A stretch of 64,000 nt of DNA from Bifidobacterium breve. Its GTDB lineage: Bacteria; Actinomycetota; Acidimicrobiia; Acidimicrobiales; Acidimicrobilacustridaceae. Location of the stretch: NCBI GenBank assembly GCA_945878725.1, contig CAMCTY010000007.1, positions 1 to 64,000 on the forward strand, written 5' to 3'. The notes under the pieces are model-generated. The model was not told where the DNA came from and searched no databases. It saw only the letters and a list, made by a program, of their open reading frames with translations. The position numbers and the translations under genes are program-made. Positions 1 to 64,000 of the stretch are shown here, piece by piece (position 1 is the first letter of the stretch; each line of letters starts with the position of its first letter).

Positions 1-10
1 GGCCCACCAA

Positions 11-41
11 CCGGCCCCCGCCTTTCAGGCGGGGCTGCCGG
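11..41. terminator. GC-rich hairpin at the left edge
   Basis: Five bases CCGGC (11-15) pair with GCCGG (37-41) and CCCCGCCT (16-23) pairs with AGGCGGGG (27-34), leaving a TTC loop and a two-base bulge. No T-run follows. It may end a transcript entering from outside the window or be part of the yajQ leader. A second hairpin (86-111) and a short one (about 60-78) follow before yajQ. Confidence 0.35.
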
Positions 42-135
42 TACGGTTCTGAAGTAATCCGCGAGAAGCATTTCGCGAGTCGTCCGGTGTGGCAGCACGA
101 GGCTGCCCACCGCTGCGCCACCGAGGAGAGCCCAC

Positions 136-624
136 ATGCCGAGTTTCGATGTCGTCTCGGAGGTTGACGAGCAGGAGATCCGCAATGCGGTCGACCAGGC
201 CGAACGCGAACTCACGACGCGGTTCGATTTCAAAGGTACGAACTCGTCTATCGAGTTGAAGGATCTGGAGATCGACCTGAAGTCGAGCAGTTCCGACCGA
301 TTGACTGCCGTTCGTCAGGTTCTCGAGGAGAAGCTCGTCAAGCGCAAGGTGTCGCTGAAATCACTCGAGTACGGCAAGGTCGAAGATGCCGCCGGTGGAA
401 CCGTGCGCCAGAACGTCAAGATCAATGCCGGAATCACCTCGGAGAAGGCCCGCGCCGTGAACAAGGCCATCAAGGAAATGGGACTCAAGGGAATCCAATC
501 CCAGACCCAAGGAGATCAGGTTCGCGTCACAGGCAAGAAGCGCGACGATCTCCAGGCCGTGATGGAAGGTCTGAAGAAGACCGACCTTGAAATTCCCCTG
601 CAATTCAACAACTTCCGCGACTGA
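136..624 (+). CDS. yajQ: YajQ family nucleotide-binding protein
   Basis: A 162-residue protein of the usual YajQ length. The start MPSFDVVSE, the segment TRFDFKGT near residue 35 and the ending LQFNNFRD are hallmarks of the family. YajQ proteins have two ferredoxin-like folds and bind nucleotides; some members are reported to bind cyclic di-GMP and act with transcription factors, so a soluble regulatory role is the family expectation rather than something seen here. A GAGGAG ribosome-binding site at 122-127 supports the ATG at 136. The gene stands alone on the plus strand and converges on the HAD gene, 21 bp away. Confidence 0.95.
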   Translation: MPSFDVVSEVDEQEIRNAVDQAERELTTRFDFKGTNSSIELKDLEIDLKSSSSDRLTAVRQVLEEKLVKRKVSLKSLEYGKVEDAAGGTVRQNVKINAGITSEKARAVNKAIKEMGLKGIQSQTQGDQVRVTGKKRDDLQAVMEGLKKTDLEIPLQFNNFRD

Positions 625-645
625 CTCTTTTCGAGTTCGTAACGA

Positions 646-1155
646 TCAGTCGTAGTAACCGGAGTGGATGTACACGCAGGGCACACCTTCGGCGTGGAAC
701 ATCTCCCAGTTCCGTCGATCGTCCTCGAAGGCGAGGGTGAGATCAAATCCATAACCGCGGAACTCGCGCACGACGCGTTGTTTGAACAGACGTGATGAAC
801 CGTGATCATCCCATCCGCGCATGATCAACGCGTCCCAACGCAACTTGTAACGATCCAACCATCCGAGCGTCTGCGGACGGACGCGCAATGGTCGTGCCGT
901 GAGAAGAAGGATCGTCAGTTCACTGTCGAGACAATCGAGGAGTCGCGCCACTTCAGCGATCGGATCATCCTCACCGCATGCAGCGAAGAATGCTTCCCAA
1001 TCACGATAAGGCCAGTCGAGATAATGCTGGCGACGCGACGCATCGGAGAGCACGCCGTCCATGTCGAAGACCACGGCGCGGCCCGGGGCGACGGGACCAT
1101 CGCGCCAATGCCAATTCTCCGGTTGTTCGTCAGGTGAATCCGGCGTGAAGGTCAT
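646..1155 (-). CDS. HAD-superfamily phosphatase, polynucleotide kinase 3'-phosphatase-like
   Basis: This 169-residue protein carries the HAD motif I as VFDMDGVLSD near residue 30 and a motif II-like LLLTARP near residue 85, with AFEDDRRNWEMF near residue 142 as the acidic motif. The layout resembles the phosphatase domain of T4 polynucleotide kinase and related small HAD enzymes that dephosphorylate nucleic acid ends or nucleotides; the substrate cannot be told from sequence. Its ATG overlaps the acs stop codon (ATGA), so it is probably translated together with acs as the last gene of the long respiratory run. It ends 21 bp from the convergent yajQ. Confidence 0.8.
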   Translation of the reverse strand: MTFTPDSPDEQPENWHWRDGPVAPGRAVVFDMDGVLSDASRRQHYLDWPYRDWEAFFAACGEDDPIAEVARLLDCLDSELTILLLTARPLRVRPQTLGWLDRYKLRWDALIMRGWDDHGSSRLFKQRVVREFRGYGFDLTLAFEDDRRNWEMFHAEGVPCVYIHSGYYD

Positions 1156-3125
1156 GCGCCACTTCCCGGACCGTGCGCGGCACTTTCCTTAATTGCATCG
1201 ACGACGCTGGGATCGGCAAGCGTCGTCGTGTCTCCAAGATCGCGACCTTCCGCAACATCGCGGAGAAGGCGACGCATGATCTTTCCGCTTCGAGTCTTTG
1301 GAAGATCAGGAACGATGATCACACGCTTGGGACGAGCGGTCGGGCCGATCTTGTGGGCGACGTGCTGACGAAGTTCCTCGACGAGATCGTCACTGGCAGT
1401 CACCGAACTACGCAGGATCACATATCCGACAATTGCTTGACCGGTGAGATCATCAGTTGCTCCGACCACCGCAGCTTCGGCCACGGAACGATGATCGACC
1501 AATGCGCTTTCAACCTCTGTCGTTGAAATGCGATGACCGGAAACGTTCATCACGTCGTCGACGCGACCGAGAAGCCAGAGGTACCCGTCTTCGTCGATCT
1601 TGGCGCCGTCGCCTGCGAAATAGCGGCCCGGATATTGGCTCCAATACGTCTCGCGATAGCGATCGGGATCTCCCCAGATGCCGCGGAGCATCGCCGGCCA
1701 CGGACGGGTCAGTGTGAGATAGCCACCGCCGTGTTCGATTCGGTTGCCTTCTTCGTCAACCACTTCGACGCCGATTCCCGGGAGCGCAAACGTTGCCGAT
1801 CCGGGTTTGGTGACCGTGACACCCGGCAGGGGCGTGATCATCTGGCCGCCAGTTTCGGTCTGCCACCACGTGTCAACAATCGGGCATCGACTCCCGCCAA
1901 TGTGCTCGTGGTACCACATCCATGCTTCGGGATTAATGGACTCGCCAACAGTGCCGAGAAGGCGCAATGACGAAAGGTCGTGCGCGGCAGGCTCGGTGTC
2001 GCCCCATTTCATGAACATGCGAATCGCAGTCGGTGCGGTATACAGCTGAGTCACGCCGTAACGCTCAACGATGTCCCACATGCGGTCTTTAGCCGGCGTG
2101 TCGGGAGTGCCTTCATACAGGACCGACGTCGACCCATTGGCCAGCGGCCCGTAGACGACGTAGCTGTGGCCCGTGACCCAGCCAATGTCGGCTGAGCACC
2201 AGTAGATGTCCGTCTCTGGTTTCAGATCGAACACGTACTTATACGAGAACGCGACCTGAGTGAGATACCCGCCTGTCGTGTGCATGATGCCCTTGGGCTT
2301 CGCCGTGGTGCCAGAGGTGTACAGAAGAAAGAGCAGATCCTCTGAGCTCATCGCCTCCGGGACAGAGACGTCTGACGCCGACAACATGAGCTCGTGATAC
2401 CAGTGATCACGACCATCAACCATCACGACATCGGATCCGGTGCGCCGGACGACAACTACGCCGGTCACCGACGGACAATTGACAACTGCGACGTCCACGT
2501 TCACTTTGAGAGGAGCAGCCGCGCCTTTTCGGTAGCCACCGTCAGCGGTGACGATCACCTTGCACTCGCCGTCCTGGACACGGTCGATGATTGAGTCCGG
2601 GGAGAATCCACCGAAGATCACCGAATGAGCTGCACCGATGCGCGTGCAAGCCAACATCGCCACGGGAAGCTCAGGGATCATCGGCATGTAGATCGCCACT
2701 CGGTCGCCGCGTTCGACGCCGAGGCCCTTCAGCACGTTCGCGAACTTCGAGACTTCTGTCAGCAGATCCGAATAGGTGATTGTTCGGGTGTCGCCGGGTT
2801 CCCCTTCCCAGTGAAACGCGACCCTGTCGCCGATTCCGGCGTCGACATGACGATCGAGACAATTCGCCGAGACATTTAGTTCACCACCAACAAACCATTT
2901 CGCGTCCGGTAGTTCCCATTCGAGAGTCGTGTCGAAATCCTTCGACCACGTCAGCAGTTCGCGGGCCTGCCGCGCCCAGAAAGCCTCGTAATCTGCATCA
3001 GCCTCACGGTAGAGGGAATCATCCGACACGAGAGCTTGTGCAACGAATTCCGGTGACGGTGCAAAGGTCCGCTCCTCGAGGAAATAGTCCTCGATCGTTG
3101 CGTCGGTATTTGAGTTTTCGGTCAC
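1152..3125 (-). CDS. acs: Acetyl-CoA synthetase (AMP-forming)
   Basis: A 657-residue ANL-family enzyme of normal length, making acetyl-CoA from acetate, ATP and CoA through acetyl-AMP. Visible are the P-loop-like core LLYTSGTTAKPKG (around 265), DTWWQTETGG (around 418) and the C-terminal lysine motif PKTRSGKIMRR, whose lysine is acetylated in known enzymes. The first in-frame codon is TTG at 3131; I prefer the GTG at 3125 because a G-rich ribosome-binding site (AGGGGG) sits about 6 nt before it. It follows the methyltransferase gene by 33 bp and overlaps the HAD gene. Its location at the tail of a complex I cluster suggests co-expression with respiration on acetate (inference). Confidence 0.96.
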   Translation of the reverse strand: MTENSNTDATIEDYFLEERTFAPSPEFVAQALVSDDSLYREADADYEAFWARQARELLTWSKDFDTTLEWELPDAKWFVGGELNVSANCLDRHVDAGIGDRVAFHWEGEPGDTRTITYSDLLTEVSKFANVLKGLGVERGDRVAIYMPMIPELPVAMLACTRIGAAHSVIFGGFSPDSIIDRVQDGECKVIVTADGGYRKGAAAPLKVNVDVAVVNCPSVTGVVVVRRTGSDVVMVDGRDHWYHELMLSASDVSVPEAMSSEDLLFLLYTSGTTAKPKGIMHTTGGYLTQVAFSYKYVFDLKPETDIYWCSADIGWVTGHSYVVYGPLANGSTSVLYEGTPDTPAKDRMWDIVERYGVTQLYTAPTAIRMFMKWGDTEPAAHDLSSLRLLGTVGESINPEAWMWYHEHIGGSRCPIVDTWWQTETGGQMITPLPGVTVTKPGSATFALPGIGVEVVDEEGNRIEHGGGYLTLTRPWPAMLRGIWGDPDRYRETYWSQYPGRYFAGDGAKIDEDGYLWLLGRVDDVMNVSGHRISTTEVESALVDHRSVAEAAVVGATDDLTGQAIVGYVILRSSVTASDDLVEELRQHVAHKIGPTARPKRVIIVPDLPKTRSGKIMRRLLRDVAEGRDLGDTTTLADPSVVDAIKESAAHGPGSGA

Positions 3126-3158
3126 GATCAACCCCCTGAACAGATCTAGTGACGGAGC

Positions 3159-4319
3159 CTATCGGCCGGTTTCGTTCGCTTCGTCCGGCTTCCCGGCAAC
3201 GACCCATTGCAGAACGGTGAAGCCACCCAGTCCCCCGCCCTCGAGAAGTGCTTCTGCTTCGCGGATACGACTGCGGCCCCGGATTTCGCTCAATCCGGGA
3301 GCATGTGAGTTCGCCTCCCAGATCCGCCGACCTTCGGCTACCAATTCGTCGATGCCGAATCGCGTGAGAAAGTGACTCTGGGATTCCACGACGTCCGCCG
3401 GTGCGTTCATCTGGATCTGGTCAAGAGCAACATCCACGGTGATGTCCTGCGATCCAGGTGAATCAAGTGGATGAGAGCCGCGCTCATGTCCTTGGAACGT
3501 ACGCATCCAGCCGAAGTCAGGTCGTTGCGCCAGTTGTGCTGTCGTCGCCGCGTAGTCGATGACCACGAGACGACCGGTTCCGATACGAGAACGCATGTCG
3601 GTGATCCAATCAATCGCCTGCGCCTGAAGTGGAAACCAGACGCCGGTGCCACCGGAATCGACTCTCGCAGCGAGTTCGCGAGTCGGCGCGTCCTCAGACT
3701 GGTCAAGGGCACGCACCACGAATTCGCAGACGCCGTCGGCATCGCTTGCGACTTCGAGGGCATCGAAGAGGCCAATGGTGTCTCCTCCCGAATGTTCACG
3801 AACGATGTCGAATGCGATGTTGTCCAGAAGTTCATTGGCGAGAGCGATTCCATTGAAGGATGAGGGCGGCTCCGGCGCCGAGACGAAGACAGGGCCGTCA
3901 CCCATAAGGCTGCGGCGAGTAAGCGCAAGTAGATCCTCGCCCGATCGCTCCCCCACCCAGCCGGGAAGATGCTCTTCATGTCGAAGACGTTGGCTTGCGG
4001 TTCGTTCAACAAGGACGTGAAGTAGCACGCCCGCGCACTCGGGATCGGCAAAGCGGATGGAGCGGGCAAGGGTTCCGGGTCCGGCACCGATCTCGACGAG
4101 AACGAACGGGTCTGGATTACCGAGTTCGTGCCACCATTCGTCAAGCGCCCGAGAGATGACCGCGCCGAACAGAGGACCGACTTCGGGGCTCGTCAGGAAA
4201 TCGCCGCGTCCGCCGGCTCGACCACCGGTTGCATAGAAACCGGTGATGGGATCGTAGAGAGCCCGATCGACAAACTCCGAGAATGGAATGGACCCACCAG
4301 CATCACCCGCCGGTACCAC
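3159..4319 (-). CDS. MidA/NDUFAF7-family SAM-dependent methyltransferase, complex I assembly factor
   Basis: A 386-residue class I methyltransferase of the MidA/NDUFAF7 family. It starts with the family's typical region IPFSEFVDRALYDP (residues 10-24) and FYATGG..GDFLTSPEV, then the SAM-binding EIGAGPGTLARS near residue 76 and ANELLDNIAFD near 170. In humans NDUFAF7 dimethylates Arg85 of NDUFS2, the NuoD homologue, and is required for complex I assembly. Here the gene follows nuoN of the 11-subunit complex I by only 7 bp, and that cluster's NuoD keeps the matching arginine (residue 69) whereas the other NuoD has Thr. The start is GTG at 4319. The family assignment is strong; the target is inferred from context. 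Confidence 0.88.
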   Translation of the reverse strand: MVPAGDAGGSIPFSEFVDRALYDPITGFYATGGRAGGRGDFLTSPEVGPLFGAVISRALDEWWHELGNPDPFVLVEIGAGPGTLARSIRFADPECAGVLLHVLVERTASQRLRHEEHLPGWVGERSGEDLLALTRRSLMGDGPVFVSAPEPPSSFNGIALANELLDNIAFDIVREHSGGDTIGLFDALEVASDADGVCEFVVRALDQSEDAPTRELAARVDSGGTGVWFPLQAQAIDWITDMRSRIGTGRLVVIDYAATTAQLAQRPDFGWMRTFQGHERGSHPLDSPGSQDITVDVALDQIQMNAPADVVESQSHFLTRFGIDELVAEGRRIWEANSHAPGLSEIRGRSRIREAEALLEGGGLGGFTVLQWVVAGKPDEANETGR

Positions 4320-4326
4320 CTTGATC

Positions 4327-5838
4327 TCAGCGAGCGAGGGAGAAGAGCGTGATCGGATCGGTGAAATGTGTCAGTAGACCCGGGAAGACGCCGACGACGA
4401 CTGTTATCCCGACAGTGAGGACCACCGCCGCCTTCAACGCGACCGGAACGCGGATCGGCGCGACGTCGCCATCAGGCGCATCGTCCATCCACATGACCCG
4501 GATGAGACGTCCGTAATAACCGAACGCAATGACCGAGTTGATACCGACGATCGTCGCAAGGATGTAGCCACCTGAGGTCCCGGCTGCAGTGAGCGCCCGG
4601 AAAATCTCAAGTTTGGCAAACCAACCGCCCGCCGGAGGAATGCCGGCAAGGGCGAAGAGGAAAACCGTCATGGCGACAGTGAGCGCCGGCGCGTACTGGA
4701 ACAGCCCGGCGAATGAATTCACCGATGCCGAGCGAGTCTTGCGGGCGACGGCGATCACGACCGCGAACGCTCCGAGGTTCATCGCCGCGTAGATGAGCAG
4801 ATACAGAACAACCGAGCGCAGTGCTTCTCCGCCAACCGCGAGGCTGGTGCCAGCAACAGCAAGCGGGGCGAGGATGTAACCGGCCTGGGCAATACCCGAG
4901 TAGGCCAGCATCCGCACGACGTTGGTTTGCCGGAGGGCGACAAGGTTGCCGAACGTCATTGTGACGGCCGCAAGAACCCAGATCAGCGGACCGTAGACAT
5001 CGTCGCGACCGTAGAACCCGATGAACAGGATGTTCATAAGTGCAACGAAACCCGCCGCCTTCGATGCCACGGCAAGGAACGACGTCACCGGGGTGGGTGC
5101 GCCTTCATAGACATCCGGTGCCCAGGTGTGGAAAGGAACCGCGGAGACCTTGAAGCCGAAGCCGATGATGACGAACACGATGCCGAGCGTGACAATCGGC
5201 TGCGATGAGATCGCTTCGCCGAGTTTTGGTCCGATTTCAACGAGGAGGGTCGAGCCGGTGATTCCGAAGATCAGCGACATGCCGTAGAGCAGAATCGCCG
5301 AGGCGAAGACGCCCATCAGGTAGTACTTCAGCCCTGCTTCGTTGCTTTTCGCATCACGCTTTCGCCAGGCCGCCAGCATGTACGCCGGAATCGAGATCAA
5401 TTCGAGTGCCACGAAAATACTGATGAGATCGCGGGCCGACGCCATAACCATCATTCCGAGGACTGACGCCAGGATGAGTTGGTAGTACTCGCCTTCGTAG
5501 TAATCACCCTCGGCGATGTAATTCGTCGAAAGCAGGATTACGACGTACGCAGAGAGCAAGAACAGTGCCTTCAGTACAAGCGCGTAATCGTCGACCACAT
5601 ATGCGCCGCCGAAAAGGATCCGTTCAGTTCCGTTGTACGCAAGCGAAACGACGGGAATCAGTGCCGCGAGCAGGCCCACGCCCGCGATCGACGATGTTGC
5701 CCAGCGCGAATTCTCGCCGGTGAACGCGTCGACGAGAACAAGCACGACAAGCGTTGCCGCAACGATGATCTCGGGCGCGAGCGCGTGATAGTCGATGCTG
5801 GGCGCTGTCCACGCGAACGTCGCGAGCTGGGCGAACAA
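4327..5838 (-). CDS. nuoN: NADH-quinone oxidoreductase subunit N, 11-subunit complex
   Basis: A hydrophobic antiporter-like subunit of about 503 residues and some 14 membrane helices, one of the proton-pumping subunits of complex I. It carries the family core FKVSAVPFHTWAPDVYEG and the following PTPVTSFLAVASK. An ATG at 5892 would give 521 residues but lies inside nuoM; the TTG at 5838 has a GGAGG ribosome-binding site 8 nt upstream and gives the usual nuoN beginning, so I prefer it. It is the last Nuo gene of the second cluster, just ahead of the MidA-type methyltransferase. Confidence 0.94.
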   Translation of the reverse strand: MFAQLATFAWTAPSIDYHALAPEIIVAATLVVLVLVDAFTGENSRWATSSIAGVGLLAALIPVVSLAYNGTERILFGGAYVVDDYALVLKALFLLSAYVVILLSTNYIAEGDYYEGEYYQLILASVLGMMVMASARDLISIFVALELISIPAYMLAAWRKRDAKSNEAGLKYYLMGVFASAILLYGMSLIFGITGSTLLVEIGPKLGEAISSQPIVTLGIVFVIIGFGFKVSAVPFHTWAPDVYEGAPTPVTSFLAVASKAAGFVALMNILFIGFYGRDDVYGPLIWVLAAVTMTFGNLVALRQTNVVRMLAYSGIAQAGYILAPLAVAGTSLAVGGEALRSVVLYLLIYAAMNLGAFAVVIAVARKTRSASVNSFAGLFQYAPALTVAMTVFLFALAGIPPAGGWFAKLEIFRALTAAGTSGGYILATIVGINSVIAFGYYGRLIRVMWMDDAPDGDVAPIRVPVALKAAVVLTVGITVVVGVFPGLLTHFTDPITLFSLAR

Positions 5839-5842
5839 GAGA

Positions 5843-7402
5843 TCAGCCTCCGTGTCCGGGAATGGCCGAAAGCACGTTGGCGACAGCACCATCCGTGACC
5901 CGGAAGATCAGGTTCGGGAAGACACCGAGCACCAAGATGAGCACCAGCATTGGGGTCCAAGCGACCCATTCGGTGAAGCTCACGTCGTGGATGTGCGGAT
6001 CGTCCTCGAACTCCGCCTTCGGGACACCGAATGCGACCCGCTGGTAGAGCCAGAGAAGGTATGCCGCCGCGAGCACGGTACCGATAGCTGCGATCACCAT
6101 GAGCACACGGAAGAACGCAACACTCAGATCGCCACCCGGGTTGTAGGCGGAAAGAATCGCGGGGAACTCGCCCCAGAAACCGGCAAGGCCGGGCAAACCG
6201 AGCGACGCCATGATGGAGAAGCCGAGGATCCATCCCATGTGCGGCATCTGCTTGAGCATGCCGCCAAGACGGGCGATGTCCAGCGTGTGGAAACGGTCCT
6301 TGGTCGACCCGGCGATGAAGAAGAGCATGCCGGTGATGAGGCCGTGAGCAACCATGCCGAACACCGCAGCATTGATGCCGAAATCAGTGAGGGTCGCAAT
6401 GCCGAGCATGACGAAACCCATGTGCGAGACCGAGGAGAAAGCGATGAGACGCTTCATGTCGGTCTGGGCAAGACAGCAGAGCGCTCCGTAGATGATTCCG
6501 ACGACCGCCAGCACGCCGATGAACGGCGCCCAGGTCTGGGCCGCTTCCGGGAGGATCGGGATCGCGATACGGATGAAGCCATAGGTGCCGAGCTTCAGGA
6601 GGACGGCGGCAAGAATGACCGAGCCGACCGTCGGAGCCTGGGTGTGGGCATCTGGCAACCATGTGTGGAACGGGAACATCGGGACCTTGATACCGAAGCC
6701 CATGAACATGCCGCCGAAGATCCAAAGAGCGGCGCCGGCAGAGATGCCGGTAGCCAACTCGGGAAGCAGTCGCATGTCGAACGTGTGCATCATCGTGCCG
6801 TTGACATCAATCTGATCGGAGAGGAAATAGAGCGTCATGAAACTGACTATCATCAACGCCGAGCCGAACAGTGTGTAGAGGAAGAACTTCAGCGATGCGT
6901 ACTGACGCTTCTCTCCGCCCCAGACGCCGATCATGAAGTACATCGGGAGGAGTACGACTTCAAAGAACACGAAGAACAGGATGAGGTCCTGTGCAACGAA
7001 CGATCCCATCATGCCTGTCTGCAGGATGAGGATGAGGATGAGGAACGCCTTGGGATTACGGGGTTCCGGGAAGTGATTCCACGAGTAGATGATGCACAAC
7101 GGAACCACGAGGACCGTGAGGGCGATGAGTGGCAGCGAGATGCCATCCATGCCGACGATGTAGCGGCTGTTGATGATCGGGATCCACGACTTGTCCACGA
7201 CGAACTGCATGGTGCCGGTCGCGTCGTAGTCGAAATTGGCAAATAACAAGATGCCAATAAACGCGACGACGAGACTCGTGCCAAGTGCAACCGTTTTGTG
7301 GAACTGTTCACGTGCTTTTGGCACGACGAACATGACGAGGGCGCCCATGAGGGGCAGGAATACGGCGAGGCTCAAGCCCCAGCTGTTCAGAAAGTCTTTC
7401 AT
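5843..7402 (-). CDS. nuoM: NADH-quinone oxidoreductase subunit M, 11-subunit complex
   Basis: A 519-residue antiporter-like membrane subunit of complex I, normal length. Diagnostic segments are the second-helix region PLMGALVMFVVP, the channel segment IKVPMFPFHTWLPDAHTQAP and SVSHMGFVMLG. It is expected to form a proton path in the membrane arm between NuoL and NuoN. It sits between nuoL (18 bp upstream) and nuoN, which begins at or just beyond its stop codon. It is clearly different in sequence from the NuoM at 16512-18158, so the two clusters are old copies rather than a recent duplication. Confidence 0.96.
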   Translation of the reverse strand: MKDFLNSWGLSLAVFLPLMGALVMFVVPKAREQFHKTVALGTSLVVAFIGILLFANFDYDATGTMQFVVDKSWIPIINSRYIVGMDGISLPLIALTVLVVPLCIIYSWNHFPEPRNPKAFLILILILQTGMMGSFVAQDLILFFVFFEVVLLPMYFMIGVWGGEKRQYASLKFFLYTLFGSALMIVSFMTLYFLSDQIDVNGTMMHTFDMRLLPELATGISAGAALWIFGGMFMGFGIKVPMFPFHTWLPDAHTQAPTVGSVILAAVLLKLGTYGFIRIAIPILPEAAQTWAPFIGVLAVVGIIYGALCCLAQTDMKRLIAFSSVSHMGFVMLGIATLTDFGINAAVFGMVAHGLITGMLFFIAGSTKDRFHTLDIARLGGMLKQMPHMGWILGFSIMASLGLPGLAGFWGEFPAILSAYNPGGDLSVAFFRVLMVIAAIGTVLAAAYLLWLYQRVAFGVPKAEFEDDPHIHDVSFTEWVAWTPMLVLILVLGVFPNLIFRVTDGAVANVLSAIPGHGG

Positions 7403-7420
7403 CGGGTTGGTCCTGAGCTC

Positions 7421-9688
7421 CTAGATGACGAACACGAAGACGCCGGCAAGAACGACTGCACCGGCGAAGAGGATTGAGGCGTACTGCTGAACCTTGCCTG
7501 TCTGGATCCGTCGAAGGAGCTGACCAGCGCCTTCGGAAACGGATCCAGATCCGTTCACTGCACCATCGACGACAAGTTGATCGATGTCTTTGTAGACAAA
7601 ACCGGCGGAAACCCTGGCGACAGTGCCGACACCGTTTACCACCCCGTCGAGCACGTTCTGGTTAACCCAGTTCGATGCACGAGCCAGCGGGCCCTTCGTC
7701 GCTCCTGCGATGCCATCGGTGTAGATGGTGTCGAGGTAGTACTTGTTCGCGAGGAACCCGTAGCCGGCGCGGGCCAAGCCGCTCCTGCTGGTCAGACCGT
7801 GAGGCCCGCGGTTCTTCGCGTAGTACTGGTAGACGAGGAAGAAGCCAGTAGCGGCGAGAATCGTCGAGACGATTGCCAGCCACGGCGTGAACTCGGCGTG
7901 CTGCAGCGGCGGGAAGGCAAACGTCGGTTCGACATAATGTTCGAACCTCGTTGTAAAGCCACCGGGCAGTTTCAGGCCGAAGAAGTTGGTCGGTAGGTTC
8001 GTGAACCCGAGGAACACGGCGCAAGCCGCGAGGATGACGAGCGGGACAGTAATCACCTTGGGTGATTCGTGGGGCTTTGCATGGCCCCGGTAATTGCCCC
8101 AGAAGGTCATCCAGTAAGCACGCCCCATGTAGGCAGCCGTCATGAATGCGGTGATGAGACCGAACACCAGCATCAGCGTGTAGGCCTTTTCTTGACCGTT
8201 CGCGGCGCCGGCGAGGATCTCGTCCTTGGACCAGAAACCTGCGAGCGGGAAGATGCCAGCGAGCGCCAGCGTGGCGGCGAGGAAGGTTGCGTGCGTGATC
8301 GGCATCTTCTTGCGAAGGCCGCCCATCTCCCTCATGTCGAAGGTGTGATGGCAGGCGTGACTCACCGAACCGGCACCAAGGAACAGGCAGGCCTTGAAGA
8401 ACGCGTGCGTAAAGAGATGGAAGACGCCGGCCGTCCATGCGCCAACGCCGAGGGCCATGACCATGTAACCGAGTTGGGAGATCGTTGAGTAGGCGAGCAC
8501 CTTCTTCAGGTCGGTCTGCACGAAGGCAAGGAGACCGCCGATGATGGTGGTGAAGCCACCGATGAACGCCACGTAGTGCAACGAACTCGAACCAATACCA
8601 AGGCCGGCAAAGAAGACGCCGTAGAGACGGGCGATGAGGTACACGCCAGCGACAACCATCGTCGCGGCGTGGATCAACGCCGAGACCGGAGTCGGGCCGG
8701 CCATGGCATCCGGCAACCAGGTATGCAACGGGAACTGGCCTGATTTCGAAGTGACACCACCGAAGAGACACAACCCACCCACAAGAAGCAGGGTCGTGTT
8801 TGCTGCACCGGAGAGTGCGTACTCATTGATGTGAAGCACGTTGAAGCTGTTTGCGCCTGCGGCGAAGAACGTGATCGCTACACCGATGATCAGACCCATG
8901 TCGCCGACACGGTTGGTGAGGAATGCCTTCAGCGCGGCGTCAGAGTTCTTCTTCTCTTCCCACCAGTGGCCAATGAGACCAAACGAACAGACGCCAACTA
9001 ACTCCCAGCCCACCAACATCTGCAAGGTGTTGGAGCTCATGACGTAGAAGAGCATCGACGCCGTAAAGAGCGAAAGGAAGGCGTAGTAGTGGGTGTAGCG
9101 GATGTCGCCGCGCAGGTACTCGGTTGAGTAGATGTGCACGAGCAGCGAGATGATGCAGACCGTAATGAGCATCATGGCCGTGAGACCATCGACAAGAGTT
9201 CCCGCTTCGAACGAGATACCGCCGATTTGGAACCATGTGACTGTCCGAACAACCGGAGGAACTGCTCCGTGCTCTTCCGATCCGTGCTCTTCTGACGCTG
9301 CCGCTCCTGCCGCACTCTCCGTTTCGGCCGAAGCGATCTCCAAGGCGATGGGCGTGATCTTCGGTGTTCCGGATGCGGAAGCGGCGGTCTCACCCGAGTC
9401 ATCGGTCGCGGCGTTGGCTTCGGCCTCGACGGTTTGCGCGTCCTGCGGGGTCAGGCCGTTGGCCTTGACGATTTCCTGCGCGAGCTTTTCGCCGGTCGGC
9501 GGATTGTTTACGCGGTTGATCCACTGCCCGGCGACAACCACCGAGAACAACAGACACAACGAGACGGCCGCGATTCCGATACCGGCGGTGGCTCGGGTAC
9601 CGGCACGCTTGCCGAAGAAAAGAATGATGAGGAACGACAACGCCATGATGGCGGGGACGATCCAGACCTTGTCGAGGAGTTCAGGCAT
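7421..9688 (-). CDS. nuoL: NADH-quinone oxidoreductase subunit L with long insertion, 11-subunit complex
   Basis: A 755-residue NuoL, about 100-140 residues longer than usual. The core has SGQFPLHTWLPDAMAGPTPV and STISQLGYMVMA, and the C-terminal lateral-helix region is present. The extra length comes from an insertion at about residues 58-148, between the second and third predicted helices, rich in Ala, Glu, Thr and Ser and without hydrophobic segments; by topology it should lie outside the membrane. GTG (9691) and ATG (9688) starts are adjacent; I give the ATG. It follows nuoK by 11 bp. NuoL is the distal proton-pumping subunit of complex I. Confidence 0.95.
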   Translation of the reverse strand: MPELLDKVWIVPAIMALSFLIILFFGKRAGTRATAGIGIAAVSLCLLFSVVVAGQWINRVNNPPTGEKLAQEIVKANGLTPQDAQTVEAEANAATDDSGETAASASGTPKITPIALEIASAETESAAGAAASEEHGSEEHGAVPPVVRTVTWFQIGGISFEAGTLVDGLTAMMLITVCIISLLVHIYSTEYLRGDIRYTHYYAFLSLFTASMLFYVMSSNTLQMLVGWELVGVCSFGLIGHWWEEKKNSDAALKAFLTNRVGDMGLIIGVAITFFAAGANSFNVLHINEYALSGAANTTLLLVGGLCLFGGVTSKSGQFPLHTWLPDAMAGPTPVSALIHAATMVVAGVYLIARLYGVFFAGLGIGSSSLHYVAFIGGFTTIIGGLLAFVQTDLKKVLAYSTISQLGYMVMALGVGAWTAGVFHLFTHAFFKACLFLGAGSVSHACHHTFDMREMGGLRKKMPITHATFLAATLALAGIFPLAGFWSKDEILAGAANGQEKAYTLMLVFGLITAFMTAAYMGRAYWMTFWGNYRGHAKPHESPKVITVPLVILAACAVFLGFTNLPTNFFGLKLPGGFTTRFEHYVEPTFAFPPLQHAEFTPWLAIVSTILAATGFFLVYQYYAKNRGPHGLTSRSGLARAGYGFLANKYYLDTIYTDGIAGATKGPLARASNWVNQNVLDGVVNGVGTVARVSAGFVYKDIDQLVVDGAVNGSGSVSEGAGQLLRRIQTGKVQQYASILFAGAVVLAGVFVFVI

Positions 9689-9699
9689 CACGGCGCGAA

Positions 9700-10014
9700 T
9701 CAGCCCTTCAGCAGATCGACATCATTGATATCGATGCTTTGGCGGTTGCGGTAGATCAACAACACGATCGCCAAACCAACGCCAACCTCTGCGGCTGCGA
9801 TGGCGATGACGAACAAGGCGAAGACCTGCCCGGACATGTTGGACACATCGTTGGCGTGCCACATGGCACCGAACGCAACGAGGTTGATATTGCATGCATT
9901 GAGAATCAGTTCAATCGACATCAGCACAAGCACCGCGTTCTTGCGGGCGAGTACTCCATAGATGCCGATGCAAAAAAGGACAGCGCCGAGGAAGAGGAAT
10001 TGGTTGACAAGCAT
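9700..10014 (-). CDS. nuoK: NADH-quinone oxidoreductase subunit K, 11-subunit complex
   Basis: A 104-residue protein with three predicted membrane helices. The second helix contains the conserved acidic segment [18 protein letters not shown] and the third contains [18 protein letters not shown] with its conserved glutamate, both features of NuoK/MnhC-type subunits in the proton path of complex I. The ATG overlaps the nuoJ stop by one base, which implies tight translational coupling. The length matches the family. Confidence 0.96.
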
Positions 10015-10523
10015 CAGTCGCGCCTAGCCAGAACGATGGCGCCAATGAGCGCAGCCAACAGGAGTACGGAGATCACTTCGAACGGCAGTAGATACGTCGA
10101 GAAGATCGAATCGCTGACCTCGGCGGTGCGCTGGACAAGCAGATCGCCGATTTCCTGATCGCCGAAGCCATCCCAGAGCGAGTAACCGAGAAGCCCGAGC
10201 ATGGCTACACCGATGACGCCGGCACCAACCTTCGGGATCGTTCCGTTGTCGAGATCCTCGTCGGTTCCGGTCTTGGCTCGGGTGAGCATGATCCCGAAGA
10301 GGAACAGCACGATGATCGCACCGAGGTACACAAGAACCTGGGTGACAGCCACAAATTCGGCGGCAAGCAAGATGTACTGGGCGGCAACACCGGCAAGGAC
10401 AACCACGAGCCACAGGGCCGCGTGCATGAGGTTCTTGCACGTGACGACACGGATCGCGCCAAACACGATAAGTGCCGCGATCACATAGAACGCAATGTTC
10501 TGGGCAACGAGGAGAGCAAGCAT
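10014..10523 (-). CDS. nuoJ: NADH-quinone oxidoreductase subunit J, 11-subunit complex
   Basis: A 169-residue membrane protein with about five predicted helices and the family segment [21 protein letters not shown] near residues 54-74, the pi-bulge helix of NuoJ that couples quinone reduction to pumping. It is bounded by nuoI, sharing its stop/start region, and by nuoK. It is shorter than the NuoJ of the 14-gene cluster (217 residues), which carries a C-terminal tail. Confidence 0.95.
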
Positions 10524-11026
10524 CAGTCCCGGGGCACCTTCTTGACCTTGGCTTCCGATCCGGCTTCATAGGCCTCGAAGTCCGGGACCGTTTCCATCCA
10601 CTGTGCCAGACGGCTCTTGTCGTGAAGGAGATCCGCGATGCGCACTTCGGAGTACTCGTGTTCCGGGCTCCAGAAAAGTGCATCGAACGGGCACACTTCG
10701 ACGCAGATCCCGCAGTACATGCAGAGCGAGTAATCGATGTCGAACCGGTCAAGTTCGTTCTTCTGACGGGGCTTGCCGCCTTCGCGTCGCGGCGGAGCCA
10801 CGTACTTGTGGGCCTCGATGAAGATGCACCAGTCGGGACATTCCCGGGCGCAGAGCATGCACGAGGTGCAGTTCTCTTCCTTGAGCGAGATGACACCACG
10901 GGCGCGTGCCGTTGGCATCTCGCGCTCATGCGGGTACTGAATGGTCTGCGGCCCCGACTTGAGCGTCTTGACCATCTCGCCGAATGTGACACCGAGACCC
11001 TTGATGAGACCAGGAACCTGAGGCAT
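10523..11026 (-). CDS. nuoI: NADH-quinone oxidoreductase subunit I, 11-subunit complex
   Basis: A 167-residue iron-sulfur subunit with two CxxCxxCxxxCP motifs, CTSCMLCARECP (about 65) and CMYCGICVEVCP (about 112), which hold clusters N6a and N6b that carry electrons to N2 in NuoB. The ATG at 11026 is chosen over an upstream in-frame start because it overlaps the nuoH stop (TAATG). In this cluster no NuoE, NuoF or NuoG is encoded, so NuoI is the outermost electron-accepting subunit visible. The C-terminal part, after the second motif, is charged. Confidence 0.96.
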   Translation of the reverse strand: MPQVPGLIKGLGVTFGEMVKTLKSGPQTIQYPHEREMPTARARGVISLKEENCTSCMLCARECPDWCIFIEAHKYVAPPRREGGKPRQKNELDRFDIDYSLCMYCGICVEVCPFDALFWSPEHEYSEVRIADLLHDKSRLAQWMETVPDFEAYEAGSEAKVKKVPRD

Positions 11027-12063
11027 TAGAGCACCACCTTTAGGACGGCCGTGACCACGATGTTCAACAGCGCGAGCGGAATCAAGAACTTCCAAGCGAA
11101 ACTCTGAAGCTGATCCTCGCGGAGTCGCGGATAAGTAAAGCGCACCCAGAAGATGAGGAATGCAACAGCCATCACCTTGCCGAAAAGGACTGCGGGGCCG
11201 AGAACGTAATACCAGTCACTGTCGACGGGAAGCCACGGGACGGCCCAACCACCGAGGAACAACACCACTGCGATTCCGGCGAAGACGAAGGCCGTTGCGA
11301 ACTCGGCAAGGAAGAAGATCAGGAAACGGAAGCCCGTGTACTCCACCTGATAACCGCTGACGATTTCGGACTCGGCTACCGGCATGTCGAACGGTGGTTG
11401 CGTGAGTTCAGCCTGCACAGCGGCGATGAAAATGAAGAAACCGATGAACTGCGTCAGGATGAACGGGTTCCCGATCGCGGTAATTCCAAAGACTGCGCCG
11501 TCATTCTGGGAAAGCACGATGCCGTTGAGGCTCATCGTCCCGGCTTGGATGACAACACCAACGACGGCGAGAACCATCGGAAGCTCGTACGCAATCAACT
11601 GCCCGGCGGCGCGCAACGCCCCCATGAGCGAGTACTTGTTGTTGGAGGCCCAGCCGGCCATCAACACGCCGATAACCGAGAGCGATGAAACGGCCAAGAC
11701 GTAGAACACGCCCACATCGAGATCCTCGACAACGAGGTGCAGCGAGGAAGGAAGCGCCACGTAGAGCAGGAGCGTTGATGCGAGCACGACGAGCGGCGCG
11801 GCCTTGAACACCCAGAGATCGGCGCCGTTCGGAGAGATGTCCTCTTTCTGGAGAAACTTCACACCATCGGCGAGGAGCTGGAGGGTGCCTCGCGGGCCGG
11901 CTTCCTGCGGGCCGAGACGGCTCTGCATCCAACTCATGATCTTGAACAGGAAGACCACGCCAAGAATGAGCGCGGTTGTTGGAACCACGGCACCGATGAC
12001 GAGCACCTTGATGACTGTCGACAGCCAATAAGGCGGCGCGAACGCCGCAAGAAGAGGGGTCAT
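11026..12063 (-). CDS. nuoH: NADH-quinone oxidoreductase subunit H, 11-subunit complex
   Basis: A 345-residue membrane subunit with about eight helices that forms the quinone chamber with NuoB and NuoD. Family landmarks are the first loop MQSRLGPQEAGPRGTLQLL, LADGVKFLQKED, and the loop QPPFDMPVAESEIVSGYQVEY with its conserved acidic residues. The start codon overlaps the nuoD stop by 4 bp. Length is normal for NuoH, and shorter than the 403-residue NuoH of the other cluster. Confidence 0.96.
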   Translation of the reverse strand: MTPLLAAFAPPYWLSTVIKVLVIGAVVPTTALILGVVFLFKIMSWMQSRLGPQEAGPRGTLQLLADGVKFLQKEDISPNGADLWVFKAAPLVVLASTLLLYVALPSSLHLVVEDLDVGVFYVLAVSSLSVIGVLMAGWASNNKYSLMGALRAAGQLIAYELPMVLAVVGVVIQAGTMSLNGIVLSQNDGAVFGITAIGNPFILTQFIGFFIFIAAVQAELTQPPFDMPVAESEIVSGYQVEYTGFRFLIFFLAEFATAFVFAGIAVVLFLGGWAVPWLPVDSDWYYVLGPAVLFGKVMAVAFLIFWVRFTYPRLREDQLQSFAWKFLIPLALLNIVVTAVLKVVL

Positions 12064-13235
12064 CGGTCGATGTCACCCAGGATGAAGTAGAGGCTTCCGA
12101 GAATCGAGATGAGATCGGGCACATAGGCGCCACGCGCCACCCACGGAAGAACCGAGATGTTGTTAAACGATGCCGAGCGGATCTTGACCCGGAACGGAAC
12201 GAGGTCGCCCTTGGACACGATGTAATAACCCATCTCGCCAAGAGGATTCTCGGTGGCGACGTAGGCCTCACCTTCGGGAACCTTGATGATGCGCGGCACT
12301 TTGGCCATTACGGGACCGGCGGGGATCGTCGTCAGCAATTGCTTCACGATCTTCGCGGCCTCGCGGGTCTCCTGGAGACGGACCCACGTGCGGGCGAACG
12401 CGTCGCCATCGGGATGAGTCCAGACTTTCCAGTCGGCCTGGTCGTAGACAAGGCCAGGAGGACAACTGTCGCGACGCAGATCCCAGTCGACACCCGAAGC
12501 GCGCAGGTTGGCGCCGGAGAGGCCGTAGGACAACGCCACATCAGCAGGGATGACTCCGATACCGCGGGTACGAGACTGGAAGATCTCGTTGCCGACAAGG
12601 AGGTTTTCCATCTCGTCACAGAAGGCAAGGAGTTTGTCCATGGCCACCTGCGAATCGGAGATCCAGCCCTTCGGCAGATCGTCCTTGAGGCCGCCGATGC
12701 GGTCGAAGTTCGGATGGAAACGCCCGCCCGTCGCCGCTTCAATCTGATTGAGAACGAATTCACGGTCGCGGAATGCGTAGAAACCAGCGGTCATGCCGCC
12801 AAGCTGAAGCCCGAAGTCTCCGAGGAACAACGAGATGTTGGCCACGCGGGACATCTCGAAAAGGATCGTGCGGATCCACTGAGCGCGCGGCGGCGCTTCC
12901 ACTCCCATGAGTTTTTCGGCCGCAAGGATGAACGGGACCTCGTTGGCGAAACTGCCAAGCCAGTCGATCCGGTTGATCAGCGCATTGATCTGCGGATACG
13001 TGCGAACTTCAACGATCTTTTCGTAGCCACGGTGCATGTAGCCACAGATTGGTTCGGCCGAGATGACCTGTTCGCCGTCAAGCTTCGCAACGATGCGCAG
13101 CGTGCCGTGGGTCGCGGGATGCTGCGGACCCATGTTGAGGGTCATGCCCTCGGATTCGAAATCGATGTTGACTCGGTTGTCTGTCGCCTCGGCAACAAGC
13201 GAAGAAATGTCGTCACGATCACTTACTGCGGTCAT
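12060..13235 (-). CDS. nuoD: NADH-quinone oxidoreductase subunit D, 11-subunit complex, with altered quinone site
   Basis: A 391-residue 49-kDa-type subunit. NMGPQHPATHG (residues 34-44) has the conserved quinone-site histidine. In the partner motif, normally RMDY or RLDY, the sequence reads NRIDW: Trp92 stands where the essential quinone-binding Tyr is in Thermus Nqo4 (Tyr87) and human NDUFS2 (Tyr108). Arg69, in YMHRGYEK exactly 23 residues earlier, matches human Arg85, the site methylated by NDUFAF7; a MidA/NDUFAF7 gene ends this same cluster. The protein otherwise looks intact. It overlaps nuoC and nuoH by 4 bp each. Whether the complex still reduces quinone cannot be told from sequence. 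Confidence 0.95.
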   Translation of the reverse strand: MTAVSDRDDISSLVAEATDNRVNIDFESEGMTLNMGPQHPATHGTLRIVAKLDGEQVISAEPICGYMHRGYEKIVEVRTYPQINALINRIDWLGSFANEVPFILAAEKLMGVEAPPRAQWIRTILFEMSRVANISLFLGDFGLQLGGMTAGFYAFRDREFVLNQIEAATGGRFHPNFDRIGGLKDDLPKGWISDSQVAMDKLLAFCDEMENLLVGNEIFQSRTRGIGVIPADVALSYGLSGANLRASGVDWDLRRDSCPPGLVYDQADWKVWTHPDGDAFARTWVRLQETREAAKIVKQLLTTIPAGPVMAKVPRIIKVPEGEAYVATENPLGEMGYYIVSKGDLVPFRVKIRSASFNNISVLPWVARGAYVPDLISILGSLYFILGDIDR

Positions 13236-13933
13236 TCGCTCTCACCCTCTTCGTCATCAATTGCTCCACCGGGCATCGGTTCGACATCCACGATGCCGGG
13301 CCACGGGCGCACGCGCCGAGCCAGCAGAGGAAAGTCCTTGCGCATGGGGTGACCCTGAAAGTCGGTGGGTAGATACATGTTGATCATGTTGGGATGACCG
13401 GCGAACGAGATGCCGAACATCTCCATGACCTCGCGCTCATGCCAGTTCGACCCTGCGAAGACAGATGTCCACGTGGGAGCGGTGAGATCATCATCAGGCA
13501 CGTCGGTTTTGAAATGGATTCCCATGCCATCGGCGAGGGAATAGAGACGGGCGATGATCTGGAAACGAGTTTCGCCGCCGGCATAGCCGTGGGTCATCGG
13601 GCCGACCTCTTTGGCCGGAGTACCGGAAACGATGAGATCTTCCTGAGCGTCCATGTCGCGGCCGAACGGTGACGGCAACCAGTCGATGGCCGAGACGTAA
13701 TCGAAGAAGACATAGCCCATGGCTTTGGCAGTCTCGGCGGTCTCGCGCCAGACCGACCGGTCGACACGGATCCAGAGATCGTCACCGGCGCGGATGTGCG
13801 AACCGAGTACGCCCTCGCCGAGGCGAGCGGTGAATTCGGCGAGCAGAGCTTCGCGTCGTTCGTCGACGATCGGCGTTTCGGCCGCGGTCGCGGCTTCAGT
13901 TTCGGTGGTGTCAGCCGATGACAATCGGATCAC
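13232..13933 (-). CDS. nuoC: NADH-quinone oxidoreductase subunit C, 11-subunit complex
   Basis: A 233-residue peripheral-arm subunit equivalent to the 30-kDa protein. The signature is the C-terminal [19 protein letters not shown] followed by a PMRKDFPL segment, which contacts NuoD. I chose the GTG at 13933 because the longer reading frame would overlap nuoB by 86 bp; a TTG at 13924 is another possibility. The N-terminal 25-30 residues are Ala/Thr/Glu-rich. The nuoD start overlaps its stop codon. Confidence 0.92.
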
Positions 13934-14411
13934 CCTTCCAACGCTCAGCCATGTCTTCGTGGGCGATTCGCTCCTGAAGGAGGATGATGCCCTCAAGCAA
14001 GGCTTCCGGACGGGGCGGGCAGCCAGGTACGTAGACGTCGACCGGAATCAACTGATCCACGCCCTTCGTGACCGAGTAGCTGTCCCAGTACGGGCCGCCG
14101 CAGTTCGCACACGAGCCCATCGAGATCACGTACTTGGGATCAGGCATCTGCTCGTAGAGACGCACGACCGCCGGAGCGAGTTTGTCGGTCACGGTGCCGG
14201 CGATGACGACAAGGTCGGCCTGGCGGGGGCTGGCCGGGAACGGAATGACGCCCAAGCGCATGACGTCGTAACGCGGAGACGCGAACGCCGCTCCCATTTC
14301 GATAGCGCAGCACGCAAGGCCCCATTGGTAGGCCCAGATCGAGTACTTGCGGGAGATGTTGAGCAGCTTGGCCAGCGGCTTCGGAAGTTTTCCACTCTCG
14401 ACTAAGCCCAT
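13911..14411 (-). CDS. nuoB: NADH-quinone oxidoreductase subunit B, 11-subunit complex
   Basis: A 166-residue protein carrying all four ligands of cluster N2, the last iron-sulfur centre before quinone: the adjacent cysteines in GLACCAIEM, then [10 protein letters not shown], and [11 protein letters not shown]. The start ATG at 14411 overlaps the end of nuoA; a longer frame to 14522 would run deep into nuoA and is not preferred. The intact N2 site argues that this second complex is redox-active in spite of the NuoD change. Confidence 0.96.
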
Positions 14412-14776
14412 TGGAGCACCTTCTTTCGCCAGGCGTAGAGGAGGCCAAGTGCCAGAATCCCCACGAAAATGAGCATCTCCACAAGACCAAAAACCCCGTA
14501 GGACTCGAGTTGCGTGGCCCACGGGAAGATGAAGACCGCTTCGACATCGAACATCACGAAGAGAAGCGCATAGACGTAATAACGGATCTGGCTCTGCGAC
14601 CAGCCGCTACCAACAGCATCGACACCGGACTCGTACACGAGGTACTTCTGTTCCTGCGGACGCACCGGACGGAAGATCTTGCCGATGCCGAGGAGACCCG
14701 CGCCCAGGCCAACGCCGACTCCGGCGAAGATGGCAACGGTCAGGTACTGCCGTACGAAATCGGAGTACTCAGACAT
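14402..14776 (-). CDS. nuoA: NADH-quinone oxidoreductase subunit A, 11-subunit complex
   Basis: A 124-residue protein with three predicted helices and the NuoA signatures [12 protein letters not shown] and [22 protein letters not shown]; the long loop between helices one and two contacts the quinone channel. It is the first gene of the 11-subunit cluster and lies 71 bp downstream of the nuoN stop of the 14-subunit cluster. I see no convincing terminator in that gap, and no strong ribosome-binding site either, so read-through from the upstream cluster is plausible. Confidence 0.95.
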
Positions 14777-14847
14777 CGGTTGATGAGCCTAGTTTCGGGC
14801 CGTACACGGCATGAAATCCTTGGGGATGCGGGAGGGGCTGTCGGGAA

Positions 14848-16515
14848 CTATCGGTTGGAGACATTGGCGATCGGACGCTCGAACTGCACGAGTGCGGGTT
14901 GGGCATCACGTGCGGGTTTCACCAGCAGATCAGGCACGATGCCGTAGCCGATGGTCACCACGACACAGATCGTAAGAGCAATCCCCGCGGAAAGCGGGAT
15001 CCGGATTCGGGTCGACTGTGCGGGTTCCGGACCATCGTTGCCGTCATCGCCGCCCGACATGAACATGGCCACAATGACCCGCAGATACAGGAACGCCGAG
15101 ATGACTGCCGAAACCATCGCCACGATGGCCAGCGGCGTGCTGTGGGCGTTGACTGCTGCGGTGATCGCGTAGAACTTGGCGAAGAACCCGGCCGTGAACG
15201 GAATGCCGGCCTGCGCCAGAAGGAGGATCGTGAACGCGATCGCCAGTTGTGGATTCGAGCGCGAGAGACCCTTGTAATCCGACAACTGATGGTTGCCATC
15301 GCCGCGACCACCAACGAGAGTGGCGATTCCGAACGATCCGGCCACCATAAAGGTGTACACAGCCAGATAGAAAACGATCGCCGAGTTTCCTTGTTCGGAT
15401 CCGGCCTGAACTGCCATGAGGATGAATCCGGCGTGGCTGATCGACGAGTAAGCCAGCATCCTTTTGATGTTGCTCTGAACAATGGCAAGAGCCGCGCCCA
15501 CAACCATCGAAAGAATGGCCAAGGCGTAGATCATCGGCTTCCAGGTGGCGCCATAGTTCGAGAAGGTGAGAACGAAGATCCGCACGAGGCCGGCAAACGC
15601 AGCCGCCTTGACGCCAGCGGCCATCCAAGCAACCGCCGGAGTGGGGGCACCGTCGTAAACGTCCGGGCTCCACGCGTGGAACGGAACGGCCGAAACTTTG
15701 AAGGCGAGACCTACAAGAAGAAGACCGAGGCCAATGAGGAGCAATCCGTTCTGGACCGGAACTACCTGCGACATGAACATCTTGATCTCGACCAGATTCG
15801 TAGATCCGGTTGAGCCGTAAATCATGGCGATGCCGTATAAGAAGAAGGCGGACGAGAATGCTCCGAGGATGAAGTACTTCATCCCGGACTCTTGCGACTG
15901 CGAGCGACGCAGGTGCATGCCCGCCATCACATAGACCGCGATGGAAAGGGTTTCGAGTCCGATGAACAGAACGATCAGATCGTTCGACATGGCCATGATC
16001 ACGCCGCCGGCGGCGGAGATGAGCATCAGTACATAGAACTCTGGGCCTTCCATGTCTTCACGACGCAGATAAGCATTGGCCAGCAACGCAGCGAGGATCA
16101 CTCCTGCGCACAACGTGATGATCACGAAAATTCCGAAACCGTCGATGCCCACGGCACCGCCGACTGTCGAGAATGCGCCCGGCTGCGCGGGTGAGAGTTC
16201 CCACCCGAGCAACGAACTCCAGTTTTGAACGCGGGCCCAGAGGGGAACCGCGCTGATCGCAGCAGCAGCCGCGATCACGACCGTCACCGTCGAGAACAGA
16301 CCCCGCGGCGCCTTGCCGCGGAGGAACGAGGAGAACGTGAGTACGAGCAACCCGCCGACAAGCAATATCAGCATCGGGGCCAGCGCCCACCAGTCGACCG
16401 ACGGTCCGGCGAGACTGACTGTTCCTTCACGTGCCGATCCCGACGTCGAGGCTGCTGCGCCAAGAGCGTCTGTGAGCGGTTGGGTCTGGGCGAGAATTGA
16501 TCCGAGCGCGATCAC
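14848..16515 (-). CDS. nuoN: NADH-quinone oxidoreductase subunit N, 14-subunit complex
   Basis: A 555-residue antiporter-like subunit with about 14 helices. FKVSAVPFHAWSPDVYDGAP and YSSISHAGFILMA are the conserved channel segments. It starts at GTG 16515, overlapping the nuoM stop, and is the last gene of the 14-gene cluster. It is longer than the other NuoN (about 503 residues), with an extra N-terminal stretch of about 40 residues before the first family helix. Confidence 0.95.
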   Translation of the reverse strand: MIALGSILAQTQPLTDALGAAASTSGSAREGTVSLAGPSVDWWALAPMLILLVGGLLVLTFSSFLRGKAPRGLFSTVTVVIAAAAAISAVPLWARVQNWSSLLGWELSPAQPGAFSTVGGAVGIDGFGIFVIITLCAGVILAALLANAYLRREDMEGPEFYVLMLISAAGGVIMAMSNDLIVLFIGLETLSIAVYVMAGMHLRRSQSQESGMKYFILGAFSSAFFLYGIAMIYGSTGSTNLVEIKMFMSQVVPVQNGLLLIGLGLLLVGLAFKVSAVPFHAWSPDVYDGAPTPAVAWMAAGVKAAAFAGLVRIFVLTFSNYGATWKPMIYALAILSMVVGAALAIVQSNIKRMLAYSSISHAGFILMAVQAGSEQGNSAIVFYLAVYTFMVAGSFGIATLVGGRGDGNHQLSDYKGLSRSNPQLAIAFTILLLAQAGIPFTAGFFAKFYAITAAVNAHSTPLAIVAMVSAVISAFLYLRVIVAMFMSGGDDGNDGPEPAQSTRIRIPLSAGIALTICVVVTIGYGIVPDLLVKPARDAQPALVQFERPIANVSNR

Positions 16516-18158
16516 TTCTTGACCTCCGTACCTGCGTGGTCGCCATGCTCGGCGGATTCACGAGATTTTTCGATCAGCAGGAGGTCAAGACCGCTACCAG
16601 CCTGCGTGTCTGGCTCGTTGTATCGATCCACTTTTTCTTCCATACGACTCAGCACCCGGTTCACCGAAGGCTCGATCCTGTCGAGAACGGGCTTCGGGTA
16701 GACACCGAGAAACACGATGAGTGCGATGAGCGGAATCATCACGAGGCGCTCGGAAATGTTGAGATCCGGGAACGACGCGTTGGCCTCGTCGGGCTCGCCG
16801 TGGAACACCCGCTGATACGCCCAAAGCAAATAAAGCGCAGCGATGATCACGCCGGCGGTCGCCACTACAGCCCACCAGCGATGGGCCATGAAGGTTCCGA
16901 GAAGGATCATGAATTCGCCGACGAAACCGTTGAGACCAGGGAGGCCGATCGAGGACAACATCACCAAGGTGAAGAGGCCCGCAAAAACAGGAGCCGACTT
17001 GGCGATGCCCTTGAGGCTTGAGATCTCGTACGTGTGCCTGCGGGTGTAGAGGAAACCCAGAAGGATGAACAACGCTCCGGTTGAGATGCCGTGGTTCACC
17101 ATCTGCAGGATCGAACCCTCGACACCAAGCTTGTTCAGGGCGAACAGACCCATGATCGCAAAGCCCATGTGAGCCACCGATGAATAGGCGACCAGTCGCT
17201 TCAGGTTCTTCTGCATCGCGGCGACGATCCCGCCGTAGATGATGCCTATCGCACCCAACGTCAGCATCACGGGGGCGAACCACACCGTTGCTTCAGGAAA
17301 GAGTTCGATCCCGTAACGAAGGAAGCCGTAAGTGCCGAGCTTGAGAAGAATGCCGGCGAGGTCGATGGAGCCCGCCGTGGGGGCTTCGGTATGCGCGTCG
17401 GGGAGCCACGTATGGAACGGGAACGAGGGAACCTTCACGGCGAAGGCGATCGCCATGCCGAGGAACAACCAACGCGCCGTGTTCTGAGCGAGGCCATCGC
17501 TGGCGATGATCTTTACGAAGTCGAAACTGATTGTTCCACCGTCACCCGCCTTGGCAAGGACAGCAAGGCACACGATCGACACGAGCATGAAGGCCGAGCC
17601 GAGCATTGTGTAGAGGAAGAACTTCGTCGCGGCATAGACGCGGCGCCCGTGGCCCCACTTGCCGATCAGCATGTAGAGGGGGACCAACGTGATCTCGAAC
17701 ATCAGGAAGAAGAGGAACAGATCGAGGGCCAAGAATGCGCCCATGCAGCCGCCCATAAGGACTGTCAGCCAGGCGTAGTAACCCTTCGGATCGTTCTCCG
17801 GCTTTGCTGCGAAAAGCGCTATCGGAAAAAGGATGCCCGTCAGCACCACGAGGAACAACGAGATCCCGTCCACGCCGAGGAAGAACTTGATGTCGAGCGA
17901 CGACACCCACGTCTGCTGAACCACGAACTGGAAACCCGGATCGCCGGTCTTGAATTGGACGAGGAGTGCGATGCTCAGAAAACCGGTTGTGAGAGCGGTG
18001 ATGATCGCGATCTGACGGGCAACCTCGGGCCGCGACCGCGGGATGAGTCCGATGATGAGTGCGCCGATCATCGGCACAAAAACGAGTGCCGGAAGGATCG
18101 GGAAACTGCTCGAACCCGCTTCGGATGCGAAGAGGCTGGTGGAAAGAGAAGCGATCAT
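16512..18158 (-). CDS. nuoM: NADH-quinone oxidoreductase subunit M, 14-subunit complex
   Basis: A 548-residue membrane-arm subunit. VKVPSFPFHTWLPDAHTEAP and SSVAHMGFAIMG mark the NuoM channel region. Its last 40 residues are charged and hydrophilic, a tail not seen in the NuoM of the second cluster. The start ATG overlaps the nuoL stop by one base and its own stop overlaps nuoN, consistent with one polycistronic message. Confidence 0.96.
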   Translation of the reverse strand: MIASLSTSLFASEAGSSSFPILPALVFVPMIGALIIGLIPRSRPEVARQIAIITALTTGFLSIALLVQFKTGDPGFQFVVQQTWVSSLDIKFFLGVDGISLFLVVLTGILFPIALFAAKPENDPKGYYAWLTVLMGGCMGAFLALDLFLFFLMFEITLVPLYMLIGKWGHGRRVYAATKFFLYTMLGSAFMLVSIVCLAVLAKAGDGGTISFDFVKIIASDGLAQNTARWLFLGMAIAFAVKVPSFPFHTWLPDAHTEAPTAGSIDLAGILLKLGTYGFLRYGIELFPEATVWFAPVMLTLGAIGIIYGGIVAAMQKNLKRLVAYSSVAHMGFAIMGLFALNKLGVEGSILQMVNHGISTGALFILLGFLYTRRHTYEISSLKGIAKSAPVFAGLFTLVMLSSIGLPGLNGFVGEFMILLGTFMAHRWWAVVATAGVIIAALYLLWAYQRVFHGEPDEANASFPDLNISERLVMIPLIALIVFLGVYPKPVLDRIEPSVNRVLSRMEEKVDRYNEPDTQAGSGLDLLLIEKSRESAEHGDHAGTEVKK

Positions 18159-20110
18159 CAGAAGTTCACCTGCGTGAGTACGAACGCCATGATGACCACG
18201 GCGCCGACGCCGATCATGAGGGCATACCAGCGGACATAACCGTTCTGCACGTTGCGTAGACGTACGGCACCACCGCGTGTGGCCCTACCCACGCCATTGA
18301 CGGCGCCATCAATCACGACGCTGTCGAACAGGGCGATCATTTCGAACGCCTTCCGGCCAATCCCGCCCATGAACGCCGTGATCCCCTGGTCGATGTACCA
18401 GCCATTGGCGAAGAACGGAAGCTCGATGCGACGGGCATCGATCCGCTTCTTCAGGTACACGTAATACGCCAAGCCGATTCCGGTGAGAGCGACGATCGTA
18501 GATGTGATGAGTTCGAATGCGAGCTGCCCGCCACCGAGATGGAGAACTGCTTGGTTCGCACCGACCACCGGCTCGAGCCAATGATCGAGGAACTCGAGTT
18601 TCTCGGTGAAGGGAAGGTTCATCACGCCGGCGATCGCGGAGAAGAACGCCAGGACCACAAGCGGAATCAGCATCGTCCGGGGCGATTCATGCGGGTGGAT
18701 CGCGTGAGCGGCATCCGACTCATCGTGGTCGACCGTTGCCGACTGGTCATGAGCGTCGAGATTGGCGAGTTCCGCATCAGCAGATTCACCCCAACGGGCA
18801 TCGCCGTAGAACACGCGGAAGACAAGACGACTCATGTAGAAGGCCGTCATCAGCGCTGTAATCAAACCAAAGACGTAGAGCACCGGACTCTTGTGCAACG
18901 CGTAGGCGAGGATGTCGTCTTTCGACCAGAAGCCCGAGAACGGTGGAACTCCGGAGATCGCAAGCCAACCGACAAGGAAGGTGATCGCAGTCACGGGCAT
19001 CAACTTGCGGAGGGCACCCATGCGGCGCATGTCCTGCTCTTCATGCATGCCGTGAATTACGGAGCCGGCACCAAGGAACATAAGTGCTTTGAAGAATGCG
19101 TGGGTGATCATGTGGAAAATCGCGGCTGAATAACCGCCGACGCCGACGGCAAGGAACATAAAGCCGAGTTGGCTCACGGTTGAATAGGCAAGAACCTTCT
19201 TGATGTCCTGCTGGGCGATCGCGATCGTGGCGGCAATGAACGCCGTGGCACAACCGATGATTGCGATCGTCCAGGGGAGCCATGACGCCGAGGCGGCAAG
19301 AATCGGATTGATCCGAACCATTAGATAGACGCCGGCGGTGACCATGGTGGCGGCGTGGATGAGCGCTGATACCGGCGTCGGTCCGGCCATTGCGTCTGGA
19401 AGCCAGATGAACAGGGGAATCTGCGCTGACTTGCCCATTGCCCCAATGAAGAGCATGAACGCGATGAACGTTGCCGTAGTGGCAGCAATACCCGGCGCCA
19501 ACGGCAAGAACTCCGTGTACTTGACCGTGCCGAGAGCGAAGAACACGACGAACGTGCCGACCATGAAGCCCCAGTCGCCAACGCGGTTGGTGATGAAGGC
19601 CTTCTTGCCTGCGCTTGCGTTCTCATCCTTTTCGAACCAGAAGGAGATGAGGAAGTACGAGCACGCACCCACGCCCTCCCAACCGAGGAAGGTGAGGACG
19701 AGGTTGTCGCCCAGTACCAGCATCAGCATCGAGAAAACGAAGAGGTTCAGATAAGTGAAGAACCGCGGGAACCGACTGTCTCCATGCATGTACCCGATTG
19801 AGTACAGGTGGATGAGCGCTGCGATGCCGGTGACGAAAAGAACCATCGCCATCGAAAGCGGATCAAGAAGGAAGCCAATATCGACCTGGAAACTGCCAGC
19901 GGGAATCCACGTGAACAAACTGAGTTCGTAGGTGTGTTCCGGTTGGTTCCAGAGCCCGGCGAATACGACGAGAGCGACGACGAACGAAAGTCCGACCATC
20001 GCGGTGCCGAGCCAACCAGCGACGGGTTCACCGATGCGCTTACCGAGAAAGAGCAGAACGAGGAATCCGGCAAGAGGAAGCGAGGGAATGAGCCAGAGAA
20101 GTTCGACCAT
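18158..20110 (-). CDS. nuoL: NADH-quinone oxidoreductase subunit L, 14-subunit complex
   Basis: A 650-residue NuoL of near-normal length with about 16 helices. GKSAQIPLFIWLPDAMAGPT and YSTVSQLGFMFLA are the key segments and the C-terminal lateral helix region is present. A hydrophilic Asp/His-rich loop near residues 440-475 is longer than usual. It follows nuoK by 5 bp. It lacks the 90-residue insertion of the NuoL in the second cluster, which separates the two copies clearly. Confidence 0.96.
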   Translation of the reverse strand: MVELLWLIPSLPLAGFLVLLFLGKRIGEPVAGWLGTAMVGLSFVVALVVFAGLWNQPEHTYELSLFTWIPAGSFQVDIGFLLDPLSMAMVLFVTGIAALIHLYSIGYMHGDSRFPRFFTYLNLFVFSMLMLVLGDNLVLTFLGWEGVGACSYFLISFWFEKDENASAGKKAFITNRVGDWGFMVGTFVVFFALGTVKYTEFLPLAPGIAATTATFIAFMLFIGAMGKSAQIPLFIWLPDAMAGPTPVSALIHAATMVTAGVYLMVRINPILAASASWLPWTIAIIGCATAFIAATIAIAQQDIKKVLAYSTVSQLGFMFLAVGVGGYSAAIFHMITHAFFKALMFLGAGSVIHGMHEEQDMRRMGALRKLMPVTAITFLVGWLAISGVPPFSGFWSKDDILAYALHKSPVLYVFGLITALMTAFYMSRLVFRVFYGDARWGESADAELANLDAHDQSATVDHDESDAAHAIHPHESPRTMLIPLVVLAFFSAIAGVMNLPFTEKLEFLDHWLEPVVGANQAVLHLGGGQLAFELITSTIVALTGIGLAYYVYLKKRIDARRIELPFFANGWYIDQGITAFMGGIGRKAFEMIALFDSVVIDGAVNGVGRATRGGAVRLRNVQNGYVRWYALMIGVGAVVIMAFVLTQVNF

Positions 20111-20115
20111 GTTCC

Positions 20116-20424
20116 TTACCCCCTCAACAATCGGAGGTCATCAGCGTTGGCGCCAGGACGACGACGGGACATCGCCACCACGAGTGCAAGACCAACGACG
20201 ACTTCGGCCGCAGCAACGACCATCACGAAGAAGACGATCACCTGTCCCGAGATGTCGTTGAGCATTTGGCCAAAGGTGACGAAGGTGAGATTGACGGCAT
20301 TGAGCATCAGTTCGACGCACATGATCATGACCAGTGGATTGCGGCGGATCAGGAGTCCGACCCCGCCGATTACAAAGAGAATCGCGGCAAGGCACAGATA
20401 GGCAAGGGGAAGATTGGTGGTCAT
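20116..20424 (-). CDS. nuoK: NADH-quinone oxidoreductase subunit K, 14-subunit complex
   Basis: A 102-residue three-helix subunit with the conserved acidic residue in IMCVELMLNAVNLTFVTF and a second in VAAAEVVVGLALVVAM. It overlaps the nuoJ stop by 4 bp. Length and motifs match NuoK. Its sequence is about as far from the other NuoK in this window as is usual between distinct complex I types (judged by eye). Confidence 0.96.
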   Translation of the reverse strand: MTTNLPLAYLCLAAILFVIGGVGLLIRRNPLVMIMCVELMLNAVNLTFVTFGQMLNDISGQVIVFFVMVVAAAEVVVGLALVVAMSRRRPGANADDLRLLRG

Positions 20425-21074
20425 GAGTGGCCTCCCTCCCCCAGCGTGTCGTCACTTGAATTCGCGAATGAACCCCGCAGCGATGCACGGAGGGGCTCAG
20501 TGAGTGGTTCATCACCCTGATCGGTCATTGACTCGGGCTCCGGGATTGGCTGAAGGTCGGTCGGACGACGGGCAAGCACGACGGCGCCGACGACGGCGAT
20601 GGTGAGTAGACCGGCGGTGATCTCGAGGGCGAACACGTAGTTCGTGAAGAGCTCGCGACCGATCTGAACAACGTTGGCCACATTCGGAGAAATCGCCTGG
20701 GTTACAGACTTCGCTCCGGTCACTGCGCTTTCCTTGCCGAGAATGATGACGGCAAGAACAGCACCAAGAAACACGAGGCCGACGAGCATCGCGACAACTC
20801 GCTGGCCGACGATCGGTTCCTCGTCGAGATCTTCTTCTTGGTCGATACCGAGGAGCATCATCACGAAAAGGATGAGTACGACGATTGCGCCGGTGTAAAC
20901 GATCACCTGCACGACGGCGAGAAGTTGCGCACCGAGATTCAAAAACAGAACCGCGATTGCGAAGAGTGTCGCCACGAGGCTCAGCGCCGAGTGAACCGGA
21001 TTTCGTGAAACCACGACTCCGAGACCACCGGCAAGCACGACGAGCGCGCACACGACGAAGACCGCAGTCTCCAT
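20421..21074 (-). CDS. nuoJ: NADH-quinone oxidoreductase subunit J, 14-subunit complex
   Basis: A 217-residue subunit with about five membrane helices, including LLAVVQVIVYTGAIVVLILF. The reading frame is open much further upstream, through nuoI, but the ATG at 21074 lies just after the nuoI stop codon and gives the expected start METAVFVVCAL. The last 40 residues are a hydrophilic, Pro/Glu/Ser-rich tail absent from the shorter NuoJ of the second cluster. Confidence 0.94.
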   Translation of the reverse strand: METAVFVVCALVVLAGGLGVVVSRNPVHSALSLVATLFAIAVLFLNLGAQLLAVVQVIVYTGAIVVLILFVMMLLGIDQEEDLDEEPIVGQRVVAMLVGLVFLGAVLAVIILGKESAVTGAKSVTQAISPNVANVVQIGRELFTNYVFALEITAGLLTIAVVGAVVLARRPTDLQPIPEPESMTDQGDEPLTEPLRASLRGSFANSSDDTLGEGGHS

Positions 21075-21075
21075 A

Positions 21076-21762
21076 TCAGTGCCCCCCGTCGTGACTGTCG
21101 TCATCGTGGCCGTGATCGTCATGGCCGTGATCGTCATGGCCGTGATCATCGTGCTTGGCCGTGATCGCGTCCTTGACGTCCTGCGCCGCTTCGGGGGCAC
21201 GAATGCCGTAACCAAGTTCGCCGGACCAGCCGACGATTCCTTCGAAATTCGCCGCACCGGATGGGGACGTGGCGCGCATCCATGCCGATGTCTGAGTGTC
21301 CTCGCCCGGTCGCCAATCTTCCCACGGAAGTTTCTGCGGCAACCCCTCGTCGTCGACGACGAGTTCGGCCTTCGTGTAGATAGCGTCGGCGCGGTTCGTG
21401 AAGGAGAACTCGAACATCTTCGACTCGGTGATTGCCTCCGTCGGGCAGGCCTCGACGCAGAGATCACAGTGGATGCAACGTAGGTAGTTGATCTCGTAGA
21501 TGTAGCCGTAGCGCTCGCCGGGGGAAACCGGAGCGTCAGGCTCGTTATCGGCGCCGCGGACATAGATGCACTTGGCGGGACAGACGCCGGCGCACAGTTC
21601 GCAACCGATGCACTTCTCCATGCCGTCTTCGTAGCGGTTAAGGACGTGACGGCCATGCACACGTGCCGGCTTCGGTGCCTTTTCCTTCGGGTATTGGGTT
21701 GTCACCCGTTGCTTGCGACCGATCTGTCGCAAGCTGACGAGGAATCCTCCGAGATAGCCCAT
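21076..21762 (-). CDS. nuoI: NADH-quinone oxidoreductase subunit I with His/Asp-rich tail, 14-subunit complex
   Basis: A 228-residue iron-sulfur subunit with CIGCELCAGVCP and CIHCDLCVEACP motifs for clusters N6a and N6b. After the family domain come an unrelated linker and, at about residues 198-228, a tail of repeated HDD/HG units rich in His and Asp. The tail is encoded by a 15-bp tandem repeat (21106-21150). Such a tail could bind divalent metal, but that is inference. The first nuoI base pairs overlap the nuoH stop. Confidence 0.95.
   Translation of the reverse strand: MGYLGGFLVSLRQIGRKQRVTTQYPKEKAPKPARVHGRHVLNRYEDGMEKCIGCELCAGVCPAKCIYVRGADNEPDAPVSPGERYGYIYEINYLRCIHCDLCVEACPTEAITESKMFEFSFTNRADAIYTKAELVVDDEGLPQKLPWEDWRPGEDTQTSAWMRATSPSGAANFEGIVGWSGELGYGIRAPEAAQDVKDAITAKHDDHGHDDHGHDDHGHDDDSHDGGH
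21106..21150 (-). repeat. 15-bp tandem repeat in the 3' end of nuoI
   Basis: Three nearly identical 15-bp units (plus-strand unit ATGGCCGTGATCGTC, with GTG for ATG in the first and ATC for GTC at the end of the third) encode the His/Asp-rich tail of the 14-subunit NuoI. Being a multiple of three, copy number can vary without a frameshift. Confidence 0.85.
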
Positions 21763-22973
21763 CAGTCAACGATCCCTTCAAGACGGCGCGCTTTCGATGT
21801 GGCGATGGCGAACTTCAACAAGCCGTAGCCGATGAGGAAGACCGCAGCACCAATGACAATCGTGATGATGCCGTTCCAATTTTGCTCACGGGCAACGTGG
21901 AAGGTTGCGAGGACGAGGATCCAACCGAGTGAAAGCGGGATGAGAACCTTCCAGCCCAGATCCATGAGTTGGTCGTAACGAACTCGAGGAACCGTGCCAC
22001 GGACCCACACGAAAATGAAGAGAAGCCCGATCGTCTTCACGAGGAACCAGATCATTCCCCACAGCCAACCGGGGCCGAAAAGCGCAGGTCCGGCCGGACC
22101 ACCAAGGAACAACGTCGCGATGATCGCCGCCATCGTGACGGAGTTCATGAATTCGGCAACGAAGAACAGTGCGAACCGGATCGAGCTGTATTCGGTGTGA
22201 TAGCTGCCGACGAGTTCCTGCTCAGCCTCTACAACGTCGAAGGGAGGACGGTTGAGTTCGGCTTGGCTGGCGATCATGAAGACAACGAAGGGAACGATCC
22301 CGGCGGCGAGGAGGTTCCAGTTGGGAACGAAATTTCCCCATCCGCTTCCGGCCTGAGACACAACCATCTCGTGGGTGCTGAGTGTTCCGGTGGTGAGAAC
22401 GACGGCACAGATCGAGAGGCCCAAGGCCGCTTCGTACGAGACCATCTGGGCCGATGCGCGCACCGAGCCGAGCAACGGATACTTCGAACCCGATGACCAA
22501 CCGGCGAGCATTACGCCGTAGACCGCGATCGACGACATGGCGAGGGCGAAGAGGATGCCGATAGCGGGATCGGCAAGCTGCAGATAGGTGGTGTGCCCGA
22601 ATAGCTCGACGGACCCGTCGTGGCCGTTGGAGAAGTCGCCACCGAACGGAATGATCGTGAACAAAAGGAAGGCCGGAACCACCGTGAGGAACGGGGCGAG
22701 GATGAATACCCTCAGTTCCGCCCGCGCCGGTTTGAGATCTTCCTTGAAGAAGAACTTGATGCCGTCAGCGAGGGTTTGCAGGACTCCGAAAGGACCAGCG
22801 GTGTTCGGGCCGACGCGGTTCTGCAGATCGCTCACGAACTTTCGCTCGAACCAGATCATCAGCATCGTGGCCACAAGGAGAAACGCAAAAATCCCGACGA
22901 CCTTGAGCAGGACGATCAGGACGACAGCGAGATCGATTTGTCCCGCAAGAAGCGGGTCTCCTCCGGTCATCAT
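21762..22973 (-). CDS. nuoH: NADH-quinone oxidoreductase subunit H, 14-subunit complex
   Basis: A 403-residue quinone-chamber membrane subunit with about eight to nine helices. The landmarks are DLQNRVGPNTAGPFGVLQ, LADGIKFFFKED and NRPPFDVVEAEQELVGSYH. Two ATG codons (22973 and 22970) stand at the start; the first overlaps the nuoG stop as ATGA. It has an extra C-terminal helix region beyond the shorter NuoH of the second cluster. Confidence 0.96.
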   Translation of the reverse strand: MMTGGDPLLAGQIDLAVVLIVLLKVVGIFAFLLVATMLMIWFERKFVSDLQNRVGPNTAGPFGVLQTLADGIKFFFKEDLKPARAELRVFILAPFLTVVPAFLLFTIIPFGGDFSNGHDGSVELFGHTTYLQLADPAIGILFALAMSSIAVYGVMLAGWSSGSKYPLLGSVRASAQMVSYEAALGLSICAVVLTTGTLSTHEMVVSQAGSGWGNFVPNWNLLAAGIVPFVVFMIASQAELNRPPFDVVEAEQELVGSYHTEYSSIRFALFFVAEFMNSVTMAAIIATLFLGGPAGPALFGPGWLWGMIWFLVKTIGLLFIFVWVRGTVPRVRYDQLMDLGWKVLIPLSLGWILVLATFHVAREQNWNGIITIVIGAAVFLIGYGLLKFAIATSKARRLEGIVD

Positions 22974-25609
22974 GCGGTCTCAATTCGGATTTCGGTAACA
23001 GGGTCACCGACGTCGATGAGTTCGCCGACGCGGACATCGGCCTGGCTAACGACCAACGCGGCCGCACCACGGGGAACTCCGGGATCGGACGTAACCGAGA
23101 GCGTGAGCGACGAGCGTGACGATCGAACGGTGACCCGTCCTGATTCGGCAACGCCCAGGCGGTCAAGATCCCAAGGATTCACGAGCAACGAGGTTCCGGG
23201 AGCGAGCGGCGCGAGCGATGTAGCCGACTGGACGATGGTTCCCTGGTCGTAAAGCTTGCGTGTTGCGATCAGTCGGAACGCGTATGAGTCAAGCGGCGGA
23301 ACCGGGAGCGGGGCGTCGGCAACGAACGACACGAGTCGTGGCGTAGACCCAGCGACGAACCCGTCGTCATCGGTCATCGCAAGAACGTCGATGAACTCGT
23401 CGACCGGCTCACCCGTTTCGGTTTCGATCTCGGCGGCGACGTCCTTGATGATCTCTTCGATGATCTCATCGACAAGCTCGTCGACGGGAAGATCAAGCGG
23501 CAACACGATGCCATCGGGTGAGGCGGCGAGCGCCTCGATCGACAGGCCGAGATAGGCGGGAGTGATCGAACCTATTTCGTCAAGAATGTCTTGCGGACTC
23601 GAGAATCCGAATTCCACACCAAGTCGTGACGCGATCTCCGTAGCGAGCATCCAGTCGGCGCGGGCCGTGCCTGGTGGCGTGACTCGCTGGGACACGGTGT
23701 TGACGCGTCCCTCAACGTTCGTTGTGGTTCCGGCCTTTTCGGCAAAACCGGCAGCGGCGAGAACGACATCGGCCCGACGACTCGACGCATTGAGGATCGT
23801 GTCGATTGAGACAACCGTGCGGGCGCCGGTAAGGGCCCGTGCTGCGAGATCCTGATCGGGAAAATCGCTGAGCGGATCAGCACCGAGGAGGACAAGCACA
23901 TCGATTCGACCATCGGCGGCCGCCCGCAGGATGCCCTCGGTGTCGAGGCCCCGAGATGCGGGAACTTTTGCCCAGCGCGATTCGTACCATTCGCGCGCAT
24001 CCTCAAGAGCGACGCGCCCGGGAAGAACTCCCGGAGCCATTCCCATGTCGAGGGCGCCTCGGACATTTGCTCGGCGCAGAACGGGAAGGAAACGGGTATC
24101 AGGTCGGGCTTCGATGACTGCAGCAGCCGCGTCAACAACCGCGTCGGCGGATTCGGCCACCGACGCGCGACCAAGAACAACCTTGAGCGGACCATTCGCA
24201 GCAGAAAGCAACGCACGGATCGCGTTGATCTCCTCGGCAGCGATGCCGGCGATGTCGCGGTCGGTGTTCGACCGGGCGACGAGCGCTCGGACGAGTTCAC
24301 CAACCTCACCCGGTCGGGGCTGAACCGAAGCCTTGGCCAAGGATGTGATGCCTGTCGTCCGAGGAGAGATCTCGATCAGGGTGACCCGATCGCTCACCGC
24401 GGCGTGCCGGAGACGGAGGAACAGAACCGGAAGTTCTTCCTTCACATCGGGGGCAAGAAGCAGAACGGTTCCACCCGGGGCGCAGACTTCGTCGATCGTC
24501 GCAGCCGGGAGTCCGAGCACAACCTCGGCCGGAAGACCGTCACCGAGTTGCGCATCAACATTGTCGGTTCCGAGGACACCCTTGGCGAGTTTCGCCCAGG
24601 CGTAGTTGTCCTCGTTGGTGAGTCGAGCTCCACCGATAATTCCGATCGCCTGAGGCGAGGACGCCTTGGCGAGCGCATCCGAAACGCGTCGGATGGCGTC
24701 GGACCAGCGGGCGGGAATAAGCGAATCACCTTCGCGGAGAAGGGGCTCGGAGAGTCGGCCATCAGCGTTGACGGCTTCGCTCGAGAAACGACCCTTGTCG
24801 CACAACCAGCCCCAGTTAACGGGGTCGATGTCGACTCCGGCGAAACGCTGGACCTCGTCGCGCGACGAGTCGATTGAAATGCGGCAGCCCACCGAGCACA
24901 TCTGGCAGGTCGACTCGGTGGTGTCGAGATCCCACGGACGGGCCTTAAAGCGATAACTGGAAGCGGTAAGCGCTCCGACCGGGCAGATCTGAACAGTGTT
25001 GCCACTGAAGTACGACGAGAACGGTTCGTCCGGGAACGTGTTGATCTCGGTGTCGTTGCCTCGGTTGATGAAGTGGATCAGCGGATCGCCGGCAACTTCC
25101 TTGGCAAAACGCGTGCAGCGATCACACAGAATGCAACGCTCGCGATCAAGCAGCACGAGATCGCTGATCGGGATCGGCTTTTCCTTGTGACGCTTTTCCT
25201 CGACGAAACGACTTTCGCCGGGACCGAAGGCCATCGTCTGGTCCTGAAGAGGACATTCGCCGCCCTTGTCGCAGACAGGGCAATCGAGGGGATGGTTCAC
25301 AAGAAGGAATTCAAGGACGCCGTCCTGCGCCTTCTTCGTGATCTCTGATTCGGTATCGACCTTCATTCCGGGCGTGCATTCGATCATGCAACTTGGCTGG
25401 AGTGCGGGTCCGCGGCCGGTATCAACTTCCACGAGGCACATACGGCACATGCCGACGGGCTTCATCCGCTCGTGATAGCAGAACCGAGGTATGTACGTTC
25501 CGGCGCGTTCGGCCGCGTCGATGAGTAGTTCACCCTTACGGGCAATGACCTCATGGCCGTTGATCTCGACGGAAACGCCGTCGATTGGAGGAGCCTCAGA
25601 TTCAGGCAT
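22970..25609 (-). CDS. nuoG: NADH-quinone oxidoreductase subunit G
   Basis: An 879-residue iron-sulfur subunit. In order: a [2Fe-2S] site from CYHERMKPVGMCRMC, the His-ligated [4Fe-4S] site HPLDCPVCDKGGEC, CILCDRCTRFAKEV, and the molybdopterin-domain cluster CQMCSVGC with a fourth Cys in WLCDKGRF, that is, an N7-type site. A degenerate molybdopterin-oxidoreductase domain follows, and near residues 720-780 there is a strongly acidic insertion (DEIIEEIIKD and nearby). The ATG at 25609 overlaps the nuoF stop; a longer frame to 25663 is less likely. Only the 14-gene cluster has this subunit. Confidence 0.96.
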   Translation of the reverse strand: MPESEAPPIDGVSVEINGHEVIARKGELLIDAAERAGTYIPRFCYHERMKPVGMCRMCLVEVDTGRGPALQPSCMIECTPGMKVDTESEITKKAQDGVLEFLLVNHPLDCPVCDKGGECPLQDQTMAFGPGESRFVEEKRHKEKPIPISDLVLLDRERCILCDRCTRFAKEVAGDPLIHFINRGNDTEINTFPDEPFSSYFSGNTVQICPVGALTASSYRFKARPWDLDTTESTCQMCSVGCRISIDSSRDEVQRFAGVDIDPVNWGWLCDKGRFSSEAVNADGRLSEPLLREGDSLIPARWSDAIRRVSDALAKASSPQAIGIIGGARLTNEDNYAWAKLAKGVLGTDNVDAQLGDGLPAEVVLGLPAATIDEVCAPGGTVLLLAPDVKEELPVLFLRLRHAAVSDRVTLIEISPRTTGITSLAKASVQPRPGEVGELVRALVARSNTDRDIAGIAAEEINAIRALLSAANGPLKVVLGRASVAESADAVVDAAAAVIEARPDTRFLPVLRRANVRGALDMGMAPGVLPGRVALEDAREWYESRWAKVPASRGLDTEGILRAAADGRIDVLVLLGADPLSDFPDQDLAARALTGARTVVSIDTILNASSRRADVVLAAAGFAEKAGTTTNVEGRVNTVSQRVTPPGTARADWMLATEIASRLGVEFGFSSPQDILDEIGSITPAYLGLSIEALAASPDGIVLPLDLPVDELVDEIIEEIIKDVAAEIETETGEPVDEFIDVLAMTDDDGFVAGSTPRLVSFVADAPLPVPPLDSYAFRLIATRKLYDQGTIVQSATSLAPLAPGTSLLVNPWDLDRLGVAESGRVTVRSSRSSLTLSVTSDPGVPRGAAALVVSQADVRVGELIDVGDPVTEIRIETA

Positions 25610-26945
25610 GGGATGCGGCCTTTGGGAAGTCAACGGGAACCGATGAGCGGTTTTGCTCAGCAAACGCTATCCGCGCTTCGAATTCGGGACGGAAACGCTT
25701 CATTGCCGACGCGATCGGCGAGACCGCCGATGGGCCGAGCGGGCAGATCGTTGTTTGCTTCGGCGGCCAGCTGATTCCTGGCGAGATGTTGTCCGAAACG
25801 TCCATGAGTAGATCGAGATCGGTCGGACGCCCGTATCCGTCGTAGATCCTCTGAAGAATCTGCTCGAGCCACGTCGTTCCTTCGCGGCACGGGGTGCACT
25901 TGCCACACGACTCGCGGGCGAAGAAGCGGACAATGCGGAGACAGGACTTAACAGCGTCGGTCGTTTCGTCCATAACGACGATCGCACCCGAGCCGAGCAT
26001 CGAACCGGCGCGATCGACCGTCACTTTCTCAAGAGGAAGATTGAGGTGCTCCTCAAAGAACCATGGCGCTGACGCGCCGCCGGGAATGAACGCTTTGAGT
26101 TCGCGATCGCCGAGGATGCCGCCCGCGTATTCGGGCTTGAAGATGAGATCACGGAATGTGCTGACGCCGTACTCGACCTCAAATACACCGGGGTTCTTGA
26201 CATGACCGGACACCGCGAACATCCGTGTACCGCGCGAAGTCTCGGCACCGAGCGCAGCAAAAGCTTCGCCGCCGTTGTTGATGATCCACGGAAGATTCGA
26301 AAGCGTTTCGACGTTATTGACGATCGTGGGCTGCATGTACAGGCCCTTGGCTGCAGGGAAGAACGGCGGCTTGAGCCGAGGCATGCCACGGTTGCCTTCG
26401 AGGCTCTCGATCAGCGCCGTTTCTTCGCCGACGATGTACGCACCTGCACCCCACGAAAGGATGACGTCAACGGAGAAGTTGGTGCCGAGGATGTTCTTGC
26501 CGACGTATCCGGCTGCGTAGGCGTCGTTGAGGGCCTGTGCAATGCGCTCCTGGGCGAGGGGCATCTCGCCGCGCACATAGAGGAACGCTTGGCCGCATCC
26601 GATTCCGTAACACGCGAGAAGGACGCCCTCGATGAGCTGATGGGGATCGAGTTCCATCAGCATGCGGTCTTTGTAGGTGCCCGGTTCACTCTCGTCGCCG
26701 TTGACAACGAGATAACGGGGCCACACGTTTTCGGGAGCGAGTCCCCACTTGACGCCGGCCGGGAAACCGGCCCCACCACGGCCAAGAAGACTTGCGGTCT
26801 TGACCTCATCGGCGACCGCCTGCGGCGATGACGCCAGGGCTTTGCGCAATGCCTGATAGCCACCGGTCGCTTCGTAACCAGACAGGGTGAAGCTGTCATC
26901 CCGGTCGAAGCGCGATGTGATGATGCGAGGGACATCGATTGTCAT
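25602..26945 (-). CDS. nuoF: NADH-quinone oxidoreductase subunit F (NADH- and FMN-binding)
   Basis: A 447-residue flavoprotein that oxidises NADH. LLGRGGAGFPAGVKW (around 54) is the glycine-rich nucleotide-binding region, GAGAYIVGEETALIESLEG is the FMN/NADH segment, and ESCGKCTPCREG (around 350) holds the N3 [4Fe-4S] cluster. It is followed without a gap by nuoG and preceded by nuoE, the usual order. Its presence only in the 14-gene cluster makes that complex the NADH dehydrogenase. Confidence 0.97.
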   Translation of the reverse strand: MTIDVPRIITSRFDRDDSFTLSGYEATGGYQALRKALASSPQAVADEVKTASLLGRGGAGFPAGVKWGLAPENVWPRYLVVNGDESEPGTYKDRMLMELDPHQLIEGVLLACYGIGCGQAFLYVRGEMPLAQERIAQALNDAYAAGYVGKNILGTNFSVDVILSWGAGAYIVGEETALIESLEGNRGMPRLKPPFFPAAKGLYMQPTIVNNVETLSNLPWIINNGGEAFAALGAETSRGTRMFAVSGHVKNPGVFEVEYGVSTFRDLIFKPEYAGGILGDRELKAFIPGGASAPWFFEEHLNLPLEKVTVDRAGSMLGSGAIVVMDETTDAVKSCLRIVRFFARESCGKCTPCREGTTWLEQILQRIYDGYGRPTDLDLLMDVSDNISPGISWPPKQTTICPLGPSAVSPIASAMKRFRPEFEARIAFAEQNRSSVPVDFPKAASHA

Positions 26946-27559
26946 CAGGCGTTCCCGTCTTCAGAAACAGAGAGCCATACGGGGACTTCCGTATTCTCCG
27001 GTACGACTGAACCGGCCTGTCGATCAGCCGGAATGTGCTGACGCACCTGTGCGAGGGTGCCGTGGGCGGGAATGTCGCTCCGGGCTCCCGAACGAAGTTC
27101 GGAGATCAGCTCGTCGAACTCGTTATTCGTGATTTTGTGGAAGTAGCGATAGTTCACCTGAAGGCAAGGCGCCTCGGTGCACGCCGCAATGCATTCAACG
27201 TCTTCGATAGTGAAGAGTCCGTCGGCGGTCGTCTGGCCGGGGCGGATCCCGAGGGTGTTCTCCGCATGCTCGAGAAGTTCTTCGCCGCCCCGAAGTTGGC
27301 ACGAGATATTGGTGCAAATGTTCACCATGTATCGGCCAACGGGTTCCATCTTGAACATTTCGTAGAACGAGGCGGTCCCGAGTACTTCGGCCGGAGTCAC
27401 GTCGACAAGGTCGGCGATGTGAACCATCGCGTCATCGGTGAGATGCCCGTCCTGCTCCTGCGCGAGATGCAGCAAGGGGATGAGGGCCGACTTCGGGCGC
27501 GGGAAATGACCAATGATCTCGGTCGCGAGTTCGACATTTTCGGCGGTCAGGCGAGCCAT
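26945..27559 (-). CDS. nuoE: NADH-quinone oxidoreductase subunit E
   Basis: A 204-residue thioredoxin-like [2Fe-2S] subunit (N1a). The ligand pattern is CTNISC followed about 35 residues later by ECIAACTEAPC, and the N-terminal helical part has LIPLLHLAQEQDGHL typical of the family. Its C-terminal 40 residues are a hydrophilic extension beyond the usual end. It overlaps both nuoD and nuoF by one base. It acts with NuoF in the NADH-oxidising module. Confidence 0.96.
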   Translation of the reverse strand: MARLTAENVELATEIIGHFPRPKSALIPLLHLAQEQDGHLTDDAMVHIADLVDVTPAEVLGTASFYEMFKMEPVGRYMVNICTNISCQLRGGEELLEHAENTLGIRPGQTTADGLFTIEDVECIAACTEAPCLQVNYRYFHKITNNEFDELISELRSGARSDIPAHGTLAQVRQHIPADRQAGSVVPENTEVPVWLSVSEDGNA

Positions 27560-28914
27560 CAGCGATCAACCTCCCCAAGGATCGGATCGACGGAAGAGAT
27601 GATCGCAACACCATCAGCCAAGAGGCCGCCCTGCATCAGGTGCGGGAGCGTCTGCAAGTTCACGAAGCTCGGTGCACGCACGTGCATGCGATAAGGCTTC
27701 GACGAACCGTCGCTAACGATGTAGCAACCGAGTTCACCTCGTGGTGATTCGATCGAGACATACGCCTCGCCCTCGGGAACTTTGAATCCCTCGGTGAAAA
27801 TCTTGAAATGATGGATAAGTGCTTCCATCGATTCGTCGATACGCGCACGCGGCGGCGGCGTGACTTTTTTGTCCTGAATGCGATAGTCGCCCTTGGGCAT
27901 TTTCTCGAGACACTGACGAACGATTTTCATCGATTCGTGAATCTCAGCAAGGCGGATCGCATAGCGGTCGTAGCAATCCCCATACGCGCCAACGATGACC
28001 TCGAACTCGACCTCGTCGAATGCCAGATAAGGCATGTCGCGGCGAAGGTCCCAGTCGTAGCCGGTCGACCGGAGCAGCGGACCGGTAACGCCGAGGGCAA
28101 GACATTCCTCGGCAGTGATGACGCCGATGCCCTGAAGGCGATTACGCCAGATCGGCTGCTGGTTGAGCAACGTGTCGTACTGAGCCAGTCGCTCGGGAAG
28201 CATGTCAAGGAGACGCAGAACACTGTCGCGCCATCCGTCAGGGAGATCGGCAGCGACGCCACCTGGACGGATGTAGTTGTGGTTCATGCGCAGCCCGGTG
28301 ACTTCCTGCAGGAACCGCAGGGCCTCTTCGCGCTCGCGCCAGCCGTAGAGCATCATCGAGACGGCACCAAGATCCATGCCGTTAGTCGCCATGAACAACA
28401 GATGAGACGAGATGCGATTCATCTCGGTCATCAGCATGCGGATCCATACGGCGCGATCCGGGACTTCGATCTCAAGCAGTTTCTCGACAGTGAGCGAGAA
28501 CGCCAGCTCGGTGAACAACGGCGCGGCGTAATCCATCCGCGTGACGTTTGTGGGCCCCTGGAGATAGGTGAGTTCTTCGCCCGTGCGTTCCATGCCGGTG
28601 TGGAGATAACCGATGATCGGCTTGCAACGAACGACCGTCTCACCCCGGAGTTCGAGCATGAGCCGCAACACGCCATGGGTGCTCGGATGCTGCGGACCCA
28701 TGTTGATGATCATCGTCTCGTCGTCGGGAGCCTGTTCGAGCTCCGCCTTGAGACCTTCGGACTCGGTTACGCGCAGAACAGCACCGAGATCGCGCAGGCC
28801 TTGAGCCGCAGCGACAACGTCGCTACTGGTGATTTGCCTTGCACCTTCAGGGATGGGCGATACGAGGCTGTCAACAGCGTCGGTCGAGATGGGGGCTTCG
28901 TGTGTCGTAGTCAT
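27559..28914 (-). CDS. nuoD: NADH-quinone oxidoreductase subunit D, 14-subunit complex
   Basis: A 451-residue 49-kDa-type subunit with canonical quinone-site residues: NMGPQHPSTHG (about 71-81) and TRMDY with Tyr129. The position that matches human Arg85 is Thr106 (YLHTGME), as in Thermus. The N-terminal 65 residues are an extension relative to the shorter NuoD of the second cluster. The ATG at 28914 has a GAGGG ribosome-binding site and is preferred to the upstream start at 28941, which would enter nuoC. Confidence 0.96.
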   Translation of the reverse strand: MTTTHEAPISTDAVDSLVSPIPEGARQITSSDVVAAAQGLRDLGAVLRVTESEGLKAELEQAPDDETMIINMGPQHPSTHGVLRLMLELRGETVVRCKPIIGYLHTGMERTGEELTYLQGPTNVTRMDYAAPLFTELAFSLTVEKLLEIEVPDRAVWIRMLMTEMNRISSHLLFMATNGMDLGAVSMMLYGWREREEALRFLQEVTGLRMNHNYIRPGGVAADLPDGWRDSVLRLLDMLPERLAQYDTLLNQQPIWRNRLQGIGVITAEECLALGVTGPLLRSTGYDWDLRRDMPYLAFDEVEFEVIVGAYGDCYDRYAIRLAEIHESMKIVRQCLEKMPKGDYRIQDKKVTPPPRARIDESMEALIHHFKIFTEGFKVPEGEAYVSIESPRGELGCYIVSDGSSKPYRMHVRAPSFVNLQTLPHLMQGGLLADGVAIISSVDPILGEVDR

Positions 28915-28921
28915 AGGACCC

Positions 28922-29461
28922 TCAGCGATTTTCCGGGGCACCCTTGAACTGCACCGGGATACGACCGATGTCGTAGTCCTTGCGCAGGGGATGGCCTATC
29001 CAGTCCTCAGGCATGAGGATGCGGGTGAGATCGGGGTGTCCGTCGAAGGAAATCCCGAACATGTCAAAGGTTTCGCGTTCCATTGCTTCCGTACCCGGGT
29101 AGAGATCCCACGCCGAGGCGAGAACAGGATCCGATTCGGGGATCTGGATACGCATGCGCAAACGGGAGCGTTCGCGATGGTTGATCATGCTGACGACGAC
29201 CTCGAAGCGCTCTGTCGTCACCGACGCAGGTACTCCCGATCGACCGGGGTGCGTGAGGTAATCGACGCCGGTGAGATCAATCACGGAGTGGTAACCGTCG
29301 TCGTGAAGCGTCTTGAGAAGCCCGGGATACTCGTCGCGTGACGGATGGATCACGAGCTGATCGAGCGAGCGGGTCAACAACATACCGAAAAGTGTTTCGG
29401 GTGCGATCTCGCGCTCGTCGACAGTTTCTTCCCCGCCGGCCTCGGCGGCTTCGTCGGCCAT
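28922..29461 (-). CDS. nuoC: NADH-quinone oxidoreductase subunit C, 14-subunit complex
   Basis: A 179-residue peripheral-arm subunit. MERETFDMFGISFDGHPD and LRKDYDIGRIPVQF are the family's C-terminal signatures that contact NuoD. The stop is 8 bp from the nuoD ATG and the start is 2 bp from the nuoB stop. The N terminus is acidic. Length is normal for a stand-alone NuoC. Confidence 0.96.
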   Translation of the reverse strand: MADEAAEAGGEETVDEREIAPETLFGMLLTRSLDQLVIHPSRDEYPGLLKTLHDDGYHSVIDLTGVDYLTHPGRSGVPASVTTERFEVVVSMINHRERSRLRMRIQIPESDPVLASAWDLYPGTEAMERETFDMFGISFDGHPDLTRILMPEDWIGHPLRKDYDIGRIPVQFKGAPENR

Positions 29462-29463
29462 GA

Positions 29464-30066
29464 TCAGTTCCGACCCAGTGAGACCGGTGAGATCGAGACG
29501 GGAGTGATTCCCGAAGCTCCGACCTGGTCGATCACGATGCCCGCGCCCTCGCCGGGACGGCGGGTGAGTTCACCGGCGCGAATCTGACCGTGCAGCGTGA
29601 GGATCGCGTGCATCAGCGTCTCCGGCGACGGAGGACAACCCGGTGCGTAAACATCGACCGGAACGATCTGATCAACGCCCTGAACGATTGCGTAGTTGTT
29701 GAACATGCCGCCCGACGATGCGCACACGCCCATGGAGATGACCCACTTGGGTTCCATCATCTGGTCGTAGATCTGCCGGAGCACGGGGGCCATCTTCTGC
29801 GATACCCGGCCGGCCACAATCATGAGATCGGCCTGACGCGGAGAAGCGCGGAAGGTCTCCATGCCATAGCGAGCAAGGTCGTAGTGAGGGCCGCCGGCGG
29901 CCATCATCTCAAGTGCGCAGCAGGCGAGACCGAACGTGGCAGGCATAACGCTGTGGGAACGGGCCCACTTGACGAGTTCTTCAAGCGTTCCGGTCAGGAA
30001 ATTGTGGCTGAGACCCTCGAGTCCCGCTTCGAGGATTCCGCCTGTGGCCCGTGATTCGCTCGACAT
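29464..30066 (-). CDS. nuoB: NADH-quinone oxidoreductase subunit B, 14-subunit complex
   Basis: A 200-residue subunit with the N2 ligands [19 protein letters not shown] and [11 protein letters not shown] all present. The C-terminal 35 residues after the last cysteine motif form an Arg/Gly-rich extension. It shares one base with the nuoA stop. N2 reduces quinone at the interface with NuoD, whose quinone-site residues are canonical in this cluster. Confidence 0.96.
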
Positions 30067-30533
30067 CAGGCAGCCTCTTCGTTCACCGGGTTGTCGCGGC
30101 CCTCAAGGCCCACGACTCGTACATTCGATGCGGACGTGCGGGCCGGCGATACCGAGACCGAACGACGCAGGTTCTTGGCCGGGCCCCAATCAAGGGCGCC
30201 GTTACTGATTAGGTACACAAACGATTCAAAAACCGCAGCCGAGAAGATCAGAATTGCCGCAATACCGAAACCGCCCAGTTCGCGGAACACCGTAGCGAAC
30301 GGGAACATGAAAATGATCTCGATGTCGAACACAATGAAGATCATCGCGACAAGGAAGAACTTCACCGGGAATCGTTCTGGGTTGCCTGAGTCGGGAACGA
30401 TTCCGCATTCATACGGCTGCGATTTCGGGATCGACGGACGCCGCGGGGCGAGAAGGTCCGAGACGAACCGGCTCACGACGGCGAAGACGATCGCCAGAAC
30501 CAGCATCGCAAAGATAGGCAGGTACTGACCCAC
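30066..30533 (-). CDS. nuoA: NADH-quinone oxidoreductase subunit A, 14-subunit complex
   Basis: A 155-residue three-helix subunit with [20 protein letters not shown] and [20 protein letters not shown]. It opens the 14-gene cluster (A-B-C-D-E-F-G-H-I-J-K-L-M-N) and lies 3 bp after the last gene of the cytochrome bc group, so the two complexes are probably on one transcript. About 35 extra residues follow the last helix. Confidence 0.95.
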
Positions 30534-30536
30534 GGA

Positions 30537-31484
30537 TCAGGCTCCCTTTGCCGCTTCTTGCGCCAGCGCCTTGTTCGTCATGAGCGTCTTGTCGCGGTTG
30601 TGCAGAACCCATGCGAACAGCACGAAGAGCGCTACCGAAATCACGAAGTACAGGAACGGTATAAAGCGAACGTCACCGAGATCGCGCACCAGCACGACGG
30701 AGATGACCGGCTCCGCCGGATCAACCTTGGGAAGCGGCGGAGGTTCGCCGACCTTTGGCTCCTGCACAATCACTGTTTGGACCTGCACCACGGCGAAGTG
30801 CTTCGGGTGCTTCAGGTTGACCGTCGTCTGGATCCGATAAATAGCCCGACAGATCACATCGGAGTCTGCGCATTCCTCTTCGCGGGTGGGTTTGCCACCG
30901 AACTCCCAGGTATTGAGTTTCTTGTACTCCGTCGGGCCCTTGTAGATGCCGGCGCTGACGAGCGCGGCATCAGCAGCAGCCTGCGATTCACCGGCCGACG
31001 ACGATGGCACGAGTTTCCAGCCCTCGAGTGATTCCTTCGTGATGTACTGCGCAACGATCTCCGGGTGCGATGCCTGCAGATCCGAAAGTATGAAACCGTT
31101 CGGGAAATCGGCGGCGAGGTCGGGATTGTCGCCGAGGACTCGATCGGCATTGGGCAGATCGCTGGGCGAGATCAGCTTGCCCACTTCGAGTGTGCGAGGA
31201 GTCTCCGGTCCGTTGACGTAAACCTCGACGGGTTTCCAGCCTCCGTTATTACCGCGCGGTCCGATTGCCGGAGGCGAGATCCACCAGATCAACGTGAGAA
31301 TGACCATCCATCCGAACAGACCGGTAAAGGCAACGAGAAGACCGAGCCGCGAACCAAGGTTGGTGGCAAGGAGGAGATAGGTCGAGCCACAAAGGACCCC
31401 GACGCCCACCATCACAACGAGGATGCCGCGGATGCCTGGATCAAAGGCGAGGCCAGCGAACACTGTCAGATTGTCCATGTTCAC
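30537..31484 (-). CDS. Membrane protein of unknown function in the cytochrome bc gene group
   Basis: I do not recognise the family. The 315-residue protein has two N-terminal hydrophobic helices (about 17-42 and 45-68), a hydrophilic middle of about 200 residues, and one C-terminal helix (about 272-294, FLYFVISVALFVLFAWVLHN). This suggests a large domain outside the membrane held by anchors at both ends. It has no haem or iron-sulfur motif. It overlaps the two-haem cytochrome c gene by 4 bp and precedes nuoA by 3 bp, so it is probably an accessory subunit or assembly factor of the bc complex or of the bc/complex I assembly. Confidence 0.85.
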   Translation of the reverse strand: MNMDNLTVFAGLAFDPGIRGILVVMVGVGVLCGSTYLLLATNLGSRLGLLVAFTGLFGWMVILTLIWWISPPAIGPRGNNGGWKPVEVYVNGPETPRTLEVGKLISPSDLPNADRVLGDNPDLAADFPNGFILSDLQASHPEIVAQYITKESLEGWKLVPSSSAGESQAAADAALVSAGIYKGPTEYKKLNTWEFGGKPTREEECADSDVICRAIYRIQTTVNLKHPKHFAVVQVQTVIVQEPKVGEPPPLPKVDPAEPVISVVLVRDLGDVRFIPFLYFVISVALFVLFAWVLHNRDKTLMTNKALAQEAAKGA

Positions 31485-32590
31485 AGGCTCCGCTCATAAG
31501 CGACGACGGCCGCGATCTGCGCCGGGGTCAGCATGACCTGATCCGGACTCATGATTGAGGTTGCGGGATCGAGGGCATTGGGATTGGTGCCGAAGCTGCC
31601 CATACGGCCACTCGACCAACCGTTCACGCCGTACGAGGTTCCCTGCTTGGGATAGGCCGAGACGTAGGCCTCTTGGAGTGCAGCCGTCGGGAACTGACGA
31701 ATCGACGCACCGTTGTTAAGGGCCGGACCCATGCCGCCGCCACCGGGGGGACCTGGTCGGCCCGCCGACCAGCCGCCAGTGTGACAACGAGCGCAGGCAA
31801 AAGCGCCGCCCGCGTACCCGTCCGAGTACCCGAGGTTGAAGATCGCTTCACCAAGCGTCTTGTACAAACCGCCGGGGATGGTGCAGTTGTTGTTGGCGTC
31901 GGCAAGACACGACTTGTCGAGTTGGGCCTGAACCTCGATGCGAGTTTCTTCGGCGGGCAACTGAATAGAGGTGAGATACGCAATGATCTCCTCAAGTTGC
32001 TGCGTGGTGAGAGGTCCACCACCAGGAGCACCCCACGCCGGCATCGGCGAGTAGCCGCGGCCGTAGTTGAGCGTGTAGGTGACCTGCTCAGGCGTGTACC
32101 GGTACATGACGTTGTTCAGCGAGGGAGCCTTCCACTGAACCTGGGCAACGAAGTCTCCAGTTGAAGGATCGGTGATCGTGTAATTGGCCACGCCACCGAC
32201 ACCTTCGGGACCATGACACGCGCCGCACTGGGCGCCAACGGTGTAGATCTCTTCGCCACGGGAAATGGCGATGTCTGAGAATTGCTCGGTGGCACCGACC
32301 TGTCGGCCGGGCTCAGCGAGCCAGTAGAGCGGGAGGGCGATACCGATGACAGCGAGCGCCACAAGACCGAGGCCGAGCGTGCGATCGAGTTTCTTGGTTT
32401 CGAGCTCGTCGTCGTCCATGTAGGGCTTGCGGTTCGCCGCGAGTTCGATCTCCGCACCCACTTCGGCGCGGCCCTTGCGCATGTTGACGAGAATCGCGAT
32501 GGCGAACGCCGCCATCAGTAAGACCACGATGACGAGTCCGATCGTCTTCTGGGTACTGGCCAGAACGATCTGGTTTGAGAGGTCGTGCAT
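31481..32590 (-). CDS. Membrane-anchored two-haem cytochrome c of the bc complex
   Basis: A 369-residue protein with an N-terminal helix (about 9-34), a second helix (about 74-93) and two c-type haem sites, CGACH near residue 121 and CARCH near 270. Two-domain cytochromes c of this kind replace cytochrome c1 in actinobacterial menaquinol:cytochrome c reductases (QcrC role). Possible methionine ligands are in SPMPAWG and later. The ATG at 32590 shares a base with the Rieske stop, preferred over an upstream start at 32611. Electrons from the Rieske protein should pass through it to the oxidase, which is not in this window. Confidence 0.92.
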   Translation of the reverse strand: MHDLSNQIVLASTQKTIGLVIVVLLMAAFAIAILVNMRKGRAEVGAEIELAANRKPYMDDDELETKKLDRTLGLGLVALAVIGIALPLYWLAEPGRQVGATEQFSDIAISRGEEIYTVGAQCGACHGPEGVGGVANYTITDPSTGDFVAQVQWKAPSLNNVMYRYTPEQVTYTLNYGRGYSPMPAWGAPGGGPLTTQQLEEIIAYLTSIQLPAEETRIEVQAQLDKSCLADANNNCTIPGGLYKTLGEAIFNLGYSDGYAGGAFACARCHTGGWSAGRPGPPGGGGMGPALNNGASIRQFPTAALQEAYVSAYPKQGTSYGVNGWSSGRMGSFGTNPNALDPATSIMSPDQVMLTPAQIAAVVAYERSL

Positions 32591-33441
32591 CAGTGTCCTC
32601 CACCCACGCAATGCGGGCCTTCAGCTTCTTGGCCGGTCGTATTCGTACCGATCGGTGGTCCTTGGATGATCTGCCCGGTGTTCACCGTGAGTACTCCTGC
32701 GGTGACTTCCATGGCGAAGCGATCCATACCCCGGGGGGCCGGACCACCCTTTTTCTCGCCGGCCTGGTTGTACTGCGAACCGTGACACGGGCACTCGAAC
32801 CACTGCGATGTTGTACAAGAAGGCACGCGGCAACCGAGATGCGGGCACTTCTGATAGATCGCCACGACTCCGGCTTCCATCCCGCCCAGAACGGCAGGCG
32901 GGTACACAGCCTTTGCTTTGTCGATCGCCCCGGGAGGATAGGCAGTAAGCCACATCCGGCCCTCGGCGGAGTAAAGGAAACCCTTGGCCGCGGCAATTTT
33001 TGCGAGAACATCGTCGACGTTGCCCACGCGGATCTTGGAGCCGAAGCCGCCCTTCGGGACCGGCCAGAGGAAGGCAATGATCGCCGCACCGAAACCGCTG
33101 AGTCCGAGGCCCATCAGGATGATGATCGAACGGTTGAAGAATGCTCGGCGGGTGACACCGATGGCATCGGCATCAGGCGGGACGAACTCGGTAAGCGTTG
33201 TGGCCGCGGCGGGAACGATCTCCGACGTGCGGCGCTCAAGGGCAGCGGACTTCTCGACCTGACGGCCCGATACCGGCGTTGTCTCCGACTCGGGACCAGA
33301 GGCCGCCGATTGATCACGCTTGCGGGTTTCCCGGCTGAGCGCTCCGGTAGCTCCACCGGTATCGCGACGGCGCAGCGCGCCGAACAGGAGAACGGCGGCG
33401 AGGATAACGACGACCGGGATGGCAATCACGACTGGGTTCAT
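32590..33441 (-). CDS. Rieske iron-sulfur protein of the cytochrome bc complex
   Basis: A 283-residue protein. An N-terminal hydrophobic helix (about 2-24) is followed by an Arg-rich linker and a second helix (about 130-150) preceded by TRRAFFNRS, which resembles a twin-arginine signal. The Rieske [2Fe-2S] ligands are CPHLGC and CPCHGS, with an extra Cys in SCTTSQW between them. It takes electrons from menaquinol bound at cytochrome b. It follows the subunit IV gene by 23 bp. Two membrane segments before the Rieske domain are more than the single anchor of mitochondrial or cyanobacterial forms. Confidence 0.94.
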   Translation of the reverse strand: MNPVVIAIPVVVILAAVLLFGALRRRDTGGATGALSRETRKRDQSAASGPESETTPVSGRQVEKSAALERRTSEIVPAAATTLTEFVPPDADAIGVTRRAFFNRSIIILMGLGLSGFGAAIIAFLWPVPKGGFGSKIRVGNVDDVLAKIAAAKGFLYSAEGRMWLTAYPPGAIDKAKAVYPPAVLGGMEAGVVAIYQKCPHLGCRVPSCTTSQWFECPCHGSQYNQAGEKKGGPAPRGMDRFAMEVTAGVLTVNTGQIIQGPPIGTNTTGQEAEGPHCVGGGH

Positions 33442-33464
33442 GGGGGGCTCCTACCTCGTCTTGA

Positions 33465-34256
33465 CTACAACTCGAAGAAAAGGCCAGTGGTCCACGGCGC
33501 AACAAAGTTGAAACCGGGGCCTCGGAAGAACGAACCGATAATGACGAGGATCGCCCACATCATCATCTGCACGGTGAACAACGAAATCGCGAACTTGCGA
33601 TCCTCAGGCTTATTCGACGGATTGCGGTCGATGTAAGGCGACAGAATCAGAAGGAAAATGCCCATGCCGGGGATGGTCACACCGGCGACCATCGGATGGA
33701 ACATGGTGAGCAGTTCCTGAAGGCCCAGGAAATACCAAGGGGCCTTCGAGGGGTTCGGCGTCTGGTTGACGTTGGCGAGTTCAAGCAGCGGTGCATTCAC
33801 GAAGATCGAGAAGATCAGCACGAACGTGAGCATCGCGAGCGACGCCACAAATTCGACGGCCAGGAGATGGGGCCACGTGTGGACCTTGTCGACCGGCACG
33901 GACTTGATGTCCTGGATCGAACCGGCTTTGACCACCGTGAGAAGGCGCTGGGTGTGACCGGCAGGTCCGGTCAGTGTGGCGGCAGGAGCGGCGGTGGCGA
34001 GAGCCGTTGCGACGCCTCCACCGGTAGGAGCTACAGCTGCAGCCTCGACCGCTGAAGTTTCACTGCGGGACTTTGCCGATTTGGATCGTTCAAGGAGATG
34101 AGCGGGAATCCGGCTGTCCGACGCAGCAGCTGCGGCCGGTGCATCGGCGGCGGGCGCGGCGCTCTCGACTGGGGCGTCGCCGCCGGCTGCGGCCGCAGCG
34201 GCCTTGGCTCGTGCCTCTTCGGCACGCTTCTTGAGATGTTCGGGGATCTCTGTCAT
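33465..34256 (-). CDS. Cytochrome b C-terminal half (subunit IV-like) with repeat-bearing N-terminal extension
   Basis: A 263-residue protein. Residues 130-263 form the three-helix subunit IV-like domain, with KAPWYFLGLQELL (171-183) at the place of the PEWY quinol-site motif, so the usual glutamate is absent. The first 125 residues are an Ala-rich hydrophilic extension with two copies of a short motif, IPEHLKKR (4-11) and IPAHLLERSK (50-59). The same motif begins the cytochrome c at 36430. The ATG at 34256 is preferred over longer frames. It lies 16 bp after the b6-like gene; together they make up a split cytochrome b. Confidence 0.93.
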   Translation of the reverse strand: MTEIPEHLKKRAEEARAKAAAAAAGGDAPVESAAPAADAPAAAAASDSRIPAHLLERSKSAKSRSETSAVEAAAVAPTGGGVATALATAAPAATLTGPAGHTQRLLTVVKAGSIQDIKSVPVDKVHTWPHLLAVEFVASLAMLTFVLIFSIFVNAPLLELANVNQTPNPSKAPWYFLGLQELLTMFHPMVAGVTIPGMGIFLLILSPYIDRNPSNKPEDRKFAISLFTVQMMMWAILVIIGSFFRGPGFNFVAPWTTGLFFEL

Positions 34257-34272
34257 TTCGAAGCCTCCTCGA

Positions 34273-35064
34273 TCACAACGGTCCGGAGATGCCGCCGTCC
34301 TTGCGAACTCTCCAGAAATGGATCGCAAGGAAGATGACCGTGACGAATGGAACAAACAACACATGCAACACGTACCAACGCAAAAGCGTGTCGGTGCCGA
34401 TCTCCTTACCGCCAAGGAGTACGAATCTCACCTGATCACCAAACACGGGGGTGTACCCCATCATGTTGGTTCCCACCGTTACCGCCCAGAGGGACAACTG
34501 ATCCCACGGCAGCAGGTAGCCGGTGAACGAGAGCAGGAGCGTGAGCGTCAGAAGAATCACGCCGATAACCCAATTGAACTCACGGGGCGGCTTGTAGGCG
34601 CCGTGGTAGAAGACGCGGGCCATGTGAAGGAACACCGTGAGCACCATGAGATGGGCCGCCCATCGATGCATATTCCGCACAAGGAGGCCAAAGGTGACCG
34701 ACGTCTGGAGCGTGTAGATGTCGTTCCACGCCTGCGCAGCGGTCGGACGGTAGAAGAACATCAAGAAGATGCCGGTGATCGTCAGCAGGATGAAGAGGAA
34801 GAAGCTCAATCCACCGAGGCAGAGTGTGTAGCTCACCTTGACGGCGTGTCGCTTCACCTTCACGGGGTGAAGGTGATAGAGCACGCTGTTCATCACGACG
34901 TATGAACGGTTACGCGGGCTGTCGGTGTATCCCTTGCGGAACACCGAACCAGGCCGGAATATCGAATTCCAGGCCTGTGAACCCTGCGTCTTGTCGACAA
35001 TTTCGCTGACGCGCTGGCTCGGGGTCTTCTTCCCGTTGCGCTCCATGGTCTTAGCCAAGGCCAT
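34273..35064 (-). CDS. Cytochrome b6-like subunit with haem c_n cysteine
   Basis: A 263-residue four-helix cytochrome b. The bis-histidine pairs are His133/His147 and His234/His249, with 14- and 15-residue spacing as in cytochrome b6. Cys82, in LCLGG, lies 51 residues before His133, the same spacing as Cys35 to His86 in cytochrome b6; in b6f and some Bacillus-type complexes this Cys binds a third haem (c_n or c_i) covalently. The protein ends where b6 ends, the rest being encoded as a separate subunit IV. Typical actinobacterial QcrB is one long fused protein, so this is the b6/IV organisation instead. Confidence 0.94.
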   Translation of the reverse strand: MALAKTMERNGKKTPSQRVSEIVDKTQGSQAWNSIFRPGSVFRKGYTDSPRNRSYVVMNSVLYHLHPVKVKRHAVKVSYTLCLGGLSFFLFILLTITGIFLMFFYRPTAAQAWNDIYTLQTSVTFGLLVRNMHRWAAHLMVLTVFLHMARVFYHGAYKPPREFNWVIGVILLTLTLLLSFTGYLLPWDQLSLWAVTVGTNMMGYTPVFGDQVRFVLLGGKEIGTDTLLRWYVLHVLFVPFVTVIFLAIHFWRVRKDGGISGPL

Positions 35065-35166
35065 CTCCGATTATTCAGGCCCCCGGAGAACCGGTGGCCG
35101 GGCTTACAAGTGTTTCAAGAAACTTCAGAACTGCGAATTCGTATGGAAAAGAGTGAAAAAAACGGA

Positions 35167-35583
35167 CTATCCGAGACGCATTCCGTACCCATAACCATGG
35201 GTCGACATGCGTTGGTGGGAATCTCCGTCTGGCGGAGCCTCTCCTACCTTCCCCAAGATGATCACACCTGTGGGGCAGCGGTCGACGCAGAGCGCACATC
35301 GAGTGCAAACATCGTCGTCGATCAGGAAGACCGAGTGATCACCGGGATCCTCACCGGGCAGCTCGGTACCGAGCGCCTCATCGATGGAATCGGTGCGAAC
35401 CAAGTGGATGCATTTCCACGGGCAGATGTCGACGCAACCCTCACAGGTGATGCACTCGGATTGATCGATGTGGATGAACTGCTTGGGCTTGACAGCCTTC
35501 GACAGCCACTCCGCATTGACCTCTTGGAGCACATAATCAGCCCGGAACTCAGGCATGGGGGGATTTGCGTCAACGCGAGCCAT
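35167..35583 (-). CDS. Two-[4Fe-4S] ferredoxin-like protein
   Basis: A 138-residue protein with two ferredoxin motifs, CITCEGCVDICP (Cys 44, 47, 50, 54) and CTRCALCVDRCP (Cys 93, 96, 99, 103), separated by a long 38-residue linker; an additional Cys is at 58. No membrane helix is present, so it is soluble or bound to a complex. It lies second in the respiratory run, 102 bp before the b6-like gene. It could donate electrons to the bc complex or to the 11-subunit complex I, which lacks an NADH module; this is inference. That 102-bp gap contains GC-rich inverted segments and a GTTTC/GAAAC palindrome. Confidence 0.9.
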   Translation of the reverse strand: MARVDANPPMPEFRADYVLQEVNAEWLSKAVKPKQFIHIDQSECITCEGCVDICPWKCIHLVRTDSIDEALGTELPGEDPGDHSVFLIDDDVCTRCALCVDRCPTGVIILGKVGEAPPDGDSHQRMSTHGYGYGMRLG

Positions 35584-35586
35584 GAC

Positions 35587-36036
35587 TCAGGCCTTCCGCA
35601 CCAGCGGGCGGCCGTATTCGGAGGAAACAACCTCTGTGGACGCAGCCTCGGCCCGAGTTCCCCGCTTCTGCCACCAGATCCACATGAAGATCTGAACGCC
35701 GAGGAGAACCACGTAGATAAGGACGGCGATGATGTCGCGAAGGGTTTGGTAGTTCACGGTGATCGGAGACACGCCGCCGAGAACTTGCGGCTTTAAGACG
35801 GCGCCAGGGCCAAAAAGCAGTTTGTCTGGCCGCCAGCTGAGTTCATTGTCGGCCCATGTGAGCCACAAGTGCGGGACCATGCCATACGCCCAAAACATGA
35901 GAAAAAAAGCATAAAACGACGCCACCATGGCCTCGCCCCACGTAAGCATCGTGCCGACCGGTCGACGCTTCGCCATCGGGACAATGAGCGCAGCGAGGGC
36001 GACAGTGATGAGAATGGAAAGAACGAACGCAACCAC
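35587..36036 (-). CDS. Small membrane protein of unknown function, first gene of the respiratory run
   Basis: A 149-residue protein with three predicted hydrophobic segments (about 2-20, 34-55 and 100-122, the last reading ILYVVLLG-like IYVVLLGVQIFMWIWW). No cofactor motif is visible and I do not recognise the family. It starts at GTG 36036 with a GGGAGG ribosome-binding site about 10 nt upstream and lies 3 bp before the ferredoxin gene. Its position suggests a role linked to the cytochrome bc complex, perhaps anchoring the ferredoxin (inference). Confidence 0.82.
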   Translation of the reverse strand: MVAFVLSILITVALAALIVPMAKRRPVGTMLTWGEAMVASFYAFFLMFWAYGMVPHLWLTWADNELSWRPDKLLFGPGAVLKPQVLGGVSPITVNYQTLRDIIAVLIYVVLLGVQIFMWIWWQKRGTRAEAASTEVVSSEYGRPLVRKA

Positions 36037-36071
36037 CCTGGTGAAACCTCCCTCGTGAACGTTTGCACAAA

Positions 36072-36109
36072 CGATAGTGACAGAACTGACCGATAGTGAA
36101 AGAACCGAC
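36072..36109. repeat. Tandem 19-bp direct repeat upstream of the respiratory run
   Basis: CGATAGTGACAGAACTGAC (36072-36090) is followed at once by CGATAGTGAAAGAACCGAC (36091-36109), 17 of 19 bases identical. It lies 36-73 bp upstream of the GTG at 36036, where a promoter or an activator/repressor site would be expected. Confidence 0.8.
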
Positions 36110-36118
36110 CCCTGATGG

Positions 36119-36145
36119 AGAGGCCCTCAAGTGTGAGGTGCCTCT
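36119..36145. other. Strong hairpin in the divergent region
   Basis: AGAGGC plus CCTCA (36119-36129) pair with TGAGG and GCCTCT (36134-36145) around an AGTG loop, with one bulged T. It could be a protein-binding palindrome or a transcript hairpin; no T-run follows on either strand. Confidence 0.65.
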
Positions 36146-36294
36146 GACTAGCGGCGGACACTGCGCACCAGGCATCGACGAACGACAACTGGCGTAGAGA
36201 TTGTCTACCACTCCAACACAGGGGTGGCACATCCTCAGGCGCAACATTCCGCGACCGTTCCCGCGCGAACTTGAGCGGGATCAACCGACGGGAA

Positions 36295-36312
36295 AAGTAC
36301 GTTCCTGTACTT
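36295..36312. promoter_or_regulatory. 18-bp inverted repeat, candidate operator
   Basis: AAGTAC (36295-36300) and GTACTT (36307-36312) flank a 6-bp spacer, forming a perfect half-site pair about 120 bp before the cytochrome c start. The size suits a dimeric regulator; no regulator can be named. Confidence 0.4.
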
Positions 36313-36429
36313 CGCTTCGCGACCGTCCAATCGTCTAGGTTTTGCTCCGTTCACGGAGTCCGGTTTCCGGTCGACCGTGACGAAGCTTTCGCTCTCGCCC
36401 CATTTCACGCCCGTATCCACGGAGGAACC

Positions 36430-37248
36430 GTGACCGAAGTTCCCGAGCATCTGCTCAAACGCTCCAAAGACCGCCGATCCGCTGGCGACGGCGGAAGTGC
36501 TGAAACAGCGCCGGCAGCCTCCGCTGGGGAGGACACCGGCACTCAGGTTGCAAAAGCCGGGGCAACTGCCGCTGCTCCCATCGCAGCCTCAACGCCGGCT
36601 GTCGCCGACGAAAAGCCCGTCGCCCCATACGTCGCTGCTGCACTCCGACGCAAGAAGATCCCGCTTTGGGCGATGCCGGTGATTGTCTTCCTCCCCCTTT
36701 GGGGTGTCATCTACATGGCCGGCCTCTCGCCCGCTGCCAGTGGCGAGCCGTCCCAGTTGGCCACCGGCCAGTCCATCTACACCGCCCAGTGCGCCGGTTG
36801 CCACGGTGCCGCCGGCGGAGGTGGCGTCGGCCGTCAAATGAATGAGGGAAACCTCGTGGCGACCTTCCCCGACATCATTGGGCAGCTCGAGTTCGTCTGG
36901 TTAGGGAGTAACGGAATCGGCCCGACTGGCACGCCCTATGGCGATCCCGCCCGTGAGGGAGGCCAGCACAAGACCCTGAGCTACAACGGCAACCCGATGC
37001 CTGCGTTCAACAAGTCACTCACCCAGGCTCAGTTGCTTGCGGTTGTTCGCTATGAGTGGGAAGTCCTCTCGGGCGGAAAGCTTGAGCCTGCGCAGGTTGA
37101 TGCCGAGGGAAACATGCAGTACGCGGACGGCAAGCCCATGCTCAATGACGCCGGTGAGCTGATCACGCCGGAGGGCAAACCGCTGTTTGACTCCGCTGGC
37201 AAACTCACGATCCAACCCAACTGGACGATGCCCACAGGGTCGATGTAA
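36430..37248 (+). CDS. Membrane-anchored cytochrome c with PEHLLKRSK-type N terminus
   Basis: A 272-residue protein. The N terminus VTEVPEHLLKRSKDRR repeats the motif seen twice in subunit IV; an Ala-rich stretch follows, then one membrane helix (about 77-100), a class I cytochrome c domain with CAGCH (121-125) and a likely Met ligand in PMPAF (190). The tail holds two imperfect copies of a GKPxx..DxAGxL unit (234-245, 249-259). The GTG at 36430 has GGAGG 4 nt upstream; an ATG at 36271 would give 53 extra residues without cytochrome-like sequence. It may carry electrons from the bc complex to an oxidase. It ends one base from convergent hemL. Confidence 0.92.
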   Translation: MTEVPEHLLKRSKDRRSAGDGGSAETAPAASAGEDTGTQVAKAGATAAAPIAASTPAVADEKPVAPYVAAALRRKKIPLWAMPVIVFLPLWGVIYMAGLSPAASGEPSQLATGQSIYTAQCAGCHGAAGGGGVGRQMNEGNLVATFPDIIGQLEFVWLGSNGIGPTGTPYGDPAREGGQHKTLSYNGNPMPAFNKSLTQAQLLAVVRYEWEVLSGGKLEPAQVDAEGNMQYADGKPMLNDAGELITPEGKPLFDSAGKLTIQPNWTMPTGSM

Positions 37249-37249
37249 T

Positions 37250-38557
37250 TCAGCGAGCCTCGGCAACATGCGCCGCGGCTAACGCTGCGGCATCGGCGAT
37301 GGCTTCAAGCACCTCGTCGTCGTGGGCGAGTCCCGGGAACATCACTTCGTACGCGCCCGGAGCGATAGCTACGCCGCGTGCAAGCAACGCGTGGAAGAAC
37401 GACGCATACATGGTCTCGTTGGTCCGGCACGCCGATTCGTAATCAGTTGGCGTTGTGTCGCCGAAATACAGACCAATGAGTGTTCCGAAACGAGGAACCT
37501 TGACGTCGATACCGACAGCGGTAAACGCATTGGCAAACGCTCCGGCGAGACAATCCGCTCGCGTCTCGATGAGTTCGTACGCGGCGTCGTCGAGCAATTC
37601 GAGAGTCGCAAGGCCTGCCGCAGTGGCCAACGGGTTACCTGACAATGTTCCGGCCTGATACACCGGACCGAGCGGTGCCAGGTTGTCCATGAGTTCGCCT
37701 CGACCGCCGAATGCGCCAACCGGAAGTCCGCCACCGATGATCTTGCCGAACGCAGTGAGATCGGGAGCGACGCCGAGTCGTTGTTGAGCACCGCCCCGGC
37801 CAACACGGAACCCCGTGATCACTTCGTCGAAAATCAACAGCGCGCCGACTCGATCACATTCGGCCCGAAGGCCCTCGAGAAACCCGGGCGCCGGAAGGAC
37901 GAGTCCCATGTTCGCCGCGCAAGGTTCGACGATCACCGCAGCAAACGTCTCGTCGAGTTCGGGCACGACGTTGTAAGGAGCGACAACCGTGTCCGCAATC
38001 GCGTTAGCCGTGACACCGGCAGATGCCGGAATGCCGAGCGACGCCATAGCGGTACCGCCGGATACAAGAAGCCCGTCACTATGACCGTGATAGTTGCCTG
38101 CGAACTTGAGAATCCGATCGCGGCCGGTCGCTCCGCGCGCAACCCTGATGACGCTCATGGTCGCTTCGGTTCCGCTATTCACCATTCGGATCTTCTGACA
38201 CGAAGGAACGCGTCGCGAAATCTCTTCCGCGAGCAGAACTTCGCGCGGGGTCGGCGCGCCAAACGACGTTCCGTCAAGCGCAGCCGAGCGGATGGCATCA
38301 ATGATGTGCGGATGGGCGTGGCCGGCGATGATCGCGCCGTAGCTCTGGACGAGATCGAGGAACGAGTTACCTTCGACATCGAAGACGCGCGCGCCCTGAC
38401 CTTTGGTGACGAAGTACGGAGTTCCACCGACGGACCGGAAAGCCCGCACTGGCGAGTTCACGCCGCCGGGGATGACGTTCTGCCCACGAGCAAACAGTTC
38501 CTCGTTTGTGAACGCTTCGCCTGATTTGAGTACGCCAGTCAACGGTGACTCGGTCAT
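37250..38557 (-). CDS. hemL: Glutamate-1-semialdehyde 2,1-aminomutase
   Basis: A 435-residue class III aminotransferase-fold enzyme of normal length. It converts glutamate-1-semialdehyde to 5-aminolevulinate in the C5 haem pathway with pyridoxal phosphate. Visible are NSGTEATMSVIRVARG, FAGNYHGHSD, LIFDEVITGFRVG and the cofactor lysine in AFGKIIGGGLPVG. The ATG overlaps the hemB stop (ATGA), so the two are co-translated. hemA and hemC, which the same pathway needs, are not in this window. Confidence 0.97.
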   Translation of the reverse strand: MTESPLTGVLKSGEAFTNEELFARGQNVIPGGVNSPVRAFRSVGGTPYFVTKGQGARVFDVEGNSFLDLVQSYGAIIAGHAHPHIIDAIRSAALDGTSFGAPTPREVLLAEEISRRVPSCQKIRMVNSGTEATMSVIRVARGATGRDRILKFAGNYHGHSDGLLVSGGTAMASLGIPASAGVTANAIADTVVAPYNVVPELDETFAAVIVEPCAANMGLVLPAPGFLEGLRAECDRVGALLIFDEVITGFRVGRGGAQQRLGVAPDLTAFGKIIGGGLPVGAFGGRGELMDNLAPLGPVYQAGTLSGNPLATAAGLATLELLDDAAYELIETRADCLAGAFANAFTAVGIDVKVPRFGTLIGLYFGDTTPTDYESACRTNETMYASFFHALLARGVAIAPGAYEVMFPGLAHDDEVLEAIADAAALAAAHVAEAR

Positions 38558-39537
38558 TCGTTCAATGCCTCGGCTGCTTCACGAGCGAAATACGTGAGGA
38601 TCATGTCGGCTCCGGCCCGGCGTATGGACGTGAGGTGTTCAAGACCAACGGCAAGGCCATCGATCCAACCGCGTTCGGCTGCGGCCTTCACCATCGCGTA
38701 TTCGCCCGACACGTGATAGGCCGCCAACGGAACCTCAACCTCGGGTCGCGCTCTGGCGATGATGTCGAGGTAAGACATCGCCGGTTTCACCATGATGATG
38801 TCGGCCCCTTCGGCGAGATCCTGGCGAATCTCCTCGAGGGCTTCGCGTGCATTCGCCGGGTCTTGTTGGTACCCCTTGCGATCACCGCCATCAGCGATGG
38901 AAACATCGACAGCATCGCGGAAAGGCCCGTAGAGGGCCGATGCGTATTTGGCGGCGTACGCCATGATCGACACGTTCTCGAACTCGTCTTCGTCGAGAGC
39001 ATCGCGTATCGCCATTACCGCGCCATCCATCATGCCCGATGGCGCCACGATGTCGGCCCCGGCCGCAGCCTGCGCCAGTGCTACTTCCGCATAGAGCTCA
39101 AGAGTCGCGTCGTTGTCAACATCGCCAGCCGGCGTCAGTAATCCACAGTGACCATGCGTCGTGTATTCGTCGAGACAAAGATCCGACATCAACACGATGC
39201 TGTCGCCGAACGAGTCACGAAGTTCGCGAAGTGCAACTTGCACGATGCCGTCGGGATCCCATGCGCCGGAACCGCGCTCATCTTTCGTTTCCGGAACACC
39301 AAACAGGATCACCCCCGGGACGCCGAGGTTGATCAATGCCGCGACCTCTGTACGCATCGATTCGATCGTGTGCTGCATCACACCGGGCAATGACGCGATC
39401 GGGACTGGCGAGTCGATTCCCTCTCGCACGAACAGCGGCGCGATCAGATCATCGACGGAAAGTCGAGTTTCGGCGACCATGCGACGGAGAGCGGGCGTTC
39501 GACGCAAACGGCGGAGACGGCGTTGGGGGAAGCTCAT
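38554..39537 (-). CDS. hemB: Porphobilinogen synthase (5-aminolevulinate dehydratase)
   Basis: A 327-residue enzyme that joins two 5-aminolevulinates into porphobilinogen. The Schiff-base lysine is in MVKPAMSYLDI (about 240-250) and the metal-site segment reads DLCLDEYTTHGHCG. The second of the three zinc cysteines found in zinc-type enzymes is Asp here, which points to a magnesium-type or mixed site (known family behaviour applied to the sequence). It lies 11 bp after the cobA-hemD fusion. Confidence 0.97.
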   Translation of the reverse strand: MSFPQRRLRRLRRTPALRRMVAETRLSVDDLIAPLFVREGIDSPVPIASLPGVMQHTIESMRTEVAALINLGVPGVILFGVPETKDERGSGAWDPDGIVQVALRELRDSFGDSIVLMSDLCLDEYTTHGHCGLLTPAGDVDNDATLELYAEVALAQAAAGADIVAPSGMMDGAVMAIRDALDEDEFENVSIMAYAAKYASALYGPFRDAVDVSIADGGDRKGYQQDPANAREALEEIRQDLAEGADIIMVKPAMSYLDIIARARPEVEVPLAAYHVSGEYAMVKAAAERGWIDGLAVGLEHLTSIRRAGADMILTYFAREAAEALNE

Positions 39538-39548
39538 TGCGCAACAGC

Positions 39549-41090
39549 CTACGCGTGACCCTGCTGGCCGGCACCCCTTCGGGCCCCGGCTCGCTTCGGT
39601 TTTGTCTTTGGCTTCGACTTCGGATCCGGCCCTTGTGCGAAGTGGTCAACAAGTGCATCGACAAGTCCGTCGATCGTGTGGATCTCAGCAACAACAGTGA
39701 CCGTGAAACCAGCCCGACGAGCCGCATCGGCAGTAACCGGGCCAATACATGCGACCGTCGCCGGAACACACTCGGTACCGAACGCGGCAACCCATTGCTC
39801 GACGGTTGATGCCGACGTAAACGTCACGATGTCGCATGACTCAACCTCGGCCCGTTGCTCGGCAGTCGGAGCGGCAGCGATTGTCTTGTAAGCATCAACT
39901 ACGTCGACATCCCAGCCCATGGCCCGAAGTCCGTCGGGAAGAGTGTCTCGGGCGACTTCGGCGCGCGCCAGCAATGCGCGGTGTCCTTCACCGGAGTGCG
40001 GCATCGGAAACGCTTCAAGAAGTGATTCCGCAATCGCCCTTTCCGGAACAAGATCGGCGACGAGATGCCGCTTCGCGAGTTTCTTGGCGGTACCTGAACC
40101 AATGGCCGCAATGCGCACGCCGGCAAGATCTCGCCCATCGCGCAGAAGGTCACAGAACCTCGATGCGCCATTAGCTGACGTGAGAATCACCCAGTCGTAG
40201 TCAGCCAGATTGGCGACTGAAGCCCGAAGAGACGCTCCCTCATCGGAGGGATCGACGATCTCAATCGTCGGGATCGAACGCGCATCTGCGCCCATCGAAC
40301 GAAGTCGACTCGTGAGCGCCGAGGACTGATGTCGCGGTCGGGTGACCGCGACACGCTTGCCAAAAAGTGGACGCGATTCGAACCACGACAACTCAGTGGC
40401 GGCGACGGCGCCGATCACGATCACGCTCGGAGCCTCAAGTTCGAAATCACAGAGTGTCGAAAGTGTTGCCCGAACCGTGCGCTGATCCGGTCGGGTCCCC
40501 CACTGAACAGCCGCGGCCGGAGTCTCGGGAGAAAGACCACCAGCAAGAAGCCGGGCCACGATCTTGGGCAGGCGTCCGATGCCCATGAGGATCACGATGG
40601 TTCCTCCGACGCGGGCAATCGCTTCCCAATCGAGTTCGCCGCCTTTTTCCGGATCCTCGTGTCCGGTCACGACGGTGAATGACGTTGATGAATGCCGGAG
40701 GGTGACGGGGATGCCGGCGTAGGCGGGCACCGCTATTGCCGAGGTGATCCCCGGTACCACCTCGTACGGCAAACCCGCCGCTTCGAGGGCGGCAGCTTCC
40801 TCACCGCCACGGGCGAAGACGAACGGATCGCCCCCCTTTAGGCGGACGACGCTCAGGCCGGCTTTTCCGCGATCGACGAGAAGTTCGTTGATGTCCTCCT
40901 GTGCCATTACCGCCCGGCCAGCGCTCTTGGCCACGCTGATCCGCTCGGCTCCCTCGGGAGCCAGCTCAAGGAGGGCGCCCACCGACAAGCGGTCGTAGAC
41001 GACGACGTCCGCGGTGGCAAGCACCTCAGCACCCCGAAGGGTCAGCAATCCTGGGTCGCCAGGTCCGGCGCCCACCAGATAAACGGTCAC
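39549..41090 (-). CDS. cobA-hemD: Fused uroporphyrinogen-III C-methyltransferase and uroporphyrinogen-III synthase
   Basis: A 513-residue fusion. Residues 1-245 are a SUMT/CobA domain (YLVGAGPGDPGLLTLRG, VYDRLSV, PGITSAIAVPAYAGIPVTLR), which methylates uroporphyrinogen III toward sirohaem or cobalamin. Residues about 255-485 are a HemD domain, which closes the tetrapyrrole ring. A Lys/Arg/Pro-rich tail follows. Such fusions are common in actinobacteria and Firmicutes. The GTG at 41090 is preferred: a TAGGCT -10 box lies 7 nt upstream, the leaderless arrangement seen at other genes here. It leads the hemD-hemB-hemL group. Confidence 0.95.
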   Translation of the reverse strand: MTVYLVGAGPGDPGLLTLRGAEVLATADVVVYDRLSVGALLELAPEGAERISVAKSAGRAVMAQEDINELLVDRGKAGLSVVRLKGGDPFVFARGGEEAAALEAAGLPYEVVPGITSAIAVPAYAGIPVTLRHSSTSFTVVTGHEDPEKGGELDWEAIARVGGTIVILMGIGRLPKIVARLLAGGLSPETPAAAVQWGTRPDQRTVRATLSTLCDFELEAPSVIVIGAVAATELSWFESRPLFGKRVAVTRPRHQSSALTSRLRSMGADARSIPTIEIVDPSDEGASLRASVANLADYDWVILTSANGASRFCDLLRDGRDLAGVRIAAIGSGTAKKLAKRHLVADLVPERAIAESLLEAFPMPHSGEGHRALLARAEVARDTLPDGLRAMGWDVDVVDAYKTIAAAPTAEQRAEVESCDIVTFTSASTVEQWVAAFGTECVPATVACIGPVTADAARRAGFTVTVVAEIHTIDGLVDALVDHFAQGPDPKSKPKTKPKRAGARRGAGQQGHA

Positions 41091-41097
41091 GGGGCCG

Positions 41098-41103
41098 AGC
41101 CTA
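41098..41103 (-). promoter_or_regulatory. -10 box of a probable leaderless promoter for cobA-hemD
   Basis: On the minus strand TAGGCT lies 7 nt before the GTG start at 41090, so transcription would begin at or next to the start codon. No strong -35 element is apparent. Confidence 0.5.
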
Positions 41104-41234
41104 GGGGTTCGATTCCGGGGCCCCAGATTCCGGGGTGACCGAATTCTCAGCAAGGCGGGTTGCGCAATTCAGATTTAGCACTAAATTGATCTTGCCCATT
41201 AAACCCAGTGGACCTTCTTTCTTTGGAGGCATTC

Positions 41235-41540
41235 ATGGAGTCACTCGTTGTAAATGCGGAGCGCCCATCGTGGATGGACGAGGCCGCCTGCAAAGGCCGT
41301 ACCAATCTCTTTTTCGGTATCGCCGGCGAACGCCCCGAGCGCCGAGTCCGACGTGAGGCAAGTGCTCGCAAAGTGTGCGCTTCGTGCCCGGTCATGGTCC
41401 CATGCCGTGATCTCGCCCGAGACAATCGTGAGAACGGTTTCTGGGGTGGCGAATCCGAAGAAGATCGAGCGATGATCGGCCATGCGCCTCGCTCAATCAG
41501 CCGCCGTGCTGTCCAGGAAGCTGCTGCCAAAGCATCCTGA
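41235..41540 (+). CDS. WhiB-family iron-sulfur transcription factor
   Basis: A 101-residue protein with the WhiB cysteine set C19, C48, C51, C57 (from ACKG, CASCPVMVPC) for a [4Fe-4S] cluster, the turn motif GFWGGES (68-74) and a basic C terminus. WhiB proteins occur in actinobacteria and phages and bind the primary sigma factor; they respond to redox or nitric oxide in studied cases. The ATG at 41235 has GGAGG 5 nt upstream and is chosen over one at 41208. It is divergent from the haem genes (144 bp) and convergent with photolyase. The subtype cannot be fixed by eye. Confidence 0.95.
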   Translation: MESLVVNAERPSWMDEAACKGRTNLFFGIAGERPERRVRREASARKVCASCPVMVPCRDLARDNRENGFWGGESEEDRAMIGHAPRSISRRAVQEAAAKAS

Positions 41541-41546
41541 CATTCG

Positions 41547-41578
41547 CCGGGATTTAGTTCGGCCGGGATTTAGTTCGG
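41547..41578. repeat. Perfect 16-bp tandem duplication at the whiB-phr junction
   Basis: CCGGGATTTAGTTCGG occurs twice in succession (41547-41562 and 41563-41578). The second copy contains the photolyase stop codon, so the first looks like a copy of the gene's last bases pushed outside the frame. Confidence 0.9.
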
Positions 41579-42979
41579 TGCCGGCTCGTCTCTCACTGCG
41601 CCGTATGCGGCGAGCACCCGTGCCCGGCTTGATGCCACATCGACAATCGGCGACGGATAGTTGTCGCCGAGGATCACGCCCGCTGCCGCGAGCTCGAGGG
41701 GACCGGTACCCCACGGCTCATGAATGGCTTTGTTATCAAGTCCGGCAAGTTCCGGGATCCAACGCCTGATGTACTCCCCTCCGGCGTCGAACCGTTGGCC
41801 CTGAAGTACCGGATTAAACACGCGGTTGTAGGGCGACGCGTCGGGACCTGTGCCCGCGACCCACTGCCAGTTCCCTACGTTCTGAGGAACATCAGCATCG
41901 ACCAGCACGTGACGGAAGAATCGCTCACCGCGTCGCCAGTCGATCAATAGGTTCTTGACGAGAAACGACGCCGTGACCATGCGAACGCGGTTGTGCATCC
42001 ATCCGGTGGCCAACAACTGGCGCATGCCAGCGTCGACAAATGGAAATCCGGTTGTGCCGGTCGACCATTTCTCAAAACCCTCGTCGTCGTCCCGCCATGC
42101 GATTGAGGCGTACCGAGGTTTCATGGGCGCGCTGACGAGCGAGGGCGTCGCATAAAGAAGATGCGCATACCAATCGCGCCACGCGAACTGACGAACAAGA
42201 GCCGCGCGACCGGATGTCGACGCTCCGATGACGTCGGCGGCCATGCGCGGCGAAAGTGTTCCGAACCGGAGGTCAGCCGAGAGTTCCGACGTCCCAGTCA
42301 TCGCAGGGAAGTTGCGATTGTCGTCGTACCCATCTGCTCGTTGCGCTGCGAGTTCGAGACGGGCGATTGCCCCGACCTCGCCGGGAAAGGCCGCTTCCCC
42401 CACTAACCCCTCGACAAGTGGGTACGCCGCGGAGGCGACGGGAAGAGCTTCGCCGGCATCCGCGACAAGTGCAGCCGAACCTGGAGTCGGCCACGAACGC
42501 CACGGAACTTTCTCCCAAGCTCGGTAGAACGGTGTGAAGACCTGCGACAGGCCTCCGGCATTTGTCCTCACCGAACCGGGTTCGTGGATCAGTGTCCCCC
42601 ACTGCGAGTTCCAGTCGATTCCATTGGCCCGGAGATCGTTCTGCACTGCCACGTCCCGCTTCGTTGCGTAGGGCGTGACATCCGCGTTCACGTAGACAGT
42701 GCGGACACCACGTGCCTTCGCTTCGTCAACCACGATCGTTTTCGGATCCCCGATACGGATGAGTAAACGGCCACCTGCTTCGGCAAGACGGGCATCGAGA
42801 GCCGCTACATCACCGAGTAAACGGGCCGCGCGAAACTCGCCCGCTTTGTCGAGCAGCGCCGGGTCGATGACGAAAAGGGCAACGACGGTTACATGACTGT
42901 TCGTAGCTGAAGCCCAGGCGGGATTGTCGTCCAGCCGAAGATCTCGACGGAACCAGACGAGGCCCAGATCGGCGGACAT
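41570..42979 (-). CDS. phrB: Deoxyribodipyrimidine photo-lyase
   Basis: A 469-residue class I photolyase of normal length that repairs cyclobutane pyrimidine dimers using FAD and light. The N-terminal antenna domain begins LGLVWFRRDLRLDDNPA; the FAD domain carries FAWRDWYAHLL, GMRQLLATGWMHNRVRM, RHVLVDADVPQNVGNWQW and the tryptophans expected for electron transfer. A cryptochrome role cannot be excluded. It follows the dehydrogenase-like gene by 3 bp on the minus strand and converges on whiB. Confidence 0.95.
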   Translation of the reverse strand: MSADLGLVWFRRDLRLDDNPAWASATNSHVTVVALFVIDPALLDKAGEFRAARLLGDVAALDARLAEAGGRLLIRIGDPKTIVVDEAKARGVRTVYVNADVTPYATKRDVAVQNDLRANGIDWNSQWGTLIHEPGSVRTNAGGLSQVFTPFYRAWEKVPWRSWPTPGSAALVADAGEALPVASAAYPLVEGLVGEAAFPGEVGAIARLELAAQRADGYDDNRNFPAMTGTSELSADLRFGTLSPRMAADVIGASTSGRAALVRQFAWRDWYAHLLYATPSLVSAPMKPRYASIAWRDDDEGFEKWSTGTTGFPFVDAGMRQLLATGWMHNRVRMVTASFLVKNLLIDWRRGERFFRHVLVDADVPQNVGNWQWVAGTGPDASPYNRVFNPVLQGQRFDAGGEYIRRWIPELAGLDNKAIHEPWGTGPLELAAAGVILGDNYPSPIVDVASSRARVLAAYGAVRDEPAPN

Positions 42980-42982
42980 TGA

Positions 42983-44002
42983 TCAGGCGATCGGTCGGCC
43001 GAAGGGAAGCGAGTCGCGCCAGGTGAGCAGAAATGCTTCTGCTGATTCGCAGGCGCCGAGCAACGGGCCGAGCGGATGTTCGAGGACCTGGCGCAGTGCT
43101 ACTTCCACCATTGCCGCTGCGGCGGCGGCATCCGGAGCGACAACGTCGCCTTCGTCGGGCCACGCAGCAAGATGACCGCCAGTCGAGACGAAATCGGGAA
43201 GGACGATCACGCCGAGGCGGCCAAGCATCGCAAGTGCTTTCGCCGTTACCGGGAGCGGTCCGTTGGGAACAACGAAGCGCGCCTGGATGCCAGCGGCGGC
43301 ACCATCACCGATGACACCGACCTTCGAGCCAGCGATGAGAACCCCAACTGGCGCTCGCAGCACCGCGTCGGCCGAATCGACCTCGCCAAGTTCCGCAACG
43401 AATGCGGCTCCATGAGTCGTCCATGCGTCGGTCAACGCCATCGGATCGAATCCGGCATCATTCGAGATCGTTCCGGTTGCTGTCGAAATACTGGTGATGC
43501 GCGCACCGCGTGCAACCAAATCCGACACAAGGGCTGGCCCGTTTGCATCGAAACCTTCGATGGCGACGGAGCGATCGTCGGCAGTGTCGAGAACCAGTCC
43601 GGCGGCGGCGGCCACTCCGGCAGTTCGCAGCGCCTGCCGCGATTCCCACCAACTCTCGGGACGCGGATCGTGCGATCGGAGTTCGAGGATTTCCTTGTCT
43701 CCCAATCCGCGCGCGGCTTCGAGCATCAAAGGATCAGAACCTTCAGCCGACGCATCGGCGACGAGTTCCGCCACGAACGCCGCTATCGCTTCCGAACGCG
43801 TCTCGGCAGGAGCATTGATGCCGGCGGAAGCGCCAGACACTTTCCGGCCGAAAACGGCGAACTGGTAGGTCTGCGAACGGGCCAGCCACGTGGCGCCGTC
43901 GACCAACAGTTTCGGGGCGAGTCGGACGATTCCGGCGGCGGGCGCGTTATCGAGATCGCGTACGACAAAGCCGTCTGTGGTGGTGAGTTTGCGTGTGGTC
44001 AC
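42983..44002 (-). CDS. Glutamate/leucine dehydrogenase-like protein with degenerate active site
   Basis: A 339-residue protein whose layout follows the Glu/Leu/Phe/Val dehydrogenase family: LARSQTYQFAVFG (40-52) aligns with the substrate-lysine region, VSGASAGI (55-62) with the GGGK catalytic-lysine region, IEGFDANG with the NAD-binding IQGFGNVG, and a C-terminal PNGPLPVTAKALAMLGRLG with the conserved ANGP segment. Both active-site lysines are replaced (Gln47, Ser59) and the second glycine of the nucleotide motif is Asp. It is therefore probably not an amino-acid dehydrogenase. GTG 44002 is the preferred start. It is in one transcription unit with photolyase. Confidence 0.75.
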   Translation of the reverse strand: MTTRKLTTTDGFVVRDLDNAPAAGIVRLAPKLLVDGATWLARSQTYQFAVFGRKVSGASAGINAPAETRSEAIAAFVAELVADASAEGSDPLMLEAARGLGDKEILELRSHDPRPESWWESRQALRTAGVAAAAGLVLDTADDRSVAIEGFDANGPALVSDLVARGARITSISTATGTISNDAGFDPMALTDAWTTHGAAFVAELGEVDSADAVLRAPVGVLIAGSKVGVIGDGAAAGIQARFVVPNGPLPVTAKALAMLGRLGVIVLPDFVSTGGHLAAWPDEGDVVAPDAAAAAAMVEVALRQVLEHPLGPLLGACESAEAFLLTWRDSLPFGRPIA

Positions 44003-44073
44003 CGAATGATTCTCGCATGGACCCGACACAATTCGTGAACGCAACGCCACGGTTCTGCGGAAGAATGCCCCCT

Positions 44074-44610
44074 ATGGAAGAGACCATCAAGGAAGACACC
44101 ATCAAGGAAGAGACCATCAAGGAAGACACCATCGACGTTGTCGTCGAAATCCCCCGTGGAAGCAGGAACAAGTACGAGGTCGACCATCACACCGGCCAGA
44201 TCCGTCTCGATCGTCGGCTTTTCTCCGCTACTAGCTACCCGACGGAATACGGCTTCATCCCGAACAGCCTCTCCGAGGATGGCGATCCGCTCGATGTCCT
44301 TGTCCTTACCGAAGACCCGACTTTCCCTGGTTGCTGGATCAACGTGAGGCCTGTCGGCGTCATGTGGATGGAGGACGAGGCCGGCCCCGACGCCAAGATC
44401 GTCTGCGTGCACCACGTTGAACCCCGCTGGCGCGACGTGCACGACATCAACGATCTCCCGCCGGAAACACTCGCCGAGATCAAGCACTTCTTCACGATCT
44501 ACAAAGATCTCGAACCCGGCAAGTTCTCCGTGATCGGCGAGTTCCAGAATCGCGAAGCGGCCTGGAAAGAAATTGCCGCGTCACTCGAGCGCTACGTTCC
44601 CGGTCACTAA
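44074..44610 (+). CDS. ppa: Inorganic pyrophosphatase with repeat-bearing N-terminal extension
   Basis: A 178-residue family I soluble pyrophosphatase. DVVVEIPRGSRNKYEVDH, then EYGFIPNSLSEDGDPLDVLV with its metal-binding aspartates, are present, so it should be active. The first 20 residues are an added stretch of repeating TIKE(D/E) units encoded by a 15-bp tandem repeat (44080-44133); usual actinobacterial forms start near the VVVEIP segment. ATG 44074 has GGAAGA 9 nt upstream; ATG 44065 is possible. It is divergent from the dehydrogenase-like gene. Confidence 0.95.
   Translation: MEETIKEDTIKEETIKEDTIDVVVEIPRGSRNKYEVDHHTGQIRLDRRLFSATSYPTEYGFIPNSLSEDGDPLDVLVLTEDPTFPGCWINVRPVGVMWMEDEAGPDAKIVCVHHVEPRWRDVHDINDLPPETLAEIKHFFTIYKDLEPGKFSVIGEFQNREAAWKEIAASLERYVPGH
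44080..44133 (+). repeat. 15-bp tandem repeat (3.6 copies) at the start of ppa
   Basis: Units GAGACCATCAAGGAA and GACACCATCAAGGAA alternate three times, with a partial fourth. The repeats are in frame and add a charged, probably helical leader to the pyrophosphatase. Confidence 0.9.
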
Positions 44611-44621
44611 ACACTCATATT

Positions 44622-44670
44622 CCCTGTTCAGGGCCTTTTTCCCGAAATCCGACCAAAAAGGTCGACTTTT
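44622..44670 (+). terminator. Probable terminator region after ppa
   Basis: Two short hairpins lie in this stretch. CCCT/AGGG around GTTC (44622-44633) is followed by TTTTT, and CGACC/GGTCG around AAAAA (44650-44664) is followed by ACTTTT. Each is weak, but together they suit an intrinsic terminator between ppa and the peroxiredoxin gene. Confidence 0.55.
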
Positions 44671-44754
44671 GCGCCGGGGTTTGTAAAATGGCTCCTCCGG
44701 TCATGTCCGTGATTCGGAAAACAACCCCACAGTTCAGCCCTGGAGGCTTACGAG

Positions 44755-45390
44755 ATGGCCCTTCGACTTGGCGACATCGCCCCCGATTTCACTGCCGACA
44801 CCACCCAAGGCAACCTGTCCTTCCACGAGTGGAAGGGCGATTCCTGGGCTGTCCTGTTCTCCCATCCCAAGGACTTCACCCCGGTCTGCACAACCGAACT
44901 CGGAACCGTGGCCAAGCTCAAGCCCGAGTGGGACAAGCGCAACGTCAAGCCCATCGGTCTTTCGGTCGACCCGGTCGATTCTCACAAGCAGTGGGAAGGC
45001 GACATTGAGGAAACTCAGGGCCAGGCTGTGAACTTCCCCGTTATCGCCGATCCGGACCGTTCTGTCGCCGATCTCTACGACATGATCCATCCGAACGCCA
45101 GCGACACAATGACCGTTCGTTCGGTGTTCATCATTGATCCGGCCAACAAGGTGCGCTTGATCCTCACCTACCCCGCCAGCACGGGACGCAACTTCGACGA
45201 ACTGCTCCGAGTCATCGATTCGCTGCAACTCACCGACGGCTACAAGGTCGCAACACCGGCAAACTGGACCGACGGTGACGATGTCATTGTCTCCCCGGCC
45301 CTCTCCGATGACGAAGCCACTGAGCGTTTCCCCAAGGGATTCAAGAAGCTCAAGCCGTACCTGCGCATCACGCCGCAACCGAACAAGTAG
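44755..45390 (+). CDS. 1-Cys peroxiredoxin (Prx6 type)
   Basis: A 211-residue peroxiredoxin. The peroxidatic cysteine is in FTPVCTTELG (about 45); there is no resolving CP motif in the C-terminal part and the length suits the Prx6 group. It reduces peroxides in the cytosol. GGAGG lies about 8 nt before the ATG. Upstream, TAAAAT at 44684-44689 may be a -10 box, with no clear -35. A strong hairpin closes the gene (45439-45467), so it is monocistronic. Confidence 0.95.
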   Translation: MALRLGDIAPDFTADTTQGNLSFHEWKGDSWAVLFSHPKDFTPVCTTELGTVAKLKPEWDKRNVKPIGLSVDPVDSHKQWEGDIEETQGQAVNFPVIADPDRSVADLYDMIHPNASDTMTVRSVFIIDPANKVRLILTYPASTGRNFDELLRVIDSLQLTDGYKVATPANWTDGDDVIVSPALSDDEATERFPKGFKKLKPYLRITPQPNK

Positions 45391-45438
45391 GTCATCACCG
45401 TCACGTCGTGACGACCGTAGTGACGACAAGTAGTAACC

Positions 45439-45467
45439 AAAGGGGACAGGACCTGCCTGTCCCCTTT
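45439..45467 (+). terminator. Strong terminator hairpin after the peroxiredoxin gene
   Basis: AAAGGGGACAGG (45439-45450) pairs perfectly over 12 bp with CCTGTCCCCTTT (45456-45467) around an ACCTG loop. It also ends in an A/T edge on both strands, so it may act in both directions. Confidence 0.85.
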
Positions 45468-45481
45468 GCGCGTCTAGGCCG

Positions 45482-45487
45482 TAACCT
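45482..45487 (+). promoter_or_regulatory. -10 box of a probable leaderless promoter for the ABC exporter
   Basis: TAACCT lies 7 nt before the GTG at 45495 and just downstream of the terminator at 45439-45467, supporting transcription from the start codon. Confidence 0.5.
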
Positions 45488-45494
45488 TCGGGGC

Positions 45495-46250
45495 GTGACG
45501 ACGACTACTTCTTCCCCCACCGATACCTCGACTGCCGCCCATACCGAGAGCGTTACCAAGGTCTACGGAGCCGGCGACACGCTCGTCACCGCTCTCGACA
45601 ACGTGAGCGTGGCGTTCGAACGCAGCAAGTTCACCGCCATCATGGGCCCATCTGGCAGCGGCAAGTCCACCCTCATGCATTGCGTTGCTGGTCTCGACAC
45701 CATCAACACCGGTCGGATCTTTGTTGGCGATATCGACCTGAGCGGATTGAACGACAAGCAGCTCACCCGCATGCGCCGCGACACGATCGGTTTCGTGTTT
45801 CAGGCATTCAACCTCGTGCCGACACTGACCGCTCTCGAGAACATCACTCTTCCGATGGACCTCGCTGGTCGCGCTCCTGATCAGGAATGGCTCGACACCA
45901 TTGTCGCCACCGTCGGACTTGGCGATCGTTTGTCACATCGCCCCAGCGAACTTTCTGGCGGACAGCAGCAGCGCGTCGCGGTGGCTCGCGCTCTTGCCAG
46001 CCAGCCTGCAATCATTTTTGCCGACGAGCCCACTGGCAATCTCGATTCGCGTAGCGGTTCGGAAATTCTTGAATTCATGCGCACGGCGGTCGACAAGTTT
46101 GCCCAAACAATCGTCATGGTGACGCACGATCCGCTCGCCGCGAGTTACGCCGATCGCGTTGTTTTTCTCGTTGATGGCAAAGTCGTCGACGATCTGCAAT
46201 CGCCCACCGCTGATTCGGTGATCGATCGCATGAAGAGCTTCGGAGCCTGA
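45495..46250 (+). CDS. ABC transporter ATP-binding protein, MacB/LolD type
   Basis: A 251-residue ATPase. Walker A GPSGSGKST (about 49), Q-loop region VFQAFNLVPTLTALENI, signature LSGGQQQRVAVARAL and Walker B IIFADEPTG are all intact. VTKVYGAGDTLVTAL near the start is typical of the MacB/LolD branch that powers FtsX-like permeases. A frame open to 45408 would cross the terminator hairpin; the GTG at 45495 with a leaderless -10 box is preferred. The permease gene follows after one base. Confidence 0.95.
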   Translation: MTTTTSSPTDTSTAAHTESVTKVYGAGDTLVTALDNVSVAFERSKFTAIMGPSGSGKSTLMHCVAGLDTINTGRIFVGDIDLSGLNDKQLTRMRRDTIGFVFQAFNLVPTLTALENITLPMDLAGRAPDQEWLDTIVATVGLGDRLSHRPSELSGGQQQRVAVARALASQPAIIFADEPTGNLDSRSGSEILEFMRTAVDKFAQTIVMVTHDPLAASYADRVVFLVDGKVVDDLQSPTADSVIDRMKSFGA

Positions 46251-46251
46251 G

Positions 46252-48810
46252 GTGCTGAGAGTCACATTGCGTGGGCTTTTCGCCCACAAGGTTCGCCTCA
46301 TCGCGACCGCTGTCTCTGTACTCCTCGGCGTCGCATTCATGTCGGGCACTCAGGTACTCACCTCAAGCGTCAGTGCAAGCTTCGACAAAGTGTTTGCCGA
46401 TGTTTACGCATCAATCGATGTCGTCGTTCGTTCAACAAACGAAGTCGACACCCCTTTCGGTCCGGAGCGAACCCGCATCTCTGAATCGGTTCTCCCCGCC
46501 CTCGTCGGTGTCCCCGGAGTTGAAGCAGCTGAGGGACAAGTTGTCGGCCAAATCAGGGTCCTCGACAAAGACAACCAACCACTCGTGTCGGCGCAAGGCC
46601 CACCGAACTTTGGACTTAATTGGCTCGATTCTCCAGCGCTCAACGGATGGACCATTGTTGATGGGACGTCACCTAGTGCCGCCAACGACATCGTTCTTGA
46701 CGCAAAGAGTGCACGAGAGGGGAAGTATTCCGTTGGCGACACGGCCAATGTTTCCGTCACTAATGGCGTGCTGCCATTCAAGGTCGTAGGCATTGCGAAA
46801 TTTGGCAAGCTCGAAACGTGGGGTGGCGCACAGGCCGCGCTGTTTTCCACCTCCACCATCCAGACCCTGGTGGGCGAACCTGGGATGTATGACTGGATTT
46901 CCGTAGCCGGTCAGAACAATGAATCGCAGGCCCAGCTGAGTGACGCGATCTCCAAAGTCATTCCGGCCGGAACCGAAGCAATTACCGGAGCGGAATTCAC
47001 GGAAGAGAGTCAGAGCGCTTTCCAGAAGATCATCGGGATCTTCAGCACATTCCTCCTGGTGTTTGCACTGATCGCGTTGTTTGTTGGTTCGTTCATCATC
47101 TACAACACCTTCTCGATCATCGTTGCCCAACGAACTCGCGAACTCGCGCTACTCCGTGCACTCGGGGCGAGCCGTGGCCAGGTGTTGCGTTCGATCGTCC
47201 TTGAAGCCTTCTTCGTCGGGCTTACCGCTTCGATCGTTGGCGTGGGTTGCGGTGTCCTGTTGGCGATTGGCCTCAACAAGTTGATGCAGTCAATTGGTTT
47301 CTCGGGCCCCGATACTCCCATCGTCATCCCGCCGGTTGCAGTTGTCGTTTCCCTGCTTGTTGGAACGATCATCACCCTTGTTTCTGCCCTCTTCCCAGCA
47401 CGCCGAGCGGCAACGGTTCCGCCGATCGCCGCCATGCGCGATGTCGCCGTAGATCGCACCGGCGCATCACGGCTCCGCGTCGTATTCGGCCTCACCCTGC
47501 TCGCGCTTGGCGCATTCATGCTTTGGTTCGGACTCAACGGTAATTCTGGTTCCGGCCTTCAGATAATTGGCGGCGGCGCGTTCTTCGTGTTTATTGCTTT
47601 GACCGTCATCGGTCCAGTAATTGCCACGCCATTTTCGAGCGTTCTCGGATGGCCACTCCAGAAGGCGAGTCGAATCACCGGCCGGCTCGCACGAGAAAAC
47701 GCGATGCGGAACCCTCGTCGAACCTCGACTACAGCCTCAGCGCTCATGATCGGAATCGGTCTCGTCGGTTTCATCGCAGTAACTGCTCAGTCCGTCAAGG
47801 CGTCAACTGTTGATGCGATCAACCAATCAGTCACGGGCCAATACGTGGTGACGACTGAAAGTTTTGGCTCAACCGCACTTCCACAATCAATGGCGTCGGA
47901 CCTTGACGAAGTGCCAGGAGTTCGAGTTGCCGCTGGGATCAGCGCGACGTTCGCCAGTATCAACAACTCGGGCAAAATCATTCTCGCTGTTGATCCAGAC
48001 GCAGTCTCACAGGTCATCGAATTTGATGACGTCGAGGGATCCTTCGCGTCGCTTGGAGTCGGACAGATTGCAGCCTCCGACAAACTCGCGGAGGAGAAGC
48101 AACTCAAGATCGGTGATCCGATCCAATTGGTCTTTGTTCAGGGTGGGGCGACCACACTCACCGTCGGCTCGATCTACAAAACCGAGTTCCCGATTCAAGG
48201 ACCGGGCTGGATCATCGCTACGGACCAGTTCAACACCCTGGTGCCGCCCGCCCAGCAAACGTATTCGGCGATCTACATCAAACTCGACGACACGTCTGCG
48301 GCTGGAGTCGACGCCGCACTCCCCGGGCTCACGGCGGTAACTGACGCCGTCCCTGGCGCCAAACTCGAGAGCTTGGACGAATACAAAAAGTCTCAGACCG
48401 ACCAAGTCAACCAATTCCTGCAAATCGTTTATGTCCTCTTGGCGCTTGCTCTCATCATCGCCATCGTTGGCGTCGTCAACACGTTGTTGTTGTCTGTCTA
48501 TGAGCGAACCCGCGAACTTGGCCTCCTTCGAGCCGTGGGTATGAGCCGTCGCCAAGTTCGTTCAACGATTCGCCTTGAGTCTGTGATCATCAGCCTTATG
48601 GGCACGCTCATCGGTCTCGTCATCGGCATCATTTTCGGATGGGCCCTTGTCACGGCGCTAGCCGATGAGGGCATCACGACATTCGCAATCCCGTGGAGTC
48701 AATTGGTGATCATCGTGATCATTGCGATCCTTGCTGGTGTTGGTGCTGCGCTCTATCCCGCCCGCCGGGCGGCCCGTCTCGACGTCCTCCGAGCGATCTC
48801 GAGCGACTGA
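46252..48810 (+). CDS. ABC transporter permease with two FtsX domains
   Basis: An 852-residue membrane protein. An N-terminal helix (about 10-35) is followed by a MacB-type periplasmic region, a first three-helix FtsX domain (about 260-390), further helices (about 405-460), a second periplasmic region and a final FtsX domain (about 695-848). The end YPARRAARLDVLRAISSD is typical. This architecture occurs in actinobacterial exporters of peptides, lipids or antimicrobials; the substrate is unknown. It starts at GTG 46252 directly after the ATPase stop and overlaps the next gene by one base (TGATG). Confidence 0.94.
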   Translation: MLRVTLRGLFAHKVRLIATAVSVLLGVAFMSGTQVLTSSVSASFDKVFADVYASIDVVVRSTNEVDTPFGPERTRISESVLPALVGVPGVEAAEGQVVGQIRVLDKDNQPLVSAQGPPNFGLNWLDSPALNGWTIVDGTSPSAANDIVLDAKSAREGKYSVGDTANVSVTNGVLPFKVVGIAKFGKLETWGGAQAALFSTSTIQTLVGEPGMYDWISVAGQNNESQAQLSDAISKVIPAGTEAITGAEFTEESQSAFQKIIGIFSTFLLVFALIALFVGSFIIYNTFSIIVAQRTRELALLRALGASRGQVLRSIVLEAFFVGLTASIVGVGCGVLLAIGLNKLMQSIGFSGPDTPIVIPPVAVVVSLLVGTIITLVSALFPARRAATVPPIAAMRDVAVDRTGASRLRVVFGLTLLALGAFMLWFGLNGNSGSGLQIIGGGAFFVFIALTVIGPVIATPFSSVLGWPLQKASRITGRLARENAMRNPRRTSTTASALMIGIGLVGFIAVTAQSVKASTVDAINQSVTGQYVVTTESFGSTALPQSMASDLDEVPGVRVAAGISATFASINNSGKIILAVDPDAVSQVIEFDDVEGSFASLGVGQIAASDKLAEEKQLKIGDPIQLVFVQGGATTLTVGSIYKTEFPIQGPGWIIATDQFNTLVPPAQQTYSAIYIKLDDTSAAGVDAALPGLTAVTDAVPGAKLESLDEYKKSQTDQVNQFLQIVYVLLALALIIAIVGVVNTLLLSVYERTRELGLLRAVGMSRRQVRSTIRLESVIISLMGTLIGLVIGIIFGWALVTALADEGITTFAIPWSQLVIIVIIAILAGVGAALYPARRAARLDVLRAISSD

Positions 48811-49205
48811 TGGCTCACGATCCCCACTCACTCTCGCCCGAGGTCACTGCGTTCCTGGCCGAACGTCACTTGGCTTCCCTCACCACGATGCGCCTCGACG
48901 GAACGCCGCATGTCGTTGCCGTCGGCTTCACGTGGGATCCCAGCGAACGAATCGTCCGGGTCATCACGTGGGCGGCCAGCCGTAAAGCCCGGAATGTCGA
49001 CGTCAATCCAGGATCCGCCGCGGCGGTGTGTCAGGTCGACGGTGGCCGCTGGCTCACCCTCGAGGGACGCGCCACCATCACCTCCGACCCGGATCGAGTC
49101 GCCGAAGCCGTGCGCAGATATGCCGAGAGATACCGCGAGCCCAAGGAGCGAGTCGATCGCGTTGTGATCGAGATAGCCGTGGACCGCATTCTCGGTCGCG
49201 GTTGA
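48810..49205 (+). CDS. PPOX-class F420- or FMN-dependent oxidoreductase
   Basis: A 131-residue split-barrel protein of the pyridoxamine-phosphate-oxidase superfamily. FLAERHLASLTTMRLDGTPHVV is the typical first strand region (about 15-36) and RKARNVDVNPGSAAAVCQVDG follows the cofactor-binding part. The layout matches actinobacterial F420-dependent members such as Rv1155-type proteins. Cofactor and substrate are not determined by the sequence. Its ATG shares a base with the permease stop, so it is in the exporter operon, though a functional link is not obvious. Confidence 0.88.
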   Translation: MAHDPHSLSPEVTAFLAERHLASLTTMRLDGTPHVVAVGFTWDPSERIVRVITWAASRKARNVDVNPGSAAAVCQVDGGRWLTLEGRATITSDPDRVAEAVRRYAERYREPKERVDRVVIEIAVDRILGRG

Positions 49206-49233
49206 CGACCAAGGCTTTCGCGGCTCGCGCCCG

Positions 49234-49239
49234 TAGACT
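49234..49239 (+). promoter_or_regulatory. -10 box of a probable leaderless promoter for the DtxR-family gene
   Basis: TAGACT lies 7 nt before the ATG at 49247. There is no ribosome-binding site, which fits a leaderless message. Confidence 0.5.
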
Positions 49240-49246
49240 CCATCTC

Positions 49247-49918
49247 ATGGCTCCTCAACAGCAGCGAGAATGGCATCCGGCCTTCGAGGAATATTGCGAG
49301 GCCATTTTCGAACTGCGCGAGGACGACGTCGAGGTCATCCAAGCCCGCATTGCCGAGCGACTCGAGCTCTCTCGTCCTGCTGTCTCCGAGATGATCCGGA
49401 GGATGGAGAAGTCCGATCTCGTTGATCTCACCGGCAATTCCATCCGCCTCACCGACGCTGGCCTCGCTCTTGCTGAATCGGTAGTCCGTCGCCATCGTCT
49501 CGCCGAGCGATTCCTCACCGACATCCTCGGGCTCTCATGGGCCGACGCTCATGCTGAGGCCGGACGATGGGAACACGTGATTTCCCCGACGGTCGAGATC
49601 GCAATGACGCGCGTGCTTGGCGCGCCGACGACATGCCCCCACGGAAATCCGATCCCCGGTACCGATTACATACCGCCCGATGCGGTGACACTCGGACAGC
49701 TCGCGGTGGGTCAGGGCTTCATCGTCTCGCGCATTCCCGAGGAACTTGAATTCACCCCAGGCCTGCTGACATTTCTCGAATCGTCATCGCTGCTACCGGG
49801 CAATGCCGGGACCGTCACCGGAACAACTGCCGGCGGCACGACCACCGTCGACATCGGGGGACTGCTCGTAGAAATCGATGCGTTCTCAAGCGAACGCATC
49901 CTCGTTACCGCCGCCTGA
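49247..49918 (+). CDS. DtxR/MntR-family metal-dependent repressor
   Basis: A 223-residue regulator with an N-terminal winged helix (IAERLELSRPAVSEMIRRME, about 35-54), a dimerisation domain (VVRRHRLAERFLTDILGL, AGRWEHVIS) and a C-terminal SH3-like domain. Aligned by eye with DtxR, the primary-site Met10 is Glu15 and Cys102 is Gly106; His83, Glu109 and His110 are kept. Glu15 and Glu18 match the acidic ligands of MntR (Asp8, Glu11), but MntR Glu99 is also the Gly106 position. This points to manganese-like selectivity with one ligand missing. It could regulate the metal ABC transporter at 57809, though that gene's operator looks Fur/Zur-like. Confidence 0.93.
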   Translation: MAPQQQREWHPAFEEYCEAIFELREDDVEVIQARIAERLELSRPAVSEMIRRMEKSDLVDLTGNSIRLTDAGLALAESVVRRHRLAERFLTDILGLSWADAHAEAGRWEHVISPTVEIAMTRVLGAPTTCPHGNPIPGTDYIPPDAVTLGQLAVGQGFIVSRIPEELEFTPGLLTFLESSSLLPGNAGTVTGTTAGGTTTVDIGGLLVEIDAFSSERILVTAA

Positions 49919-49921
49919 TTC

Positions 49922-52033
49922 TTAGGGCAGCAGTGAGCGCGGCAGCGGCGCTTCGTGCACGACGGCAAGTCGTTTCGTCGCTCGGGTGAGTGCGACATAC
50001 AGAGCACGGTCACCCTGCGACTCCTCGTCAACCATCAGTGATGGTTCGACGACGATCGCCGCATCAACCTCAAGGCCCTTCACAAGACCGACTTCGACAA
50101 CGGTCACGCGGTGCTCAAGCCCATTCCGGGTGGCCCGGCCGTACGCGATTCCTGCTTCATCGAGTGCATCGCACACTGCGTCGATCCGCGACGGCGGGCA
50201 AATGACCGCGACCTGGCCCGGATCGACTGCTTCGCGTTCCGCAAGCGCGGTGCGAGCAACTTCGGCGCCGAGTTGGCCAATCGCAGCACGGATGATCCGC
50301 GGTTCGGCACCATCCTCGCGAACAGATCGGGGCGGACTGATCTCCGGAGCCGCGTGCCGAAGCACACGCGAGGCCAGCGCCATGATCGGAGCCGGAAGGC
50401 GATAGCCGAGGGTGAGTTCTGTCCGATGCGGTGCTCGCTTTGTCGGCAGCAGATCGAGTATCTCGTCCCACGAACCGTGCGCCCACTGACCTGTTGCCTG
50501 TGCGATGTCACCGACAACCGTCATCGAACCGTTGAGCGAACGACGTTCGAGCATCCGGAGCTGCATCGGAGAAAGATCCTGGGCCTCATCGACGACGATG
50601 TGTCCGTAGGTTCGGATCTCATCCTCAAGATTGGTTTCACCTTGCCGGCGACGGCGCGGCTTCGGACCCAGTAGGTAGCGGGCTTCGTCAAGAAGTGGCG
50701 CATCGTCGTGGGTCCAGCGAACCTGCACGAGTTCCTCCGACCGGTCACGATGCAGAGCGGCCCACTCGTCATCGGAGAGCAGGCCGCGGGCGGCGTTGCG
50801 GAGAAGGCCGCGGGCGCCGAAGAGATCATGAAGGAATTGTGGCGGTGTGAGTACCGGCCACATCCACTCGAGGGCCTCGCGAACATCGGGATGATTGCGG
50901 AGTCGCTCGCGCACTTCGGATGCAGCGATTTCGCCGCGCCCCGAGAGAGCGAGTTCGGCGAACAGTTCGTTCTCGACGTACTTGCGGGCCGGATTGTGGC
51001 GTCGGTAACGGCGACGGGCATTAGTGATGATCGCGGCGCTGCGTTCGCGCGTAAGCGTGAGCCGCTGCAGTCCGTAACCGATGACGAGATCGGAACGCAA
51101 TGATCGTTCGCGGTCACGCGTGGCTCGGGCCAACATGCGCACCATTCTCGGATCACCCTTGACTCGCGCCGTTAGACCGCGGTCGTAGGCGCGAATGCTT
51201 ACGTCCGGAACCAAATCACCCAGAACTGCCAACTCAACACCGGCTTCACCAAGCGACGGAAGGACCTGCTCGATGTAGCCGAGGAAAAGACGGTTCGGGC
51301 CAATGACAAGAACGCCTTGTCCCTCGAGCGGAAACCGATGGGTATAGAGGAGATACGCAGCGCGGTGCAGCGCGACAACCGTCTTGCCTGTTCCTGGACC
51401 TCCCTGAACGACAAGAACACCGGGGAGTGGCGCGCGGATGATCTCATCTTGTTCGCCCTGAATCGTGGCGACGATGTCTCCGAGGCGACCGGTCCGCGAT
51501 TCTTCGAGGGCGCTGAACAATGCGCCTTGTCCCGAGATCGTCGGCTTGGCATTACCAACTGGCGTCCCCAGACTCGCAAGAGTGTCGCCAAAAAGTTCAT
51601 CCTCGATTGCGAGGAGTTTGCGGCCACGCGTCGCGAAATGCCGGCGGCGGGAGAGTCCCATCGGCTGTCGACCGGTGGCCCGATAGAACGGCTCGGCCAC
51701 CGGCGCCCGCCAATCGACGATTACCGGATCTTGGTTCTCATCACTTACGGCAATACGGCCGATGTGGAAGCTCTCCGCTTCACCGTCGGGGCCCTCCGCT
51801 GCCCGATCGATCCGACCGAAGCAGAGCGCGGCATCGCCCAATTGGAGCTGGGTGAGCCGGTTCACGACCGTCTCCTGAATTACTTCGCGTTCGAAGCGAG
51901 CCTGTTCTGTCCCACCGCGGCCAACCTCGACCATCGATGTCAGGCGCGCCGCCGCCTCGCGGGTCGCCTGAAGCGCCGCGTAGGCGTGATCGATATGTGC
52001 CTGTTCGTCGATGAGATCCGGATGGGGGGCCAT
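49922..52033 (-). CDS. HelD/HelR-type RNA polymerase-associated ATPase
   Basis: A 703-residue superfamily 1 helicase-like ATPase. The N terminus EQAHIDHAYAALQATRE forms the coiled-coil arm typical of HelD proteins; Walker A is VVQGGPGTGKTVVALHRAAY (about 210), Walker B VVDEAQDLSPMQ (about 490), and the C-terminal motif VALTRATKRL. Actinobacterial HelD/HelR removes stalled or rifamycin-bound RNA polymerase. A TTG at 52045 is an alternative start. It is monocistronic, convergent with the DtxR gene (3 bp apart) and divergent from hemE. Confidence 0.9.
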   Translation of the reverse strand: MAPHPDLIDEQAHIDHAYAALQATREAAARLTSMVEVGRGGTEQARFEREVIQETVVNRLTQLQLGDAALCFGRIDRAAEGPDGEAESFHIGRIAVSDENQDPVIVDWRAPVAEPFYRATGRQPMGLSRRRHFATRGRKLLAIEDELFGDTLASLGTPVGNAKPTISGQGALFSALEESRTGRLGDIVATIQGEQDEIIRAPLPGVLVVQGGPGTGKTVVALHRAAYLLYTHRFPLEGQGVLVIGPNRLFLGYIEQVLPSLGEAGVELAVLGDLVPDVSIRAYDRGLTARVKGDPRMVRMLARATRDRERSLRSDLVIGYGLQRLTLTRERSAAIITNARRRYRRHNPARKYVENELFAELALSGRGEIAASEVRERLRNHPDVREALEWMWPVLTPPQFLHDLFGARGLLRNAARGLLSDDEWAALHRDRSEELVQVRWTHDDAPLLDEARYLLGPKPRRRRQGETNLEDEIRTYGHIVVDEAQDLSPMQLRMLERRSLNGSMTVVGDIAQATGQWAHGSWDEILDLLPTKRAPHRTELTLGYRLPAPIMALASRVLRHAAPEISPPRSVREDGAEPRIIRAAIGQLGAEVARTALAEREAVDPGQVAVICPPSRIDAVCDALDEAGIAYGRATRNGLEHRVTVVEVGLVKGLEVDAAIVVEPSLMVDEESQGDRALYVALTRATKRLAVVHEAPLPRSLLP

Positions 52034-52183
52034 GGGCTCCGTCAAGTGAGTGAAAATCCTGCGTACCGCCCCGCATCCGCAGCAGCTGGGCTCCGAAGGG
52101 GATTGACCACTCTATCGACTCCAGCGCGGATTTCGCCCGGGGATCCCCGTGCCGCCGGATTCTCGCGAAGTCCTGCCGATCGG

Positions 52184-52189
52184 TAGCGT
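52184..52189 (+). promoter_or_regulatory. -10 box of a probable leaderless promoter for hemE
   Basis: TAGCGT lies 6 nt before the GTG at 52196; no ribosome-binding site is visible. Confidence 0.5.
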
Positions 52190-52195
52190 GGCGGT

Positions 52196-53299
52196 GTGTC
52201 TTCTCTTCCCGTCAGCACCGCACCCGGCTCAGAAACCCTCCCCCCTTTCCTTCGGGCGTGTCGAGGCATCCCGGGCGGACCCGGCGACCGTGTGCCGGTC
52301 TGGTTCATGCGCCAAGCAGGACGATCCCTTCCCGAGTACCGGTCGATCCGTGGTTCCGGAAGCATTCTCGACGCCATCCATGATCCCGAGCTCTCCGCCG
52401 AGATCACGATGCAACCCGTGCGCCGCTACGACGTCGATGCCGCGATCCTCTACTCGGACATCGTGGTGCCCGTCGCCGCCATTGGCTTCGGCGTCGATGT
52501 TGCCCCGGGGATTGGTCCGGTCGTCGCCGAGCCTTTCAGCAGGAAGGTTGACCTCGAACGTCTTCGACCGCTCGATCCGGAAGCCGACACGCCGTACGTG
52601 ATCGAGACCGTCAAGATCCTCGCCCGCGAACTGACCGTTCCACTGATCGGATTCGCCGGAGCACCCTTCACGGTCGCGAGCTATCTCATCGAAGGTCAAC
52701 CCTCGCGGACGTACACGAAGACCAAAGCCCTCATGCATGGTGATCCGGCGCTCTGGCACGCACTCATGGAGCGCCTCGCCGATCTCGCCATCGTGTCGCT
52801 GCGTTCCCAGATCGATGCCGGTGCCGTCGCACTCCAGTTGTTCGACTCGTGGGCCGGGGCACTTAGTCCACCCGATTACGAGCGCTTTGTACTCCCACAT
52901 AGCCAACGCGTCTTCGACGGTGTCGCTGATCTCGGTGTTCCCCGCATTCACTTCGGCGTTGGGACTGGCGAGTTGCTCGGATTGATGGCCAGCGCAGGCG
53001 CCGATGTTGTCGGCGTCGACTGGCGCGTCCCACTCGACGTTGCGCGCACGAGAGTTCCCGCCGGAACCGCACTTCAAGGAAATCTTGATCCCGCGCTCTG
53101 CTTCGCTCCGTGGGAAGTTCTTGCCGACGCCACGCGTGATGTTCTTCGCCGCAACGCCGGCAATCCGGGTCATATCTTCAACCTCGGTCACGGCGTAATG
53201 CCGGAGACCAATCCCGAGATGCTCGAGCGCGTTGTCGAACTCGTGCACAACGAAGGCCGCTGCGACGGCACCGCAGAGACGAAAGCAGCCATCCGATGA
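52196..53299 (+). CDS. hemE: Uroporphyrinogen decarboxylase
   Basis: A 367-residue enzyme that converts uroporphyrinogen III to coproporphyrinogen [17 protein letters not shown] (about 35-48) is the invariant substrate-binding segment; [16 protein letters not shown] and [15 protein letters not shown] are the other family signatures. It is first in a hemE-hemH-hemY group, overlapping hemH by 4 bp (ATGA). The group is divergent from helD across 150 bp. Confidence 0.97.
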
Positions 53300-54231
53300 C
53301 GGAACAACAACGCCTTGGACTGATCGTGATGGCGTACGGCACACCCCGGACACCTGCGGAGATCGAGCCGTACTACACACACATCCGCAGAGGCCGAGCA
53401 GCAACGCCAGAACAACTCGCCGATCTCATCTCCCGCTACGACGCCATCGGCGGTATCTCGCCGCTAGCTCAGCGCACCGAGGCACAACGAGCCGCGATCG
53501 AGTCAGCTCTCGAGGAGCGCATGCCCGGACGCTGGATGGTTGTTCTCGGACAGAAGCATGCCGCTCCGTTCATCGAAGACGCCGTCACCGAACTCGCGGC
53601 CGCAGGAATTACTCATGCCGTCGGTCTCGTTCTCGCCCCTCACTATTCCGGTTTCAGTGTTGGCGAGTATCAACGTCGTGCCGCCGAAGCAGGAGCCGAG
53701 GCCGGCGTCACAATGCATTCCGTCATGAACTGGCATCTTGATCCCGCCTACGTCGATTTCCTGTCGGCCGCAGTCGCCGATGCTCAACGCGGACTCCCCG
53801 AGCGCCACAAGATCCTCTTTACTGCCCACTCGCTGCCCGAGCGTGTCCTCGTCGACGATCCCTATCCCGACGAACTTCAGCAGAGCGCGACAGCCGTTAT
53901 GGACAGGATCGCTCTCGGCGACGGCGCCTCATGGGGCCTCGGATGGCAGAGCGCTGGTCGCACTCCGGAGCCATGGCGCGGGCCCGACATTCTCGACATC
54001 ATTCGTGAGGCTGGCGAGGACGACGGCGTCGACGGCGTGCTCGTCTGCGCACAAGGTTTCACCGCCGATCATCTTGAGGTGCTTTTCGATCTCGACATCG
54101 AAGCAACAGCCGTTGCCGAAGAAGTCGGTCTTTCATTCGCCCGCACCCGTTCTCTGAACGACGATCCAAACGTGATGGCAGCACTCGCCGATCTCGTCAT
54201 CGCGTGCGCTGCGAATGACGGTGTCGTCTGA
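53296..54231 (+). CDS. hemH: Ferrochelatase, probably coproporphyrin-type
   Basis: A 311-residue chelatase of normal length. [11 protein letters not shown] contains the catalytic histidine and [18 protein letters not shown] the conserved glutamate. In actinobacteria this enzyme (CpfC) usually inserts iron into coproporphyrin III; a HemQ/ChdC decarboxylase would then finish haem, but none is in this window. It lies between hemE and hemY, both adjacent, so the operon runs hemE-hemH-hemY. Confidence 0.95.
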
Positions 54232-54232
54232 C

Positions 54233-55675
54233 ATGACCAAACCGACCCACGCGACCGGCGCGAGATCCGGACGCGTCGTCGTAATCGGCGCGGGGATCAC
54301 GGGTCTCACTGCAGCGTTCACGCTCGCAACCCACCATCCGGGGATTGACGTAATCGTTCTCGAAGCTTCCGATCGCGTCGGTGGCAAGATCCTCACAACG
54401 CCGTTCGCCGGCCATCCCGTCGACTGCGGAGCAGATGCTTTTCTTGCCCGAGTTCCTGACGCGCGCGATCTGTGCGCCGAACTTGGATTGAGCGATGTGC
54501 TTGCATCACCAGTCGAGCGTTCGGCTCTCGTCTGGACACGCGGCGCGTTGCGACGACTTCCTGCCGGACTCGTACTCGGCGTTCCAACCGATCTCGACGC
54601 GCTCACATCCTCGGGCATCGTGAGTCCGGCCGGCGTCGAACGTGCCCGCCTCGATCTCGATGTCACCGAGTGGCCACAGGGCGCGCCGCCGCAGGATCCG
54701 GAGGGTCACGGTGACATGTCGGTCGGTGAACTTGTGCGGGGTCGACTCGGTGACGAAGTGTTCGAACGTCTCGTCGCGCCGCTGCTCTCAGGAGTCAACG
54801 CAGGCGATGCTGACCAACTGAGTGTTGCGGCCGGAGCCGGACAACTCGCGGGCGCCGCCCGCGCTCATCCGAGTCTCATCACGGCGCTTCGAGCGCAAGC
54901 ACAAACGGCCCGTGACGCCCAGAGCGATCCCGATGCCCCCGTGTTCTTCGGACTACCGGTTGGCACCCAGACGCTCACCGATCTTCTGCTTTCGAAACTC
55001 ACCGCCGCCGGCGTTCCGGTCCATCTGCATTGTCCGGCCACCTCGCTCTCACGGGCCGGCAGCGGCTGGTCGATCGCCACGCCACTCGGAAACATCGACG
55101 CCGATCGCGTGATCCTCGCCACGCCGGGGCCGATCGCGGGCCGTCTCCTCGCCGGTCCGGCTCCCATCACCGCCAGCCACATCGCCGAACTCGACTACGC
55201 GTCGGTTGCGATGGTCACCCTTGCTGTTCGCCGAACCGCGCTCGGCCATCCGCTCGATGCCAGCGGATTCCTTGTCGCCAAGACTGATCAACTTCCTACG
55301 CTCACCGCATGTTCTTGGGCGTCGACCAAGTGGGCCCATCTGGCCGATCCGAATGTCGCGATCCTGCGTGTCTCGGCGGGCCGGTTCGGCGACACTGCCG
55401 CGCTCGAACTGGATGATCACGATCTCGTCGCCGCGCTCAGCGCCGATCTCACCACGACCATGGGGCTGACCGAAGCGCCCATCGAGGCCCGTGTCACTCG
55501 ATGGGTTGACGCACTGCCGCAGTTCCTTCCGGGACATCTCGGGCGAATCCGCGCCTGGCGGGCCGAATTGGCCGAATCTGCTCCAGGCGTGACCATCGCC
55601 GGAGCCGCCTATGACGGACTCGGGCTGCCTGCCTGCATCCGTCAGGGCCGCCAAGCGGCGCTCGACGCCGCCTGA
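54233..55675 (+). CDS. hemY: Coproporphyrinogen/protoporphyrinogen oxidase, FAD-dependent
   Basis: A 480-residue flavoprotein. VVVIGAGITGLTAAFTLA (about 16-33) and EASDRVGGKI form the FAD-binding fold, and the C-terminal GAAYDGLGLPACIRQGRQAA closes it, as in HemY/CgoX. In actinobacteria it oxidises coproporphyrinogen III to coproporphyrin III. The ATG at 54233 is one base after the hemH stop; one at 54215 inside hemH is also possible. It completes the hemE-hemH-hemY operon. Confidence 0.95.
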   Translation: MTKPTHATGARSGRVVVIGAGITGLTAAFTLATHHPGIDVIVLEASDRVGGKILTTPFAGHPVDCGADAFLARVPDARDLCAELGLSDVLASPVERSALVWTRGALRRLPAGLVLGVPTDLDALTSSGIVSPAGVERARLDLDVTEWPQGAPPQDPEGHGDMSVGELVRGRLGDEVFERLVAPLLSGVNAGDADQLSVAAGAGQLAGAARAHPSLITALRAQAQTARDAQSDPDAPVFFGLPVGTQTLTDLLLSKLTAAGVPVHLHCPATSLSRAGSGWSIATPLGNIDADRVILATPGPIAGRLLAGPAPITASHIAELDYASVAMVTLAVRRTALGHPLDASGFLVAKTDQLPTLTACSWASTKWAHLADPNVAILRVSAGRFGDTAALELDDHDLVAALSADLTTTMGLTEAPIEARVTRWVDALPQFLPGHLGRIRAWRAELAESAPGVTIAGAAYDGLGLPACIRQGRQAALDAA

Positions 55676-55704
55676 AACGGCCCCGATACTACGGATTTGT
55701 TACG

Positions 55705-55734
55705 TTGCAATTTCCCTGTTCACAGCGCTATATG
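55705..55734 (+). promoter_or_regulatory. Probable promoter for the NlpC/P60 gene
   Basis: TTGCAA (55705-55710) and TATATG (55729-55734) are 18 bp apart, giving a leader of about 55 nt. The gap 55676-55793 also holds the inverted pair TTGTTACG (55697-55704) and CGTAACAA (55787-55794), the second overlapping the start codon. Confidence 0.45.
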
Positions 55735-55793
55735 GCCAGAAATGTGTCCCTTGCGTTGCAGAGCTGGCGTCATTCTGCAACCATTTCGTAACA

Positions 55794-56432
55794 ATGACCT
55801 CCTCCGCTGCAACCGGCTCCCGTCCGGTCCGGTCCGGTTCCGCCCGACGCACGTCGCTCCGCCGCACGCTGTTGCGCGGAGCAGTCACGCTCGGCCTCGT
55901 CGCGACAACCCTCGGTCTCGTTCCCGCTCGTGCCAACGCAGTGAACATCGAATCGCTTCCCGCTGCCGCGGCGTCGGCGGCAACCGCCGTCAACTCCGTC
56001 ACCCCCTCGTCGGCCGCCATCACCTCGGGTACCTCCCCCGAAATCACCGCCTCGGTGTTTCGCCTGGCCGTGATTGACGTCGTCGTTCAGACCGCCATTA
56101 CCAAACTCGGCACCCCGTACTCCTACGGCGCAGGGGGGCCGGGCGCGTTCGACTGCTCCGGGTTCACCCGCTGGGCATGGGCGCAGATGGGCGTCGCCCT
56201 TCCCCATAACTCTGGAGCGCAATGGGCGCAGGTCGAACGCATCGATCTCGCCGACCTCCAACCCGGCGATCTCGTCTTCAACTGGGATGCCGGTGAGCGC
56301 AGCCCCGGGCACGTCGGCCTCTACATCGGCGACGGCACCATGATCCATTCCCCCAACGGTGGCGGTCAGGTTCGATTCGATCCGATCACTTGGTGGACCG
56401 GTTCGACGACCAGAGCCGGACGGGTTCTCTAA
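55794..56432 (+). CDS. Secreted NlpC/P60 cell-wall peptidase
   Basis: A 212-residue protein with a basic N terminus and a signal peptide (hydrophobic core about 26-42, ending ARANA). The NlpC/P60 domain (about 95-212) has the catalytic Cys in AFDCSGFTRWAW, the His in GHVGLYIGDG and a following IHSP segment. It should cut peptidoglycan stem peptides outside the cell. An in-frame ATG at 55611 lies within hemY and is not used. It is not preceded by a recognisable riboswitch. Confidence 0.93.
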   Translation: MTSSAATGSRPVRSGSARRTSLRRTLLRGAVTLGLVATTLGLVPARANAVNIESLPAAAASAATAVNSVTPSSAAITSGTSPEITASVFRLAVIDVVVQTAITKLGTPYSYGAGGPGAFDCSGFTRWAWAQMGVALPHNSGAQWAQVERIDLADLQPGDLVFNWDAGERSPGHVGLYIGDGTMIHSPNGGGQVRFDPITWWTGSTTRAGRVL

Positions 56433-56435
56433 GCT
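56430..56435 (+). promoter_or_regulatory. -10 box of a probable leaderless promoter for the esterase gene
   Basis: TAAGCT, which includes the NlpC/P60 stop codon, lies 6 nt before the GTG at 56442. Confidence 0.45.
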
Positions 56436-56441
56436 TCCAGC

Positions 56442-57089
56442 GTGCTGCACACCATCCGTCGAGATACCGATCGACCTGAGCGGGTCCTGTTCGTTCTCCC
56501 CGGTTATGGCGACTTCCCCAAGTACTTCCTTGAACGAGTCGACGAGTTTGATCCCGAACGACGTTGGCTTGTGATCGTCCCCGAGCCCCGGCTTCAGTCA
56601 GCCGCCGGGCCCATCTGGTACTCCGTTGACGAGAACGGGATTGATCAAAGCGCCTTCAGCGGAAGTCTCGATGCCCTCTCCGACTGCGTCAGTCAGACCC
56701 TCGAGGAAACAGGAATCGGTTCAGACCGACTCGTCATCGCCGGATTCTCCCAAGGTGGCGCTCTCGCGCTCGCCTCACTTCTTGTGCCTTCGTTCCAACC
56801 GATGCCGAACGCCGTTGCTGTTCTCGCTGGCTACCTTGCCGATCACGACGACATCAATCTCGCGACCGCGATCGACCGACCGGTGCTCATTGCGCACGGC
56901 CGCGACGACGAAACCGTGGACACAATCCGCGGCCGCAGCGCCGCCAAAGCCCTTGATCGATCCGGAGCGATCGTCTCGTGGTCCGAGGTCGACGGCGGCC
57001 ATCGGTTCGGACCGGATCTGCTCGCTCCATTTCGACTCTGGCTCGACGAACTCGTTCGGGCGGAACTGCCGCATCGTCCGATCGCATAA
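56442..57089 (+). CDS. Alpha/beta hydrolase, carboxylesterase/phospholipase type
   Basis: A 215-residue serine hydrolase. The nucleophile elbow is AGFSQGGALA (about 97-106), VLIAHGRDDETV carries the catalytic Asp region and GGHRFG the His. The pattern fits the carboxylesterase/acyl-protein-thioesterase family with broad short-ester substrates; the natural substrate is unknown. No signal peptide, so cytosolic. It starts 10 bp after the NlpC/P60 stop. Confidence 0.9.
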   Translation: MLHTIRRDTDRPERVLFVLPGYGDFPKYFLERVDEFDPERRWLVIVPEPRLQSAAGPIWYSVDENGIDQSAFSGSLDALSDCVSQTLEETGIGSDRLVIAGFSQGGALALASLLVPSFQPMPNAVAVLAGYLADHDDINLATAIDRPVLIAHGRDDETVDTIRGRSAAKALDRSGAIVSWSEVDGGHRFGPDLLAPFRLWLDELVRAELPHRPIA

Positions 57090-57143
57090 CTCGAACTGCT
57101 CCCCCGATCTGACCAGAGTCGACATTGGCGCAAGGATGGGTAC

Positions 57144-57734
57144 ATGACCTCGACCCCCGCGACCGGCGACACTCCGAACGACGTCCCGACTCCCGGACCG
57201 GTTCGGAAGATGCCGTCGCCGATCTATCGGAAGATCCGCCGAAAGGCCCCGATTCTTGTCGTGCTCTTCTGCATGGGCCTTCTCGTTTTCGCCGCCTTCG
57301 CCAGCCCCTTTAAGAAGCCGCCGGCGGCGATCGACCTTCGCCTTCCGCTCATTGGGGCCGACTCCAATCCTGCGGCCGGTTACGTCGTCATCCACAACGC
57401 GGGCGGATCGGACACGCTCCTCGGTGCATCCACTCCGGCTGCGGCCACCGTCACGATCCAGCAACGTCGACCGTCGCCCACCGATCCGGCCGGCGTGCTC
57501 GTGGCCGTAGGTTCCCTCAAGGTCGCGGGTTTCGAGGACCTCCGCCTCCAGCCGGGGAGCGATCAACTTCTCCTCGAGGGCCTGGTCAAGCCCCTCACTG
57601 TCGGCGAGAAGATCCAGTTGACCTTGCGTTTCGAGCGAGCCGGGAACATCACCGTTGAGGCCGATGTGCAGTCCTATCTCGAGATCGCCGACCGGATGCT
57701 CCCGTCCCGACTCAAGCTCCCCAGCAAGCCCTGA
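57144..57734 (+). CDS. PCuAC-like membrane-anchored protein lacking the copper ligands
   Basis: A 196-residue protein with one membrane helix (about 35-54) and a cupredoxin-like domain resembling the PCu(A)C copper chaperone. AAGYVVIHNAGGSDTLLGAS and the closing LTLRFERAGNITVEADV are family features. The canonical copper ligands are missing: the usual HEM stretch is IQQ (105-107) and the His-x-Met site is QLL (141-143). It may have become a structural or interaction protein. An AAGGA site precedes the ATG. The copper chaperone label should not be used without test. Confidence 0.75.
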   Translation: MTSTPATGDTPNDVPTPGPVRKMPSPIYRKIRRKAPILVVLFCMGLLVFAAFASPFKKPPAAIDLRLPLIGADSNPAAGYVVIHNAGGSDTLLGASTPAAATVTIQQRRPSPTDPAGVLVAVGSLKVAGFEDLRLQPGSDQLLLEGLVKPLTVGEKIQLTLRFERAGNITVEADVQSYLEIADRMLPSRLKLPSKP

Positions 57735-57772
57735 CCCAACTTCGGGCTTGACGGGCCCCTCGCTCCGATACA

Positions 57773-57793
57773 TAATGGGAATGGTTCTCATTA
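57773..57793 (+). promoter_or_regulatory. 21-bp palindrome, candidate Fur/Zur-family operator
   Basis: The sequence is near-palindromic: outer arms TAATG and CATTA match exactly and the inner GAA pairs with TTC. It resembles the A/T-rich inverted repeats bound by Fur-family regulators such as Zur. It lies 15 bp before the start of the metal-binding lipoprotein gene, so binding would block its expression. GGAG at 57801 is the ribosome-binding site. Confidence 0.6.
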
Positions 57794-57808
57794 CTGTTAT
57801 GGAGCAAC

Positions 57809-58744
57809 ATGAACTCCCGCCTCATCTTGGTTCCCGTCGCCGTCGTCGTCACCCTCTGCACCCTGGCTGCCGCATGCGGATCGGGTTCGTCGGCAAACGC
57901 CGACAAGCCCCGCGTCATCGTCACCACCACGATCCTCGGTGATCTTGTCTCGCAGGTGGCCGGCGATTCCGTCGAAGTCGAGGTGCTCATGCCCCCCGGC
58001 GCCGATCCCCACGATTTCGAAGCCTCCGTCGCCCAAGCCGCGCGCATCCGCTCGGCCGATCTCGTCGTTGCCAATGGACTCGGCCTCGAAGAACGCCTCG
58101 AGGGCACCCTCGACGCGGCAAAAGCCGACGGAGTGACCGTTTACGAAGTCGGGCCCGAACTCGATCCTCAGCCCATGACCGACGAGAGCGGTCAGCCCAC
58201 CGGTGCACCGGATCCCCACGTCTGGCTCGATCCCGATCGCATGGCACGAGCCGCCGGTCTCGTCGCGACGCAACTGGCCGACGCCACTGGCCTCGACGCC
58301 GCACCCTTCCAGGAACGTGCCGCCCGTTATGCGGCTGATGCGATCGCAGCAGGGCAGGAAGCCGACGCGATCCTCAGCCCTGTTCCCGCCGACCAGCGTC
58401 TGCTCATCACAAACCACGACGCGCTCGGCTACTTCGCCCGACGCTTCAACCTGACCGTCCTCGGAACCGTCATCCCGGGCGGCTCGACCCTCGCCGAGCC
58501 CAGCGCCGCCGATATCAGTGCACTTGCCGACGCCCTCGCCTCAACCGATGTGAACGCCGTGTTCTCCGAGAACACCGTCTCGCCCCGACTCGTCGAGGCG
58601 GTGGCGACCGAAGTTGGCCGCAACATCATCGTGATCGAACTCTTCACCGACTCGCTCGGCAAATCGGGTTCGGGCGCCGACACCTATGCCGGCTTGATCG
58701 TCACCGACGCAACTCTTGTCGCCAACGGACTTCTGGGCCGATAG
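57809..58744 (+). CDS. Zinc/manganese-type ABC transporter substrate-binding lipoprotein
   Basis: A 311-residue cluster A-I binding protein. The lipobox LAAAC puts the lipid-modified Cys at 23. Metal ligands typical of ZnuA/AztC proteins are His68 (ADPHDFE), His137 (PDPHVWLDP), His203 (TNHDALGYF) and an acidic residue further on. It lacks the His-rich loop of Gram-negative ZnuA, as AztC does. The Fur/Zur-like operator upstream favours zinc. The permease gene follows after 28 bp; no ATPase gene is nearby. Confidence 0.92.
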   Translation: MNSRLILVPVAVVVTLCTLAAACGSGSSANADKPRVIVTTTILGDLVSQVAGDSVEVEVLMPPGADPHDFEASVAQAARIRSADLVVANGLGLEERLEGTLDAAKADGVTVYEVGPELDPQPMTDESGQPTGAPDPHVWLDPDRMARAAGLVATQLADATGLDAAPFQERAARYAADAIAAGQEADAILSPVPADQRLLITNHDALGYFARRFNLTVLGTVIPGGSTLAEPSAADISALADALASTDVNAVFSENTVSPRLVEAVATEVGRNIIVIELFTDSLGKSGSGADTYAGLIVTDATLVANGLLGR

Positions 58745-58772
58745 CGCCAGCAACCTCTAGCCTCGTCTTCCT

Positions 58773-59624
58773 GTGCACTGGCTAACCGACCCTTTCCAGT
58801 ACGACTTCGTCGTGCGTGCCCTGATCGCCGGTTCACTCGCGGCGATCACGTGCGCGCTCATCGGCACATGGGTCGTGATCCGCGGACTTTCGTTCATGGG
58901 TGACGCACTCGCCCACGGCGTGCTTCCCGGCATAGCCGTTGCGTTCCTCATGGGCTTCAACATCACCATCGGCGCTTTCGTCTCCGCAATCCTCATGGTG
59001 TTCGGCATCAACATCGTCAACCGCGCATCGAAACTCGCAAGTGACACAGGTATCGGACTGTTGTTCGTTGGGATGCTCGCACTCGGAGTCGTCCTGATCT
59101 CGCGAACGCGTTCCTTCACCGGCGATCTCACATCGTTCTTGTTTGGCAGCATCCTTGGCGCGAACGCGTCTGACATCACCCTTCAAGCCGTGACAGTCGC
59201 TATTGCACTCGTCGCTGTTGTGATCCTGCACCGCATGTTCCTTGCGCTGTCGTTTAATGCGGAAAAAGCAGACGCACTTGGCATGCACCCCCGACTTGCG
59301 CACATCGCCATGCTCACACTTGTGGCACTCGCCATCGTGGCGTCGTTCCGCACCGTGGGCACACTTCTCGTGTTCGGCCTTCTTGTTGCACCACCGGCAA
59401 CCGCGGCACTGATCGTGCGACGGGTGCCGGCGATGATGGCCGTTGCCTGTGCCATTGGAGTTTTCTCCGTCGCTCTCGGTCTTGTCCTCACGTATCACTT
59501 CGACACCGCGGCCGGAGCGACAATGGCGGGAACTGCCGTGGCGATTTTCTTCATCGTCCTCGCCGGGCGCGAGCTTGCGTCACAGGTGACCCGGCGTCTG
59601 ATTCCCGTCGCTGCGCAGGCCTGA
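58773..59624 (+). CDS. Zinc/manganese-type ABC transporter permease
   Basis: A 283-residue ABC-3 family permease with about nine helices. GLSFMGDALAHGVLPGIAVA (about 44-63) is the diagnostic segment of ZnuB/TroC/AztB permeases and FGLLVAPPATA is another conserved helix. It starts at GTG 58773. It forms a transport unit with the preceding binding lipoprotein; the energising ATPase must be encoded elsewhere, as none is present in this cluster. Confidence 0.93.
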   Translation: MHWLTDPFQYDFVVRALIAGSLAAITCALIGTWVVIRGLSFMGDALAHGVLPGIAVAFLMGFNITIGAFVSAILMVFGINIVNRASKLASDTGIGLLFVGMLALGVVLISRTRSFTGDLTSFLFGSILGANASDITLQAVTVAIALVAVVILHRMFLALSFNAEKADALGMHPRLAHIAMLTLVALAIVASFRTVGTLLVFGLLVAPPATAALIVRRVPAMMAVACAIGVFSVALGLVLTYHFDTAAGATMAGTAVAIFFIVLAGRELASQVTRRLIPVAAQA

Positions 59625-59630
59625 CCGCCC

Positions 59631-61172
59631 GTGTCGCAATCGGCCGTGTCGCAATCAGATCGGCGCACCCTGCCTCCGAAATTGCGGTCGACGCTGCTCG
59701 CGCTTGTCGCCGGCTTGTGCATTGCCGCCTCCGTTCCTCCATGGGGATGGTGGCCGCTGGCATTCGTCGGTGTCGCGCTTTGGGATCGCCTGCTCGCGGG
59801 GGCTTCGCCCCGCGCCCGTTTCGCCCGCTCATGGTTGATGGGATTGGCATGGTTCGCACCGTCCATGCTTTGGATGGCCAATCTCACCGCCGTCGGCTTC
59901 CCCATCGCAATCATCCTGTACGCCGGATACCTCGGAGTGGCCGGTCTCCTTGTTCCCGGTCGATCCTCCAAGCCGTGGGTTCGTTGGGTTTCGATTCCAG
60001 CGGCATTCACGATCGCCGAAGTCTCCCGTTGGACGTTCCCGTTCGGAGGAGTTCCACTCGCAACCACAGCGATGAGCCAAGCCGCCGCCCCTCTCGGGCA
60101 GATAGCGCGAGTCTTCTGTGCGCTCGGTGTCGTGTTCTTCGTCGGTGTGTGCGGCGTCGCCCTTTCCATGGCGTGGGCGCGACGTTGGCGTGTCGCCGGC
60201 ACCATGTTTGCTCTCACTGTCATCGTGTGGGCGCTGGCAATGATTGCGCCGCGCGGCCATGACATCCGGTCGATCGACGCAGCCATCGTGCAGGGCGGCG
60301 GGCCACAGGGCACCCGTGCGACTGAGACCGATCCAAACGACGTATTCATGCGTCATCTCGACGCCACTCAACTGGTGACGGTTCCCGTCGATCTCGTCCT
60401 CTGGCCCGAGAACGTGGTCGACGTCGAAGGTCCAATCACCGCGAATCCCGAGAATGCGATTCTCTCGGACCTTGCACAAACTCTCGACACCACGCTCGTC
60501 GTCGGAGTCACCGAGGGCGTCGACTCGCATACGTTCATCAACGAGTCGATCGTGTATCTGCCAGATGGGTCCATCGGTGACCGCTACGAGAAGGTGCGCC
60601 GCGTTCCCTTCGGCGAGTACGTCCCGGCACGCGACCTTCTCGAGTCGATCGCGGGGAACAACAGCGGACTTCCTCTCCGCGACGCTAGGGCCGGCACAGA
60701 ACCCGCCGTTCTCGAGACACCGCTCGGCAACCTCGCCATCGCAATCTCGTGGGAAATCTTCTTTACCAACCGGGGCCGCGATGGAGTTCTCAACGGTGGA
60801 GAGATCCTCCTCAACCCGACCAACGGTTCGAGCTACTGGCTCACGGAGGTCCAGACCCAACAGGTCGCGTCGAGCCAACTTCGGGCCATCGAGACTGGCC
60901 GCTGGGTCCTGCAGGCGGCGCCGACGGGTTTCTCGGCCATTGTCACTCCCTCCGGCCGGGTTGAGCAGCGTTCGTCGATTTCCGAGCAACGGGTACTCCA
61001 GCAGGCCGTCTTCCTCCGGTCCGGAGACACCATCGCCACCCGTATCGGGCCGATGCCAATCGCCCTGCTTTCCCTTGCCCTGCTTGGCATCGCGTGGTTC
61101 TCGGTGCTCGTGCGGCCCAGGTTGCGAGCCCGGGCTAGAGGTCGGGACGACGACCTACCGACCAGCCCCTGA
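59631..61172 (+). CDS. lnt: Apolipoprotein N-acyltransferase with Ser at the catalytic Cys position
   Basis: A 513-residue protein with about six N-terminal membrane helices (about 18-205) and a C-terminal nitrilase domain. The family triad Glu-Lys-Cys is seen as Glu260 (LWPENVV) and Lys321 (DRYEKVRRVPFGEY), but the expected xCYE motif reads ISWE: Ser373, codon TCG at 60747-60749, stands where E. coli has Cys387. Lnt adds the third acyl chain to lipoproteins. Whether the Ser form is active, or does something else, is open. Two in-frame GTG starts (59631, 59646) stand in a short direct repeat. It may act on the lipoprotein encoded just upstream. Confidence 0.85.
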   Translation: MSQSAVSQSDRRTLPPKLRSTLLALVAGLCIAASVPPWGWWPLAFVGVALWDRLLAGASPRARFARSWLMGLAWFAPSMLWMANLTAVGFPIAIILYAGYLGVAGLLVPGRSSKPWVRWVSIPAAFTIAEVSRWTFPFGGVPLATTAMSQAAAPLGQIARVFCALGVVFFVGVCGVALSMAWARRWRVAGTMFALTVIVWALAMIAPRGHDIRSIDAAIVQGGGPQGTRATETDPNDVFMRHLDATQLVTVPVDLVLWPENVVDVEGPITANPENAILSDLAQTLDTTLVVGVTEGVDSHTFINESIVYLPDGSIGDRYEKVRRVPFGEYVPARDLLESIAGNNSGLPLRDARAGTEPAVLETPLGNLAIAISWEIFFTNRGRDGVLNGGEILLNPTNGSSYWLTEVQTQQVASSQLRAIETGRWVLQAAPTGFSAIVTPSGRVEQRSSISEQRVLQQAVFLRSGDTIATRIGPMPIALLSLALLGIAWFSVLVRPRLRARARGRDDDLPTSP

Positions 61173-61197
61173 GACCCGGTTCCCGCTCGGCCCGTAC

Positions 61198-61227
61198 TTG
61201 ACCCATTCGGGGGGCGACAGCGAGACT
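61198..61227 (+). promoter_or_regulatory. Possible promoter for the glycosyltransferase gene
   Basis: TTGACC (61198-61203) and GAGACT (61222-61227) are 18 bp apart; the -10 is a poor match. The element CTTGACC occurs again just before the ATG at 61237. Confidence 0.35.
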
Positions 61228-61236
61228 TGACCCCCC

Positions 61237-62610
61237 ATGTCCCCCCAATCTGACGCGCCCCGAAGCGCCCCCCGAGCCGCCGACGGCGAGCTCCCTCTGC
61301 GCATCGCCTTTCTGACCTACCGAGGAAAGCCCCATGTGGGCGGGCAGGGCGTCTACACGCGCCATCTCACGAAGGCCCTTGTCGATCTTGGTCACGAGGT
61401 CGAAGTCCTCGGCGGACAACCGTTTCCGGTGCTCGATCCCCGGGTTCCCCTTGTCGAACTTCCGAGCCTCGATATCTACAACGATCAGTTCCCGATGCGC
61501 CTGCCGTTCCCGTCGGAGATCAAGACCCTCGGCGACGCGCTCGAGGTCGGCACGTTCATGTCCGGCTCGTTTCCGGAACCCCTTGCGTTCAGTGTGCGCG
61601 CTTGGCAGCACCTGCGGCGCCGTGTCAACGACTTCGATCTCGTGCAGGACAACCAGTGCCTCGGGTACGGACTCTTCGGCATTGAGCGCGCCGGTCTTCC
61701 TGTGCTCGCCACGATCCACCATCCCATCACCGTCGATCGCCGACTCGAGATGGAACACGCCGAATCGGCCTACAAGCGCTTCGCCAAAGGCCGCTGGTAC
61801 GGATTCACCAAGATGCAGACCCGCGTCGCATCGCGCATGCCCCGCGTGATCACCGTGTCCCAGAACTCTCTCAAGGACATCCACGCCGATCAGAAAGTCC
61901 CGCTCGACCGCCTGCATGTCGTTCCCGTGGGCGTCGACCAGGAACTCTTCAAACCGCAGCCGGGTGTGAAGCGCATTCCGGGCCGGCTCATCACGACGGC
62001 GAGTGCCGACGTAACGATGAAGGGGCTTCGCTACCTGCTCGAGGCCGTCGCCAAACTCCGCACCGAGCGTCACATCGAACTCGTCGTCATCGGTCGCCTC
62101 AAGGAAGGTGGCCCGTCGGCGCAGATCATCGACGAGCTCGGCCTCCGCGACGCCGTCACGTTCATCACCGGCGTTCCCGAAGAGCGGATCATTGAGCTCT
62201 ACGCCGAAGCACAGGTTGCGGTTGTTCCGTCGCTCTACGAGGGCTTCTCGCTCCCGGCGATTGAAGCCATGAGCTGTGGCGTTCCTCTTGTAGCCACGAC
62301 CGGTGGGGCTCTCCCCGAGGTCGTCGGCGCCCACAACGAAACCGCACTCGTCGTTCCTCCGGGTGACAGCGAAGCTCTTGCCGCCATGCTCACGATCGCA
62401 CTCGATGACGAAGCTCTCCGTGATCGCATCGGCGCCGCCGGACGTCAGCGCGTCATTGAACGCTGGACTTGGCGCCACACGGCGGTCGGTACCGTCGAGC
62501 ACTACCGAGCTCTCCTCGCCGAGACCCCGCACATCCAGGCCCGCCGTCCCGGTGGAGCCGGTGCTGCACCGCGGTACCAGCGCTCACGCGTTCAGAACCG
62601 GGAGTCGTGA
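61237..62610 (+). CDS. Family 4 glycosyltransferase (GT-B)
   Basis: A 457-residue glycosyltransferase. The acceptor domain begins LRIAFLTYRGKPHVGGQGVY (about 20-39) with the GGQ loop; the donor domain has LEAVAKLRTERHIELVVIG and PSLYEGFSLPAIEAMSCG, whose Glu pair binds the nucleotide sugar in GT4 enzymes. It should transfer a sugar to a lipid or glycan; neither donor nor acceptor can be deduced. A methyltransferase and a prenyltransferase-like gene follow in the same unit. Confidence 0.93.
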   Translation: MSPQSDAPRSAPRAADGELPLRIAFLTYRGKPHVGGQGVYTRHLTKALVDLGHEVEVLGGQPFPVLDPRVPLVELPSLDIYNDQFPMRLPFPSEIKTLGDALEVGTFMSGSFPEPLAFSVRAWQHLRRRVNDFDLVQDNQCLGYGLFGIERAGLPVLATIHHPITVDRRLEMEHAESAYKRFAKGRWYGFTKMQTRVASRMPRVITVSQNSLKDIHADQKVPLDRLHVVPVGVDQELFKPQPGVKRIPGRLITTASADVTMKGLRYLLEAVAKLRTERHIELVVIGRLKEGGPSAQIIDELGLRDAVTFITGVPEERIIELYAEAQVAVVPSLYEGFSLPAIEAMSCGVPLVATTGGALPEVVGAHNETALVVPPGDSEALAAMLTIALDDEALRDRIGAAGRQRVIERWTWRHTAVGTVEHYRALLAETPHIQARRPGGAGAAPRYQRSRVQNRES

Positions 62611-62613
62611 GCC

Positions 62614-63381
62614 GTGCTCACCGCCGACTATGACCGCCTCGGCCTGAAGGCCGGCGACCGACTCCTCGATCTCGGATGCGGCTTCGGCCGTCATGCGTTC
62701 GAAGCGTTGCGTCGCGGTGGACGAGTCGTTGCGTGTGACATGGCCTTCCCCGAACTCGAACAGGTAATCGGCACGGCCAAAGCAATGCGCGCCGCCGGAG
62801 AAATCGGCCCCGACCTCCTGTGCACCTCCGTCAACGGAGACGGAACGCGCTTGCCTTTCGCCAACAATTCCTTCGACAGGATCATTGCGTCCGAGGTCAT
62901 GGAGCATGTGCCGGACGATCTCGCCGCTCTCGCGGAACTCACCCGAGTGCTTCGGCCCGGTGGCACGATCGCAATCACGATCCCGGCGTGGTTCCCCGAA
63001 AAAGTGTGCTGGAAGATCACCGACCAGTACCACGCGCCTTTTGTTCCCGGCGGACACGTACGCATCTATACCGAGGAAGAACTGCGCCAGAAAATGCGCG
63101 GCGCCGGTCTCGTGCCCGGCGGTTCGCACCTCGCCCACGCGCTACACGCGCCGTACTGGTGGTTGCGTTGTGCCGTCGGCCCGACAAACGACACCAATCC
63201 CTTGGTCAAGGCGTACACGAAGTTGCTCGAGTGGGACATCATGTCGGCACCCAAGATCACTCGTGTCACCGAAAAACTCCTGAACCCGATCCTCGGCAAG
63301 TCGCTCGTTGTCTACGCGACGAAACCAATCGAACGGGGAGCCGCGAACGATGCGGTTCTCACCGGGGCTTCGCAACGATGA
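62614..63381 (+). CDS. Class I SAM-dependent methyltransferase
   Basis: A 255-residue methyltransferase. The SAM-binding motif I is LLDLGCGFGRHAFEAL (about 17-32), with VVACDMAFPEL as motif II and ASEVMEHVPDDLAALAELTR as the later motifs. It probably methylates a small molecule, lipid or glycan made with the preceding glycosyltransferase. It starts at GTG 62614, 3 bp after that gene, and overlaps the next by 4 bp. Confidence 0.92.
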   Translation: MLTADYDRLGLKAGDRLLDLGCGFGRHAFEALRRGGRVVACDMAFPELEQVIGTAKAMRAAGEIGPDLLCTSVNGDGTRLPFANNSFDRIIASEVMEHVPDDLAALAELTRVLRPGGTIAITIPAWFPEKVCWKITDQYHAPFVPGGHVRIYTEEELRQKMRGAGLVPGGSHLAHALHAPYWWLRCAVGPTNDTNPLVKAYTKLLEWDIMSAPKITRVTEKLLNPILGKSLVVYATKPIERGAANDAVLTGASQR

Positions 63382-64000
63382 ACACCATCCCTTCCGTCGA
63401 CGGAATCCTCAGCGCGGCTCAGGTCCTTGAGACCGCCGAGGCCATCGCGTCATGGCAACTCCCCAACGGGATGATCCCGTGGTTCCCGGGCGGACATTCC
63501 GATCCTTGGAACCATGTCGAAGGAGCGATGGCTCTTGACCTCGCCGGACTTCGAACTGAAGCCGAGCGCGGCTACCAATGGCTGTCGGACATTCAGCGTC
63601 CCGACGGATCGTGGCATCAGTACTACCTCGCCGACAGCATCGAGCAGGACAAGCTCGACGCCAACACCGTTGCGTACATTGCGGCCGGCGTGTGGCATCA
63701 CTGGTTGCTTACTGCCGATCTCGGATTCGTCGAGACCATGTGGCCGGTCGTCGAATCCGCCATCGATTTCGTTCTCGATCTGCAGACGCCACGCGGAGAG
63801 ATCCTGTGGGCCCGCCACGCTGATGGCACCCCGTGGTCATTTGCGTTGCTCACCGGTTCCTCAAGCATCTGCCACAGTCTTCGCTGCGCAGTTGCAATCG
63901 CCGAGTTGCTCGATCACGAGCGCCCCGATTGGGAACTGAGCGTCGCCCGCCTCGCTCAGGTAATTAGCCAACATTGCGCTGGCGATGCCCCCGATGCATT
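63378..64000 (+). CDS. Prenyltransferase/squalene-cyclase-like alpha-alpha barrel protein (partial)
   Basis: The frame opens at ATG 63378, overlapping the methyltransferase stop (ATGA), and stays open to the window edge, giving at least 207 residues. It has repeated helical units with conserved aromatic and glycine residues: WQLPNGMIPWFPGGHSDPWN, QRPDGSWHQYY, then DLQTPRGEILWARHADGTPW. The QxPDGSW-type repeat is typical of terpene-cyclase and prenyltransferase-like or glycoside-hydrolase-like (alpha/alpha) toroids. The C-terminal part is missing, so the function cannot be settled. Confidence 0.75.
   Translation, partial: MNTIPSVDGILSAAQVLETAEAIASWQLPNGMIPWFPGGHSDPWNHVEGAMALDLAGLRTEAERGYQWLSDIQRPDGSWHQYYLADSIEQDKLDANTVAYIAAGVWHHWLLTADLGFVETMWPVVESAIDFVLDLQTPRGEILWARHADGTPWSFALLTGSSSICHSLRCAVAIAELLDHERPDWELSVARLAQVISQHCAGDAPDA

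Follow-up and report, generated by a model that had tools for sequence, protein, structure and literature searches.

The window, by which we mean the whole stretch of 64,000 nucleotides that was analysed, carries two sets of complex I genes and one midA gene on the same strand (Table 1). The 11-subunit cluster is ordered nuoABCDHIJKLMN from 14776 to 4327; it is without nuoE, nuoF and nuoG, and the interval between nuoD and nuoH is too small to accommodate them. Its NuoL (7421-9691) has an Ala/Glu-rich insertion of ~80 residues near the N-terminus. Directly upstream lies a 14-subunit cluster that includes nuoEFG. On the other side, 7 bases separate the end of nuoN (4327) from the start of the midA ORF, and acs is the usual gene 3' of midA, both here and in most Acidimicrobiia loci.

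Table 1 Features at the midA locus and in the two complex I gene clusters
Feature	Position	Strand	Basis or remark
acs, acetate-CoA ligase	1152..3131	-	27 bp downstream of midA
midA, NDUFAF7-family SAM-dependent methyltransferase, 386 aa, GTG start	3159..4319	-	PF02636, 84 bits
nuoN, 11-subunit cluster	4327..5892	-	TIGR01770 above cut-off
nuoM, 11-subunit cluster	5843..7402	-	PF00361 and PF01059
nuoL, 11-subunit cluster	7421..9691	-	NF005141 above cut-off
nuoK, 11-subunit cluster	9700..10014	-	position and size; tblastn homologues at the same place in relatives
nuoJ, 11-subunit cluster	10014..10523	-	PF00499
nuoI, 11-subunit cluster	10523..11095	-	4Fe-4S families; true start may be further downstream
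nuoH, 11-subunit cluster	11026..12063	-	PF00146
nuoD, 11-subunit cluster, Arg type (CGYMHRGYEK)	12060..13235	-	NuoD families and sequence
Codon of Arg69, 11-subunit NuoD; proposed site of methylation, corresponding to bovine/human NDUFS2 Arg85	13029..13031	-	alignments to solved NuoD chains and pattern match
nuoC, 11-subunit cluster	13232..13996	-	NuoC families
nuoB, 11-subunit cluster	13911..14522	-	NuoB families
Codon of Thr in 11-subunit NuoB at Thermus Nqo6-Arg83 position	14193-14195	-	
nuoA, 11-subunit cluster	14402..14776	-	NuoA families
Gap between 14- and 11-subunit clusters, 71 bp	14777..14847	-	
nuoA to nuoN, 14-subunit cluster, transcribed in this order	14848..30533	-	position for K and M; NCBIfam for A, B, C, D, E, F, G, H, I, J, L, N
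Codon of Thr115, 14-subunit NuoD (IGYLHTGMER), acceptor arginine absent	28597..28599	-	sequence
Codon of Arg87, 14-subunit NuoB, at Thermus Nqo6-Arg83 position	29806..29808	-	

The midA product is an ordinary member of the known MidA/NDUFAF7 family (PF02636, COG1565). It scored 84.4 bits against PF02636 (cut-off 23.3), while the NCBIfam profile search gave no match for this protein. Its sequence matches among PDB chains were 4f3n, 1zkd and 5ztz, the last being Dictyostelium MidA. The AlphaFold model (pLDDT 87) matched 4f3n, 4g67, 5zu0, 1zkd and 5ztz with TM scores of ~0.7, compared with ~0.3 for the next group, and close structural matches were limited to MidA/COG1565 proteins. The protein retains the GxGxG that binds SAM as well as the NExxD, DY and GxxD residues that do not vary within the family, and residues E163, D166, D255, Y256 and D292 are invariant across 44 sequences.

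A sequence-only reading of this DNA had placed midA 7 bp after nuoN, which the ORF coordinates confirm, and had seen no second copy in the window; the latter extends to the whole genome (93% complete), in which the profile search found a single PF02636 match. Its further description of midA as lying in an operon with the 11-subunit complex only was overstated. The 14-subunit cluster adjoins it on that strand, a contiguity of which that reading made no use, so that midA could be co-transcribed with both clusters. A promoter/terminator scan gave no sigma-70-like site in 2900-16000 and thus does not bear on where the transcripts begin or end. Because the two clusters adjoin, position alone cannot identify the client of MidA, and we rejected linkage by itself as proof.

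The residue that such an enzyme would modify is more informative. Human NDUFAF7 symmetrically dimethylates Arg85 of NDUFS2 (PMC3829151). Among bacteria, the NuoD (Nqo4) arginine is dimethylated in Paracoccus denitrificans, the conserved NuoD arginine is present but unmodified in E. coli, and Thermus has Thr at the acceptor position (PMC3750175). Within the genome studied here, the 11-subunit NuoD reads HRG at this position, whereas the 14-subunit NuoD reads HTG. Thr is also found there in the NuoD chains of Thermus and of 8e9g, which we take to be a mycobacterial chain. As the 14-subunit NuoD has Thr at this position, the known acceptor is offered by the 11-subunit complex only.

The partner subunit NuoB differs as well. 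In Thermus, an arginine of the NuoB homologue fills the space taken by the NuoD arginine in Yarrowia (PMC8042128). This arginine switch near cluster N2 is set in opposite ways in the 11- and 14-subunit complexes of a single genome (NuoB at 13911-14522 and 29464-30066, respectively). Among 35 distinct pairs from the retrieved loci (including L036-L063, L137-L142 and L237-L242), NuoD-Arg went with NuoB-Thr in 14/14 and NuoD-Thr with NuoB-Arg in 21/21. The NuoD-Thr/NuoB-Arg state of the 14-subunit complex explains why MidA would be unneeded there. At the PSST Arg77 hydroxylation site, the 14-subunit NuoB has Arg and the 11-subunit NuoB has Pro.

We then surveyed 246 genomes of one phylum (Actinomycetota), calling MidA by PF02636 and typing NuoD by residue patterns (Arg type, HR followed by any residue; Thr type, HTG). 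NuoD family matches as a stand-in for the type of complex were too coarse, and a count restricted to HRG left families f17, f51 and f54 as exceptions, as they carry HRA (HRS in G180); the pattern was therefore widened. PF02636 occurred in 76/246 genomes, Arg-type NuoD in 138/246 and Thr-type NuoD in 117/246. MidA was present in 54 of the 78 genomes with both NuoD types and in 18 of the 60 with the Arg type only, but in just 2 of the 39 with the Thr type only and 2 of the 69 with neither pattern. Overall, 72/138 genomes with Arg-type NuoD had MidA versus 4/108 without it (Fisher p 2e-18, a value that ignores phylogeny and treats related genomes as independent). Counted per family, which corrects only roughly for kinship, the figures were 25/36 versus 1/27 (p 6e-8). 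MidA and Arg-type NuoD were also jointly absent from some members of families whose other members have both (G139 in f40; G022 and G073 in f17; G058 and G231 in f11).

The association is one-sided: an arginine in NuoD is necessary but not sufficient for the presence of MidA. The 66 genomes with Arg-type NuoD and no MidA include all of f19, f48 and f27 and nearly all of f21, which indicates that the arginine can function without MidA, as in E. coli. Loci of f19, f48 and others (L140, L141, L228-L237) have the same 11-subunit cluster with Arg-type NuoD and no MidA. A seeming MidA-bearing member of f21 (G141) was discarded, as its MidA contig (L136) resembles Acidimicrobiia and is probably contamination. 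Conversely, four genomes have MidA without Arg-type NuoD, two of them incomplete (G178, G242) and two truly of Thr type (G092, G208). Several PF02636 paralogues per genome were seen in f43 and f46 (L122, L123, L124, L125, L132, L133), G092 being among these genomes, and some of these family members may have other functions.

Gene position follows the same residue. In 39 genomes from 13 families, MidA and an Arg-type NuoD were no more than 25 kb apart; in one of these, whose clusters are contiguous, a Thr-type NuoD also fell inside 25 kb, and the survey gave no case of a Thr-type NuoD within 12 kb of MidA. On contigs that carried MidA together with both NuoDs, the Arg type was closer in 19/19 cases; when the two NuoDs were on separate contigs, the one accompanying MidA was of Arg type in 17 cases and of Thr type in 0. 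Close linkage was absent in about half of the MidA genomes. In Acidimicrobiia and relatives, the 11-type nuoN was directly upstream of midA on the same strand at 69/80 MidA loci, which speaks against a chance arrangement, and two others were contig ends. In another genome of the same order (G113), the NuoDs are 3.6 Mb apart and midA is on the side of the 11-subunit cluster.

A different layout occurs in f16, f17, f51, f54 and the Streptomyces-like families (a label for likeness, partly in gene layout). Here, midA adjoins an Arg-type nuoD, often tail to tail (L082-L099, L115-L119), mostly with no further nuo gene in the stretch retrieved, and in several cases the nuo clusters are at least 100 kb away. 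Outside Actinomycetota, the comparison covered Sinorhizobium and Neisseria records. In Sinorhizobium, midA is located between lgt and pgeF, with the Arg-type NuoD >1 Mb away; the Neisseria records have both MidA and Arg-type NuoD, unlinked.

We consider it probable (about 0.82) that MidA acts as a protein arginine methyltransferase on NuoD from the neighbouring 11-subunit cluster, placing a symmetric dimethyl mark on Arg69, and that the 14-subunit complex does not need it. By analogy with NDUFAF7, MidA would act early on NuoD, before or during its joining to NuoB around cluster N2, and would thereby contribute to assembly in bacteria as well. The 14-subunit complex would be independent of MidA in a Thermus-type arrangement, with Thr in NuoD and the arginine supplied by NuoB. 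The smaller complex is the likely target here because MidA occurs almost only where NuoD has the acceptor arginine. The sequence-only reading's proposal of the smaller complex as client is thus well supported by the residue test and by MidA tracking Arg-type NuoD in both presence and position, except that the determinant is the NuoD arginine and not the size of the complex, since the NuoD of P. denitrificans is dimethylated (PMC3750175) and Sinorhizobium has MidA and Arg-type NuoD unlinked. Arg-type NuoD is therefore the likely substrate and complex size a proxy. Far from being frequent in genomes without complex I and indifferent to gene neighbourhood, the finding that would have spoken against that proposal, MidA was accompanied by complex I genes in 76/76 genomes, with a strong positional bias.

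More tentatively, Actinomycetota might possess two complex I variants that carry the N2-side arginine on different subunits, with MidA as the dedicated modifier of the NuoD-arginine variant. Its gene would then stay beside that nuoD even apart from the other genes of the complex, and the mark may decide which NuoD joins which complex.

Co-occurrence with no functional tie could stem from common ancestry, or from the 11-subunit cluster, midA and acs having been transferred together as a cassette. The block is indeed conserved in Acidimicrobiia, and such a contig appears in an unrelated MAG, albeit probably as the contamination mentioned above (L136). However, in f16, f17, f28, f51, f54 and f57 the shared unit is nuoD and midA only, in varying orientations and in several cases with the remaining genes hundreds of kb off, which makes a mere cassette unlikely.

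We regard it as quite unlikely that MidA serves both complexes, for instance by aiding assembly in the manner of a chaperone, and that the place of its gene at the end of a long nuo transcription unit is meaningless. This would fit the window itself, where the contiguous clusters share one strand, are 71 bp apart and end in midA. Nevertheless, genomes with only a Thr-type NuoD almost never have MidA (2/39), midA is always closer to the Arg-type NuoD where the clusters are apart, and the 14-subunit NuoD is devoid of the acceptor residue.

An unrelated substrate (DNA or another protein), with accidental linkage or inherited hitch-hiking, is very unlikely: Wolbachia MidA in E. coli has been reported to methylate DNA, a result its authors call preliminary (PMC12455994), and the Sinorhizobium gene away from nuo, the f43/f46 paralogues and G092 and G208 point the same way, but the pairing with Arg-type NuoD recurs in 13 families in varied layouts (following nuoN, or either convergent with or upstream of a lone nuoD), and the two are absent together within families.

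The preferred reading, in which MidA modifies the NuoD arginine, bears on a family whose function in bacteria has so far mostly been inferred from eukaryotes. With one methyltransferase and two NuoDs, only one of which has the acceptor arginine, the genome provides a built-in control. What the dimethyl mark does beyond the arginine itself is a question left by previous work (PMC8042128), and the internal control makes this effect, apart from that of the arginine, directly testable. Streptomyces that can be cultured and have midA and a lone nuoD2 would offer a simple test bed, and the sequence rule HRxxE versus HTGxE predicts which complexes could be MidA clients.

Compared with human and Dictyostelium NDUFAF7 (MidA), the protein has family and fold in common, and the linked NuoD carries the HRGxE acceptor motif. 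The present case, known from sequence, differs in that the gene follows an 11-subunit cluster and the cell has two NuoDs, of which one has the arginine. Shahul Hameed et al. 2018 (Cell Rep 24:1996) reportedly proposed a proteobacterial origin of MidA, and the same job has been proposed for bacterial homologues. While a role for the family has thus already been proposed, the pairing with Arg-type NuoD and the internal Thr-type NuoD control are new. P. denitrificans likewise has a bacterial complex I with the NuoD arginine (PMC3750175), but there a single complex, of 14 subunits, serves as the client, and Sinorhizobium midA is unlinked.

For Streptomyces, the available part of one report (PMC3765725) describes a second complex I gene set with nuoD2 apart from the cluster; a midA adjoining nuoD2 is not mentioned in that part. 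As far as described there, this second complex is also reduced, without EFG, and the separate NuoD of the Streptomyces-like genomes surveyed here is of Arg type and beside midA. In the window, by contrast, the 11-subunit cluster includes its nuoD, and midA comes after nuoN. Finally, the two NuoD/NuoB states are the same as those of the arginine switch between Thermus and Yarrowia (PMC8042128); here, both states occur in one genome, and MidA accompanies only one of them.
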